This document shows positions 1 to 34,652 of a DNA stretch of 34,652 bases, piece by piece; within the stretch, counting starts at the first letter, position 1; the number at the start of each line of letters is the position of its first letter. The notes under the pieces are model-generated. The model ran no database searches. It had not been told where the DNA came from and saw only the letters and a list, made by a program, of their open reading frames with translations. The stretch spans positions 11,047-45,698 of the IMG/VR virus record IMGVR_UViG_3300006621_000087. One strand, given 5' to 3'. This DNA comes from a virus. Both the position numbers and the translations under genes were made by a program.

Positions 1-1977
1 ACATCAGCAAGTCCAGCAAACGCTACAATTATTGGAACTGTTCCTGTTGCAATAAACTCTGTTGCTAATTTAAGTGCATATTCCTCTGGTGGTATTGGAG
101 AAACACAAAAGCAAACAACTGATACTAATTACTGGCTTGCTAAAGTTGATTATCCTGCTACTGAATTTGATCCTATTGAAGCATCTTTACCGCTTTATTT
201 TGATGCTGGTACCGAAACAATTAAAGCCCATACACTCACATCTTGGACTGCTTTATTAGGTCCTTTCTTAAGATATTATCTTGGTGGTGGTGATCCAAAC
301 GTCGAAATTTCATACAACATTAATGGCAATGGTACAACCCAAGGCGCGATCTTTACAGATTCACGCCGTACTCCAACAGGTACAGGTTATACTACAAGAT
401 TTGTTAACGCAAACGATTATCGAACTCAGGAATTTCCTACTGGTACAGAAAGTACAGTAGCTGGAACTGAGAAAAGATTAAAAATAGTTTATGGAGCAAC
501 ACCTGTAATTACATTAAGTGGTACTTCAGCAAATCCAAACAGATATATAGCATACGGTCCATATGGAACTGAAACAATTGGTACAAATCAATATACTACT
601 AACGCTTCACCAGTAGGCCAAGGTAATTATTCTTGGTATTTTGCTCAAGGAAATATGGAAAGTTACGACAACAGCTGGAGATTACAAGTTAAGTATAATG
701 GTACTACAGTATTCGAGTCACCCGGCCAAGACGGATTTGCATATACTACTTCTGAGAAAAATCTTCTAGGAAGTGTTACTGATTTAGCCACCGGTACCGT
801 GTATAGCCGAGGCGCTCAGCGCGGCTCAAGCTTGATAGGTTATGCCGGTGAAGCAACAACATATGGCCCTGATGAAGTTGCTTCTGAATCATATGAAGTA
901 GCACAAGCTACTACGACTTGGAGCTTAATAAACGGATTTAAATTTACTGCAACTGGTAATGTTGAAAAAGATGGTAATGATTACGACGCAACTCGAATTG
1001 CGGGTGGAATTAATCCTGGTGAGTGGGCTAACCTTTCATCAGTAGGCGCAAGTCATTGGGTAAGATTTACTGATGATACTACAGCAACTAATACTGGTAC
1101 TGCAAGATCTCCAGCATCTGGTGATAACTATACTGCGTCTGGACCATCTCAATACAGTTGGGTAATTAATAGTAATAATATTACTGTTACTTGGAATGGT
1201 GATGTAATTTGGAATAAAAATTATTACCCCGCATCAGAAGCATCAGCAACTACAGCAATCTTTATTGGTGATAGACGATACGAAAGAGGTACTCTACAAA
1301 CGACGAATAATTATGGAGTATTCTACCAAGAAATTGGTGCAGACAGATATACTCCTAGCAATGGTACTTTTGGAGCATGGACTTCACTTGGCACAGATCA
1401 AACAGTAAACTGGAGTTCCTCTGATGCCGAAGGAGCATATGGATCTCGATTTACACAAATTAAAGCTGAAATTGCTACAGATTCAGGCGGTAGTAATATT
1501 GTAGCTACTGGTTATTATAGAGTTAATTGGCACGGGCAACAATTGATATTAGTAAATCTTGACGGTCAACTTACAGGCAATGCAAATAGTAACGGATTAA
1601 CCGGAAGCTGTAGTTGCCGGATTGATTGGAACGCTAGTACTGTTGGAGTAAATGCATTCGGTAATCCAGGCACGGGTTCTCCTTCTTATGACTGGATAGA
1701 TAATTCTGGAACTGCTTCAGATTATGAAGTAAGATTTACTTATTCTACTACGACGACTGGCGGCGGAAGTGTTTCTGGATTAGTAAACGGAGTTAGTGGA
1801 TTACCAGCATCTGGAACTTGGTATCCTGCAGAAAATACTCATCAAATACGTGTTGAAGATTCTGGAACCAGTCCTGATTCTTCATTCGCAAGTGGTTCTG
1901 TATCTATTAGAGAGCAATCATCTGGAACAATATTAGCAACACGAGCGTTTTCAATTTCAGCGAACAATAATCCATAA
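1..1977 (+). CDS. Fibre-like virion protein, 5' end missing
   Basis: The reading frame is open from the first base of the window to the TAA at 1975-1977, so about 658 residues of a longer protein are visible; the internal ATG at 655 is not the start. The protein is rich in Gly, Ser, Thr, Asn and aromatic residues, has almost no Cys, and looks beta-rich throughout. This is typical of phage tail-fibre or other virion surface proteins. The C-terminus is a Ser/Gly/Thr-rich beta segment ending in an Asn run and Pro. No enzymatic motif was seen. It is followed after 10 bases by a small coiled-coil gene and then by the modification-enzyme train, so it is a candidate substrate for those enzymes (inference). 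The fibre assignment rests on composition and context, not on a recognised domain. Confidence 0.7.
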   Translation, partial: TSASPANATIIGTVPVAINSVANLSAYSSGGIGETQKQTTDTNYWLAKVDYPATEFDPIEASLPLYFDAGTETIKAHTLTSWTALLGPFLRYYLGGGDPNVEISYNINGNGTTQGAIFTDSRRTPTGTGYTTRFVNANDYRTQEFPTGTESTVAGTEKRLKIVYGATPVITLSGTSANPNRYIAYGPYGTETIGTNQYTTNASPVGQGNYSWYFAQGNMESYDNSWRLQVKYNGTTVFESPGQDGFAYTTSEKNLLGSVTDLATGTVYSRGAQRGSSLIGYAGEATTYGPDEVASESYEVAQATTTWSLINGFKFTATGNVEKDGNDYDATRIAGGINPGEWANLSSVGASHWVRFTDDTTATNTGTARSPASGDNYTASGPSQYSWVINSNNITVTWNGDVIWNKNYYPASEASATTAIFIGDRRYERGTLQTTNNYGVFYQEIGADRYTPSNGTFGAWTSLGTDQTVNWSSSDAEGAYGSRFTQIKAEIATDSGGSNIVATGYYRVNWHGQQLILVNLDGQLTGNANSNGLTGSCSCRIDWNASTVGVNAFGNPGTGSPSYDWIDNSGTASDYEVRFTYSTTTTGGGSVSGLVNGVSGLPASGTWYPAENTHQIRVEDSGTSPDSSFASGSVSIREQSSGTILATRAFSISANNNP

Positions 1978-1987
1978 GGAGTAGATA

Positions 1988-2563
1988 ATGGCAATTTTTA
2001 GTGACAAAATAGTAGATGTGGTTTATGCAAACCCAGAATATACTTTAATTAAAATCAGATATGAAGACGGTGAGGGCAATGTTTGTCCGCACGTAATAGA
2101 CGTAGATCCTGATCATTCTGATTTTCAAGCTTTAGAAGCTGAAGGCTGGGATTCTGAGAAGATTAATGAATCAACTGCTGAATGGAAACGAGCTCAATCG
2201 CAAGCTTGGAATATCGAAGTTAATACCGCTGCTAAAGAAATAGCAGCGCAAATGGTTGGTTCTGATGTCCTCTTAAAAGAAAAAGAACGTTTAGAAAAAG
2301 AAACAGGTAAACTTGCTGCAAAACTTGAAGAAGCAAATGTAGATTATTCTGATGCTAAAAGAAAAGTAGGCAACAGTGCAGATGCTGTTGTATATGATCA
2401 TATGCTTGAATTTAATGATAATGCAGATATATTATTTAAAGTAAAGCTTTGGGCATTGGAAACTGATATCGTAAAGAACGCTGATAAAGCTACAAAATCA
2501 TCTATAAGAAAAGCAAAACGAGTTACGCAACTGATTAGTATTATAGATAATATTATAGAATAA
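1988..2563 (+). CDS. Coiled-coil protein downstream of fibre gene, unknown function
   Basis: A 191-residue acidic protein preceded by an AAGGAG ribosome site that overlaps the fibre stop. The N-terminal 60 residues look like a small beta domain. Residues about 90-120 are rich in Lys, Glu and Leu with heptad-like spacing and probably form a coiled coil, and the C-terminus is helical and basic. Its place directly behind a fibre-like gene would fit a fibre assembly chaperone or a minor virion protein, but no family was recognised. Treat as hypothetical. Confidence 0.6.
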   Translation: MAIFSDKIVDVVYANPEYTLIKIRYEDGEGNVCPHVIDVDPDHSDFQALEAEGWDSEKINESTAEWKRAQSQAWNIEVNTAAKEIAAQMVGSDVLLKEKERLEKETGKLAAKLEEANVDYSDAKRKVGNSADAVVYDHMLEFNDNADILFKVKLWALETDIVKNADKATKSSIRKAKRVTQLISIIDNIIE

Positions 2564-2582
2564 AATATCGTGAGTATGAATA

Positions 2583-3668
2583 ATGTGGAACAAAAGCTAT
2601 GATCTTAGGTCATTAGTATTAGATGTTGAGTTAACTTCTTATTGTAATTTAAGATGCCCTCAATGTTCAAGAACAGATGAACATAATAACCTTGAAAAGA
2701 AATCTTGGTTGCCTCTTCATTCTGTATCTATAGATCAGTTTAAAAACTGGTTCCCTCCAAAAGTAATATGTACACTTAAACAAATACATTTTTCAGGAAC
2801 GTATGGCGATCCTGGCATGTGCAAAGACTTAGCTCAAATAATCGATTATATTATTGACGAAGGTACTTGTAAGGTATCCATTAACACTAATGGTTCTATG
2901 CGAGACTCAGATTATTGGTGGGATATTGCAGCAAAAGGTCAACGTCGATTAAAAATCATTCTTGATATTGACGGTATTAATCAGGAAATGCATGGATTCT
3001 ATAGACGTGGTTCTGATTTAGAAAAAGTATTAAATGTTGTAGAGGCTATTAGCACTACGCCTGTTGAGGTGAGTGTTCTTACTGTTTTATTTAAACATAA
3101 CGAAGATTACCTTGAACAAATTCGTGATATGGTAAAAGCACGCGCATCTAACTATATAACCTTTGATGAGGTTGAAGGTAACAATTTCCAAGGTGGTCCA
3201 ATATATAAATTTAAAGATGAAGATGGTAATGATCAACAATTAGAACAAGTAACACGTAAAGATAGAGAACAAGGACTTGTGCGAGAATCCAGGCGTGTAA
3301 GAGACCATCGCCATATTGAAATCGTAGAACTATATAATAAAATAGACTGTTTAGCAGCAAGTCAGCAAAATCTTAAAATACAATCATCTGGCCAAGTAAC
3401 ACCGTGTTGTTATATGTCAACTCCATTAGAAACTGCTTCATTATTTAATCCCAATAGCTTTAATCGCATGATTACTACGTATGGTGGTAAAGACGAAGAT
3501 ATTAATCCTGTTGCACAAGAATTTATCGACAATCCTGATTTATTTAATTTAGATCATACACCTCTATTAGATATTATTAATGGTGAATGGTTTACTAAAA
3601 CATTACCAGACTCTTGGCAAACAAAAAGCCCTTGCTTCGCATGTTCCAAAGTGTGTGGCGTAGTATGA
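2583..3668 (+). CDS. Radical SAM/SPASM-like enzyme 1
   Basis: This 361-residue protein carries the radical SAM CxxxCxxC signature at Cys21, Cys25 and Cys28, which should bind a [4Fe-4S] cluster and S-adenosylmethionine. A second set of cysteines lies in the C-terminal third (Cys256, the pair 275-276, and 351, 354, 358), as in SPASM/twitch domains that hold auxiliary Fe-S clusters. SPASM enzymes often modify peptides, but some act on small molecules. It ends in an ATGA overlap with a paralogous gene; both share the motifs HNEDY and a Trp-Trp segment after NTNGS. The reaction cannot be told from sequence. A role in modifying a virion protein or surface component is inference from the neighbourhood. 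Confidence 0.85.
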   Translation: MWNKSYDLRSLVLDVELTSYCNLRCPQCSRTDEHNNLEKKSWLPLHSVSIDQFKNWFPPKVICTLKQIHFSGTYGDPGMCKDLAQIIDYIIDEGTCKVSINTNGSMRDSDYWWDIAAKGQRRLKIILDIDGINQEMHGFYRRGSDLEKVLNVVEAISTTPVEVSVLTVLFKHNEDYLEQIRDMVKARASNYITFDEVEGNNFQGGPIYKFKDEDGNDQQLEQVTRKDREQGLVRESRRVRDHRHIEIVELYNKIDCLAASQQNLKIQSSGQVTPCCYMSTPLETASLFNPNSFNRMITTYGGKDEDINPVAQEFIDNPDLFNLDHTPLLDIINGEWFTKTLPDSWQTKSPCFACSKVCGVV

Positions 3669-4792
3669 AGTGGGATTCAAATCAACTTAAAGTATTTCTT
3701 GATATATCTACATATTGTAATGCTGGTTGTCCACAATGTCATAGAACTAATTCAAATGGACTTGGTAAAGAAGATTGGTTACCATTAATACAATGGTCTG
3801 TTGAAGAATTTAAAACTGCGTTTCCACCCAAGGTATTAGAAAATATTGATAGATTTAAATTCTGTGGTACTTGGGGTGACCCAATTATGAATAAAGATAT
3901 ATTAGGAATTTTTAAATATATCTCAGAATATGGCCCTTTATGTTTAATATCTGTTGATACAAATGGTAGTATTCGCAACGAAGATTTTTGGTGGGAACTC
4001 GGATGCATGTTTGGCACAAAACTTGCGGTAGTATTTGCTATTGATGGAATTGATCAAAAAATGCATGAAAGATATCGAAGGTTTACTGATCTCGATAAAG
4101 TACTCAGCAATATGCATATGCTTTCTCAAACAAATGCTATCGTACAATCACAAACAATTCTTTTTCAGCATAACGAAGATTATAAAGACGAGATACTTGA
4201 GTTAGTAAAAGAATATGGTTCTAAAAACCACGAGTTTGTAATTTCTGATAGATTTAATAATAATAATACTGAACATTTTGTAGATGATAATGGTGATGAC
4301 TTTACTTTAACAAGAGCTAATCAAAAATCATTACCAAAAGGTGTTATATCAGGAGCGTTTAAACGAGAAACTATCCCAGTTAAAATAGTTGAAACTATTA
4401 ATAAACCTGTTGAAGCGCCAAAAGTTAAAGTTGTAATGAAACCACAAAAAACATTAGATTATAATATTCAATGTAGATGGGCTTTACCAAGAAACGAAGT
4501 TGTAGTAAATCCAGATGGCCAAGTTCTTCCTTGTTGTTTTCATGCTAATCATATATACGGAAATTGGCCAAAGAATCAAATTCTTAACGATCCTGCATAT
4601 AAGTATTACATTGAAAATAAAAATGAGTTTAACGTATTTAAAACATCTATTATTGATATAATGAACTCTGAACATTTTGCAAAAACACTACCCGAAAGTA
4701 TAAAAGGAGATAATCCTAATCCAATCTGCGTTAAAAACTGCAGTAATAGAGTAAAAACTGAACATCAACTGAGAGAGCGACATGAAACCTGA
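3665..4792 (+). CDS. Radical SAM/SPASM-like enzyme 2
   Basis: A 375-residue paralogue of the preceding protein. The start was set at the ATG of the ATGA overlap at 3665; an upstream in-frame ATG at 3614 would extend 51 bases into the coding part of the neighbour. The radical SAM motif is Cys18, Cys22, Cys25. A C-terminal Cys pair in a GQVLPCCF context, with a further CxxxxC near the end, indicates a second Fe-S cluster site. Shared motifs with enzyme 1 (HNEDY, a FAKTLPES-like C-terminal segment) show they arose by tandem duplication. Sequence divergence is high, so the two may act on different sites. Substrate unknown. Confidence 0.85.
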   Translation: MKWDSNQLKVFLDISTYCNAGCPQCHRTNSNGLGKEDWLPLIQWSVEEFKTAFPPKVLENIDRFKFCGTWGDPIMNKDILGIFKYISEYGPLCLISVDTNGSIRNEDFWWELGCMFGTKLAVVFAIDGIDQKMHERYRRFTDLDKVLSNMHMLSQTNAIVQSQTILFQHNEDYKDEILELVKEYGSKNHEFVISDRFNNNNTEHFVDDNGDDFTLTRANQKSLPKGVISGAFKRETIPVKIVETINKPVEAPKVKVVMKPQKTLDYNIQCRWALPRNEVVVNPDGQVLPCCFHANHIYGNWPKNQILNDPAYKYYIENKNEFNVFKTSIIDIMNSEHFAKTLPESIKGDNPNPICVKNCSNRVKTEHQLRERHET

Positions 4793-5378
4793 TAATATTA
4801 TTTTTGTAAAGCATGGTAAAAAATACGATGCTGAATATGTGAATAGACTAAGAGATAAGTTAATGCCTTATTATCCAACGTCTCAATACTTATGTTATAC
4901 TGACGATCCTATTGGAGTCGAAATAGAATGCATTCCTTGTTTTGAGAAACCAACATTAAAGTATTGGTGGAATAAACTTGCAATGTTTAGTAAAGACTTT
5001 CCTGTTAAAGGTAAATGTTTATACTTTGATTTAGATATGGATATTGAAGATGACTTTACTGATTTTATTAAATGGGATGGATTAACTGTACTCGACGCAT
5101 ATTGGAAAACTGGTTTGTATATGGCTCCACACGCTTATGATGTACAAATCAATAGTTCAATTATTACTTGGACTGCTGGTGAACAAGATTATGTGTGGGA
5201 TAAGTTTATGTCGAATAAAGACTACTATATGAGAAAATATGCTGGTATAGATCGATTCTTAAAACACGAAGGTATTAAATTTAATACATTTGAAACTGGC
5301 ATCGTTGATAGCGTTGCAAATCCTGCTGACTTTAAAGCACCGGTTAAAATGTTTAATGGAATTCATTATGAGTTATAA
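4782..5378 (+). CDS. GT-A type glycosyltransferase-like protein
   Basis: This 198-residue protein overlaps the radical SAM gene by 11 bases. It has the layout of a small GT-A glycosyltransferase: a beta-strand followed by YFDLDMD (residues 81-87) holding a DxD metal and nucleotide-sugar binding motif, and an upstream WWNKLAMF segment typical of GT8-like or related phage transferases. It is shorter than most GT-A enzymes (about 250-300 residues), so the acceptor domain is reduced. It is the first of two adjacent transferases in the train, with a methyltransferase between. The sugar and acceptor are unknown; the virion fibre, host surface glycan or a lipid are all possible. Confidence 0.6.
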   Translation: MKPDNIIFVKHGKKYDAEYVNRLRDKLMPYYPTSQYLCYTDDPIGVEIECIPCFEKPTLKYWWNKLAMFSKDFPVKGKCLYFDLDMDIEDDFTDFIKWDGLTVLDAYWKTGLYMAPHAYDVQINSSIITWTAGEQDYVWDKFMSNKDYYMRKYAGIDRFLKHEGIKFNTFETGIVDSVANPADFKAPVKMFNGIHYEL

Positions 5379-6009
5379 AGAACAACTATATAAAAATGCG
5401 TTAAAGGAAATACAAAGGATCTATAAAGAATCTCAGTATAATCCTAACGTAGATTTGTATCGTAGCTTTGATATAATTAATTCAGTAAATGATAATCAAA
5501 TAGCAAGTAAAGAATGGCTTGCAGATAAAATCATTCCTTACATAGAAAAATCAAATCATAAAAGAGTTTGTTTACTCGGTGGTTGGTATGGTATATTAGG
5601 AATCATTCTTAAAACAAAATATCCTGACGTAGAATTAGCTTCAGTAGATTCAGATGAAGAATGTATTAGTATTGGTAAAAAACTATCAACAGGTATTTGT
5701 AAGCTTAATTTTAAACACGAAGATGCATTAGATTATATGCTTGATATCGATGGTAAGCATGATATAATCATTAATACAAGTTGTGAACATATGGAAAAGA
5801 ACGATATCATATTAATGAATAATTTAAAAGGAAAGAATACTATTGTATGTTTGCAATCTAATAATTACCATTCAATACAAAGTCATATTAATACATACGA
5901 TAGCCTTAATGAATTTGTTGAATCATTAAAGTTAAATCAAATATTTTATAAAGAAGAAATGGAAGCTCCTGGCGGAGAATATAATCGATATATGGTGATT
6001 GGTCGATGA
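5368..6009 (+). CDS. SAM-dependent methyltransferase-like protein
   Basis: The start is placed at ATG 5368, where the gene overlaps the preceding stop by 11 bases; an in-frame ATG at 5290 would overlap far more. The 213-residue product shows a class I methyltransferase pattern: a glycine-rich strand-loop at residues 68-78 (LLGGWYGILG), an acidic residue ending strand 2 (Asp94), and a motif IV-like INTSCEHM at 135-142. The Gly-rich loop is divergent. It ends in an ATGA overlap with the tandem glycosyltransferase. Substrate unknown; O-methylation of a sugar made by the neighbours is one possibility. Confidence 0.6.
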   Translation: MSYKEQLYKNALKEIQRIYKESQYNPNVDLYRSFDIINSVNDNQIASKEWLADKIIPYIEKSNHKRVCLLGGWYGILGIILKTKYPDVELASVDSDEECISIGKKLSTGICKLNFKHEDALDYMLDIDGKHDIIINTSCEHMEKNDIILMNNLKGKNTIVCLQSNNYHSIQSHINTYDSLNEFVESLKLNQIFYKEEMEAPGGEYNRYMVIGR

Positions 6010-7730
6010 AAAGAATTATTTTTACAGTGTATGATGACTTAAACGAAGTCGATGATACTTATAGTCTTGGTACACCCGCAGTAAAACTTGTTGATGAATA
6101 TCTCGATAGGCTTGTACAAAACAAAAAAGACTACGCCGAATCCATTGGAGTTGATTTTAAGTTTTATCATAATACTATGAAAGATTTCGATTGTGATGTA
6201 TCGTTAGAGTTTACAAAGGTTAATTTATATAAGCATCATATAATGTGTAAACTTGCAGAAGAATATGATGAAGTTCTATATGTTGATATGGATGTTGTAT
6301 TGAACACAAAAGAAAATATGTTTGATGAACATGATTTAGAAAAGAATGGTTATCATATTAAATATCAAGATAACTATATTCAAAGCACTCAGATAAAAGA
6401 AGTATTCTTTGCTGAGATCGGATTAAGATCTCCTACTTTAAAATATCATATTACAAAAGCAATGCTTGGTGGAGAAGATAACGAAGATATACATGTAATG
6501 AATACTGGTATTATGCTTGCAAATTCTAAATGGATACAGAAATTAGACTTTATTAACAATATGCAATTCGCGTTAGATAGATTAGAACAAATCAAAAGAA
6601 AGGCAATAAAAGAAAACGAACAAACATATATTAGTCTTTATTTTTATCCTAATAACGAAGCTTTGTTTGCGTGGATGGTTTTAGAATACGATATACCGTT
6701 TTACAATTTAGATGATGAATGGCATTGTATTGTCGATCATGATCCAAAAAAGTATAACTTTGATGATATGAAAGCTATTCATTTTATTAATAAGAAATTT
6801 AATTCGTTCTTTAAAGATAAAACTTATGCAATGTTTTCTATACATGTAGATATACCTGACGATAGACTTGATAATCCAAGAGGTCATTATAAATCAAGTG
6901 TACCTAAGTCTAAGCATGTTAAAGATCAATTATCAAAATATAAAAATGCTTTAATTGATAATCATAAAGAACAAGCAAATGCTATAAATGCAACATATAT
7001 TCATTATAGTAGAGATGAACAATATGAAGAGTTTTACAAAAGGTTTCCTCATTTATCAGAATATGATGTAATCAATTTATATAAAATATGGCTTCTTGAT
7101 AAACTTACAAAAGAATACGATGGTGTATTGTACGTAGATTTAGATTGTTATTTTACAAAGATAGGTATTTCTATATTTGATTACGTTCCTTGGGAAGTAG
7201 CATTCTGTTGTAATTACCAGACGGTCCACGATTTAGTTATAAACAGAACTAGCAATTACTTTGAAACTTATCAATACGACTTTCGAAGTCCACATGCAAA
7301 ATATTGGAACACACATGCTCTTTTAGCTGAAGAAGAAATAGAAGATAACTGCGATATCTATAATACTGGAGTTATGGTTGCAAGTCGAGAAGTAATGAAT
7401 AAACTTGATTACTTTTCTGATATAGACAAAATATTATCTACTATGAAAGAACTTAAAGAAGATGAGTATTCAATGTATCCACCTCAAATAAGAAAATCGT
7501 TTGGATATGATAATGAAACAATCACTGCTTATAAAGTAATAAAGAATAACGTGTTCTCATTTCAATTAAGAGATAATTGGCATTTTAAACATAATGAAAA
7601 CTATCCTGAGTCATATATTAAAGGATCACCAACTTATGTTCGTGAAAAGGCGCACATAAATGAGAATGTAAACAAAAGACAAATCATACACTTTATTTCG
7701 AAAAACTTTTCATTGGTTTTTGATAAATAG
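6006..7730 (+). CDS. Tandem-domain GT-A glycosyltransferase
   Basis: This 574-residue protein is an internal duplication of one glycosyltransferase-like unit. Repeat 1 (about residues 1-275) has YVDMD at 92-96 and MNTG at 165-168. Repeat 2 (about 325-574) has YVDLD at 376-380 and YNTG at 452-455, and both end in a segment with an HFI sequence. DxD should bind the metal and nucleotide sugar, and the NTG motif lies where such enzymes contact the sugar. Keeping both DxD motifs suggests both halves are active, possibly adding two sugars in turn (inference). It starts in an ATGA overlap with the methyltransferase. Acceptor unknown. Confidence 0.65.
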   Translation: MKRIIFTVYDDLNEVDDTYSLGTPAVKLVDEYLDRLVQNKKDYAESIGVDFKFYHNTMKDFDCDVSLEFTKVNLYKHHIMCKLAEEYDEVLYVDMDVVLNTKENMFDEHDLEKNGYHIKYQDNYIQSTQIKEVFFAEIGLRSPTLKYHITKAMLGGEDNEDIHVMNTGIMLANSKWIQKLDFINNMQFALDRLEQIKRKAIKENEQTYISLYFYPNNEALFAWMVLEYDIPFYNLDDEWHCIVDHDPKKYNFDDMKAIHFINKKFNSFFKDKTYAMFSIHVDIPDDRLDNPRGHYKSSVPKSKHVKDQLSKYKNALIDNHKEQANAINATYIHYSRDEQYEEFYKRFPHLSEYDVINLYKIWLLDKLTKEYDGVLYVDLDCYFTKIGISIFDYVPWEVAFCCNYQTVHDLVINRTSNYFETYQYDFRSPHAKYWNTHALLAEEEIEDNCDIYNTGVMVASREVMNKLDYFSDIDKILSTMKELKEDEYSMYPPQIRKSFGYDNETITAYKVIKNNVFSFQLRDNWHFKHNENYPESYIKGSPTYVREKAHINENVNKRQIIHFISKNFSLVFDK

Positions 7731-7761
7731 TAATGTAACCGCTGATTAAGGTATTTGTATT

Positions 7762-8319
7762 ATGACTCTATTATATTTTTATATGTTCTATTGGATCGTA
7801 TCCTTTCTAGGATTTACGATAGGATTTCATCGCGTAGTATCCCACAAATCTATAAACCTACATCCTGTTTTAGAGGCATTTGTTCTCTATGTTGGAGTAG
7901 TTGCTAGCGCGCTATCGCCGTTGGGTTGGGCAGGAATGCATCGTATGCACCATGCTTATGCTGACACTCCAAAGGATCCACATAGTCCAAAGTATATGAA
8001 ATGGTATCAAATACTTTTTTCATCTTATAGAGTAAAAACTATTCCACGAAAGTTTGTACGAGATTTATATAAAAATCCAAGAGTAATGTTTTTCCATAAG
8101 TATAGGTTCTATGTAATTGGTGTTACATATTGGTTAGCAGTTTTAATTAATCCAATGTACTTGTTATGGCTTGTACTTCTTTTACCTACATCATTTATAT
8201 TCTTTGGTCTTATTAATGTAACAGGCCACGACTCAAACGGTAATCCAGTAAATAGATGGTGGATAAATCTATTTGCGCCATTTGAAGGGAATCATACTAA
8301 ACATCATGAACCGAAATAG
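7762..8319 (+). CDS. Compact fatty acid desaturase
   Basis: This 185-residue hydrophobic protein contains all three histidine boxes of membrane di-iron acyl desaturases: His23 and His28 in HRVVSH, His60, 63 and 64 in HRMHH, and His178, 181 and 182 in NHTKHH. About four membrane segments are visible (residues 1-20, 36-56, 116-130, 133-153). The family resembles delta-9 acyl-CoA or acyl-lipid desaturases, which introduce a double bond using O2 and electrons from ferredoxin or cytochrome b5. Those enzymes normally run to 250-380 residues; here the protein stops three residues after the last box, so the usual C-terminal part is absent. It probably acts in the host inner membrane. A phage-encoded FdxA lies 10 kb downstream and could in principle supply electrons (inference). 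Confidence 0.85.
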   Translation: MTLLYFYMFYWIVSFLGFTIGFHRVVSHKSINLHPVLEAFVLYVGVVASALSPLGWAGMHRMHHAYADTPKDPHSPKYMKWYQILFSSYRVKTIPRKFVRDLYKNPRVMFFHKYRFYVIGVTYWLAVLINPMYLLWLVLLLPTSFIFFGLINVTGHDSNGNPVNRWWINLFAPFEGNHTKHHEPK

Positions 8320-8875
8320 CGATACACGCTGGGTAAAAATGAATTTTGATGTACCTTGCGATAAAATAGAAAAAGAATACGAATCAGTAAAAGAATCATT
8401 AGTTATTCATAGACCAGAAGATGGTCATAAAGATTGGTGTGCTATGACTTTATACGGTACGGGATCTGATAATACAAATAGCCACTGGGAATATGGTCGT
8501 AAATCTAAAAAGGATATTACTGAAATAGGAAAGCAATGTCCTGCAACTATGGAATTTGTACAATCATTACCATATGCTCGTATTGATGACGTAAGGTATT
8601 TAGTTATTAAACCTGGTGGTTATATTGCAGAACACGTCGATGTACCAGAGCATAATTGGCTTGATCCTCTTAATATATCGATTACATATCCAGAAGGTTC
8701 AAAGTTTGTACACGACGGAGAAGAAATACCTTATCATCCCGGTGGTGCATTTGTTTTAAATATACATTATGCTCATTCGGTACAGAATGAATCAGACAAA
8801 GATAGATTACATTTATTAATTCACGGCAAAAAGAAAAAAGAGTTTTGGAATTATGTTGAGAAACTCAAACTGTAA
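8306..8875 (+). CDS. 2OG-Fe(II) dioxygenase-fold protein 1 (aspartyl hydroxylase-like)
   Basis: The start at ATG 8306 gives a 14-base overlap with the desaturase and 189 residues; ATG 8273 and 8339 are in-frame alternatives. The C-terminal half has the double-stranded beta-helix pattern of aspartyl/asparaginyl hydroxylase-like 2OG-Fe(II) enzymes: His110-x-Asp112 after a PGG turn, distal His157 in a HYAHSVQN context, and Arg167 placed to bind 2-oxoglutarate. Such enzymes hydroxylate protein side chains, lipids or small molecules, using O2. It is the first of seven related proteins in the train. Confidence 0.75.
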   Translation: MNRNSDTRWVKMNFDVPCDKIEKEYESVKESLVIHRPEDGHKDWCAMTLYGTGSDNTNSHWEYGRKSKKDITEIGKQCPATMEFVQSLPYARIDDVRYLVIKPGGYIAEHVDVPEHNWLDPLNISITYPEGSKFVHDGEEIPYHPGGAFVLNIHYAHSVQNESDKDRLHLLIHGKKKKEFWNYVEKLKL

Positions 8876-9350
8876 AGTTATTACGTTCCTACCAGAAGAT
8901 CGTCCTGATATTCTAAGACGTTTACACGGTGCTGAATACAATCATATAAACTATGATACTATATCTTGGTTTGATTTTGATTGTATATCAATATTACAAG
9001 ATGGCGATGATATAGTCGGGTTTAGTTCTATATGGCATAGAGAAGAACATTATGAAGAAGGTGAAGTAAGAATATTAAATCGTTATTGGGAAGATGACGT
9101 TTTAAGAAGAGGTGGAAGAGAATTAGCTCGAGCTCATATACTTACTATGGTATCTGAACAATTAAAGTTTGCAAAAGAACTTGGATACACAAAAGCTTTT
9201 ATAAGTCGAGAAAAGAACCCTCGAGTTTTTAAAGAACTAATAAATAAAATTGCCAAAGGTACAAATACTGAATGGCATATACATGATAAGAGAGTAGCTG
9301 TCTGTGAAGGAGACGGTTGCTTACAATTTAAAGGATATACCGAATTATGA
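8853..9350 (+). CDS. GNAT-like acetyltransferase, tentative
   Basis: This 165-residue protein overlaps the gene before by 23 bases and the next by an ATGA. The middle (residues about 50-130) reads like a GNAT fold: a VGFSSIW strand, a loop with RGGREL, a long helix (MVSEQLKFAKELG), then a strand KAFISRE leading into a helix, the order seen around the acetyl-CoA site. The classic QxxGxG/A P-loop is only weakly present. An acyl or amino-acyl transfer role in the cluster is plausible but unproven. Confidence 0.5.
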   Translation: MLRNSNCKVITFLPEDRPDILRRLHGAEYNHINYDTISWFDFDCISILQDGDDIVGFSSIWHREEHYEEGEVRILNRYWEDDVLRRGGRELARAHILTMVSEQLKFAKELGYTKAFISREKNPRVFKELINKIAKGTNTEWHIHDKRVAVCEGDGCLQFKGYTEL

Positions 9351-10150
9351 AAACTCGTTATGAATTACCACCATTCTTAAAATTAGATATGCAATTTGAT
9401 GTCGCAAAAATTATTGAAGACGTGAGAAACATGCCACCTGAAACTGATGATTTAAAACAAAAGGATGGTTATGGAGATTTAGTTGGCGGCAAAACTGCAA
9501 AGCTACAAAAAGCATTTGGTTTAAAGTTTGATACAATTGAAGATGCATATCAATTTCTACAAGATAACGATGTAAAAGAATCTGAGTTTAGAAAAGGCTT
9601 GGGTGGTAAGCGTATGGCTTGGGACTTTAGAAATTATGTAAAACCATTTGAAGATTATATTGTTAAAGATGGTAAAGGTAAATTTGAAGTTAATGGATCG
9701 CCTTATAAACAAATCGCTTTAACAAAATATAATCCCGCTGAAGAAGATCGCGTATACGATAAAAAGATTCCTAAGAGTAGACTTGATGAACGTCATTATA
9801 ATCTCGTAAAAGATTGGGTTAAAGGTACTTATTTAGAAGAAATCCTTAAACAGTTTAAAGGTGAAGTCACTCGTGCACGGATTGCTATTATGGATCCTGG
9901 TGCATTTGTTGCAGAACATATTGATTATAATACTGATTATTCAATTCGTTTCCATATTCCTATTACAACAAATGATGATTGTGGATTTTACTGTGTTAAT
10001 CAAGAAGGCGAAAAGGTATATCAAACAATGGAACCTGGATCTTGTTGGTTTTTAAATCAAGGTATGAGACACTCTGCTTGGAATAAAGGAACTACCACAA
10101 GATCTCATATTATCATATCTGTTAATGGACAGGATGATTTAGATGTATAA
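9347..10150 (+). CDS. 2OG-Fe(II) dioxygenase-fold protein 2
   Basis: This is one of the longest members of the dioxygenase group (267 residues). The iron triad is His191-x-Asp193 following a PGAFVAEHID turn, and distal His242 in RHSAWNKG, with Arg252 as the likely 2-oxoglutarate anchor. The N-terminal 170 residues are charged, mostly helical, and have no recognised domain; they may bind the substrate. It is joined to its neighbours by an ATGA overlap upstream and an 8-base overlap downstream. The pattern is closest to aspartyl/asparaginyl beta-hydroxylase-like enzymes. The target is unknown. Confidence 0.75.
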   Translation: MKTRYELPPFLKLDMQFDVAKIIEDVRNMPPETDDLKQKDGYGDLVGGKTAKLQKAFGLKFDTIEDAYQFLQDNDVKESEFRKGLGGKRMAWDFRNYVKPFEDYIVKDGKGKFEVNGSPYKQIALTKYNPAEEDRVYDKKIPKSRLDERHYNLVKDWVKGTYLEEILKQFKGEVTRARIAIMDPGAFVAEHIDYNTDYSIRFHIPITTNDDCGFYCVNQEGEKVYQTMEPGSCWFLNQGMRHSAWNKGTTTRSHIIISVNGQDDLDV

Positions 10151-10652
10151 GAAATGGCGTAATGATTCTTTTATAGAAACAGATTTTAAAGTTGATCGTG
10201 AATTTTGGACTCCGTATTTTACCGGTGAATGGCAAGACAGTAATCAATTATATTCAGAATATGTAAGTGATGCAACGGGTGGTAAAGAAATGAATAAGTT
10301 TTTTGTTCAAGAGATTCATAATTTTGATCGACCGCTCTTAAAGTTAATTAAAAAGATATGGAATGAATTTGGTATTAGACCAAGAGAGTTTCGTTGTAAC
10401 TTTTTTAGAGTATTAGAAGGCGGTGAGCTGCCTGTACATGTTGATGTAAAAAGTGAATGCTCAGTATTAATACCAGTAACAGAGAATACAGGCGAATTAT
10501 ATGTAGAATCCGGGGCTCATCGGGATTCAATTGTATATGATTCACTTACAGTTTTAAACACAAAGAAACCACATGGTGTACAATCACCATCAAAGGAAAG
10601 GATAGTTTTTCATATGGGCATCCACGATACTAAATTCGGAGACTTAAAATGA
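10143..10652 (+). CDS. 2OG-Fe(II) dioxygenase-fold protein 3
   Basis: A 169-residue protein with the iron-binding pattern His99-x-Asp101 (in LPVHVDVK), distal His144 (in KKPHGVQS) and Arg153. The short spacing between the HxD and the distal His and the GELY strand fit a minimal double-stranded beta helix. The N-terminus is rich in Trp and Phe. Both ends overlap neighbouring genes (8 bases and ATGA), so translation is probably coupled. It differs strongly from the other dioxygenases of the train, so the set is old or recruited from several sources. Confidence 0.7.
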   Translation: MYKKWRNDSFIETDFKVDREFWTPYFTGEWQDSNQLYSEYVSDATGGKEMNKFFVQEIHNFDRPLLKLIKKIWNEFGIRPREFRCNFFRVLEGGELPVHVDVKSECSVLIPVTENTGELYVESGAHRDSIVYDSLTVLNTKKPHGVQSPSKERIVFHMGIHDTKFGDLK

Positions 10653-11110
10653 TTAACAGATTAAATTTACCAGCATTAACATTACCATCACCTGCTCATA
10701 ATGCCTTAGAAATTGAATACGATAGTTCAATTATTAATTATACAGCTTGGAATGTTACAGACGAAACGGCTACTTTGGTGGCTGGTCAAGTATTGCAAGA
10801 GATTTTAGATAACGCGCAATTGCGATATCAAGAATCAGATAATACTAAAAACGACAGAATTTTTACAACACAATCACGTTGGAGAATTCTATATATGATT
10901 GATCCGGCAGGTACAGTATTGCATGCACATGATGCAGACGATAACATTACATCTTCTATTACAGCAGTAGCAGGAGAATGGTACCTTATTGATTCACACG
11001 TTAAAAATTCTAATTCTGGAATTACCGGTACACAAACTGCTTTAACAATCAATCATAGCGCTGATTTCAATAGTACGGAGCAGGCTTGGATAGATGGCAA
11101 AATACTTTAA
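10649..11110 (+). CDS. Degenerate dioxygenase-fold or cupin-like protein
   Basis: This 153-residue protein lies in the dioxygenase train with an ATGA overlap upstream and a 17-base overlap downstream. Its beta-strand layout echoes the neighbours: a PAGTVLHAHDAD turn at residues 86-97 and a distal His117 in the DSHVKNS segment. However, the HxD triad is not cleanly present: His92, His94, Asp95 and Asp97 are shifted relative to the family spacing. It may be a non-catalytic partner, bind iron differently, or be an unrelated beta protein. Confidence 0.5.
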   Translation: MINRLNLPALTLPSPAHNALEIEYDSSIINYTAWNVTDETATLVAGQVLQEILDNAQLRYQESDNTKNDRIFTTQSRWRILYMIDPAGTVLHAHDADDNITSSITAVAGEWYLIDSHVKNSNSGITGTQTALTINHSADFNSTEQAWIDGKIL

Positions 11111-11696
11111 ATATGACGTAAGAAAATACTTTGAGCAATATGTTGATTTTGAAAATAAATCAGTATTAGACTTTGGTTGTAATCACGGTAACTTTGTAAG
11201 GTATCAATCTCACCACGATTATACTGGTGTTGATATTAATAAAGCTATTATAGAACAAAACAAAGAACAATATCCAGGTTGCGAATGGATTCATTATAAT
11301 GGATACAATAAAATGTACAATCCCAATGGTACAGAAGAATTTGTACTTGATAGGGATTATGATGTGGCCGTATTGTTTTCAGTTATTACTCATATGGAAA
11401 AAGATGAAGCAATAGAAACTATACAAAAATTAAAAGAACGTTGTAAAACATTATATGTTACATTCTATTCTCACACTAATCAACAAGCTTTAAATAACAT
11501 ATGTCGATATCGGAAATTAGGAATGCCTAATTGGAGCAAGATAACAGAATCAGACGTATATTATTTTAAACCCGAAGAATACCTTTGGTCTTTTTATGAC
11601 GATGACTTTGCTGCAAAAACATTTGGTGGTAAAGTATATGATACAATCTTTAGTCCTAGAACATTAATGGGAATGCAAAAATGTTTAATAATATAA
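11094..11696 (+). CDS. Class I SAM-dependent methyltransferase
   Basis: This 200-residue protein has a clean class I methyltransferase N-terminal half: motif I VLDFGCNHGNF at residues 24-34 for binding S-adenosylmethionine, the acidic motif II GVDINK at 45-50, and a motif IV-like FSVITHM at 95-101, where the HM signature is typical of small-molecule methyltransferases. The remaining 80 residues would form the substrate side. It overlaps both neighbours by about 16 bases. Substrate unknown; it is the second methyltransferase in the train and not closely similar to the one at 5368. Confidence 0.75.
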   Translation: MAKYFKYDVRKYFEQYVDFENKSVLDFGCNHGNFVRYQSHHDYTGVDINKAIIEQNKEQYPGCEWIHYNGYNKMYNPNGTEEFVLDRDYDVAVLFSVITHMEKDEAIETIQKLKERCKTLYVTFYSHTNQQALNNICRYRKLGMPNWSKITESDVYYFKPEEYLWSFYDDDFAAKTFGGKVYDTIFSPRTLMGMQKCLII

Positions 11697-12151
11697 GCCA
11701 TTATAATCTTCCAAACTTTTTAACTCATCGTCAGCATGTACATTTCCTAATTGTTGCAAAGAACTTACATGAAGATCATTGGACTCCATATAAAACATCT
11801 TCTGGTAGACCGGATGGATTCTCATATTATGATTTAAAAACTACTTTTATTGGTAAGAACGTTTACCTTCTTAAAATGAATCCTCATAATCGTATTGATT
11901 GGCATACCGATAGTAGTAAAAGAACTATAGCATTAACCTATCCATTATCAGAACAATATGCACCATGCCAATTTGAAAATAATGAATCAACATCTAAGCC
12001 GGCTTTCTTAAATACACAACAACGACATGCAGTATTTAATAATGCCCAAACAAGATATAGCCTAAACATATCATTCGAAGAGAATATGGATGATTGTATA
12101 GCATTATTCGAAAGCTTGAACGAATATGAATTTAAAACACCTCAACTTTAA
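11681..12151 (+). CDS. 2OG-Fe(II) dioxygenase-fold protein 4
   Basis: A 156-residue protein with His75-x-Asp77 (in DWHTDSSKR), a distal His116 (in QQRHAVFNN) and Arg125 in a TRYSLNISF strand, the usual order for iron and 2-oxoglutarate binding in the aspartyl/prolyl-hydroxylase-like fold. The protein is little more than the catalytic core. It overlaps the methyltransferase upstream by 16 bases and the next dioxygenase by 26 bases. Substrate unknown. Confidence 0.7.
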   Translation: MFNNISHYNLPNFLTHRQHVHFLIVAKNLHEDHWTPYKTSSGRPDGFSYYDLKTTFIGKNVYLLKMNPHNRIDWHTDSSKRTIALTYPLSEQYAPCQFENNESTSKPAFLNTQQRHAVFNNAQTRYSLNISFEENMDDCIALFESLNEYEFKTPQL

Positions 12152-12608
12152 AATAGATAAACCTCGTTTTAGAAGAATAGCTGAAAAGTGGAAAAGTGCT
12201 GGTAAGTATTACCAATGGAAACAATTCGAACAAGAAGATAAATGGTTCCAAACATATCCACCTCAAGGAGAAGATGACGCAATATCTGAAATAGAACATG
12301 CACTTGGCATTCATATATTTCAGAATAAGCCTCGTTTCTATTGGCTTAAACCAAACTCTAATCTTCCAATCCATTTTGATGAAGATAATGTAACATCAAT
12401 ACAAATTAATCTAATGGATCAAACGCCTGAAATAGGAATCGAAGGCGTGGGTAATGTTCCGTATGAAGCGATGATAATAAATAACGGATATATAAGACAC
12501 TGGGTAGATCCAGTACCTTATGAGCGTTTACAATTAAAATTTGTAATGCGTGAATCATACGATCAAATAATGAAGGTAATACCTAATGCCATATTACAAA
12601 ACAGATAG
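12126..12608 (+). CDS. 2OG-Fe(II) dioxygenase-fold protein 5
   Basis: A 160-residue core-type dioxygenase: His83-x-Asp85 (in LPIHFDED), distal His125 (in YIRHWVDP) and Arg134 (in ERLQLKFV). The N-terminal 45 residues are basic and aromatic. It overlaps genes on both sides by over 20 bases, and no ribosome site of its own is evident, which suggests translational coupling. Layout and size match protein 4, so the two may be an old tandem pair. Confidence 0.7.
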   Translation: MNLKHLNFKIDKPRFRRIAEKWKSAGKYYQWKQFEQEDKWFQTYPPQGEDDAISEIEHALGIHIFQNKPRFYWLKPNSNLPIHFDEDNVTSIQINLMDQTPEIGIEGVGNVPYEAMIINNGYIRHWVDPVPYERLQLKFVMRESYDQIMKVIPNAILQNR

Positions 12609-13458
12609 ACCATTTGCCGATCGTAAACTTCGGAATATGGATATTATTCATAATCCAAATACATCATTGTTTGAAGATCAATACGAATCGTCATATTGTA
12701 TTCCAGACTTTATAACAGATAGAGAACGATTAGAACTACTTGAAGTTTGGAACGATAAATTTGATACTATAGGTGAGATCATAAACGATCATATTTACCG
12801 TATTACATATCCAATGCTTATTAAAGAAATATCTGATATTGTAAGGCCAAAAATCTATGAACATTTTGGAGATGATATAGTATTCTACTCAGATATAGCT
12901 GGTAATGATCCTATGAGTGTTGGAGATCAGATGTTTAAAGCTATACAACCATATGGATTACACACTGACTCAGTAACTCACCTTGATGGGTATAGACCAT
13001 ATAAGGATATTATCATACCATTGCTTATAGATGGCCCAGGAACATATGTTACATTCAACCAAAGATATCGTGGGCATGCCACTATGTTTATGAATGGAAG
13101 AGATATAACCTCATATGCTAACTATCATAATATAGTCAAAATACAGTCGTATAAAGAATATGGTGTAGAAAATATAGATGAAACAAATCCAGATCATAAT
13201 AGACTCGAAATGCTTATGCCTAAACATATACCTTTGTCTGTATATGATGGGCTTTCTATTGAAGCAATATTCTTATGGCAACATTGTAATGCCATCGTAC
13301 AAGACACGTCAGTGCTTCATGCACCCACAGAGTTCAAAGGAAGTAAGATAGGATTAACCCTACATCTTATGAAACGTGACGAGAGCTACAAAAATAGCAT
13401 CTCTGGCCACTATACTCCGTGGTCTCCGCACACAAAACCAATAAAAAAATTAAAATAA
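12586..13458 (+). CDS. 2OG-Fe(II) dioxygenase-fold protein 6
   Basis: This 290-residue protein ends the modification train. The iron triad is His126-x-Asp128 (in YGLHTDSVTH) and distal His245 (in SVLHAPTEFKG), with Lys251, Lys254 or a later basic residue placed for 2-oxoglutarate. The spacing of about 117 residues between HxD and the distal His and the long insert resemble phytanoyl-CoA or prolyl hydroxylase-like enzymes more than the short neighbours. A 114-base gap with an early promoter follows, so this is the last gene of its transcription unit by position. Substrate unknown. Confidence 0.7.
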   Translation: MPYYKTDRPFADRKLRNMDIIHNPNTSLFEDQYESSYCIPDFITDRERLELLEVWNDKFDTIGEIINDHIYRITYPMLIKEISDIVRPKIYEHFGDDIVFYSDIAGNDPMSVGDQMFKAIQPYGLHTDSVTHLDGYRPYKDIIIPLLIDGPGTYVTFNQRYRGHATMFMNGRDITSYANYHNIVKIQSYKEYGVENIDETNPDHNRLEMLMPKHIPLSVYDGLSIEAIFLWQHCNAIVQDTSVLHAPTEFKGSKIGLTLHLMKRDESYKNSISGHYTPWSPHTKPIKKLK

Positions 13459-13514
13459 ATCACAAGCCATTGATTTCGTTACTAATTTAATTTGCTTTTA
13501 AAGTGAATTAATTG

Positions 13515-13543
13515 TTGACATTTGCTTTAAGATGATGTATAAT
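13515..13543 (+). promoter_or_regulatory. Consensus sigma70-like promoter P1
   Basis: TTGACA at 13515-13520, a 17-base spacer, and TATAAT at 13538-13543, a perfect match to the bacterial housekeeping consensus. It lies in the gap between the dioxygenase train and the small-gene block and points at the gene at 13573, whose AAGGA ribosome site is at 13561. Confidence 0.9.
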
Positions 13544-13572
13544 ATACATATAAATTAATAAAGGAATCAAAT

Positions 13573-13944
13573 ATGAAATACGCAATCTACCAAATTCAAC
13601 TCTCGAATGAACAAGTTGACCTAATCAATGCTGAAGGTCACCACGCTGTACCATCACACATCGCTAAGATGGATATGTCAATGGACTTCAGAGGCGAAAA
13701 GATTGCAGATCAAGCTTCAGCTGCTTGGGATAAAGGTTACTATACTCACGTTTGTAATATCACAGCTGAGAACCTTAACCAAGTCTTTGAGATTGGTAAT
13801 ATCGGTCCAGAAGAGAATATCGAAAGGCTTTCAAAAATGCATTCGATCTCAGTAGCTGATGTAATCATTGACGAAACTGGTGAAATGGTTGTTGTAGCTT
13901 CAGTTGGTTTCAAAATGTTTGGTAATTTAAAGGAGGTAGCGTAA
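13573..13944 (+). CDS. Small phage protein, unknown function
   Basis: A 123-residue acidic protein, first gene behind promoter P1, with AAGGA 8 bases before the ATG. It is mixed alpha/beta and contains a segment IERLSKMHSISVADVI (residues 83-98) followed by a hydrophobic strand pair. I recall this arrangement from small proteins in other phages and plasmids without known function. It ends by sharing one base with the next start. Probably an early host-takeover or accessory protein; this is inference from promoter and position. Confidence 0.75.
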   Translation: MKYAIYQIQLSNEQVDLINAEGHHAVPSHIAKMDMSMDFRGEKIADQASAAWDKGYYTHVCNITAENLNQVFEIGNIGPEENIERLSKMHSISVADVIIDETGEMVVVASVGFKMFGNLKEVA

Positions 13945-14162
13945 TGAACTTAGCATATTGCGACGCATTCGCGTCATTCATCAGAAACGCTCTGGTAACT
14001 ATTAAGCCAGAGGATAAAGAGTTTCCTGTAATCAACGGTTTAGTAGCTGGTACTAAGTACGATCTGCACCCTACAGAGGGTTACATGTTATCCACTAAGA
14101 AAACCATTGATGTTACAGATGCCAATGGTAAAGCTTACCGTATCTCAATAGAGGAGTTATAA
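13944..14162 (+). CDS. Small hypothetical protein (72 aa)
   Basis: A 72-residue protein starting in a TAATG overlap with the gene before and preceded by a strong AAAGGAGG ribosome site. It has an N-terminal helix and then short strands; no motif recognised. It is the second gene of the P1 operon. Confidence 0.7.
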   Translation: MNLAYCDAFASFIRNALVTIKPEDKEFPVINGLVAGTKYDLHPTEGYMLSTKKTIDVTDANGKAYRISIEEL

Positions 14163-14163
14163 G

Positions 14164-14346
14164 ATGCAAGTTAAAGGTGCAACTACCGTAATTAAGAAGC
14201 AGTGTGAATTCCTAGGATTATCTCCTGCTGAAGTCATCAAGTTTGCTAAAGAGTCTCCATTGGCTCAGCCGGCAAAGGTTCTTGAAGCAGTTAAGGTTCT
14301 CGAAAGAGAATACCGCGATGCTCAAAACTTTTTTTCAAATAAGTGA
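14164..14346 (+). CDS. Small hypothetical protein (60 aa)
   Basis: A 60-residue helical protein, third in the P1 operon, with a GAGGAG ribosome site at the end of the preceding gene. Residues 13-28 resemble a helix-turn-helix-like helix pair (FLGLSPAEVIKFAKES), too weak to claim DNA binding. Function unknown. Confidence 0.65.
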   Translation: MQVKGATTVIKKQCEFLGLSPAEVIKFAKESPLAQPAKVLEAVKVLEREYRDAQNFFSNK

Positions 14347-14355
14347 AAAAACTTG

Positions 14356-14384
14356 TTGACATTACCGTCCGACTATGATATAAT
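14356..14384 (+). promoter_or_regulatory. Consensus sigma70-like promoter P2
   Basis: TTGACA at 14356-14361, a 17-base spacer, TATAAT at 14379-14384, directly after the stop of the 60-residue gene and 31 bases before the ATG at 14415. Confidence 0.9.
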
Positions 14385-14414
14385 AGTCTTATCAAAACAA
14401 CAAAAGGTTAAATT

Positions 14415-14675
14415 ATGAAATCAGCTTACGATCCAACTCCTACAGAAATCAAAGTGGCTAGCATTGGCCGTAAATTAATGGACATCTCTGTTAATATGCC
14501 AATGAAAGGTTTGAAAGATGAGGAGATCGCAAGATCAAATCGAATGAGTTCTTTTGGCGATGCCTTAACTCGTTTTGGATCAACCTTTGGTCCACGTAAT
14601 CTTAATGAAGTACTTAAACTTTCTGGAGTTTCTGTCGAAGAAGCCGAAGAATTCATGCAACTTGGAACTCAATAA
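14415..14675 (+). CDS. Small hypothetical protein (86 aa)
   Basis: An 86-residue protein behind promoter P2. It is mainly helical. The C-terminal half (about residues 46-82: FGDALTRFGSTFG then LNEVLKLSGVSVEEAEEFM) looks like a three-helix unit that could be a small DNA-binding or interaction domain, but no family is recognised. The next gene starts 12 bases later. Confidence 0.7.
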   Translation: MKSAYDPTPTEIKVASIGRKLMDISVNMPMKGLKDEEIARSNRMSSFGDALTRFGSTFGPRNLNEVLKLSGVSVEEAEEFMQLGTQ

Positions 14676-14687
14676 GAGGATTAATCA

Positions 14688-15128
14688 ATGAGTAATCGAA
14701 TTAACACAGAAGCTAACACCGTAGAGCGCAATGCTGAACTACAAGATATGTGCTTTTCTGATTTCTTTAAAGATGTAAACGGATTCCGTCCGCGTGGTTC
14801 AACCTGGGATTACTACCTAGGTCTTTCGCCTGAAGCTCTTGAAAAAGCGCTTGATCGTATGGATGCTGAAATGGAAGAACAGCTTATAGAGTCTAAGCGT
14901 CAAGAAAAAGAAGACGTTGCGGCTATGCAAGCTGAAATCCAAAATGCGATCGATCTTGGCGCTAAAACTGAGACTGATGCTTTGCGTTGGATAACTCAGA
15001 ACGAGGACTTCTATTCTGGCCAGTGTGTCGAAAGCTTTGTTTGGAGACGTGGTATTCTTTTCACTCCCTATGGAAAAGAGCTCGTCGAAAAAATCCTTGA
15101 TGTTGCTCAGTTCAAGGAGTTTGCTTGA
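14688..15128 (+). CDS. Hypothetical protein (146 aa), helical
   Basis: A 146-residue acidic protein. The middle (about residues 50-85) is a long charged helix rich in Glu, Lys and Gln, likely coiled coil. A Trp/Phe-rich C-terminal part follows. The ribosome site AGAGGA lies before the ATG. Second gene behind P2. No function recognised. Confidence 0.7.
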   Translation: MSNRINTEANTVERNAELQDMCFSDFFKDVNGFRPRGSTWDYYLGLSPEALEKALDRMDAEMEEQLIESKRQEKEDVAAMQAEIQNAIDLGAKTETDALRWITQNEDFYSGQCVESFVWRRGILFTPYGKELVEKILDVAQFKEFA

Positions 15129-15379
15129 TGTCCGTCGTGAATCGAATTGCTTCGTTTGATGAGTCATACAAGTACAAAGGTTATGTTCTCGTCAATGAGC
15201 TGTACGAAGATCCTGAAGGCTTCTACAAAAACACTTGGATGTGGGCTAAAATTGACGGTGAAAACTGTATTGACTTAGTATCTCTTGATAACTTAAGTAG
15301 TAATGCATATGCTCCGTTTGAAGAAGCTCACTCAGTGTTTATTGATATGATCGATGAAATTGAAAATAATTTGAAATAA
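15128..15379 (+). CDS. Small hypothetical protein (83 aa)
   Basis: The ATG at 15128 shares one base with the upstream stop (TGATG), so 15128 is preferred over a TTG three bases earlier. The 83-residue acidic product is rich in aromatic residues in its N-terminal half and ends in a helix. Function unknown; last gene before promoter P3. Confidence 0.7.
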   Translation: MSVVNRIASFDESYKYKGYVLVNELYEDPEGFYKNTWMWAKIDGENCIDLVSLDNLSSNAYAPFEEAHSVFIDMIDEIENNLK

Positions 15380-15393
15380 AATCAAATTAACCG

Positions 15394-15422
15394 TTGACAT
15401 TTCCTTTTAAATGATGTATAAT
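15394..15422 (+). promoter_or_regulatory. Consensus sigma70-like promoter P3
   Basis: TTGACA at 15394-15399, a 17-base spacer, TATAAT at 15417-15422. The stretch from the -35 box to the ribosome site is strikingly similar to that of P1, including ATGATGTATAAT and a downstream ATATAAATT...GATAAGGAA leader. Confidence 0.9.
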
Positions 15423-15451
15423 GGTTATATAAATTGATAAGGAACTACATT

Positions 15452-15736
15452 ATGAAAAACTCTGAAAGATCTACCTCTTACTACGCAACTGTTAAAATGA
15501 TTAATGGACAAGTCGCTCCAGAAGATCAAGCCACTCTTGACGGCATCAAAATGGTTGTTCAAATGAACAATACCGCATTTCCTTTCGATAAGAAAAAGCG
15601 CGTAAAACTTCAAGGTCGTGGTCCAAGAGCTGTTCATTCAAGAGCAGATTACAACGGTCGTAGCAGATGTTATGATCAGTCTCTTCCTTTAAAATACGCT
15701 ACTCACGCTGACGTATACGTTTACGATAGGTCTTAA
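15452..15736 (+). CDS. Small basic hypothetical protein (94 aa)
   Basis: The start is the ATG at 15452, 8 bases after an AAGGA at 15439-15443; an in-frame TTG at 15434 lies before the ribosome site and is unlikely. The 94-residue protein has a basic middle (residues 46-70: Lys-Lys-Lys-Arg, then several Arg in a Gly/Arg-rich run), which could bind nucleic acid or be an exposed loop. No family recognised. First gene of the P3 operon. Confidence 0.65.
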   Translation: MKNSERSTSYYATVKMINGQVAPEDQATLDGIKMVVQMNNTAFPFDKKKRVKLQGRGPRAVHSRADYNGRSRCYDQSLPLKYATHADVYVYDRS

Positions 15737-15738
15737 AA

Positions 15739-15975
15739 ATGGAAATCGAAACTCTTCAAAATCTTGATAAGATGCCGTTAGACGACGCTCGTACAGCGGC
15801 AGTTAAAATGATTAGTCCAAAGACTAAACCACTTGTTCTTAATCGCCTTAAAAACGATATTGCAAAAGCTCCAAACTCCGGTGAAGTGTCTCGCATTATG
15901 TGGCAAGTCTATATGTCTGGTACTGGTCTTGGCATCATAGGATCATCTTGGAAAAAGCATTTCCGCGATGCATAA
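15739..15975 (+). CDS. Small hypothetical protein (78 aa)
   Basis: A 78-residue basic helical protein starting two bases after the preceding stop and overlapping the next gene by 8 bases. The C-terminal part has a Gly-rich turn (SGTGLGIIGSSWKKHF), which may form part of a nucleic-acid contact. Function unknown. Confidence 0.65.
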   Translation: MEIETLQNLDKMPLDDARTAAVKMISPKTKPLVLNRLKNDIAKAPNSGEVSRIMWQVYMSGTGLGIIGSSWKKHFRDA

Positions 15976-16576
15976 AAAATACTACCTCCCTGAACCGCTC
16001 ATTCTTGAATTAAACGAGGATGAGCTTTCTCATATAGATACTATGGCTAAAGAAATGTACTCTTGCGATGTACGTAGACGAGGACGTGATTACGATACCG
16101 TTTATGCTCATACAAAAGCAGGTGTTATTCTTGAATTTGCTTTAGTTCGACAAGGTGGTGTAATGAATCCTGCTGAGTTCGATCATACTGTTCCATCATC
16201 TCATAACTGGGATGTTGATTGGAAAGGCTTTAGATGTGAAGTAAAGAACTCTGCTGATCCAACACATAAACGTCACGTAACTAAATGGCTTACTATCTCA
16301 AACTATATGGGACAAAAGCTTGCACGTAATAGAAAATTATATCCAAATTGTGTTGACATTGTAGTGTTTGGATGTTATAATAAACTATCAGAAAATACTT
16401 ACGACGTACGATGGAGATGTGTTGCACCTTTTGATACTATTCGCGAAAATCTTAAAAAATGTAATCCAGAGTTCGAAAACAACTGGCTTATCGATCAATA
16501 TGGTCAAAAGCAAATTAAGTTTTTCTATAATCACAAAGGTGACGAATACGCTGTCTATAATGAAAATGTTTACTAA
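15968..16576 (+). CDS. Putative PD-(D/E)XK nuclease-like protein
   Basis: A 202-residue protein whose middle fits the PD-(D/E)XK nuclease core: an early Glu in a helix (Glu56 in GVILEFAL), then Asp82/Asp84 in a strand (WDVDW), a turn, and Glu91-Val-Lys93 in the next strand (FRCEVK), followed by a conserved-looking strand DIVVFGCY at 130-137. These residues would bind Mg2+ and cut DNA. A nuclease against host DNA would fit a phage that modifies its own cytosines. The match is by pattern only; it could equally be an inactive fold member. Promoter P4 lies inside this gene. Confidence 0.5.
   Translation: MHKKYYLPEPLILELNEDELSHIDTMAKEMYSCDVRRRGRDYDTVYAHTKAGVILEFALVRQGGVMNPAEFDHTVPSSHNWDVDWKGFRCEVKNSADPTHKRHVTKWLTISNYMGQKLARNRKLYPNCVDIVVFGCYNKLSENTYDVRWRCVAPFDTIRENLKKCNPEFENNWLIDQYGQKQIKFFYNHKGDEYAVYNENVY
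16353..16381 (+). promoter_or_regulatory. Consensus promoter P4 inside coding sequence
   Basis: TTGACA at 16353-16358, a 17-base spacer, TATAAT at 16376-16381, fully inside the nuclease-like gene. It would drive the diphosphohydrolase-like and dCMP hydroxymethylase genes that start about 200 bases downstream. Confidence 0.75.
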
Positions 16577-16588
16577 GAAGGATATACT

Positions 16589-16915
16589 ATGAAATTTGAT
16601 ACTGGCAAACCACCAATTAACCTTGTACCGTCTGAAGCTATTATTGCTGCAGCCGAAGTATTTGCATTTGGTGCAGTCAAATACGGCGAAAACAATTGGC
16701 GCAAAGATGTTAACAAGTTTCCCTTGTCACGTCATTACGCTTCTTTATCACGCCATCTCCTGGCTTGGAATGCAGGTGAAGATATCGATCCTGAATCTGG
16801 CCTACCACACACGCATCATGCTCTCACTCAGTTAATGATTCTTATTATGACTCAACGCGAGGCTACTGAGGACATCGATGATAGATTTAACAAAGAAACC
16901 GATTACAACAAATGA
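16589..16915 (+). CDS. dATP/dGTP diphosphohydrolase-like domain protein
   Basis: A 108-residue all-helical protein with the signature of the small phage/bacterial family named for the dATP/dGTP diphosphohydrolase N-terminal domain: DTGKPPINLVP near the start, FGAVKYGENNWRK (residues 27-39), then SRHLLAWNAGEDIDPESG and a HTHHAL segment. MazG-like members convert dNTPs to dNMPs plus pyrophosphate. Beside a dCMP hydroxymethylase and a dCMP deaminase it likely helps adjust the dNTP pool; a role in removing unmodified dCTP is speculation. The ribosome site is AAGGA at 16578-16582. Confidence 0.65.
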   Translation: MKFDTGKPPINLVPSEAIIAAAEVFAFGAVKYGENNWRKDVNKFPLSRHYASLSRHLLAWNAGEDIDPESGLPHTHHALTQLMILIMTQREATEDIDDRFNKETDYNK

Positions 16916-16918
16916 TTT

Positions 16919-17050
16919 ATGATTATTAAAATTGAAATTCAGATCGACACTGAAAATGCAAAAGATGTCGAAAAAATGCAAGATCTCTATAGAATTATAG
17001 AGGACCTAGAATACAAGTCAAATGAAGGATACTATGATGATGAAAGTTAA
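16919..17050 (+). CDS. Tiny hypothetical protein (43 aa)
   Basis: An open frame from ATG 16919 to TAA at 17048-17050 encodes 43 residues: a beta-strand of alternating Ile/Lys/Glu, then an acidic helix. It fills the gap between two confident genes and overlaps the start of the next. There is no clear ribosome site, so it may be read by coupling from the upstream gene. Function unknown; could be spurious. Confidence 0.45.
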   Translation: MIIKIEIQIDTENAKDVEKMQDLYRIIEDLEYKSNEGYYDDES

Positions 17051-17744
17051 TGACGTACGTGAATATTTCAAAGGTGAACTCGCCGCTGAAAGATTTACTA
17101 CTGATAAAACTGGTGCTAAAACTATTGAGATGCTTGGTGCATCTTTTATTGCTGACGAAGAATCAATCTTCGGTAAGCCTGCTCCAAAGTATATTCAAGC
17201 TGAATTAGATTGGTATGAAAGCCAATCAACTAATATCAATGATATTCACGGTGATGAAAAAGAACCACCACAAGCTTGGCAATACTCAGCAAATGATGCT
17301 GGTGAAATCAATTCAAACTATGGTCATATCGTATATTCCGATAAGTATTTCAATCAATTTGATAAAGCCTTTATGGAACTATGGAAAAATCCTGACAGCC
17401 GTCGTGCTCAAATGGTTTACAATCGTCCAAGCATATGGGTTGAATTTAATGAAAACGGCAAGTCAGATTTTATCTGTACTAATGCTCAAACGTTCTATAT
17501 TCGTGACAACAAGTTACATATGGTATCTCAAATGCGATCAAACGATGTAGTCTTTGGCTACAAAAATGATTATGCTTGGGCTCAATACTTGATGGATAAG
17601 TTTGTTAGCAAGTGGAATAACCGTGCTATGCAAAATATTCGTGGTACGACTATATCAAAAGGTCCTAAAATTGAAAAAGGTGATCTTATTTGGCAGGTAA
17701 TGAACTTACACGTTTATGAACGCCACTTCAACTTGGTAGATTAA
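17037..17744 (+). CDS. 42: Deoxycytidylate 5-hydroxymethylase (T4 gp42-like)
   Basis: This 235-residue protein resembles T4 gene 42 product along nearly its whole length. It makes 5-hydroxymethyl-dCMP from dCMP and methylene-tetrahydrofolate, so that phage DNA carries hydroxymethylcytosine. Seen: the catalytic Cys147 in SDFICTN (T4 Cys148), the paired Arg of NPDSRR (117-123), MRSNDVVFG (166-174), and Asp178 in YKNDYAW where thymidylate synthases carry Asn. That Asp marks cytosine rather than uracil as the base. The protein ends soon after HVYERHFNLVD, about a dozen residues shorter than T4. Three consecutive ATGs (17034, 17037, 17040) follow AAGGA at 17025-17029; the middle one has the best spacing. 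A dCMP deaminase follows at once. Confidence 0.9.
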   Translation: MMKVNDVREYFKGELAAERFTTDKTGAKTIEMLGASFIADEESIFGKPAPKYIQAELDWYESQSTNINDIHGDEKEPPQAWQYSANDAGEINSNYGHIVYSDKYFNQFDKAFMELWKNPDSRRAQMVYNRPSIWVEFNENGKSDFICTNAQTFYIRDNKLHMVSQMRSNDVVFGYKNDYAWAQYLMDKFVSKWNNRAMQNIRGTTISKGPKIEKGDLIWQVMNLHVYERHFNLVD

Positions 17745-17745
17745 T

Positions 17746-18303
17746 ATGAGTAAAATGGGTGCATACGTTCTTGATCAGCAAATCGAAGAATACGAATCGT
17801 ACTATAATTATATGGGAAGAAGAATGAGAGAAGCAGATAGATACGAATATGATCGTGCTGAAAAATGGCATAACCGGTTTATGGATATGGCTAAACTTGT
17901 CGCTGATTGGAGCAAAGATCCATCAAGTAAAATTGGTGCAGTTGCTGTTAATGATGAACGTCGTATTCTTGCAACAGGATATAACGGCTTTCCAAAGGGT
18001 ATTGAAGATACTCCTGAACGTTTAGCTGATCGTCCCACAAAACATCAATTAGTTATTCATGCTGAAATGAATGCTCTTATGAATGCGTTGTACTCAGGCG
18101 TAAGCCTTAAAGACGCAACTATGTACGTGTACGGATTACCTATCTGTCCTGATTGCGCTAAAAGCGTAATACAAGCCGGTGTTAAACATGTTGTTATACC
18201 AACTGATAAAACCGACAAAGGCGAATGGCAAAAAGTATGGGAAGAAAAAAGTTTACCAATGTTCAAAGAAAGTGGTGTTAAAGTTACAGTACTTGGTATG
18301 TAA
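17746..18303 (+). CDS. cd: dCMP deaminase
   Basis: This 185-residue zinc deaminase converts dCMP to dUMP, feeding dTMP synthesis. Seen: HAE at residues 105-107 (zinc His and catalytic Glu) and PICPDC at 132-137 (zinc Cys134 and Cys137), with the substrate loop [10 protein letters not shown] at 76-85. An N-terminal extension of about 40 residues, acidic and Tyr-rich, precedes the usual domain start. It follows the hydroxymethylase by one base, so two enzymes that compete for dCMP are made together. Confidence 0.93.
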
Positions 18304-18305
18304 TT

Positions 18306-18641
18306 ATGTCGTACCTTGTAACTGATAACTGTGTTAAATGTAAACACACCACGTGCGTATCGGTTTGTCCTGTAGATTGTTTCTATGAAGGCGATGATAT
18401 GTTGGTTATCAATCCAGATGAATGTATCGATTGTGGAGTTTGTGTACCTGAATGTCCTGTTGACGCTATTGTAGCAGACGTTGATTTACCAGAACCAGAA
18501 AGAATCATTTGGATGGAAAGAAATGCTAAATACAGTCAGATATGGCCGAACATTGATGAAGAAAAAGCACCTAAAGAAGATGCTTATGAGTGGGAAAATA
18601 TTCCACATAAATTTGAAACACACATCGAAAAAGTTTCATAA
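18306..18641 (+). CDS. fdxA: FdxA-type 7Fe ferredoxin
   Basis: A 111-residue protein closely resembling bacterial FdxA and Azotobacter ferredoxin I. By that family's numbering shifted by one, Cys9, Cys17 and Cys50 would hold a [3Fe-4S] cluster and Cys21, Cys40, Cys43 and Cys46 a [4Fe-4S] cluster; Cys12 and Cys25 also match extra family cysteines. The core (VTDNCVKC, then CPVDCFYEG, then PDECIDCG) is highly conserved, and the C-terminal 45 residues are acidic. It starts 2 bases after the deaminase. In this genome the possible electron clients are the desaturase, the radical SAM proteins and host enzymes. It could be an auxiliary metabolic gene. Confidence 0.92.
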
Positions 18642-18673
18642 ATACAATCGTCCAGAAAACATAAAGTTTTTTG

Positions 18674-18702
18674 TTGACATTTTTTGAAAACCGTGTTATA
18701 GT
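18674..18702 (+). promoter_or_regulatory. Sigma70-like promoter P5
   Basis: TTGACA at 18674-18679, a 17-base spacer, TATAGT at 18697-18702 (one mismatch). It lies in the 147-base gap before the inositol phosphate synthase gene. An 80-base leader follows, with a weak GTGAG/CTCAC pairing (18728-18732 and 18755-18759) and an AAGGAG ribosome site just before ATG 18789. Confidence 0.85.
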
Positions 18703-18788
18703 ATATCTATACACAAAGTATATAATAGTGAGCTACTCTGATCCAGTCAAAAAACTCACGTTAATAAACTGATATAAAGGAGACTAAT

Positions 18789-20084
18789 ATGTCAAAAATT
18801 AAAGTAGGCGTCATCGGCGTCGGTAATTGTGCTCAATCCCTTGTTGAAGGTATTCAGTACTATAATGAAAATCCCAATGATCACGTAGGACTTATGTATC
18901 CAGATATTGGAGGATATAGTTCAAGTGATGTTGAATTCGTAATTGGTTTTGATGTCGATAGACGTAAAGTAAATCGCCCACTCATCGAAGCATTACGTGC
19001 TAGACCAAACTGTGCTATGAACCACGTTCAAGAGCTATTAGAGTCTGGTAATAATACTCCAGGTTGTGTTACTCCAGGTGCAATGGTTTATTCAAGTCCA
19101 ACCCTTGACGGTGTTGCAGAATGGATGGATTACTACCCTGAAGAAGTATCATTTAGAACAGGTGCAGAAGAAGCTAAATCATTTGATGATATCGTACAGC
19201 TTATTAAGGATACAGGTACAGAAGTTCTTGTTAACTACTTACCAGTTGGTTCTGAAAAAGCAACGCGTTTTTATATCGATGTAGCTTTGAAAGCAGGCGT
19301 ACACTTTGTTAACTGTATTCCAACACTGATTGAAACTAAAGAAACACAACAAATTGAACAAAAGTTTATCAATGCAGGTCTTACCTTCGTTGGTTCAGAT
19401 ATGCGTTCAGCTTGGGGTGCTTCAAGATTATCTGAAGTTTTACAAGGCGCAATGATTGATGGTGGTTTGCATGTAACTTATCACACTCAAACAAATCGTA
19501 TTGGTGGTGCAACTCAAGGTCGCGAACATATTCGTAACGGTGTTACATCAAATACAGACTTTATTAATATGGCTGAAAAAGAACGTCTACATAATAAGCA
19601 TATCTCAAAAGAGAATGTTTTGAAAGGACAGAATACTGTTCGTGGAGTTAATTATGCTGGTGATACATTGTATGCCGGTCCATCATTAACCGTTCTACAA
19701 AAACCAGGTGGTGACTATGTTGGATCTGATAATAAGATTGCAGATCTCGATATCGTAGCATTTGGATTTGGTGGAGCTCGTTATACATTACAAGCTAGAC
19801 TATCTTGCCAAGACTCACCAAACTCTGGTGGTGTGGTTATTTCAGCAATTCGATTCTGTCGAGTAGCGTCTGAAATGGATATTGTTGGTATTCTTCGTGG
19901 GCCAAGTGCTTATACACAGAAAACTCCACCGGTACAGCTTACAACAGCTGACGCAAAGTTTGAATGTGATGCATTAGCTCGTAGAGAACTTACAAATATG
20001 ACAAGACCACAACTTGCATCAGCTAAGCCTAAAGCAAAAGATCTTCCATATACCTACCAGGACGGAAAGACTGATTATGAGTAA
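18789..20084 (+). CDS. ino1: myo-Inositol-1-phosphate synthase (MIPS family)
   Basis: This 431-residue protein matches the prokaryotic inositol-1-phosphate synthases (mycobacterial Ino1 type), which convert glucose 6-phosphate to inositol 1-phosphate with bound NAD. Seen: an N-terminal Rossmann motif VGVIGVGNCAQSL (residues 6-18), NYLPVGSEKATRFY (149-162), a TDFINMAEKERL segment (256-267), and DSPNSGGVVISA (342-353) near the C-terminus, where the KTPPVQL stretch also fits. In the family's DD-x-KS motif, this protein has SDMRS (203-207) with Arg for the Lys I recall as part of the active site, so the reaction may be altered. It is the first gene behind P5, and the next gene overlaps its end by 8 bases. 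Confidence 0.88.
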   Translation: MSKIKVGVIGVGNCAQSLVEGIQYYNENPNDHVGLMYPDIGGYSSSDVEFVIGFDVDRRKVNRPLIEALRARPNCAMNHVQELLESGNNTPGCVTPGAMVYSSPTLDGVAEWMDYYPEEVSFRTGAEEAKSFDDIVQLIKDTGTEVLVNYLPVGSEKATRFYIDVALKAGVHFVNCIPTLIETKETQQIEQKFINAGLTFVGSDMRSAWGASRLSEVLQGAMIDGGLHVTYHTQTNRIGGATQGREHIRNGVTSNTDFINMAEKERLHNKHISKENVLKGQNTVRGVNYAGDTLYAGPSLTVLQKPGGDYVGSDNKIADLDIVAFGFGGARYTLQARLSCQDSPNSGGVVISAIRFCRVASEMDIVGILRGPSAYTQKTPPVQLTTADAKFECDALARRELTNMTRPQLASAKPKAKDLPYTYQDGKTDYE

Positions 20085-20535
20085 AAGAAACGCCTTCGAT
20101 CCATTTGAAAAAATACCATCGAAGTTAATCAACTCATTTGATATTGATGGTGTAATATTTATGGGTGACAGTTTCACTGGTGTGAATCCTGGACCTGATG
20201 ATATTATCATTACTGGTAGATCTAAAGATGATCGTGCAGAAACTGAATCGATGCTCCTAGATAGGGGCATCACCAATCCTCTCTATATGAATAATAAGCC
20301 AGGCGATTATAACGATCGTAGGCAGTCGGGTTTACACAAAGGCATGACTTTATTCTATTTAGAACAAATGGGATATAGATTTGGTTGTCATTTTGAAGAT
20401 GATCCAATACAAATCGAGGCGATTCAACAGATGATGCCTCATATAAAAGTCGTACACCTTAATCATGATTTGATTGATAAAGGTGTTGACACAACTGATA
20501 ATGTAGTTTATAATCAAACTATTCCATCATACTAA
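20077..20535 (+). CDS. HAD-like phosphatase
   Basis: Start at ATG 20077 (8-base overlap with ino1); an in-frame ATG at 20014 lies far inside the neighbour. The 152-residue protein has the four haloacid-dehalogenase motifs: Asp22-x-Asp24-Gly in FDIDGVI, Thr46 in ITGRS, Lys88, and EDD at 107-109. It has no obvious cap domain, so it is of the minimal type that often takes large or phosphorylated sugar substrates. Coupled to ino1, it may dephosphorylate inositol 1-phosphate to free inositol (inference). Its closest general resemblance is to phage and bacterial HAD proteins of unknown substrate. Promoter P6 lies within its 3' end. Confidence 0.75.
   Translation: MSKRNAFDPFEKIPSKLINSFDIDGVIFMGDSFTGVNPGPDDIIITGRSKDDRAETESMLLDRGITNPLYMNNKPGDYNDRRQSGLHKGMTLFYLEQMGYRFGCHFEDDPIQIEAIQQMMPHIKVVHLNHDLIDKGVDTTDNVVYNQTIPSY
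20486..20514 (+). promoter_or_regulatory. Consensus promoter P6 inside coding sequence
   Basis: TTGACA at 20486-20491, a 17-base spacer, TATAAT at 20509-20514, inside the last 50 bases of the HAD-like gene. It points at the gene at 20546, whose ATG is 32 bases after the -10 box. Confidence 0.8.
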
Positions 20536-20545
20536 TAGGTGATAA

Positions 20546-21718
20546 ATGATTGATGCGACTGGAACAAAATTTACTGAAGCTGATAACTTTCAGTCAATGC
20601 ACGCAGATTATCCTTTGGATAAGTACTTTTCTATGTGCGATGTTGAAAAGTTTAGAGACTTTAAATATTTTGTAGAACAAGTTAACCTCAGAGCTGAATG
20701 GCAAAAAGGACTTGCCGAGTCGTACGATTATAAGGAATATGCTCTTAATCCCGATACAGAGTATTTCCACCCTATGATTACATATGATGATCGTATGGTT
20801 TACATTGCAGAAAACATCGTGGGATTATCTGATGATGATCTCTCGATGTATAACAAAATTGGTAATACTATTATCTCTCACTTTTATGGAGCTCGTGGTA
20901 TTCACCAAATTTGTACACGTACTAATGATGTTAAAAAAGCACATGTCGATTTTGAAAACTATTTTACTTCTGGTGAAAGAGAACGAATTCGATATAACCT
21001 GACTCTTGCAAGACCTGCTGGACTCGCTATATACGGTTCTACAGAATTGCGCACTTCTCTATGGGGTGCAGCAAACAAGTACCAACGCGAACGGTTTGGT
21101 GATGATATGGAAGAAGGTACTAATGCTAAACATCCTGGTAACGTAATGGATTGGGTTGCCGGTCTTGGTGAAGACGGTATGTTTGAACGCTTAATGAATT
21201 GCGAAACTATTAGTGATGCATTCAAAGAGCTTACTTCGCATGAGGGCATAGGAAACTATTATGGATTTCACTGTTCTACTTCGAACTCTGTTAACCCTGG
21301 CCTCAAATGGACAAATGATGATAACTTTGTCAAGCCAGGACCGGGAGCCCAATACACTTTACGACTACTTTTTCCAGATGCGCCAAACAGCGTAATTAAC
21401 TCTGGTGATTTAGTTGTATGGTTTAGACACAATCAAAACTTCTTTGGATTTGATAAAATTAAAATACATGAATCAGCTCATAACGTCTTAGATTATAAAG
21501 GCGATAAAATGCTACAAAAAGACCAAACTGAAATGATGACTTATGGTTCTGAAGTTGGAATGTGTCAATACGGTATCTTCTGTAAACTACGTAATGATCG
21601 TAAAGCATGTGATAGACGAGTAGTTACACGTGCAGGAGATAAGGACATTGAAAAAATGCTAAATATAGCTGAGATGAACTTGAAACCACAACCCTCTCTT
21701 GAAGAATTTTTTATATAA
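20546..21718 (+). CDS. aGPT-Pplase/amino acid:DNA transferase-like protein
   Basis: A 390-residue mostly helical protein that I assign to the helix-hairpin-helix/DNA-glycosylase-like families found in thymine-hypermodifying phages (alpha-glutamyl/putrescinyl thymine pyrophosphorylases, also treated as amino acid:DNA transferases or the helical part of hydroxymethyl-uracil DNA kinases). The signature is a HhH-type GIGNYYGFH (residues 234-242) followed by DNFVKPGPGA (259-268). Those proteins act on an activated 5-hydroxymethyl pyrimidine in DNA and attach a nucleophile. Here the phage appears to make hydroxymethylcytosine, so the base may be cytosine. Genes on both sides are tightly spaced. The family call is from motif memory and needs a profile search. 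Confidence 0.55.
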   Translation: MIDATGTKFTEADNFQSMHADYPLDKYFSMCDVEKFRDFKYFVEQVNLRAEWQKGLAESYDYKEYALNPDTEYFHPMITYDDRMVYIAENIVGLSDDDLSMYNKIGNTIISHFYGARGIHQICTRTNDVKKAHVDFENYFTSGERERIRYNLTLARPAGLAIYGSTELRTSLWGAANKYQRERFGDDMEEGTNAKHPGNVMDWVAGLGEDGMFERLMNCETISDAFKELTSHEGIGNYYGFHCSTSNSVNPGLKWTNDDNFVKPGPGAQYTLRLLFPDAPNSVINSGDLVVWFRHNQNFFGFDKIKIHESAHNVLDYKGDKMLQKDQTEMMTYGSEVGMCQYGIFCKLRNDRKACDRRVVTRAGDKDIEKMLNIAEMNLKPQPSLEEFFI

Positions 21719-21728
21719 GGTAAATATT

Positions 21729-22832
21729 ATGAAATCAGTTATTGCAGCTCCTTTTATTCCAATGTCGTTTCAGACAAGCAGCCATAGAGCAGCTCAAGGA
21801 ATAATCTATGCCGACCTATTAAAACATTATCATACAGATAATATCCATGCTAGCTTATCGCGCCCATCTGTACAAGGTGAGGGTGCTAAAGAAGCAAACA
21901 AAACCGAAGACTTTAACGAATACGATAGACTTTATATCTATCACGGTAATGATCGTAAAGCAGACTCTACAGATCTTAACTTCTTTGGTGGTACACGTAA
22001 CTTTCCACATGCGTACAATATTCGAAACATATCACGTTTTAAAGGTGAAGTATATTCTTTAGAAATGGATATGCCTGATTATGCTACAATGCTTGAAAAC
22101 AAATTCAATGGTCATAAGCGTAAAGATGGAACACTTGATACAATGGTACCAGAGTTTCTTGAAGTAGATATTGATAATCTACGTAAAATGCAAGAAAGAG
22201 CAATTACACTTAAACCACAACATCCTACTTGGGATAAACTTTGTATTGGCGATAGTCATGCTATTTGTATGTACCGTGAAGGATGTAATGTTAATTCAGT
22301 ACCATTTAAAACTTTATATGGCGCCTTAGAGATGGGCCTTGAAAAATTCATAAATAAAGATAATGTTAAACATATCGAGTGCTACTTCGGTAACATCGAT
22401 ATTCGACATCATTTATGCCGACAGGATGATACTAAACAAGCAATACGAGATATTGTTGATCGTTATATAGAACAAGTCGGCGCTTTGGATATGGAAAGTA
22501 AAGTGATTTATGAACTACTCCCCATCGAAAACGAAAGACGTAATCTGCCAAAAAGCGGTTGGTATATGGGTGAGAAGTTTTATGGTTCTTGGGCTGAAAG
22601 AAATGATGCAAGACTCTATTTTAAAGAGTACGCAATGCAAAAAGTTCAAGGTACAGGTATTGAATTTCGCGAATGGCTTACACCAAGCTATTACAATGAA
22701 CTTGGAGAGCTTGATTTTAAAGCTATGGAAAAACCAAAATCTGTCCATCTATCACGTGAATACTATCCTTATTGGCAAGGATTGGAATACAATAATATTA
22801 AGAAAACAAGCTTAGAGGACTTTTTTGCATGA
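21729..22832 (+). CDS. SGNH-like hydrolase or acyltransferase domain protein
   Basis: Start at ATG 21729, 8 bases after AAGG; an in-frame ATG at 21699 lies in the upstream gene. The 367-residue protein has an N-terminal part (1-165) without recognised domain and then an SGNH-like layout: GDSH at 174-177 (nucleophile Ser176), GNIDIRHH at 221-228 (oxyanion Asn), and a C-terminal SVHLS at 338-342 where the catalytic His usually sits. SGNH proteins are esterases, phosphodiesterases or acyltransferases. Its place between a DNA-hypermodification-type protein and a C5 methyltransferase suggests a part in base decoration (inference). It ends in an ATGA overlap. Confidence 0.6.
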   Translation: MKSVIAAPFIPMSFQTSSHRAAQGIIYADLLKHYHTDNIHASLSRPSVQGEGAKEANKTEDFNEYDRLYIYHGNDRKADSTDLNFFGGTRNFPHAYNIRNISRFKGEVYSLEMDMPDYATMLENKFNGHKRKDGTLDTMVPEFLEVDIDNLRKMQERAITLKPQHPTWDKLCIGDSHAICMYREGCNVNSVPFKTLYGALEMGLEKFINKDNVKHIECYFGNIDIRHHLCRQDDTKQAIRDIVDRYIEQVGALDMESKVIYELLPIENERRNLPKSGWYMGEKFYGSWAERNDARLYFKEYAMQKVQGTGIEFREWLTPSYYNELGELDFKAMEKPKSVHLSREYYPYWQGLEYNNIKKTSLEDFFA

Positions 22833-24040
22833 AACACGCGACAATCATTCCACTGATCGGTGGTGAGGCATTAGCTTCAACCGACGTATTTGGTTCTAGA
22901 CCAGAATATATCTTATCATACGATGTTTTTAAAGATAACGAAAAACATTTACTTAACTATTGGGATTATGAGGTTCCTTATCATGTACTTGATAAAGGTG
23001 GTTCTGCTCCACTTGGTGAAAAGATTGATGTAATGTCGAGTGTTTGTCCTTGTGCTGGTTTAAGTCAATATCATTCTAAGCCTGGCGAAGAAAATCAAAA
23101 CAACCAATGGATGGAAAAAACAGCTCGATATGTTCTTGGTGAAGTAAAGCCAAATGTATTCTGGGGAGAAAATGCTCCTGCATTAGTTGGTAAGATTGGC
23201 GAGTTTATGCTGAAAAAGCTTAGACAGATCGGTGAAGAAAACGGCTATTCAATGAGTCTATATCTTACAAAGAATATTAAACACGGTGTACCACAATTTA
23301 GAAAGCGTACATTTTATTTCTTCTGGAAGAAAGAACGATTCGGTAATCGTACTCCTTTACTTACATATTATAATCGTCCTCATAAAAAGATCGAAGATAT
23401 TATTGCTGGTGTAAAATCAAACTTCCAAGTAGAACCAATCAATGAAAAGATTCCAAGCCAAGACGATCCTTATTATCGTTATCTGCTTGAAGAAGTTAAT
23501 AATGGTATGACTCATCGCGAATATTACGATAGCCTTAATACAGAAAATGTGCGTGGTAATGATGTAGAGTCTATGATTGAAAAGGCTGGCCACGACTATA
23601 ATGTAGTTGGTAAATGGATGGATAAAGAAGGATATGAACGCGAAGTTCCAAAATGCGAACGTAAATATGAAAAGCTTGCATCTGGCGGTAACATTATGAG
23701 ACGTGGTACTATTGTTCCAAAGGATTACATTGGAGCTTTTGTTGGCCATTATCCAACTGTTCTTACGCATCCATACGAAGATCGATATATTAATTATCGT
23801 GAAGCAATGACTATTATGGGTTTACCTTCTGATTTCGAATTATTAGATCCTAAGAAATCAGTTAATCATATTTGTCAGAACGTACCTTATCAAACAGCTT
23901 CTGATATGTGTGAAGAAATTAAAGCAGTATTTAACAATGATCGTCCTTGGGCCGACACAGATTTCTTATTCCAATCTAACATCAATCAAAAACATGAATT
24001 GTGGAACAAAGAAGAAGCAACTTTAGAAGCTTTCATTTAA
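22829..24040 (+). CDS. Divergent DNA cytosine-C5 methyltransferase-like protein
   Basis: This 403-residue protein keeps the ordered motifs of cytosine-C5 DNA methyltransferases: motif IV VCPCAGLS with catalytic Cys75, motif VI ENAPAL (114-119), motif VIII GVPQFRKRTF (153-162), motif IX-like YREAMTIMGLP (323-333) and motif X NHICQNVPYQTA (346-357). Motif I is unusual: PLIGGEALAST replaces the common FxGxGG form, so cofactor binding may be altered. The middle region (about 200-300) would recognise the target. If the phage uses hydroxymethylcytosine, ordinary methylation of its own cytosines is blocked, so it may act on host DNA, on residual cytosine, or in different chemistry. It is joined by ATGA to the SGNH-like gene. 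Confidence 0.8.
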   Translation: MKHATIIPLIGGEALASTDVFGSRPEYILSYDVFKDNEKHLLNYWDYEVPYHVLDKGGSAPLGEKIDVMSSVCPCAGLSQYHSKPGEENQNNQWMEKTARYVLGEVKPNVFWGENAPALVGKIGEFMLKKLRQIGEENGYSMSLYLTKNIKHGVPQFRKRTFYFFWKKERFGNRTPLLTYYNRPHKKIEDIIAGVKSNFQVEPINEKIPSQDDPYYRYLLEEVNNGMTHREYYDSLNTENVRGNDVESMIEKAGHDYNVVGKWMDKEGYEREVPKCERKYEKLASGGNIMRRGTIVPKDYIGAFVGHYPTVLTHPYEDRYINYREAMTIMGLPSDFELLDPKKSVNHICQNVPYQTASDMCEEIKAVFNNDRPWADTDFLFQSNINQKHELWNKEEATLEAFI

Positions 24041-24043
24041 TAG

Positions 24044-24072
24044 TTGACATTTGTACACATATAAGTTATAAT
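24044..24072 (+). promoter_or_regulatory. Consensus sigma70-like promoter P7
   Basis: TTGACA at 24044-24049, a 17-base spacer, TATAAT at 24067-24072. The -35 box starts 4 bases after the methyltransferase stop, and the dexA-like gene starts 25 bases after the -10. Confidence 0.9.
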
Positions 24073-24096
24073 ATAATCTAACGTTGAAGGAATAAT

Positions 24097-24741
24097 ATGA
24101 AACACTTTATTATAGATTTTGAGACTATAGGTCAACATGCTGCAGTTGTACCTGCTATTGATTGTTCCTATACTACGTTTGAATGGGAACGATTTATCGA
24201 ACAACCTTATTCTTTTAAAGAACTTGTTCTCGGTGTAACTCAAGATAAATTTGATATTAAAGATCAAATGGTTAATCACGGTTGTAAATACAATGAACGT
24301 GATCTTCAATGGTGGTTAGATCAGCCACCAGCGCTTCGCACAAATATGAAGCCAAACCCAGACCTTGATCTTAATCCTGTACAGTTTATGGAAAAGTTTA
24401 TTAATTACCTAAGAGCTGAAGGACCAATTAGTCATTGGTGGTCAAGATCAAATACCTTTGATCCAGTAATACTAGAACGTATTGCTCAAAATGCTGATAA
24501 GAGTTCATTACTAAATGATTACCTTAAGTATTGGGCAGTAAGAGATACTCGTACATATATCGATGCTAAGTTTGATTTTAATGTACCGGGTGGAAAGAAC
24601 GGATTTATTCCTGTATCCGACATTGCAAAATGGGAATACAATTTTAAAGCACATGATAGTAAACATGATGTTGCTGCAGATATTCTGAGGTTACAAGCTA
24701 TCGTAAGAGCTGAAGCAGATTTGGAGCAAATTGAAATATGA
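24097..24741 (+). CDS. dexA: DexA-like 3'-5' exonuclease
   Basis: This 214-residue protein resembles T4 exonuclease A, a DnaQ-fold 3'-5' exonuclease. The DEDD metal-binding residues are visible: Asp7 and Glu9 in FIIDFET, Asp122 in SNTFDPVI, and a C-terminal AHDSKHD (185-191) supplying His186 and Asp191 (DEDDh type). The sequence WWLDQPPALR (72-81) also matches the T4 protein's pattern. T4 DexA is dispensable and its role is unclear; degrading host DNA or trimming primers are options. Behind promoter P7 and in ATGA overlap with a glycosyltransferase. Confidence 0.85.
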   Translation: MKHFIIDFETIGQHAAVVPAIDCSYTTFEWERFIEQPYSFKELVLGVTQDKFDIKDQMVNHGCKYNERDLQWWLDQPPALRTNMKPNPDLDLNPVQFMEKFINYLRAEGPISHWWSRSNTFDPVILERIAQNADKSSLLNDYLKYWAVRDTRTYIDAKFDFNVPGGKNGFIPVSDIAKWEYNFKAHDSKHDVAADILRLQAIVRAEADLEQIEI

Positions 24742-25601
24742 AAATAGAAGTAAGTATTGAAGAATTACGAAAACAAAAAATCTTTGTAGGTACACCTATG
24801 TATGGCGCTCAATGTGCTGGTACATATACCAAAGCATCTACAGATCTTGCTACGATGTGCGCTACTAATGGTATTGGTATTCATTTCTATTACCTATTTA
24901 ATGAGAGCTTGGTTCAGAGGGCACGTAACTATATAGTTGACGAGTTTCTAAGATCTGATTGTACTCATTTATTGTTTATAGATGCCGACATTGGTTTTAA
25001 TCCACGTGACGTATTAGGTCTAATGGCAGTTAACTTAAAAGATCCAGAAGAATATAATATTGTTACAGGTCCTTATCCTAAGAAAACTATTGCTTGGGAA
25101 AAGATTAACAAAGCTGCAGATGCCGGCTTTGGTAAAGAAAACCCATTTGAATTAGAAAACTATGCTGCAGATTATGTCTTTAATCCAGTTAAAAAGCAAA
25201 ACTCATTTAAAATGAATGAGCCAATGGAGATTGGAGAAGGTGGTACAGGCTTTATGCTTATAGCACGTGAAACATTTACTAAGTTTGCTGCAGCTTATCC
25301 TGAACTTGAATACAAACCAGATCATGCTCGTACTGATAATTTTGACGGAAGTCGAATGATTACAGCATTCTTTGATTGTATTATTGATCCAACAACTAAA
25401 CGTTATCTATCAGAAGATTACTTTTTCTGTAAGAAAGCGCGTGAAGCTGGATTGAAAGTATGGATGTGCCCTTGGATGCAATTGCAACATGTTGGGTCTT
25501 ACATCTTTAAAGGTTCTCTTGGACATATGGGACAACTTGGTGCTTCGTTAACAGCCGATAGCTCAAGTAGTAAGAAAAGCTATAAAAAAGGGAAAAAATA
25601 G
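24738..25601 (+). CDS. GT-A family glycosyltransferase
   Basis: This 287-residue protein has a GT2-like GT-A fold: an N-terminal strand with FVGTPMYG (16-23), FIDADIGF with DxD at 82-84, a GGTGFMLI segment mid-domain (acceptor side), and SEDYFFCKKAREAG then QLQHVG near the C-terminus, giving the Glu-Asp and His residues often found at the active site. The last 20 residues are a Ser/Lys-rich tail. Phages with hydroxymethylcytosine often glycosylate it (T4 uses GT-B enzymes), so this is a candidate, along with any virion protein. It is cotranscribed with dexA, before the clamp gene. Confidence 0.75.
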   Translation: MKIEVSIEELRKQKIFVGTPMYGAQCAGTYTKASTDLATMCATNGIGIHFYYLFNESLVQRARNYIVDEFLRSDCTHLLFIDADIGFNPRDVLGLMAVNLKDPEEYNIVTGPYPKKTIAWEKINKAADAGFGKENPFELENYAADYVFNPVKKQNSFKMNEPMEIGEGGTGFMLIARETFTKFAAAYPELEYKPDHARTDNFDGSRMITAFFDCIIDPTTKRYLSEDYFFCKKAREAGLKVWMCPWMQLQHVGSYIFKGSLGHMGQLGASLTADSSSSKKSYKKGKK

Positions 25602-25630
25602 TTGACATTTCAAATAGACTATGATATTAT
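25602..25630 (+). promoter_or_regulatory. Sigma70-like promoter P8
   Basis: TTGACA at 25602-25607, a 17-base spacer, TATTAT at 25625-25630 (one mismatch), starting at the stop of the glycosyltransferase. It leads to the clamp gene, whose AAGGAG ribosome site is just before ATG 25665. Confidence 0.85.
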
Positions 25631-25664
25631 TAATAAATAAACAATGCATTAAGGAGCTTATATA

Positions 25665-26327
25665 ATGAAATTCAGTGAACGTACTCTTACGATTCTTAAA
25701 AGTTTTTCGACCATTAACAAATCTATTCAGATGAAAGAAGGTAATGTTCTTAAAACAGTAACACCAGAAAAAACTCTGGTGGCAACAGCAACAATCCCAG
25801 ATCAGATCCCATCACAAGCATGTGTATATGATCTATCTCGGTTCTTATCTATTCTCGGTCTTTACAAAGATCCAGAAGTAGAGTTTCATGATAAGTATTT
25901 CATGATAACAGCAGGCAAACAGCGTACTAAGTATGTTTATGCCGACATCTCAATGATTCATGCAGCACCAGAGAAAGATATTACTCTGCCAACTGCTGAT
26001 GTCGAAGTAGATGTTTCTTGGGAAGATCTTCAGTCAGTGATTAAAGCTGCTGGTGTTCTTCAATTTAGCGAGGTTGCTTTCGTCGGCGTTGATGGTAAAA
26101 TCTACCTAAAAGCCGTTGATAGTAGCAACGATAATTCTGATGATTATGGCGTCGAAATCGGCACAACTTCTGATGAATTTAAGATTATCATTAAGACCGA
26201 TAATCTCAAGCTTTTACCTCAGGATTACAAAGTTACTCTTTGCGCGAAGGGTATCTCTGAGTTTAAAAGCGACGGTGTCACGTATTTCGTGGCTATTGAT
26301 ACTAAGTCGACTTATAAAAAAGGATAA
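25665..26327 (+). CDS. 45: DNA polymerase sliding clamp (T4 gp45-like)
   Basis: A 220-residue protein that resembles the T4-type clamp subunit; three copies form a ring on DNA that holds the polymerase and, in T4, also activates late transcription through gp33 and gp55. Seen: the N-terminal FSERTLTILKSFSTIN, the central SRFLSILGL strand-helix (58-66), and the C-terminal KVTLCAKGISEFKS strands typical of the family; T4 gp45 is 228 residues. Its presence next to gp44 and with a T4-type late promoter at 29887 supports clamp-dependent late transcription. Followed after 6 bases by a small unknown gene. Confidence 0.92.
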   Translation: MKFSERTLTILKSFSTINKSIQMKEGNVLKTVTPEKTLVATATIPDQIPSQACVYDLSRFLSILGLYKDPEVEFHDKYFMITAGKQRTKYVYADISMIHAAPEKDITLPTADVEVDVSWEDLQSVIKAAGVLQFSEVAFVGVDGKIYLKAVDSSNDNSDDYGVEIGTTSDEFKIIIKTDNLKLLPQDYKVTLCAKGISEFKSDGVTYFVAIDTKSTYKKG

Positions 26328-26333
26328 ATGAAT

Positions 26334-26621
26334 ATGAGTAAAAATGAAAACCCGGCTGCTCAGGGTCAAGAGCAAAAGCAAGAACCAGTACAAATTTCGT
26401 TGCAAGATATTGCGACTGTTGTACAGTTAATTGATGTCGTATCTCGTAGAGGCGGTATCGAAGGTAATGAGATGGCTGGCGTAGGTATGCTACGTAATAA
26501 GCTAGAAATCTTCTTGCGCCAAAATGCACCTGAAGGTGAACAAGCTCCTGAAGGCGCTATGCCTGCTGCAGCTCCAGCTGACGTACCAGCAGATGCTCCG
26601 CTTGCTGATAAAGTTAGCTAA
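26334..26621 (+). CDS. Small acidic protein between clamp and clamp loader
   Basis: The product has 95 residues from ATG 26334, which is 9 bases after AGGA (26321-26324); ATG 26328 is an in-frame alternative with too short a spacing. Residues 15-70 form a helical core (ISLQDIATVVQLIDVVSR), with a Pro/Ala-rich acidic tail after that. It sits where T4 has no gene between 45 and 44. No family recognised; an interaction with the replisome is conceivable from position only. Confidence 0.7.
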   Translation: MSKNENPAAQGQEQKQEPVQISLQDIATVVQLIDVVSRRGGIEGNEMAGVGMLRNKLEIFLRQNAPEGEQAPEGAMPAAAPADVPADAPLADKVS

Positions 26622-26638
26622 AAAGCTTATGAACGACC

Positions 26639-26666
26639 GAGGGCTCTCGTTGATAAACAAACCCTC
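26639..26666 (+). other. Weak stem-loop before the clamp-loader gene
   Basis: GAGGG at 26639-26643 can pair with CCCTC at 26662-26666 around an 18-base loop, followed by an A/T-rich stretch. A nested CGAG/CTCG pairing is also possible. It may be a leaky terminator or a translation-control structure for gene 44. The T tract is interrupted, so it is not a clear terminator. Confidence 0.3.
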
Positions 26667-26698
26667 ATTTATTTTATATTATGAAAATGGTGAAACAT

Positions 26699-27652
26699 AT
26701 GGCTATTGAATCCAAAGCAAATGAAGTGTTATGGGTCGAAAAGTATCGACCGCAAAAAATCGATGACACTATCCTTCCTGATAAAACAAAGGCTGCTTTC
26801 AAAAAGTTTGTAGAAGACGAAAGCATTCCTAACCTATTACTTACTGGTGGTCCAGGCGTTGGTAAAACTACTATCGCTAAAGCTATGCTCGAAGAGCTTG
26901 GTTGTGATTACATCGTAAAGAATGGTTCTCTTAACGTTAATATCGATACTCTTCGATATGAAATTTCTACATATGCATCGTCAGTATCTCTTACTGGTGG
27001 TCGTAAATACGTAATCTTTGATGAAGCTGATTACCTGAATGCTACATCAGTCCAACCCGCCTTACGTAACTTTATTGAAGAATACTCTTCCAATTGCGGG
27101 TTTATCTTTACATGTAACTTTAAAAATCGTATGATTGAACCACTTAGGTCTCGATTGTCTGAAATAGATTTTACTATTGAGACATCACAACGTCCTAAAA
27201 TGGCGATGGAATTCTTTAAACGTGTTAACTCAATCCTTGATAATGAAGGTATTGAATACGACAAAAAAGTTCTTGCAAAAGTTATTGAACGTCACTTTCC
27301 AGACTTTCGTAGGGTATTAACCGAGCTTCAAACATATGCTTCCTCTGGTCGTATTGATGAAGGTATCTTTGTTAATCTTAAACAAGAGTCTATGGACGAA
27401 ATGTTTAAACTTCTTAAAACAAAAAACTTTACAGGTATGCGTAAATGGGTTGCTTCAAACTCTGATCAAGACATGAATGAAATGTTTAGACGTATCTATG
27501 ATATGGCAACTGATAAAGTTGAACTTAAATCTATGCCAGGCTTCGTAGTTACTCTTGCTGATTATATGTACAAAGCAAACTTTGTAGCTGATCTTGAAGT
27601 CAATATGGTTGCATTCTTAACTGAAGTAATGTTGGAAAGTGAATACAAATGA
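26699..27652 (+). CDS. 44: Clamp loader large subunit (T4 gp44-like AAA+ ATPase)
   Basis: This 317-residue AAA+ ATPase loads the gp45 clamp with gp62. Seen: the entry segment VLWVEKYRPQ (10-19), Walker A GGPGVGKTT (50-58), Walker B VIFDEAD (105-111), sensor-like FTCNF (137-141), and SRL (151-153) in the place of the SRC arginine-finger motif. Start ATG 26699 has GGTGA (26689-26693) five bases upstream; two earlier in-frame ATGs (26681, 26687) would add six or four residues and overlap that ribosome site. The 3' end overlaps the next gene by an ATGA. Confidence 0.93.
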   Translation: MAIESKANEVLWVEKYRPQKIDDTILPDKTKAAFKKFVEDESIPNLLLTGGPGVGKTTIAKAMLEELGCDYIVKNGSLNVNIDTLRYEISTYASSVSLTGGRKYVIFDEADYLNATSVQPALRNFIEEYSSNCGFIFTCNFKNRMIEPLRSRLSEIDFTIETSQRPKMAMEFFKRVNSILDNEGIEYDKKVLAKVIERHFPDFRRVLTELQTYASSGRIDEGIFVNLKQESMDEMFKLLKTKNFTGMRKWVASNSDQDMNEMFRRIYDMATDKVELKSMPGFVVTLADYMYKANFVADLEVNMVAFLTEVMLESEYK

Positions 27653-27864
27653 CAGAAATAAATCCACTTGCAACAGTTATCCTTAGCGACTATACTACAT
27701 ATAATCGTGTTGGTGACAGAGATGTTTTAACTCAAGTAAGACATGTTGAACGTAACGGTCATAAAACAGTTGAAAAATTAATCATTGGTTATACTTACAA
27801 TGCTAATGGTACCTTAAACAAACCTATCGAGGATCCAGGACAAGTCTTGGATATTTTAATATGA
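27649..27864 (+). CDS. Small hypothetical protein (71 aa)
   Basis: A 71-residue beta-rich protein in an ATGA overlap with gene 44 and with the next gene. It reads like one small beta-sheet (VILSDYTTYNRV, then TVEKLIIGYTYN). No family recognised. It belongs to a group of four small genes that separates 44 from 62. Confidence 0.7.
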   Translation: MTEINPLATVILSDYTTYNRVGDRDVLTQVRHVERNGHKTVEKLIIGYTYNANGTLNKPIEDPGQVLDILI

Positions 27865-28031
27865 TATTAGAAGTTTTTTATAATGTATTTCAAGGCGCAG
27901 TTGCACTTGGTGTAACATATGTTTTAGTTAAAGGTTTATGGGTTTCTACAATGATACTCGAAGAACGTAAAGCTAGATACCGTGCTGGAACTCACGATTA
28001 TTACGATAATCCTATTGAAAAGGACGACTAA
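27861..28031 (+). CDS. Small membrane protein (56 aa)
   Basis: An open frame of 56 residues with ATGA overlap upstream and TAATG overlap downstream, so it fits the packing of its neighbours exactly. Residues about 5-30 form a hydrophobic membrane segment with Phe, Val, Leu and Gly, followed by a charged, Tyr/Asp-rich tail. Function unknown. Confidence 0.7.
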   Translation: MILEVFYNVFQGAVALGVTYVLVKGLWVSTMILEERKARYRAGTHDYYDNPIEKDD

Positions 28032-28234
28032 TGTTCGGTTGGTCTATTAAAAGAGTAGAAAAGACCGTTCATTGTTTTAATTGTGGCGTAGACGTTGATC
28101 CTAAGATCGCGTTTAATGTAAAATTTAATACGGCTGAAGGACTACATACTCTTAAAGCATGTCAAGCATGTGCTGATGAAGTTAATGAAGTTCTTAAAGC
28201 TATCGAGGAAGTAAGAAATGACCCTACCAGTTGA
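28031..28234 (+). CDS. Small zinc-ribbon-like protein (67 aa)
   Basis: A 67-residue protein with two Cys pairs, CFNC (15-18) and CQAC (44-47), spaced as in a small zinc ribbon, followed by an acidic helix. It could bind Zn2+ and contact nucleic acid or a protein partner. It is third of the small genes between 44 and 62, starting in a TAATG overlap and overlapping the next gene by 17 bases. Confidence 0.65.
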   Translation: MFGWSIKRVEKTVHCFNCGVDVDPKIAFNVKFNTAEGLHTLKACQACADEVNEVLKAIEEVRNDPTS

Positions 28235-28424
28235 ACGCAAATATGCAGTTGACAATACCAGAATATTTTTATATAATCTAATGGATCCTAAGAAAACACC
28301 TCGCGTTCCAAAAGCAATAAGACTTGACGCATATCGTTGTTTAAAGCATTATCCTAGTGAATATGCTATGGAACAGGCGCAAAAGGTTGCACCCGAGGTA
28401 TTTGGAGAATATAAAGATGGCTAA
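28218..28424 (+). CDS. Small hypothetical protein (68 aa)
   Basis: A 68-residue basic helical protein with a MTLPVERKYAVDNTR start, a helix with FLYNLMDP, and CLKHYPSEYAME. I recall similarly built small proteins in other phages and bacteria, without function. It overlaps the following gene 62 by 8 bases. Promoter P9 lies inside its 5' part. Confidence 0.65.
   Translation: MTLPVERKYAVDNTRIFLYNLMDPKKTPRVPKAIRLDAYRCLKHYPSEYAMEQAQKVAPEVFGEYKDG
28249..28277 (+). promoter_or_regulatory. Consensus promoter P9 inside coding sequence
   Basis: TTGACA at 28249-28254, a 17-base spacer, TATAAT at 28272-28277, inside the 68-residue gene. It would drive gene 62, regA and dut. Confidence 0.75.
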
Positions 28425-28821
28425 AGATTATAACCCCTTTGATTTTATGAATGCAGTATCTTTCTCTAAGGAAGATCTCATTAAAAATCATGATACACCT
28501 GATCAGATCGAAAAACAATATACTCCGTATGTAGTTAATCGTGGATTTACTAACTTTGAAGATACTATCCTTCATGCTAATGAAATGAATATGCGACATC
28601 ATCTGTTTCATGCAGCTCAATTTGATTATTATCGAGGTGCTTTACGCAAACGTAAACGTTTCTCAAAATGGCCAAAGGCTGATAAAAGTACAGATCTTGA
28701 TGCTATTCAACAAGTCTATAATTGCAATCGTACAGTTGCTAAATTATATTATAAAGCGTTATCGCAAGATGATATGAAATCTGTTAAGAACAAACTCACA
28801 ATAGGTGGAAGTTCAAAATAG
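28417..28821 (+). CDS. 62: Clamp loader small subunit (gp62-like)
   Basis: The start ATG 28417 lies 9 bases after a GGAG and gives 134 residues; the in-frame ATG at 28357 would lie inside the neighbour. The middle reads YVVNRGFTNFEDTILHANEMN then a basic KRKRFSKWPK, the pattern I know from the clamp-loader small subunits of marine T4-like phages, which are shorter than T4 gp62 (187 residues). Position before regA agrees with the T4 order 45-44-62-regA. It would bind gp44 in the loader complex. Confidence 0.8.
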   Translation: MAKDYNPFDFMNAVSFSKEDLIKNHDTPDQIEKQYTPYVVNRGFTNFEDTILHANEMNMRHHLFHAAQFDYYRGALRKRKRFSKWPKADKSTDLDAIQQVYNCNRTVAKLYYKALSQDDMKSVKNKLTIGGSSK

Positions 28822-28898
28822 AATAAATATATTGGATGCAAACATTTGACGCATCGTGATAACAACAAATAATAATTTAAAATAAGGTGCTGTACGTT

Positions 28899-29303
28899 AT
28901 GGAAACAGAAGACATTTTCAAAGGTGTCGGTATAGAAGTTTCGCTTCCTTCCCCAGATAGTTTTTTAAAAGTTAAAGAGACTTTAACTCGAATTGGCATT
29001 TCTTCTCGTAAAGAAAAGAAGTTATATCAAACATGCCACATTTTGCATAAGCAGGGAAGATACGCAATTCTACATTTCAAAGAATTGTTTATACTCGACG
29101 GAAAAAAGAATACATTTACAGAAGAAGATAAAGCAAGACGTAATACGATTGTTAAACTTCTGGAAGAATGGGAGTTATGTTCTATTGTGCATGAAGATGC
29201 AACAGGCGAACTTGCTGCTCCTCTTAATCAAATCAAAATTTTATCACACAAAGAAAAATCAAATTGGACACTTGAAGCTAAATATAATATTGGGAAAAAG
29301 TAA
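28899..29303 (+). CDS. regA: RegA translational repressor
   Basis: A 134-residue protein that matches T4 RegA through most of its length: DSFLKVKETLTRIGIS (15-30), LYQTCHILHKQGRYAILHFKELF (43-65 region), FTEEDKARR and the C-terminal NWTLEAKYNIGKK. RegA binds early mRNA start regions and blocks translation, including those of 44, 45 and its own gene in T4. ATG 28899 follows AAGG at 28884-28887; an in-frame GTG at 28887 would overlap that ribosome site. Next to dut. Confidence 0.93.
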   Translation: METEDIFKGVGIEVSLPSPDSFLKVKETLTRIGISSRKEKKLYQTCHILHKQGRYAILHFKELFILDGKKNTFTEEDKARRNTIVKLLEEWELCSIVHEDATGELAAPLNQIKILSHKEKSNWTLEAKYNIGKK

Positions 29304-29306
29304 ATT

Positions 29307-29816
29307 ATGAATGTATATAAGGTGAATGATCGGGCATCAGTGCCTGAATACGCAACAGCTGGATCAGCTTGTTTCGATATTAAAGCATGTATTACTAGTG
29401 GTCAACGTTTAAGATCATATAACGCATTTAACAAAGAAATGCAAATTGTAGTTAAGGGTGTTGGTGGAAATCCAAACTCATTTCAACTACCTCCAGGAAT
29501 TCGAGTATTAGTACCAACCGGTCTTATCTTCGATATTCCAGAAAAGCATGTAATGAAAATGTATATTCGCTCCAGTCAAGCTCTAAAGAAAGGGTTGACA
29601 ATGGTAAATGGAGTTGGTATAATCGATTCTGATTATGTAGAAGAATCTTTCATGATGTTAGAAAACGTTTCAGATAGCATGGCTCTAATCGAGCATGGAG
29701 AACGTATTGCTCAATGTTTAATCGAAAAAACTCTTCGTACTAAGATAGTAGAAACAACAGATAAACCAGGAATCAAAACTGACCGTGACGGTGGCTTTGG
29801 TTCAACAGATGAATAA
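29307..29816 (+). CDS. dut: dUTPase (dUTP diphosphatase)
   Basis: A 169-residue trimeric-type dUTPase that hydrolyses dUTP to dUMP. All five motifs are present: AGSACFDIKA (18-27), RSSQALKKG (88-96), GVGIIDSDYVEE (102-113), GERIAQCLIE (131-140) and the C-terminal RDGGFGSTD (160-168). An insertion of about 25 residues lies between motif 1 and the LPPG strand. With the dCMP deaminase it supplies dUMP for thymidylate. Promoter P10 is embedded at motif 3, and an 18-base palindrome covers its stop codon. Confidence 0.93.
   Translation: MNVYKVNDRASVPEYATAGSACFDIKACITSGQRLRSYNAFNKEMQIVVKGVGGNPNSFQLPPGIRVLVPTGLIFDIPEKHVMKMYIRSSQALKKGLTMVNGVGIIDSDYVEESFMMLENVSDSMALIEHGERIAQCLIEKTLRTKIVETTDKPGIKTDRDGGFGSTDE
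29595..29623 (+). promoter_or_regulatory. Consensus promoter P10 inside coding sequence
   Basis: TTGACA at 29595-29600, a 17-base spacer, TATAAT at 29618-29623, inside dut. The only thing downstream before the terminator at 29839 is the 3' part of dut, so if active it would give a short transcript of about 230 bases. Confidence 0.65.
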
Positions 29817-29825
29817 TTATTCATC
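29808..29825. repeat. 18-base perfect palindrome over the dut stop
   Basis: GATGAATAATTATTCATC is an exact inverted repeat without spacer. It spans the dUTPase stop codon (29814-29816) and lies 13 bases before the terminator stem. As RNA it could form a hairpin with a small loop, and as DNA it could bind a dimeric regulator. Confidence 0.6.
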
Positions 29826-29838
29826 AAAGTGAATAAGG

Positions 29839-29866
29839 GTTATTACAAAAAGTAATAACTTTTTTT
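29839..29866 (+). terminator. Rho-independent terminator after dut
   Basis: GTTATTAC (29839-29846), a five-base A loop, GTAATAAC (29852-29859), then seven T (29860-29866). A perfect 8-base stem and T run; it ends the early/middle operon. Confidence 0.9.
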
Positions 29867-29886
29867 AAAGATATACAAATTTTGTA

Positions 29887-29894
29887 TATAAATA
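29887..29894 (+). promoter_or_regulatory. T4-type late promoter before hsp20
   Basis: TATAAATA at 29887-29894 is an exact match to the T4 late promoter consensus, read in T4 by the gp55-containing polymerase with gp33 and the gp45 clamp. It lies 21 bases after the dut terminator and 100 bases before the hsp20 ATG. A weaker copy, TATAAATC, is at 29960-29967. Confidence 0.75.
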
Positions 29895-29898
29895 AATG

Positions 29899-29992
29899 TG
29901 TAAGAATGCTGAATTATCGGGTTCTTACATGTTAAACCGGTCGGATTTAATCGGCCAAATATAAATCTTGCTTAATTTAAAGGAGATAGCAA
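29899..29992 (+). promoter_or_regulatory. Structured hsp20 leader, possible RNA thermometer
   Basis: Three pairings are seen. TGTAAGAA (29899-29906) pairs with TTCTTACA (29922-29929). An imperfect stem lies at about 29939-29956. TTGCT (29968-29972) pairs with AGCAA (29988-29992), enclosing the ribosome site AAGGAG (29980-29985). The last pairing would loop out or hide the ribosome site. TTGCT also matches the U-Y-GCU motif of ROSE thermometers found before hsp20 genes. Function is inferred, not shown. Confidence 0.4.
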
Positions 29993-29993
29993 A

Positions 29994-30452
29994 ATGACTA
30001 ATACACGAAGAATGACAACAGACTTGCTTAGCGATCCATTTTTTATTGGATTTGATAGAGTTCTAAATAGAATGCAGAACTCGACTCCAGGTCAAACGAA
30101 TTACCCTCCATACAACATTGTAAAGTTAGACGACGACAGATACACCATTGAAATTGCTGTAGCTGGCTTTGATGAGAACGAAATAGAGGTGGAACTTAAA
30201 GAAGGCGTACTAAACGTCTTCGCAGAAAAGGATTCTAAAGATGAAGGTGAATACCTACATAAAGGAATCTCTGCTAGAGCCTTCAGACGCTCATTTACTC
30301 TTTCAGACACTATTGTGGTTAATGGAGCCGATCTAGTTAACGGGATCTTGGCCATTGAACTAGAGAACGTGATACCTGAAGAGAAGAAACCTCGTAAAAT
30401 TGACATCGGCACAAAAAGTAAATCTGGAAAGAGAACGCTTTTAAACGAATAG
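29994..30452 (+). CDS. hsp20: Hsp20 small heat-shock protein
   Basis: A 152-residue alpha-crystallin-domain protein. Residues about 37-140 carry the domain, with YTIEIAVAGFDENEIEVELKEG near its start, the AxxxNGxL-type signature ADLVNGIL, and a C-terminal I-x-I motif (KIDIG) that docks neighbouring subunits. Such proteins hold unfolding proteins in oligomers without ATP; phage Hsp20 is common in marine T4-like phages and may aid capsid or tail protein folding. It follows the late promoter and structured leader. Strong AAGGAG ribosome site. Confidence 0.93.
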   Translation: MTNTRRMTTDLLSDPFFIGFDRVLNRMQNSTPGQTNYPPYNIVKLDDDRYTIEIAVAGFDENEIEVELKEGVLNVFAEKDSKDEGEYLHKGISARAFRRSFTLSDTIVVNGADLVNGILAIELENVIPEEKKPRKIDIGTKSKSGKRTLLNE

Positions 30453-30477
30453 CCGGCCTTAAGGAGGGCCACGCCAA

Positions 30478-30600
30478 ATGAACAGAGTAATTTCCTATAT
30501 TAAGGAATGTGACGGCCACTTTTGTGATATGGTAGCTCAAACTGCATTAACAGTCATTACCCTTGGAGTAATGATATTATGCGTAAGCTCTATAGCATAA
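30478..30600 (+). CDS. Tiny single-pass membrane protein (40 aa)
   Basis: An open frame of 40 residues with a strong AAGGAGG ribosome site at 30461-30467, 10 bases before its ATG. Residues 18-38 form a hydrophobic membrane helix, and the N-terminal part has two Cys and a His (CDGHFC). It lies between hsp20 and the convergent terminator. It could be an inner-membrane phage factor (lysis or superinfection control are only guesses). Confidence 0.6.
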   Translation: MNRVISYIKECDGHFCDMVAQTALTVITLGVMILCVSSIA

Positions 30601-30617
30601 GTTGATAACGAACAAGG

Positions 30618-30648
30618 AACGGAGGTAATTTATTATCTCCGTTTTTTT
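30618..30648 (+). terminator. Terminator at the convergent gene switch
   Basis: AACGGAG (30618-30624) pairs with CTCCGTT (30637-30643); four further pairs (one of them G-U) extend the stem to about 11 base pairs. Seven T follow the stem G (30642-30648). It ends the + strand transcription unit and sits at the 3' end of the - strand tape-measure-like gene. The opposite strand lacks an equal T run, so it is mainly a + terminator. Confidence 0.85.
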
Positions 30649-32638
30649 ATGCGATGGCTCCAGTCAATCCGTATACTCTTAACGATGATCCATCTCCACC
30701 GCCGCTGCCTCCACTATAACTAATCTGAGTAAGATCACTTCCGCCTTGTTGCAACATAATAGGTGCAATATTTGGAGCATTATTATTAAGTATAGTTAAG
30801 CCGCTACCATCACCGGGTGATAACATACTACCATCTCGAAGATTTGAATTAGATCTAAATTGTTTTAGATAATCCTCCAATTCTTGAATCATCTGCTGAT
30901 TTTGTTGATATTCATCTTCTTGTTTAATAAGAGCATCAAGCTCTTGACCTTCTCTTAGCCGAGTAACATATTCTGCTCTAGCACCAGGTTTTTCAATAAC
31001 TGTTCCTCTACCAAAATTACCAAGATTTACACCAGGCTGTAATAGTGCAGCTCCTGTCGCTGGATCATATTTACCTGCATTTTTCTCATCCCAGGCCTGT
31101 TGCGCGTATACATCTATAATTCCAGTACCCGTAGGCCTTGGCTCAACATTTTGACCTGTAAGAATCTTTTTATCTGCTGCTGATGGATCTAGTCTAAATA
31201 ATGCTTTTGCTAACATTATACCAAAAACTTCAGGACTTGCAAGTGCACCGGTCAAGCCAAATACAATACCGCCTCCTAAAGCACCCCAAGGACCGCCAAT
31301 CATAAATCCAAAGGCAGAACCAATAGCACCAGCCGCAAATCCAGTAAATAATGGTCCAATGATAGGACCTATACCGGCTATTTTCTTATCATCTGTATCA
31401 TACGTTCCATCAGTATTATTTAAAATATTATATATTCTATAAGCGTCGTAAACTGAAATTACAACAGATAGAATACCTGCGCCTCTTAATATACTACTAA
31501 ATATTTTAGAATATTTTGGATTTAATGTACTTTGTAAATATTTTAAAGCATCTGCGTCACTAGCAAAACCGCCTTTAACATTTTGAAGTCTATTTGCAGA
31601 ATCAAATTTAAACTTATCTGGGGCAGCTTTTGCAGCATCTACTCTTACTTGAGATTTTTCAAAGCCTTCAATTGTACCTGGAGGACCACCGCCACCTGTT
31701 GATTTCTTTGTAGAGCTTGAGCTTGGATTGGGTGTTTGCCCGCCTCTTGTTCCATCGTCTGGTGGGCCACTGGGTGGATAATTTTTTGGTGCATCTGGGC
31801 CATCGGTATCAGGCGGTCCAAAAAATTTATAGTACCAAGGTCTACCCTTTGCGTCTGGTTTCATGCCATTTTCTAAGTCGGCAGTCATTTTTCTATACTT
31901 ATATCTTGTTTTATCGACAGCTAAACCTAACAATCTTAACGACAGACCAACCATAGGAAACGCATAGAGAGCTGCAGTTGCTATTGTTTGCCAGTCCATA
32001 TTTCTGATATTTTCAAAAGTAGTATTTAAAGCAGAAAGATTTGTATTTAAATTAGTTAAATTAGTCTTAAAATTCTCTAAAGGTCCTTCTGGTGCAACAA
32101 ACGCATCAAAGTCTGTTTTCATTTTTTCGATTGCAGGACCAATAGAATCTAATGTATTAAATGTTTCGTCTTTAACACCAAGTTCTTTTAATAACGGTCG
32201 CATTCCGCCATATGAATCGACGAATCCTTTTAGAAAATTATAACCAACAAAACCAACACCGGCGCCTACTAATATGTTTTTAAGTGAAAAAGTCTTTGCA
32301 AGCGAATCTCCGATTTTATCAATAGCTTTATTAAAATCTTTTTTCTCTCCACCGTTGTCATAGTCGTCAGTTTGATTAGCAGTGGGTGTGGGTGGTGTAA
32401 CTTCGTCGAATTGTTCTTGAGCTCTGGCTCTTTCTGCAGCGTCAGTGGCAATACCCACTTGAGCTTTCATCATGTTTGTTTGTTCTATTACATTCGCATT
32501 AATACTTTGAAATAATCCATCAAATTTTTCAAGCTTAATATTTAAAGACTTAACAGAGTTTGTCCCACTATTTCTAATGAGATCTCCTTCCGCCTTTAAC
32601 CTATCTATAATAGCTTGTGTATCTTCTGAATAAGCCAT
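30647..32638 (-). CDS. Tape-measure or baseplate hub-like tail protein
   Basis: A 663-residue protein with a tail tape-measure layout. The N-terminal 80 residues are helical. Hydrophobic segments lie at about 121-139, 218-240 and 383-405, and a long Gly-rich membrane-prone stretch at 424-468. A Pro/Gly/Ser-rich linker runs from about 274 to 320, and the C-terminus is Gly/Ser-rich. In T4 the hub genes 26, 51 and 29 (tape measure) belong together, and the position after a gp26-like and a gp51-like gene supports a gp29-type role, though no direct match is claimed. AAGGA ribosome site before the ATG at 32638. Confidence 0.65.
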   Translation of the reverse strand: MAYSEDTQAIIDRLKAEGDLIRNSGTNSVKSLNIKLEKFDGLFQSINANVIEQTNMMKAQVGIATDAAERARAQEQFDEVTPPTPTANQTDDYDNGGEKKDFNKAIDKIGDSLAKTFSLKNILVGAGVGFVGYNFLKGFVDSYGGMRPLLKELGVKDETFNTLDSIGPAIEKMKTDFDAFVAPEGPLENFKTNLTNLNTNLSALNTTFENIRNMDWQTIATAALYAFPMVGLSLRLLGLAVDKTRYKYRKMTADLENGMKPDAKGRPWYYKFFGPPDTDGPDAPKNYPPSGPPDDGTRGGQTPNPSSSSTKKSTGGGGPPGTIEGFEKSQVRVDAAKAAPDKFKFDSANRLQNVKGGFASDADALKYLQSTLNPKYSKIFSSILRGAGILSVVISVYDAYRIYNILNNTDGTYDTDDKKIAGIGPIIGPLFTGFAAGAIGSAFGFMIGGPWGALGGGIVFGLTGALASPEVFGIMLAKALFRLDPSAADKKILTGQNVEPRPTGTGIIDVYAQQAWDEKNAGKYDPATGAALLQPGVNLGNFGRGTVIEKPGARAEYVTRLREGQELDALIKQEDEYQQNQQMIQELEDYLKQFRSNSNLRDGSMLSPGDGSGLTILNNNAPNIAPIMLQQGGSDLTQISYSGGSGGGDGSSLRVYGLTGAIA

Positions 32639-32656
32639 GTTTTATTTCCTTTAATA

Positions 32657-32818
32657 TTAGTCTGCTTTTTGTGACTCAAGAAAGTCTACTATCATATCAA
32701 AATATAAGTCTCTTTCGTATGGCAGCATCTCTTCTATATCTTTTATGTTGTACTTATGATGCTGTGCCAATGCGAATATAACCTGATAATAATTACCTAA
32801 GTTAGTATGGCACAGCAT
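32657..32818 (-). CDS. Small hub-assembly-like protein (gp51-like, tentative)
   Basis: A 53-residue open frame on the minus strand that starts in a one-base TAATG overlap with the gp26-like gene and ends 18 bases before the next ATG. Its sequence (about residues 20-48) reads HHKYNIKDIEEMLPYERDLY, a short helix pair typical of the small helper proteins encoded between hub and tape-measure genes. Position fits the T4 baseplate hub assembly factor gp51; sequence alone is not enough to be sure. Confidence 0.65.
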   Translation of the reverse strand: MLCHTNLGNYYQVIFALAQHHKYNIKDIEEMLPYERDLYFDMIVDFLESQKAD

Positions 32819-33519
32819 TAGATAAAAAAACTGCGCATACCCTCCACAACGAATGTCTTTTCTTCATTGTTACTATTTTCGTATTTCATTTCATGTCTAA
32901 GTTTTGGCATTTTTTCAAAGAATATTTGTATGCCTTTAATAACATCTGCAGATAAACTATCTACAAAGTCTTCAATTTCTTTATCAGAATAATTGCTAAA
33001 TTCATGAACTTCGTCGTCAGATGCAATTTTGTCTAAACATGATACCATCATAACATAGTTAACGAGCGGATCATCAGTTTCCAACTCCATAACTTTTGCA
33101 AATTCGTTTATAGATGGGTACTTCAAAATTAATGTATACTCATCGTTAATCTTAACTTTATTTGTATCTGCCGGTGGTAATTCAATAATAACCTTTTCAA
33201 TATCTAATGATAGATCCACTCTTTCTTGTGTATCTGGATCTATCACATTAAACTCAATTAAATTATTAACTGACTTAGATCTTAGTGCTAACATAACATA
33301 TTCTAAGTCAAACATCGGCATTGTTTCAACATCGTGATCAATCAAGCAATTATTAATAACTTGCTTAACTGCTATAATTTCTTGAGCAGCATCTTTAGAT
33401 TCTGATGCCACTAAAAAAATCTTTTCTTCTTTAACCGTAAACGGTCTATATTTAATTTTCTTCCCATTTGAAGGTAATTCCAATTCAAAAATCGGTAAAT
33501 CGATCTTAGGTAAAGCCAT
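32818..33519 (-). CDS. 26: Baseplate hub subunit (T4 gp26-like)
   Basis: A 233-residue protein with the start pattern of the T4-type baseplate protein family: LPIFELELPSNGKKIKYRPFTVKEEKIFLVASESKD (residues about 8-43), then a middle with FDLEYVMLALRSKSVNNLI, as in gp26 relatives of marine T4-like phages. It is a structural or assembly part of the baseplate hub. GGAG ribosome site before ATG 33519; 14 bases after the stop of the upstream tube-like gene. Confidence 0.75.
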   Translation of the reverse strand: MALPKIDLPIFELELPSNGKKIKYRPFTVKEEKIFLVASESKDAAQEIIAVKQVINNCLIDHDVETMPMFDLEYVMLALRSKSVNNLIEFNVIDPDTQERVDLSLDIEKVIIELPPADTNKVKINDEYTLILKYPSINEFAKVMELETDDPLVNYVMMVSCLDKIASDDEVHEFSNYSDKEIEDFVDSLSADVIKGIQIFFEKMPKLRHEMKYENSNNEEKTFVVEGMRSFFI

Positions 33520-33533
33520 AATTTATTTCTCCA

Positions 33534-34295
33534 TTAACCAAAAAAGTCTTTAATTCGACGCACTTTGTTATTTACTCTTGTATATTTGTTTACTGCATCT
33601 TGTACTGATGTTGGTACAAGGTCAGCTCCGATTAATTGACCAACGGCGCCGATCTGTTGTATTAATCCTAGTAAACCATTTCCTCTACCGAATCTTGCGG
33701 TAGGCGATCCAATTCTCTCACCAGTAAATTGTATCCTATCATATTGAAGAGATACTGGTAACACTGAGAATGAATCATTATTTTCCCATGCTAAATCAAC
33801 ATCACCAATCATCATTGGAAATGCATTATCCAATATTACTTCGTAATACTGGCCTGACTGTTCGTAATTTGTAGAATATTGTCTAATTACTACTCTACAT
33901 GCATAATTGTCTTTATATCCTACTTCAAATGGTAACTTACCATCTACTTCTGCAAATGAGCCAGCAGCAGTACTTAAATTAACTACATTTTGAGCCCACG
34001 AGTGGAAAAAGGATAATATTTGATGATCTGAATCAAGCATAAAGATTGCCTGAACTGGTTCAGTATTAACGCCTAACGGTTGTAATTTACGAAACTGAGC
34101 CACTTGATCATTTTGTACGGTGGTAAATGTAATGCCTGGAATAGAAGCATTCTTACAAAAGAATATAAGATCTCTTGAACTTGCTCTTGACTTTACATTT
34201 GCTGGTCTTGATATTTGTACTTCGAATAAAGAACCACGCGCCGGACCACCGAACCAGTCTAATTGGGTTTTAAATTCTGATATGTTAAATGCCAT
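33534..34295 (-). CDS. Tail tube family protein (gp19/gp54-like)
   Basis: A 253-residue protein with features of the T4 gp19/gp54 tube family: an N-terminal GGPARGSLFEVQISRP, a segment LIFFCKNASIPG (residues 43-54) where tube proteins have the conserved FxCxxxxLPG motif, and alternating strands in the middle (FEVGYKDNYACRVVI and SFSVLPVSLQYDRIQF). At 253 residues it is longer than a plain tube subunit (gp19, 163) and shorter than gp54 (320), so it is more likely a baseplate tube initiator than the main tube. It shares one base with the preceding gene (TAATG). Confidence 0.7.
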   Translation of the reverse strand: MAFNISEFKTQLDWFGGPARGSLFEVQISRPANVKSRASSRDLIFFCKNASIPGITFTTVQNDQVAQFRKLQPLGVNTEPVQAIFMLDSDHQILSFFHSWAQNVVNLSTAAGSFAEVDGKLPFEVGYKDNYACRVVIRQYSTNYEQSGQYYEVILDNAFPMMIGDVDLAWENNDSFSVLPVSLQYDRIQFTGERIGSPTARFGRGNGLLGLIQQIGAVGQLIGADLVPTSVQDAVNKYTRVNNKVRRIKDFFG

Positions 34296-34652
34296 TATCT
34301 TCCTCTTACGATTCGTCTAGAATCAGCATATACTTGGGTAGCAGTAGCACCAACAAACTGTTGAGTAGGTAAGAACAATGCAATATCCCATTCTGATGGA
34401 TTGATATATGCTGGTTTAGTTCTTACATGTGCATTCAAATAATGTTTAATCGTTGGCTGAAACTCTTTAAATTTTGCAGCGCTGTTTAGTACTTTATATG
34501 ACGCAGATAGTCTCGTTGTTTCGTCAAATGCTTTATTAGTTAACACGGTATATAATTGATCCATTAGTTTTGCTCTTAAAATCGGTGGCAAATAATGCAT
34601 GTTAATACCAAGAAACCCACCCTTTGCTTTATTTATTGGAAAAATAAGCGGA
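34295..34652 (-). CDS. Tail-region protein, start beyond window
   Basis: The frame stays open from the right edge of the window on the minus strand, so the protein begins outside; an internal ATG at 34600 need not be the start. At least 118 residues are visible. A segment GGFLGINMHYLPPILRAKLMDQ is followed by helices and a C-terminal basic RRIVRGR. I recall similar proteins next to baseplate genes in marine T4-like phages but cannot give a function. Stop overlaps the next start by one base. Confidence 0.6.
   Translation of the reverse strand, partial: PLIFPINKAKGGFLGINMHYLPPILRAKLMDQLYTVLTNKAFDETTRLSASYKVLNSAAKFKEFQPTIKHYLNAHVRTKPAYINPSEWDIALFLPTQQFVGATATQVYADSRRIVRGR

Follow-up and report, generated by a model that had tools for sequence, protein, structure and literature searches.

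Gene content and layout of the locus

The window, that is, the whole stretch of 34,652 nt that was analysed, belongs to a marine myovirus of the T4 superfamily. It contains, at positions 2583-13458, a train of 15 ORFs on the same (+) strand, most of which encode enzymes. The train is preceded on that strand by a fibre-like gene (1-1977), of whose 824-aa product the window holds the C-terminal 658 codons (the start lies outside, at record position 10549), and by the gene of a 191-aa partner protein, g2 (1988-2563). A 63-aa gene upstream of the fibre gene also looks fibre-like. In the window's record, which is incomplete, a GroES-like gene lies before the fibre gene and genes with early promoters lie after it; in Pelagibacter phage Mosig, and probably also in G002, the fibre gene is flanked by VrlC-type and baseplate genes.

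With the likeliest starts (3665 for rSAM2, 5356 for MT1, and 8306 for OX1), 13 of the 14 junctions in the train are overlapping, by 4-26 bases, and the sole intergenic gap is 31 bases long (7730/7762). The sequence-only reading had given the coordinates and the overlaps correctly, but counted 14 genes, missing X4 (10649-11110). The entire train is found in L223, an independent assembly that is 93-95% identical, and every gene in it is under purifying selection (dN/dS 0.008-0.26). Therefore, these ORFs are not due to chance. A nucleotide search found no near phage, and no Rfam RNA was found in the window.

Enzyme families in the train

The train begins with two radical SAM/SPASM proteins. rSAM1 (2583-3668) matches the two Pfam domains at 7.5e-12 and 8.9e-5 and also matches PHROG 21308. 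rSAM2 (3665-4792), for which the start at 3665 is likelier than a TTG at 3614, is 34% identical to rSAM1, indicating paralogy; its SPASM match (1.6e-7) is above the Pfam cut-off and its Radical_SAM match is below it. They are followed by GT1 (4782-5378), a GT-A-type glycosyltransferase with a DLD motif (PHROG 1962, glycosyltransferase, 1.6e-9), and by MT1 (5356-6009), which resembles class I methyltransferases. The match of MT1 to Pfam MTS is sub-threshold (0.0014), its GGWxG and NTSCEHM-type motifs are conserved, and viral contigs hold more than 560 relatives. GT2 (6006-7730) is a tandem GT8-like glycosyltransferase with two DxD domains. The Glyco_transf_8 profile is matched by four of six aligned members of its family (best 1.7e-8), and a Pfam scan of the whole window copy gave no match to that profile. 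In a profile comparison, GT1 and GT2 have only the DxD segment in common, without significance.

Next comes a membrane di-iron protein of the desaturase/hydroxylase type (7762-8319; Pfam FA_desaturase, 7.8e-9), in which every His box is conserved in an alignment of 27 sequences. It is followed by OX1 (8306-8875) and, beyond a GNAT-like protein (8853-9350), by OX2 (9347-10150). Both OX proteins are 2OG-Fe(II) enzymes of the Asp/Asn beta-hydroxylase family and account for the two matches to Pfam Asp_Arg_Hydrox in the train (8.9e-15 and 2.6e-13, respectively). In OX1, H110, D112 and H157 are conserved; OlsC and LpxO, which are lipid hydroxylases, belong to its family, and its matches to them are weak (1.4e-4 and 1.5e-3). 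OX2 has an extra N-terminal region and is the most constrained gene of the train (dN/dS 0.008); its relatives in the PDB are a beta-hydroxylase (7v4f, 9.5e-8) and L-proline cis-4-hydroxylase (4p7w, 3.6e-6). The GNAT-like gene is also strongly constrained (dN/dS 0.018), and the GNAT profile is matched weakly by one of its nine relatives (E 0.09).

The remaining genes are OX3 (10143-10652), a small 2OG-type protein with conserved HxD (99/101), H144 and R153; X4 (10649-11110), an unassigned protein that has close relatives only; MT2 (11094-11696), a class I methyltransferase (Pfam Methyltransf_23, 8.1e-10); OX5 (11681-12151), a 2OG-type protein with conserved H75, D77, H116 and R125; OX6 (12126-12608), a 2OG-type paralogue of OX3 with a conserved motif; and OX7 (12586-13458), with conserved H126, D128 and H245 and a PhyH-like 2OG dioxygenase fold. 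OX3 and OX6 are related by profile (hhalign probability 91%), and a profile comparison of OX3 with OX2 found nothing. Profile searches of the PDB gave no convincing sequence relatives for OX3, OX5 or OX7, and OX7 is placed by its predicted structure, which matches 2OG dioxygenases. The HxD...H iron triad is conserved across relatives in OX1, OX2, OX3, OX5, OX6 and OX7, so the earlier count of six 2OG-type proteins is right; X4 lacks the triad and has HxH instead in its five close relatives. The other identities proposed from the sequence, namely two radical SAM/SPASM proteins, two glycosyltransferases (one tandem), a desaturase and two methyltransferases, also stood, MT1 weakly on account of its sub-threshold match, and the GNAT assignment is likewise weak. 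Profile searches recognised no flippase or lipid-carrier (polyprenol) transferase within the train.

Two other candidate functions for the radical SAM genes are not favoured. Among small ORFs of the train preceded by a ribosome-binding-like site, none was a plausible RiPP precursor, although one may lie elsewhere. The similarity of rSAM1 to viperin-type defence proteins is weak (PADLOC pVip, 5.6e-10, 37 bits; NCBIfam viperin, 28.9 bits against a cut-off of 180), and the protein has a SPASM domain.

Promoters

A T4-type late promoter lies upstream of the fibre gene at record position 10283, outside the window, and none was found within the train. Of the 13 TATAAATA sites in the record, eight are followed by an ORF start at a distance of 30-60 nt (P about 1e-9), and one heads the fibre operon. 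In relatives, the 700 nt that precede the fibre gene hold 21 such sites where 3.5 are expected, and the 4 kb that follow it hold 15 where 16.6 are expected. Sigma-70 matches inside the train are at the level of shuffled sequence, and perfect (12/12) early promoters are confined to the sequence behind it (13515 and 14356); the first of these (TTGACA-17-TATAAT, 13515-13543, + strand) follows the train directly. These results agree with the earlier statement that the train has no internal early-type promoter and with a reading of the train as a single operon. Judging from the promoter position and the gene overlaps, the fibre gene and the train look like one late operon.

Linkage of the enzymes with the fibre family

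The N-terminal ~315 aa of the fibre form a conserved family, and this domain alone was used as bait to fetch 43 non-redundant viral loci in which the sequence continues for at least 4 kb downstream. Of these, 42 contain a member of the g2 family, usually as the next gene after the fibre gene, and g2 is a possible fibre assembly protein. The GT1/MT1 cluster is found in 40 of the 43 loci, GT2 in 27, and radical SAM genes in 18. At least one of these enzymes occurs in 42 of the 43 loci, which is the outcome to be expected if, as considered earlier, the train travels together with a single fibre type; since the loci share ancestry, these are not 42 independent events. The orientation of the enzymes relative to the fibre gene varies (GT1 is on the same strand in 24 loci and on the opposite strand in 18), and the linkage thus survives rearrangement. 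Correlations with fibre distance are weak for GT1 (r = 0.17) and MT1 (0.28) and larger for GT2 (0.49) and the desaturase (0.71, 12 loci); these values have no core-gene control and are therefore not used as proof.

Among 50,697 phage records, that of Mosig is the only one with the fibre domain, MT1, GT2 and the desaturase, and all four lie in a single island between tail-fibre and baseplate genes. Sister islands additionally hold genes for an aminotransferase, a carbamoyltransferase and a sugar epimerase, which are likened to those of sugar pathways.

The fibre gene has the highest dN/dS (0.36) among the genes compared. The AF2 model of a 311-aa relative of the fibre domain has a pLDDT of 94.8. 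No fold match was found for the domain in the PDB or BFVD (best Z of 3.8 in a second look with VIA-align), and a missing match is not a demonstration that the fold is new.

Two modules

The train consists of two modules. Module A (radical SAM, GT1, MT1 and GT2) tracks the fibre. Module B has a core of the desaturase, OX1, the GNAT-like protein, OX2 and OX3, with variable additions, and the order of this core is nearly invariant in 50 loci. Its hydroxylases stay 60-80% identical while the fibre falls to 32%. In the loci inspected, module B lies among tail-fibre genes; it also adjoins other fibre types, and the present fibre occurs in 10 of the 20 module B loci with room to show it. The earlier suggestion of a whole train serving this fibre is thus not supported as it stands: module B has changed much less than the fibre, and its product, probably a conserved building block, is likely to be shared by several fibre types. 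When a bacterial source was sought in the bacterial and archaeal species genomes scanned, module B was found on one phage-like contig only, a phage sequence with 93-95% identity from a Rhodobacteraceae bin.

Comparison with known systems

As in phage-encoded systems of virion glycosylation, the glycosyltransferases of the train are encoded with structural genes. Mycobacteriophage glycosyltransferases are thought to decorate phage structural proteins, namely the capsid or tail tube and not the fibre, and these systems are not known to include a radical SAM, 2OG or desaturase set. Glycosylation of virion proteins has been suggested for mycobacteriophage Maravista (PMC11256854).

The host recognition cluster of pelagimyophages, situated between VrlC and gp14 (Zaragoza-Solas et al. 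2020, PMC7029224), is a variable region of T4-like marine phages in which tail fibres are accompanied by GT8-type glycosyltransferases and radical SAM cassettes; the window locus is likewise a variable island that has tail fibres together with glycosyltransferase and radical SAM genes in a T4-like marine phage. The available text of that description mentions no five-gene module B, fibre/g2 pairing or two-module structure, and it gives no late promoter, the authors' search for one having failed. The Mosig EXVC030M island (MT647606, about 54-74 kb) shares with the present locus homologues of the fibre domain, MT1, GT1, GT2, radical SAM, the desaturase and the Asp/Asn hydroxylase. It differs in gene order and strand, has in addition aminotransferases, a carbamoyltransferase, nitroreductases, TauD and a peroxiredoxin, and is annotated gene by gene only. 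The Campylobacter phages CP220 and CPt10 (PMC2853527) also carry several radical SAM genes and nucleotide-sugar transferase-like genes near baseplate-type genes, but their radical SAM proteins are only 24% identical to rSAM1 over 73% of its length, and their clusters have an amidinotransferase and no annotated 2OG/desaturase module.

Possible functions of the train

The reading preferred here, at somewhat less than even confidence, is that the train supplies the enzymes of a tail-fibre cassette expressed late in infection. A single late promoter of the T4 type would probably drive the small fibre-like gene, the fibre gene, g2 and all fifteen genes. Module A would build and attach a glycan-type decoration that goes with this fibre family, and its likeliest target would be the fibre itself, modified in the cytoplasm while virions are being assembled. 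Module B, with MT2, OX5, OX6 and OX7 as its variable tail, may make a conserved building block or substituent that carries a hydroxylation or desaturation and is usable by phages with different fibres. Against this reading, a desaturase of the membrane type would be an unusual enzyme to act on a protein, and no acceptor site, precursor or carrier was identified.

It is rather unlikely, though to be taken seriously, that the enzymes instead alter the LPS or surface glycan of the host late in infection, blocking other phages or the phage's own progeny, and are linked to the fibre because enzymes and fibre have to do with one receptor. The co-occurrence with a single fibre type is equally expected in that case, GT8 enzymes often serve LPS synthesis, desaturases usually act on lipids, and OX1 weakly resembles OlsC and LpxO. 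The late promoter layout argues against it, exclusion functions being usually expressed early, as do the lack of a recognised flippase or polyprenol transferase in the train and the amino-acid hydroxylase among the solved relatives of OX2. For the glycosyltransferases of the pelagimyophage cluster, modification of the host O-chain is the reading that the authors favour (PMC7029224). An improbable alternative makes the two modules unrelated adjacent late cassettes, with module A having a separate fibre or glycan function and module B remodelling acyl chains of the membrane or lipid A by desaturation, 2-hydroxylation and N-acylation. Viral desaturases have been proposed to alter host membranes (PMC7300359), and the intact His boxes, the similarity of OX1 to the lipid hydroxylases and the separability of module B from this fibre are consistent with such a role. 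However, the structures nearest to OX2 are those of a beta-hydroxylase and a proline hydroxylase, six different 2OG proteins are too many for acyl chains, and module B remains among tail-fibre genes.

That the tail-fibre region merely collects metabolic genes, the association being without functional meaning, is highly unlikely. The region is a known hypervariable island (PMC7029224), and CP220 and CPt10 are distinguished by entire radical SAM clusters, apparently exchanged en bloc (PMC2853527); yet the same families recur in almost all the fibre loci, in conserved order and in both orientations, under strong purifying selection. Modification of phage DNA bases by the 2OG enzymes and glycosyltransferases has a very low probability: the phage does have a thymidylate synthase homologue, a dCMP deaminase and a C5 cytosine methylase, but none of the 2OG proteins matches TET/JBP (Pfam, E up to 1), the position is late and fibre-linked, and the tandem glycosyltransferase has a GT8-type match.

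Returning to the fibre cassette, it is suggested only tentatively that a dedicated late pathway of about 15 genes, combining radical SAM, glycosyl, methyl, desaturase and 2OG chemistry, performs a new kind of post-translational fibre decoration, for which a transferable five-gene module would supply a conserved exotic substituent.

Significance

Marine T4-like phages devote at least 10 kb to enzymes among their tail-fibre genes. The fibre family, g2, the enzyme linkage and the late promoter together make of the vaguely defined 'host recognition island' a system that can be tested, and a homologous cassette is present in a cultured phage, Mosig on Pelagibacter HTCC1062. The near-fixed order of module B in viral loci, and its presence in cellular genomes on a single phage-like contig, point to an undescribed phage-specific biosynthesis.

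Gene content and constraint of the enzyme train

The 10.9-kb stretch at 2583-13458 is filled by 15 ORFs, all on the same strand, and 13 of the 14 junctions are overlaps of 4-26 bases. The sequence-only reading had described fourteen overlapping genes; the overlaps stand, and the count is corrected by X4, a missed ORF that has an HxH motif and is confined to close relatives. The enzyme folds named there were recovered in profile searches for two radical SAM/SPASM proteins, the desaturase, the methyltransferase MT2, two 2OG proteins of the Asp/Asn-hydroxylase family and GT1, which matched a phage glycosyltransferase; GT2 family members match Glyco_transf_8. Weak matches make the GNAT-like protein and the first methyltransferase (MT1) tentative assignments. 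Of the six proposed 2OG-type proteins, two are thus backed by Pfam profiles. For the other four (OX3, OX5, OX6 and OX7) Pfam gave no informative match, and they are recognised by HxD...H, kept across relatives in each; OX7 is recognised also by fold, the best 50 structural matches listed for its model being 2OG-type enzymes. OX3 and OX6 are related in profile comparison, and an alignment of OX5 with OX2 at the motif has low probability.

The whole train is present in an independent assembly, FZLS01000007.1, which is 93-95% identical. The dN/dS values across all train genes range from 0.008 (OX2) to 0.26 (desaturase), and that of the fibre (0.36) is above every one of them. Judged by such comparisons, the train consists of real genes under constraint.

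Linkage to the fibre

With only the fibre N-terminal domain as bait, 80 loci were kept (58 clusters at 85% identity). Downstream families were clustered without the train as query and counted over the 43 loci that extend downstream for 4 kb or more. A g2-family gene, which in the window lies between fibre and train, occurs in 42/43, a cluster comprising GT1 and MT1 in 40, GT2 in 27, radical SAM in 18 and the desaturase in 9. Nitroreductase-like (12), carbamoyltransferase-like (10) and epimerase-like (8) families, named from sequence reading and the annotation of Pelagibacter phage Mosig, are also found. At least one of GT1, MT1, GT2 or radical SAM (module A) is present in 42/43, as expected if the train moves with one fibre type, on the same strand as the fibre or the opposite one. 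Among the phage records, Mosig alone combines the fibre domain, MT1, GT2 and desaturase, and has them all within one island. Distant MT1 relatives frequently adjoin radical SAM genes, also where this fibre type is missing, so that MT1 and radical SAM may act jointly.

DYRxQEFPxG is invariant in 42 relatives of the fibre domain (alignment A11), down to ~31% identity, and may serve as a site of recognition or modification. The radical SAM and SPASM halves, fused in the window, are two ORFs with a 17-20-base overlap in three related phages (for example, L021:1728-2703 in genome G002 and G003:C1:53848-54799 at locus L024), either two genes or a frameshift. The window's own virus record (locus L008) encodes an A-type Fe-S carrier (8099-8473; Fe-S_biosyn, 1.2e-18), which could serve radical SAM enzymes, and an NAD-dependent sugar epimerase (676-1545; 4.6e-34), a relative of that in Mosig's island and a source, it could be, of sugar nucleotides.

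Independence of module B

With OX2 as bait, 50 viral loci were obtained. Among loci with room to show each gene, OX1 is found in 46/46, GNAT in 46/47, OX3 in 44/44 and the desaturase in 40/43, in near-fixed order (desaturase, OX1, GNAT, OX2, OX3; module B). The window's fibre type occurs in just 10/20 loci with room, and in the inspected loci without it module B adjoins other tail-fibre-like genes. Between the window's phage and locus L187, identity is 30-33% for the fibre domain, GT1 and MT1, versus 80% for OX2, 73% for OX3, 62% for OX7 and 61% for OX1. These patterns indicate that module B travels, or is conserved, irrespective of which fibre allele is present. The nearest solved relatives of OX2 are beta-hydroxylases and L-proline cis-4-hydroxylase, a hint of an amino-acid-like substrate; among the members of OX1's family are also lipid hydroxylases.

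Where module B lacks this fibre type, an uncharacterised but conserved protein of ~100 aa directly precedes the desaturase (L253:7998-8300, L247:3764-4060, L232:7978-8277). In some phages a 323-aa protein with a PP-loop-like SGGADSE motif is inserted in module B (L177:17851-18822).

Phage setting and promoter layout

The virus record from which the window (its positions 11047-45698) is taken is 100,061 bases long. The clamp loader is closest to those of T4-superfamily phages, including Methylophilales phage Melnitz and cyanophages, and T4-type clamp, baseplate hub and tail tube genes are present; this gene content identifies the phage as a T4-like myovirus, most likely marine. A nucleotide search of the phage collection found no close relative. 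The protein at 18789-20084 has a myo-inositol-1-phosphate synthase domain (Pfam, 2.3e-9) and matches, at 1.8e-113, a phage family without assigned function; a class 3 lipase (1.1e-22) is encoded at L008:2955-3662.

The T4 late promoter core, TATAAATA, is rarer in the window than expected (1 versus 6.75). In the record, 8 of 13 copies sit 30-60 nt upstream of an ORF start (P ~1e-9), and several precede long tail- or fibre-like genes. The copy at record 10283 is followed directly by a 63-aa fibre-like gene (L008:10333-10524), then by the fibre, g2 and the train, within which there is none. In relatives, the 700 nt ahead of the fibre contain 21 sites versus 3.5 expected, and numbers downstream are at chance level. 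Perfect early-type promoters lie beyond the train end, at 13515 and 14356; sigma-70 matches across the region are overall at shuffle level. With a late site ahead of the fibre, none in the train and early promoters after it, the train seems to be the final part of a late operon starting ahead of the fibre.

Interpretation

The island type is already known. No description of the precise fibre-g2-enzyme linkage, of the five-gene module or of the promoter layout turned up in the literature searched, largely without subscription journals. In the published view (PMC7029224), the enzymes of such islands modify the LPS O-chain, and the fibre linkage is as compatible with this as with decoration of the fibre. 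The late promoter layout and the lack of recognised export genes speak for a virion target, whereas the desaturase and the fibre independence of module B speak for something other than a fibre-sequence-specific modification. The best-supported reading is a late tail-fibre cassette, in which module A would put a glycan-type group on the fibre or its receptor, and module B would supply a conserved building block that is hydroxylated or desaturated.

Follow-up and report, generated by a model that had tools for sequence, protein, structure and literature searches.

Marine phages with many 2-oxoglutarate (2OG) oxygenase genes are already known. Eight 2OG types have been reported from pelagiphages, and in the HTVC023P-type phages, which are podoviruses, eight non-orthologous 2OG families are co-located in one phage group, near but not adjacent to each other and with ferrochelatase as a partner (PMC9599517). 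Of the eight 2OG ORFs in the T4-like cyanophage Nanhaivirus ms29, four have consecutive numbers (ORF 213-216); the subfamilies named are 2OG-FeII_Oxy_3 and _5 (PMC10436341). For pelagimyophages, one account describes, in general terms, a host recognition cluster, a variable island that surrounds the tail fibres and includes glycosyltransferase and radical SAM genes, and lists an aspartyl/asparaginyl hydroxylase as a core gene (PMC7029224). The first-pass annotation of the DNA studied here noted that single phage 2OG enzymes are common, which undersells a literature in which multi-2OG marine phages are on record (PMC9599517, PMC10436341).

Here we report that seven of nine consecutive genes (A to I, 8306-13458, plus strand) in an uncultured marine T4-like myovirus have, or in the case of D, G and H are predicted to have, the 2OG-oxygenase fold, six of them apparently competent and one (E) degenerate, the other two being B (GNAT-like) and F (methyltransferase) (Table 1). 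The window, meaning the whole stretch of DNA analysed, is 34,652 nt long. Overlaps of 4-26 nt occur at all nine junctions from a desaturase-like gene through I, and these genes are one translationally coupled block within the tail-fibre/host-recognition region. Since many-2OG marine phages are already known, this conserved desaturase-GNAT-methyltransferase operon is a variant on a known type. It resembles the Nanhaivirus ms29 case in placing multi-copy 2OG genes in a T4-like marine phage, but A and C belong to PF05118, D, E, G, H and I fall in no Pfam or PHROG family, and the genes share a conserved operon with a desaturase, a GNAT and a methyltransferase; the last two features of the HTVC023P-type arrangement, spacing and ferrochelatase partner, likewise differ from the adjacent genes and desaturase and GNAT partners seen here. 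The pelagimyophage island is similar in kind, and the present operon and families are absent from the available part of its general description. A literature search for a phage desaturase together with 2OG genes found none.

Table 1. Features of the block and its surroundings, in window coordinates
Feature	Position	Strand	Length	Evidence
Tail-fibre-like protein (824 aa), C-terminal part	1..1977	+		ORF map of record
Radical SAM protein 1	2583..3668	+		PHROG E 2.6e-24; NCBIfam radical SAM families
Radical SAM protein 2	3641..4792	+		PHROG E 3.8e-23; NCBIfam
Glycosyltransferase-like protein	4782..5378	+		phrog_1962 E 1.6e-9; cluster recurs in 13 contigs
Methyltransferase-like protein	5356..6009	+		weak PF05175 E 0.0012; cluster recurs in 14 contigs
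Large two-halved protein, upstream in same run	6006..7730	+		halves alike by tblastn
Fatty-acid-desaturase-like membrane di-iron protein	7762..8319	+		PF00487 E 7.8e-9; DesA family 1.1e-13
A, 2OG oxygenase, aspartyl/asparaginyl beta-hydroxylase-like (PF05118)	8306..8875	+	189 aa	Pfam E 7.5e-15
B, GNAT-like	8853..9350	+	165 aa	hhalign to Mosig_00073 E 6.6e-4, probability 27%
C, 2OG oxygenase (PF05118)	9347..10150	+	267 aa	Pfam E 2.6e-13
D, predicted 2OG oxygenase, family without Pfam or PHROG match	10143..10652	+	169 aa	HMM-HMM links to H, G
E, degenerate 2OG-oxygenase fold	10649..11110	+	153 aa	AlphaFold pLDDT 91.1
F, SAM-dependent methyltransferase	11094..11696	+	200 aa	Pfam Methyltransf_23 E 8.1e-10
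G, predicted 2OG oxygenase	11681..12151	+	156 aa	HMM-HMM links to A, D
H, predicted D-related 2OG oxygenase	12126..12608	+	160 aa	HMM-HMM to D, probability 82-90%
I, 2OG oxygenase, family without library match	12586..13458	+	290 aa	AlphaFold model
Perfect early-type promoter TTGACA-17-TATAAT	13515..13543	+		57 nt past end of I

The surroundings are those of a T4-like host-recognition cluster, a variable island among tail-fibre genes, and the window also holds gp44/gp45-type and baseplate hub genes. At the head of the co-oriented block stands an 824-aa protein without a Pfam match, whose gene begins 498 bases before the window; it shares its family with the gene labelled “tail24” in relatives and is called tail-fibre-like from its position. 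The large two-halved protein, which matches no Pfam or PHROG family, is named for the tandem glycosyltransferase domains that it probably carries. The desaturase-like gene overlaps A by 14 nt, and its three His boxes are conserved in 25 rows of the alignment. Gene B has no Pfam match and weakly resembles an annotated N-acetyltransferase of phage Mosig, itself also ahead of a C homolog. Thymidylate synthase and a C5 methylase are encoded elsewhere in the window, and long collagen-like GxQ repeats, with much glutamine and little proline or lysine, are present in the same record.

A hallmark of the 2OG superfamily is a basic residue, some 9-11 positions beyond the distal His of the iron triad, that binds the carboxylate of 2OG. 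The six HxD...H triads do lie where they had been placed, at 110/112/157 (A), 191/193/242 (C), 99/101/144 (D), 75/77/116 (G), 83/85/125 (H) and 126/128/245 (I). We dismissed the HxD/E...H motif alone as evidence because a loose HxD/E...H...R/K pattern occurs in 24 of the 95 ORFs of the record, a quarter of them. The three ligands are, however, invariant in all aligned orthologs of every family (31 rows for A, 23 for C, 29 for D, 13 for G, 12 for H and 31 for I), and so, bar one gap, is a basic residue 9-10 positions past the distal His, the putative 2OG binder (R167 in A, R252 in C, R153 in D, R125 in G, R134 in H and K254 in I).

Genes A and C score 55.6 and 50.5 bits against PF05118, for which the gathering score is 22.6. 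The closest curated subfamilies of A, which shares PF05118 with them, are the acyl-lipid 2-hydroxylases OlsC and LpxO, both far under the NCBIfam equivalog cut-offs (21.1 of 450 bits and 17.6 of 500 bits). Gene C, among the slowest-evolving members of the set (mean column identity 72%), matches the PDB profiles 7v4f and 4p7w with E about 1e-8, the enzymes matched being a nucleoside-antibiotic beta-hydroxylase (7v4f) and L-proline cis-4-hydroxylase. For D, G and H the 2OG fold is predicted by profile comparison with the triads in register; single members of these families gave nothing significant in Pfam scans, PF05118 did not match D, G, H or I, and none of A, D, G, H and I had a significant hit among PDB profiles. 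Membrane segments were predicted in none of A, C, D, G, H and I.

Structure prediction gave I a confident double-stranded beta-helix, as the 2OG fold requires (pLDDT 91.7, pTM 0.90), and its best structural matches listed are 2OG enzymes at Z 12-13 (up to 13.0), with the tailoring enzymes SnoN, SnoK, GriE and EvdO2 among its neighbours. The “degenerate relative” mentioned in the first-pass annotation is E, whose model matches proline 3-hydroxylase (Z 11.3) and AspH (Z 10.8) in fold; in alignment with distant homologs its distal His is replaced by N120 and the Arg by Q129, leaving the triad and the 2OG-binding Arg incomplete. Ortholog invariance, Pfam matches, HMM-HMM links and the model of I together bear out the original proposal of six divergent 2OG-fold genes in one run, and the strong expansion that it described was if anything understated, given up to eight 2OG genes in the cassettes of relatives.

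Both C and D are found on 36 deduplicated IMG/VR contigs, many of them short, and the core desaturase-A-B-C-D recurs across this set. Gene A is present in 33 of the 36, B in 32 and the desaturase in 29, the order A-C-D holds in 32, and tail-type genes occur in 21; in relatives tail-fibre PHROGs often adjoin the cassette. The core keeps its order, strand and overlaps over diverged contigs, nearly all of the corresponding junctions overlapping in relatives too. Outside it content varies, with TauD, A', I', G, H, E and F present in some relatives and missing from others, and TauD, nitroreductase-like and PP-loop-like genes appear as additions. Among isolate phages D and I found no match and A a single marginal one, while a scan of bacterial genomes for C gave one identical copy, probably of phage origin, in a metagenome bin assigned to Rhodobacteraceae, plus a single short fragment, and no cellular version of the cassette. 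Pelagibacter phage Mosig EXVC030M (MT647606) has a C homolog (HMM E 2e-22) after a GNAT, together with a desaturase homolog (35% identity), a methyltransferase, a second AspH and TauD beside tail fibres, but in another order and with an aminotransferase, an FMN reductase and a peroxiredoxin; a profile search of that cassette found no homologs of D, G, H or I.

HMM-HMM comparison with the triads aligned links A-C, A-G, D-G and D-H, and gave no link for the negative controls B, F and the desaturase. The lineages (A/C/G-like, D/H and I) are deeply separated, and only D-H, A-A' and I-I', which share roughly 23-31% identity, resemble old duplicates. We rejected recent tandem duplication because between-family identity is ~20-31% where detectable and many pairs have no detectable similarity. 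Because the similarities between families appear ancient by these comparisons, the cassette is best described as an old mosaic, not a tandem-duplication burst.

To judge from promoter motifs, late transcription of the block is most likely. In five relatives (L002, L006, L076, L079 and L080) the T4-type late motif TATAAATA precedes the start of the desaturase gene by 14-35 nt; in this record TATAAATA stands ahead of the block at record position 10283, the nearest late promoter being ~8.5 kb upstream of the desaturase gene and not directly before it. Early-type promoter sites with at most one mismatch number 10 against 0.9 expected, every one at or after 13515, which marks the upstream limit of the early region, and none lies inside the block.

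As uncultured relatives keep the same core set, the cassette probably encodes a genuine pathway of chemical tailoring. That its enzymes oxidise one putative shared target step by step is plausible, since the core genes stay together in a fixed order and overlap. Our preference, held tentatively and with less than even confidence, is for late-expressed tailoring of an envelope lipid or glycolipid in the infected cell. With O2 and 2-oxoglutarate as co-substrates, each oxygenase would hydroxylate, or oxidise in some other way, its own site on a single surface-related product, alongside desaturation, acyl or acetyl transfer, methylation and upstream glycosyl transfer; the likeliest product would be a lipid or glycolipid of the envelope that bears acyl or amino-acyl groups, and its alteration may change recognition or block superinfection. 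The proximity of A to OlsC and LpxO, the conserved core and the gene neighbourhood are consistent with this proposal, and against it count the weakness of that likeness, the lack of predicted membrane segments in all six intact oxygenases, the closer resemblance of C to nucleoside-antibiotic-pathway and free-proline enzymes than to lipid enzymes, and the ~8.5 kb that separate the desaturase gene from the nearest late promoter in this genome.

The oxygenases might instead target virion proteins of the phage itself, such as its tail fibres, hydroxylating Asp, Asn, Pro or similar residues that the glycosyltransferases, methyltransferase and GNAT would modify further, so that adsorption or stability is tuned. 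We consider this rather unlikely, even with the cassette among tail-fibre genes in relatives, an apparent late promoter, AspH- and prolyl-hydroxylase-like folds, a tail-type protein first in the same block and collagen-like repeats in the record, since the conserved desaturase, a di-iron enzyme integral to the membrane, fits lipids better, and bacterial PF05118 enzymes of known function (LpxO, OlsC, L-proline cis-4-hydroxylase) act mostly on small molecules or lipids. The collagen-like repeats, considered as a target, are poor in the usual hydroxylation sites.

It is unlikely that the genes are a loose collection of unrelated auxiliary functions in a hypervariable island, acting on separate substrates and forming no joint pathway. 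Gene content does vary outside the core, and in pelagiphages several non-orthologous 2OG genes lie close together without being adjacent (PMC9599517); the desaturase-A-B-C-D order, strand and overlaps, kept over diverged contigs, argue against it. Less probable again is a pathway to a diffusible amino-acid- or nucleoside-derived compound tailored by 2OG enzymes as in antibiotic clusters: the matches of C, the structural neighbours of I and the genes added in relatives point that way, but no scaffold-building enzyme was recognised in the core, and in a superfamily this large structural neighbours give no indication of substrate. TET/JBP-like oxidation of DNA or RNA bases followed by glycosylation is highly improbable, for although such systems combine 2OG oxygenases with glycosyltransferases and the window encodes both thymidylate synthase and a C5 methylase, the family of A and C, PF05118, is not a nucleic-acid oxidising one, and the early, replication-side region does not include the cassette, which has links to late promoters.

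Marine T4-like phages are rich in 2OG genes of unexplained purpose. The fixed-order core (desaturase, AspH-like A and C, GNAT-like B, and D) and its apparent late promoters turn that puzzle into a testable pathway, and five families of modelled or predicted 2OG fold (D, E, G, H and I) without significant match in the libraries searched are added. It is possible, if somewhat doubtful, that these phages run a late multi-oxygenase pathway, drawing on those five families, that would build a new, heavily hydroxylated surface product (a lipid, a glycan or a tail-fibre residue) serving host recognition or the exclusion of competitors.

The window spans 11047-45698 in an IMG/VR virus record of 100 kb. 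Its genes include ones for T4-type replication and tail proteins (clamp, clamp loader, baseplate hub), and its clamp loader shares 50-55% identity with those of T4-like marine and other phages. It also contains a block of ten genes, each overlapping its neighbour by 4-26 nt, in which a fatty-acid-desaturase-like gene is followed by nine genes, here A to I. The expansion of 2OG-Fe(II) oxygenases described in the first-pass annotation extends further than claimed, to seven of the nine consecutive genes A-I (D, G and H counted by profile alignment only) and to as many as eight 2OG genes in relatives.

Positions of the gene block and other features (window coordinates unless a locus or the record is named)
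Feature	Position	Strand	Assignment
Gene block	7762-13458	+	ten overlapping genes, in the order below
Desaturase	7762-8319	+	fatty-acid-desaturase-like
A		+	2OG oxygenase (putative)
B	8853-9350	+	GNAT-like
C		+	2OG oxygenase (putative)
D		+	2OG oxygenase (putative)
E	10649-11110	+	degenerate 2OG fold
F	11094-11696	+	SAM-dependent methyltransferase
G		+	2OG oxygenase (putative)
H		+	2OG oxygenase (putative)
I		+	2OG oxygenase (putative)
Sigma-70 consensus sites	13515-29623	+	ten sites
Inositol gene	18789-20084		myo-inositol-1-phosphate synthase-like (PF01658; PHROG of unknown function)
Methylase	22829-24040		C5-cytosine DNA methylase
E homolog	L055 9777-10289		distant homolog
E homolog	L080 9254-9799		distant homolog
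X14	L023 4690-5322		2OG-like family
Repeat region	record about 80-84 kb (L032 16035 to L033 about 770)		GxQ repeats, tail-type protein

All six HxD...H triads proposed earlier lie exactly at the residues first assigned to them. This pattern alone is not enough, because a loose version of it matches 24 of the record's 95 ORFs; it is the homologs that settle the point, and they argue that the six triads are more than chance. Searches of IMG/VR with C, I and D retrieved related loci, and 12 to 31 orthologs were aligned for each of the six families. Neither the two His nor the Asp varies in any of these alignments, and the same holds for a basic residue 9-10 positions past the distal His, the residue that usually binds the 2OG carboxylate. 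A and C exceed the Pfam gathering threshold for PF05118, and HMM-HMM comparison, with triads in register, links A to C (E 3e-8), D to H (E 1e-5 to 2e-6), A to G (E about 1e-4) and D to G (1e-4 to 3e-4), with no such links for F, B or the desaturase. The fold of D, G and H is predicted from profile alignment only; neither Pfam nor PHROGs gives D, E, G, H or I a significant match.

Gene I (290 aa) shows no sequence link to other members of the run and none to the libraries. AlphaFold models it with confidence (pLDDT 91.7, pTM 0.90), and the structural matches are 2OG oxygenases all down the list (Z up to 13.0); structure prediction, the check proposed at first pass, supports the fold for I. Together with the invariant ligands, the PF05118 matches and the HMM-HMM links, this model bears out the six oxygenase genes. 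E (153 aa) lacks the HxD motif and keeps the first His (H92), with Asn120 and Gln129 replacing the distal His and Arg of distant homologs; for E, too, AlphaFold gives a confident model (pLDDT 91.1), with structural matches to proline 3-hydroxylase (Z 11.3) and AspH (Z 10.8). E is therefore a degenerate relative, as had been suspected. The distant homologs in L055 and L080 retain both His and the Arg, but their HxD motif is replaced by HxS or HxG, a two-His arrangement resembling AspH or halogenase sites; these proteins may be active enzymes of unusual chemistry.

Whether the genes were tandem duplicates or separate gains had been left as a question, and the answer appears to be mixed. Only D-H (about 23% identity) and A and I with their second copies in relatives (27-28% and 25-31%) look like duplicates, and both copies of such pairs co-occur in diverged relatives; the remaining members are separate lineages. 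The families diverged from one another very long ago, and the expansion is best described as accretion to which some old duplications contributed. Relatives have a TauD-type 2OG gene (PF02668, E 1e-29) inserted either between C and D or 5' of A. A further 2OG-like family, X14, with conserved PTHID and PH, is tied to A by profile comparison and lies 5' or 3' of the core (desaturase-A-B-C-D) in about ten contigs.

After removal of redundant contigs, 36 contained both C and D. A was found in 33/36, B in 32/36, the desaturase in 29/36, I in 24/36 and TauD in 12/36, all minima since several contigs are short; the order A-C-D was retained in 32, and overlapping junctions were seen again. Outside the core, relatives carry tail-fibre genes (PHROG tail fibre; L-shaped tail-fibre assembly) and glycosyltransferase-like, methyltransferase-like, nitroreductase-like and radical SAM genes. 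A looser form of the module lies next to the tail fibres of the isolate Pelagibacter phage Mosig, with a desaturase, two AspH genes (one the C homolog), TauD, a methyltransferase and a GNAT directly 5' of the C homolog, matching B here, to which it is weakly linked (E 6.6e-4). A Rhodobacteraceae metagenome-bin contig (FZLS01000007.1) encodes C at 100% identity; this is probably DNA of the same phage that was binned with a candidate host, and it hints weakly at the host. Elsewhere the record holds long collagen-like GxQ repeats within a 1592-aa tail-type protein.

Ten TTGACA-17-TATAAT promoters (eight perfect, two near-perfect) occur in the window against 0.9 expected, all on the replication side and 3' of the 2OG operon, and mark the early-gene region sharply; none occurs between record 8994 and 24561, a stretch that spans the block. 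Outside the replication region, the T4-type late promoter TATAAATA precedes ORFs far more often than expected (observed 7, expected 0.16). TATAAATA stands at record 10283, 5' of the block, whose first gene encodes an 824-aa tail-type protein, and in five relatives TATAAATA lies 14-35 nt 5' of the desaturase start. Late expression of the block would be the natural inference. The early region also holds the C5-cytosine DNA methylase, and two genes of related unknown PHROGs follow the inositol gene.

By family membership, each intact oxygenase is predicted to bind Fe(II) and 2-oxoglutarate and to oxidise its substrate with O2, by hydroxylation or in another way. Of the stepwise oxidation of one target proposed at first pass, we keep a single product on which all would act, inferred because the core genes are linked; the class of that product is uncertain. 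The desaturase and the distant nearness of A to OlsC/LpxO point to an envelope acyl-lipid or aminolipid, the nearness of C to a nucleoside-antibiotic beta-hydroxylase and L-proline cis-4-hydroxylase suggests an amino-acid moiety, and the setting amid late tail genes hints at a function on the surface of either cell or virion. We tentatively favour tailoring of an envelope lipid or glycolipid; modification of virion proteins, close behind, is a somewhat weaker candidate. A loose collection of unrelated enzymes, set against the linked core, is doubtful, a small-molecule pathway is rather unlikely, and nucleic-acid modification very improbable.

Marine phages with many 2OG genes are already known: HTVC023P-like pelagiphages have eight types, close but not adjacent (PMC9599517), and cyanophage ms29 has eight 2OG ORFs, four consecutively numbered (PMC10436341). 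Pelagimyophages are known to have host-recognition islands that contain glycosyltransferases and radical SAM genes, and an aspartyl/asparaginyl hydroxylase belongs to their core genes (PMC7029224). What appears to be new is a conserved operon with a core, an apparent late promoter and five library-unmatched families (D, E, G, H and I).

Follow-up and report, generated by a model that had tools for sequence, protein, structure and literature searches.

Four adjacent genes of the window (the whole stretch of viral DNA analysed here, 34,652 nucleotides) are the core of a cassette that recurs in well over 100 distinct viral sequences, far beyond chance, and we consider it likely that this cassette is a cytosine-hypermodification pathway which uses a cyclitol made by the first gene product, in the simplest case myo-inositol, and attaches it by means of the third and fourth. 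The core genes, all on the plus strand, encode an inositol-3-phosphate synthase homologue (INO1; 18789..20084), a small, PNKP-phosphatase-like HAD phosphatase (20074..20535), a DNA-glycosylase-like protein of HMUDK_hel type that lacks a kinase domain (20546..21718) and an SGNH-fold protein whose N-terminal region resembles that of T4 BGT (21729..22832). Many uncultured phages, with T4-like and other phage backbones, have this four-gene block.

The gene block and its linkage

The block is tightly packed, and every open reading frame is present where the sequence-only reading had placed it: the ATG of the HAD gene at 20074 gives an 11-bp overlap with the end of INO1, gaps of 10 bp precede both the HMUDK_hel gene and the ATG of the SGNH gene at 21729, and the SGNH gene overlaps the next gene by 4 bp. 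The operon that had been drawn around these genes, however, changes at both ends. On the right it had taken in three further plus-strand genes, for an atypical C5-cytosine-methyltransferase-like protein (22829..24040), a DexA-like exonuclease (24097..24741; phrog_255, 1e-26) and a GT-A-like glycosyltransferase (24738..25601; phrog_1574, 6e-61). We rejected these as inositol-specific parts because they also accompany AGT, galactofuranose and other cassettes: the C5-methyltransferase-like gene was found in 78 and the GT-A-like gene in 80 of the 96 loci without INO1, the latter occurring with all cassette types, and the presence or absence of DexA is independent of the cassette. The GT-A-like and DexA genes are backbone genes, DexA lying outside the cassette. 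The identification of the C5-methyltransferase-like protein itself holds (PF00145, 8e-20, with a match beginning only at profile position 60); it keeps the catalytic PC, ENAP, QxRxR and CQNVP, and its motif I (consensus FxGxGG) reads PLIGG. On the left, the operon had stopped short of the dCMP hydroxymethylase of T4 gp42 type (17022..17744, plus strand; PDB 1b49, the T4 enzyme, E=2e-65), which counts as a pathway member. The dCMP deaminase that follows it (17746..18303, plus strand; dUMP supply; PF00383 1e-21, phrog_174 2e-50) is a usual neighbour of the cassette and is not inositol-specific.

Linkage was assessed from 169 distinct HMUDK_hel homologues, 146 of them with the more than 2 kb of upstream DNA that made them assessable. 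INO1 lay beside the HMUDK_hel gene in 144 of the 146, with an SGNH gene nearby in 142 and a HAD gene in 141, and the linkage was also seen in sets seeded with HMUDK_hel only. The two INO1-less exceptions were Aeromonas phage 44RR, with a symporter instead, and one bacterial chromosomal homologue. The tie between INO1 and DNA-modification genes, against which their separate occurrence in relatives would have spoken, is thus borne out. INO1 was found without HMUDK_hel in public records of Stenotrophomonas Menderavirus and Caulobacter phage Cr30, where it adjoins a 7-deazaguanine cluster in the former and an amino acid:DNA transferase gene in the latter. No other member follows INO1 as strictly as HMUDK_hel does; SGNH proteins are also found in other cassettes, at loci without INO1, and so are not inositol-specific.

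At 96 loci that lack both INO1 and HMUDK_hel, the slot after the dCMP hydroxymethylase and dCMP deaminase was filled by AGT (PF11440, 2e-79), by an epimerase with UDP-galactopyranose mutase, or by other cassettes. In such INO1-less relatives the slot lies between the hydroxymethylase and the C5-methyltransferase and is occupied by T4 alpha-glucosyltransferase or by genes of a UDP-galactofuranose pathway.

The modified base and the core proteins

The dCMP hydroxymethylase keeps the dCMP-selecting Asp179 (context FGYKNDYAW), and this Asp was present in all 98 hydroxymethylase homologues compared, including 53 of 53 from INO1 loci, as well as in 13 hydroxymethylases examined from further cassette genomes. 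At this position M6 gp58 carries Asn, the mark of a dUMP-type hydroxymethylase with hmU as the base, as does a true thymidylate synthase; none of the cassette enzymes checked had it. The base is therefore taken to be hydroxymethylcytosine (hmC), as the sequence-only reading had suggested, every cassette-linked hydroxymethylase checked having the dCMP-selecting Asp. No dCMP hydroxymethylase was found in 9 of 24 large cassette records, which are probably fragments.

INO1 matches PF01658 above the cut-off (2e-9) and M. tuberculosis Ino1 (PDB 1gr0) over residues 3-390 (E=6e-49), and has the GxGN NAD motif and the conserved K270, K274 and K316; these lysines, with D342, S343 and N345, are C-terminal motif positions invariant in about 100 homologues. 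It scores 199 bits (9e-59) against TIGR03450, the NCBIfam mycothiol INO1 equivalog, with a curated cut-off of 638, and so is a homologue from another subfamily and is not filed as that equivalog. Besides Ino1, the nearest solved paralogue is 6k96 (4.5e-27), which makes a five-membered cyclitol phosphate, and for this reason the cyclitol ring is not certain. The HAD protein matches phrog_415 (2.6e-8), and its DxDGV, TGR, K77 and EDD motifs are invariant or nearly so in 109 sequences; a HAD gene also lies near INO1 in Stenotrophomonas phage Moby and in Cr30. Both proteins had been named correctly from the sequence, INO1 as an inositol phosphate synthase and the HAD protein as phosphatase-like. 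INO1 is a putative inositol-3-phosphate synthase, the pair looks able to make inositol, and the HAD phosphatase probably makes free inositol.

The third core protein had been read as an aGPT-Pplase or amino acid:DNA transferase; the first half of this call stands and the second falls, as profile search gave PF18723, HMUDK_hel (1.7e-11, 44.5 bits, cut-off 25), the family once named aGPT-Pplase clade 2, and not PF18724. The closest PDB fold to its AlphaFold model (pLDDT 90.5) was PUGT (8z2n), a weak match (probability 0.72, E 0.13), with AlkA and OGG1 also among the hits. A G-I/F-G-x-Y/W-x-G-F-like stretch aligns between HMUDK_hel and ADDT, with an hhalign comparison that is not significant. Its candidate role is that of a base-flipping or transferase subunit. 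In phage M6 the HMUDK_hel protein is partnered by a separate P-loop hmU-DNA kinase, but no P-loop motif was found in any HMUDK_hel protein of the cassette set. A base kinase elsewhere in the genome, which had been proposed as a check, did not emerge: the PF18748 kinase was not found in the window's own record or in 17 others, with M6 as positive control. PF18724 (ADDT) matched only Cr30, the positive control, among 18 records. An M6-like route through an hmU-DNA kinase and ADDT was rejected on these grounds. No activating enzyme, whether kinase or nucleotidyltransferase, was constant in the cassette, and when the profiles of three cassette genes without assigned function (c12, c13 and c17) were compared with those of ADDT, HMUDK_hel and SGNH, no match was significant.

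The fourth protein had no significant Pfam match, and its family profile had none among PDB sequences; it was identified by fold search. Its AlphaFold model (pLDDT 80) has a clear SGNH fold, with the PAF-acetylhydrolase 2hsj as PDB match (E 2.4e-5, probability 1.0), upholding the earlier SGNH-like call. GDSH, GxxDxRHH and H340 are invariant and the classic DxxH is absent; the superfamily features present are the fold, the nucleophile Ser, block III and the catalytic His. Its N-terminus aligns with T4 BGT at an hhalign probability of 90.7%, with an E-value that is for one comparison. The SGNH protein is likely to be the catalytic subunit acting on hmC.

Aeromonas phages with a symporter

Phage 44RR has neither INO1 nor HAD, and carries instead a Na+/sugar-type symporter (ORF234c) beside ORF233c, in which SGNH and HMUDK_hel are fused in one protein; the HAD gene was not found in 44RR and one relative. 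HMUDK_hel occurs in 19 public phage records, all from Aeromonas phages, and the SSF symporter (at least 80% identity) is present in exactly these 19; Aeromonas phages were absent from the public INO1 matches. The HMUDK_hel protein of 44RR nests inside the INO1-bearing clade (support 0.98). The best matches of the symporter are Vibrio sodium/glucose-type transporters (3e-103), and it may import a hexose; of the vSGLT binding residues, E88, K294, Q428 and Y263 are kept and three are changed (Q69H, S91G and N260S). As a group, 44RR-type Aeromonas phages seem to import the polyol rather than synthesise it. Phages 44RR, 31 and 25 are cultured isolates, and were described as having gene 42 and no glucosyltransferase, the question of an addition to hmC, if any, being left open (Petrov et al. 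2010, PMC2993671).

Proposed pathway, alternatives and known systems

In the pathway that we favour, the gp42-type enzyme would make hydroxymethyl-dCMP for incorporation into phage DNA, INO1 would convert host glucose-6-phosphate to inositol-3-phosphate, the HAD phosphatase would turn this into free inositol, and the SGNH protein, with HMUDK_hel as its DNA-glycosylase-like base-flipping partner, would couple the inositol to hmC in DNA through its hydroxymethyl group. Together these two proteins would substitute for the T4-type glucosyltransferase and act like the M6 kinase and its HMUDK_hel protein, with the kinase exchanged for an SGNH enzyme. FkbM methyltransferase genes occur in many cassettes, and some lineages probably O-methylate the product by means of such a gene. 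The activities of INO1, the HAD phosphatase and the SGNH/HMUDK_hel pair, the order of events, the bond chemistry and the identity of the cyclitol as myo-inositol are what we infer from these data. The added group had been read as inositol or a derivative, and the linkage of INO1 keeps inositol as the obvious candidate, its presence in DNA remaining our inference. With more caution, we lean towards the fuller statement that the cytosines of these phages carry inositol or O-methyl-inositol in place of a sugar, attached by SGNH and HMUDK_hel as an enzyme pair of a new kind with no nucleotide-sugar donor, and that 44RR and 31 take up the polyol through the symporter.

It is possible, if rather doubtful, that HMUDK_hel is itself a PUGT-like transferase, with inositol displacing an activated group on the hydroxymethyl while the SGNH protein trims, activates or acylates. 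The fold matches to PUGT and AlkA/OGG1, the stretch shared with ADDT and the stricter tie of HMUDK_hel than of SGNH to INO1 would fit this arrangement, whereas the weak fold score, the non-significant ADDT comparison, the separate P-loop kinase of M6 and the failure to find a kinase pre-activating hmC in the cassette records argue against it. A shade less likely again is a product other than free myo-inositol, either another INO1-type cyclitol or an inositol phosphate: the 6k96 paralogue yields a five-membered cyclitol phosphate, the small size of the HAD protein might let it work on a phosphate already bound to DNA, and the FkbM genes imply further tailoring, but the Ino1 match is far better than that to 6k96, and the joint absence of INO1 and HAD in 44RR, with the symporter instead, is as expected for a free polyol.

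We think it improbable that a sugar is attached by the GT-A-like or C5-methyltransferase-like gene with INO1 otherwise employed. The GT-A-like gene is close by and a BGT homologue lies within a few cassettes, but both candidate genes also occur where the slot is taken by an AGT or galactofuranose cassette, and of 146 HMUDK_hel genes only 56 have the C5-methyltransferase nearby. Furthermore, AGT (PF11440) was not found in the window's own record or in 15 other cassette records, with a working positive control, and BGT was clear in one cassette record only; in the own 100-kb record, which may be a fragment, neither PF11440 nor PF09198 gave a match. INO1 is a general metabolic enzyme and metabolic genes are common in phages, and so it might be an auxiliary metabolic gene, supplying inositol for lipids, osmolytes or signalling of the host and lying in a modification region by chance; its strict co-occurrence with HMUDK_hel on T4-like and other backbones, the exchange of its slot with DNA glycosyltransferases and its position in Moby and Cr30 beside DNA-modification genes of other kinds make this very unlikely.

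The favoured pathway resembles glucosylation of hmC in T4 in joining a dCMP-type hydroxymethylase to an adjacent gene that decorates hmC after replication (T4 b-gt adjoins gene 42), in the BGT-like N-terminus of its SGNH protein and in having relatives with AGT in the same slot, but differs in the lack of detected AGT or BGT in its own record, in its INO1, HAD, HMUDK_hel and SGNH genes and in having no UDP-sugar pathway in the cassette. A mass of +162 (inositol on hmC) is isobaric with glucosyl-hmC, and so mass alone cannot separate inositol from glucose. With M6-type thymine hypermodification it shares the HMUDK_hel domain, a DNA-glycosylase-like fold and the hydroxymethyl pyrimidine handle, but PF18748 and PF18724 were not detected in the cassette records searched, the base is hmC and not hmU, and the partner is an SGNH protein. 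The 5-carbamoyloxymethyl-dC pathway (MetaGPA, PMC8670742) likewise has a dCMP-type TS-family enzyme (Asp177) and a neighbouring non-glycosyl hmC transferase, but employs a carbamoyltransferase and carbamoyl phosphate in place of inositol synthesis; the word "inositol" is absent from the main text of that paper. A C5-methyltransferase homologue also lies within the phage cytosine-hypermodification cluster of the CmoX/CmoY carboxymethylcytosine pathway (PMC12783734), which, however, depends on CmoA, a Cx-SAM synthase, together with an amide ligase, whereas the C5-methyltransferase-like protein of the window is diverged in its SAM-binding N-terminus and is shared with other cassettes. The RB69-type arabinosyl-hmC cluster (PMC8056088) includes a PNKP-phosphatase-domain gene, RB69p051, among the presumed genes for sugar supply or attachment, but uses a UDP-arabinose route and a putative arabinosyltransferase.

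No relevant account of inositol in phage DNA turned up in the literature searched. Sugars and carbamoyl are among the decorations known on hmC, and a cyclitol would add a chemical class new to DNA. If present on hmC, it would probably be bound through an ether and not a glycosidic link, which might make it resistant to defences directed against glucosyl-hmC, for example the pair of BapA hydrolase and Brig3 glycosylase (PMC13160076). The SGNH/HMUDK_hel pair, if it acts as proposed, would be a new route of hmC derivatisation and possibly a tool for labelling hmC, and this reading of the cassette bears on the old question of how hmC is decorated in 44RR, 31 and 25 (PMC2993671).

The four core genes and their linkage

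Re-examination of the window (34.7 kb out of an IMG/VR virus record of 100 kb, whose replication genes are T4-like) bore out the open reading frames and spacing of the sequence-only reading, which had proposed an inositol-based DNA hypermodification operon at 18789-25601. The 18789 protein (INO1) is related over its full length to M. tuberculosis Ino1, the 20074 gene encodes a small HAD phosphatase whose motifs are intact, the 20546 protein falls within Pfam HMUDK_hel, the 21729 protein is predicted to have an SGNH fold (AlphaFold model and Foldseek) and the 22829 protein is a C5-cytosine-methyltransferase (C5-MTase) homologue. Upstream of this block, the 17022 gene encodes a T4 gp42-type dCMP hydroxymethylase (PDB 1b49, E=2e-65) carrying the dCMP-selecting Asp. 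A ferredoxin-like gene (18306-18641; cysteine clusters, by eye) lies between the dCMP deaminase and INO1 genes, an arrangement shared by the closest relatives only.

IMG/VR scans using either INO1 or the 20546 protein as query gave the same kept order of hydroxymethylase, dCMP deaminase, INO1, HAD, HMUDK_hel, SGNH and often C5-MTase. As a converse test, profile scans were seeded by HMUDK_hel alone, one of them headed by the distant protein of Aeromonas phage 44RR. Over all loci there were 169 distinct HMUDK_hel sequences, of which 146 were assessable, having upstream sequence longer than 2 kb; within 6 kb of HMUDK_hel, INO1 was found in 144/146, SGNH in 142/146 and HAD in 141/146, in a pooled count that takes in loci first found via INO1 or SGNH and with which the HMUDK_hel-seeded sets agree. 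The remaining INO1-less HMUDK_hel sequences begin within 750 bp of a contig end. T4-like backbones carry the four genes, as does a second phage group (family-B polymerase), in the order SGNH-INO1-HAD-(FkbM)-HMUDK_hel and mostly without C5-MTase.

Some cassettes hold extra genes. Dozens have, between HAD and HMUDK_hel, an FkbM-type methyltransferase (PF05050 1.5e-15; L213:3638-4396 and related loci) that may O-methylate inositol. Four cassettes have a T4 beta-glucosyltransferase (BGT) homologue (L246:8275-9297; 28% identity, nearly full length) between their HAD and FkbM genes, an insertion that may let some phages use the two decorations together.

Target base and the two proteins predicted to act on DNA

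The selectivity residue was Asp in 98/98 hydroxymethylases, including 53/53 from INO1 loci, and also in the TS-family enzyme of the second phage group's large genomes; it is Asn in phage M6, which has hydroxymethyluracil, and in one true thymidylate synthase. MetaGPA found that this same residue separates modified from unmodified contigs (PMC8670742). From the Asp found throughout the hydroxymethylases checked we conclude, on sequence grounds, that the target base is hydroxymethylcytosine (hmC). A TS-family hydroxymethylase was not found in 9 of 24 large cassette records, which are likely fragments.

In M6, HMUDK_hel (gp55) is a stand-alone protein beside a P-loop kinase (gp54), whereas in the cassette its constant partner is the SGNH protein, to which it is fused in 44RR. 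A search for the M6-type kinase family, with M6 as positive control, found no member in the window's own record or 17 others, and no activating enzyme is constant across cassettes. Over its N-terminal ~100 residues the SGNH family shows a resemblance to T4 BGT's own N-terminal domain: PF09198 matches one SGNH gene at 4.6e-4, hhalign of the family against BGT rose from 57% with 25 sequences to 90.7% with 187, and T4 BGT outscored all 2,000 of its shuffles. The nearest folds to the 20546 HMUDK_hel model (pLDDT 90.5) are, weakly, the DNA glycinyltransferase PUGT and AlkA/OGG1. The constant or fused partnership, the BGT-like N-terminus and the glycosylase-like predicted fold together make SGNH the preferred catalytic subunit and HMUDK_hel its base-flipping partner; the reverse, in which HMUDK_hel would be catalytic, is kept as a rival.

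Probable synthesis or uptake of a polyol

The ring made by INO1 is putatively myo-inositol, although 6k96, a paralogous enzyme, forms a cyclitol phosphate with a five-membered ring. The mass test suggested by the sequence-only reading would not suffice, as the mass added by inositol equals that added by glucose. No description of inositol in phage DNA was found in the literature searched, coverage of which was partial.

In 44RR and its relatives, SGNH and HMUDK_hel parts form a single protein of ~800 residues with an SSF-type sodium symporter gene directly upstream, and searches of these phages found neither INO1 nor HAD. HMUDK_hel occurs in 19 public phage records, and the symporter at >=80% identity is carried by precisely these 19, which are closely related and hence not independent. 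The 44RR HMUDK_hel is nested in a clade whose other members carry INO1 (support 0.98), and the symporter resembles Vibrio sodium/glucose-type transporters. The simplest reading of these sequences is that the symporter's cargo would be a free polyol, whose uptake took over from its synthesis in this group; with HAD likewise not found there, its role would be in supply and not in transfer.

The public phage records with INO1 are confined to Stenotrophomonas phages (Menderavirus) and Caulobacter phage Cr30. In Stenotrophomonas phage Moby (L002:9207-14621), INO1 and HAD lie in a 7-deazaguanine gene cluster, between GTP cyclohydrolase and QueC, tRNA-ribosyltransferase-like and QueE genes. In Cr30 (L003:7732-12257), INO1 is preceded by an amino acid:DNA transferase (PF18724 1e-52) and by a gene with weak similarity to TET-associated glycosyltransferases; HAD lies 0.7 kb beyond. 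Counting the HMUDK_hel cassettes, INO1 and HAD thus turn up next to DNA-modification genes of three different kinds. A bacterial contig of Crocinitomix algicola (L266:9563-11592 and L343) has a pair of HMUDK_hel genes separated by 13 kb, the first between an HTH gene and a small uncharacterised ORF and the other with TIR- and SLOG-like neighbours (by eye); no INO1 was seen beside them and they possibly serve in defence.

Slot contents in relatives

The C5-MTase and SGNH families are far wider than INO1. In 96 loci with these families and without INO1 and HMUDK_hel, the slot between hydroxymethylase/deaminase and C5-MTase differs in content by cassette: T4 alpha-glucosyltransferase (AGT; PF11440 2e-79), an epimerase with UDP-galactopyranose mutase and the uncharacterised phrog_14998 protein (which suggests galactofuranosyl-hmC), another glycosyltransferase, or an uncharacterised set of SGNH and three protein families (c12-c13-c9-SGNH), in which c9 is similar to gp52, a PLP enzyme of M6. 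Aeromonas phage 25 (L005:5776-9047) has UDP-galactopyranose mutase, phrog_14998 and SGNH proteins in a row, with gene 42 and no known glucosyltransferase, making this row a candidate galactofuranosyl-hmC system.

The C5-MTase, DexA (24097) and GT-A (24738) genes go with several cassette kinds and, as judged from this gene content, fall outside the inositol module. The C5-MTase family (22829-24040) keeps its catalytic motifs with a diverged SAM-binding N-terminus (PLIGG, not FxGxGG), and is found with several hmC cassettes, in phages expected to have hmC in place of every cytosine.

A search for AGT in the window's own record and 15 other cassette records found none. In T4 itself, b-gt adjoins gene 42. 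At L121, L125, L131, L179 and other loci the slot between dCMP deaminase and C5-MTase is where hmC-decoration cassettes are swapped, and from these contents in relatives the INO1 cassette occupies the position of their hmC-decorating enzyme.
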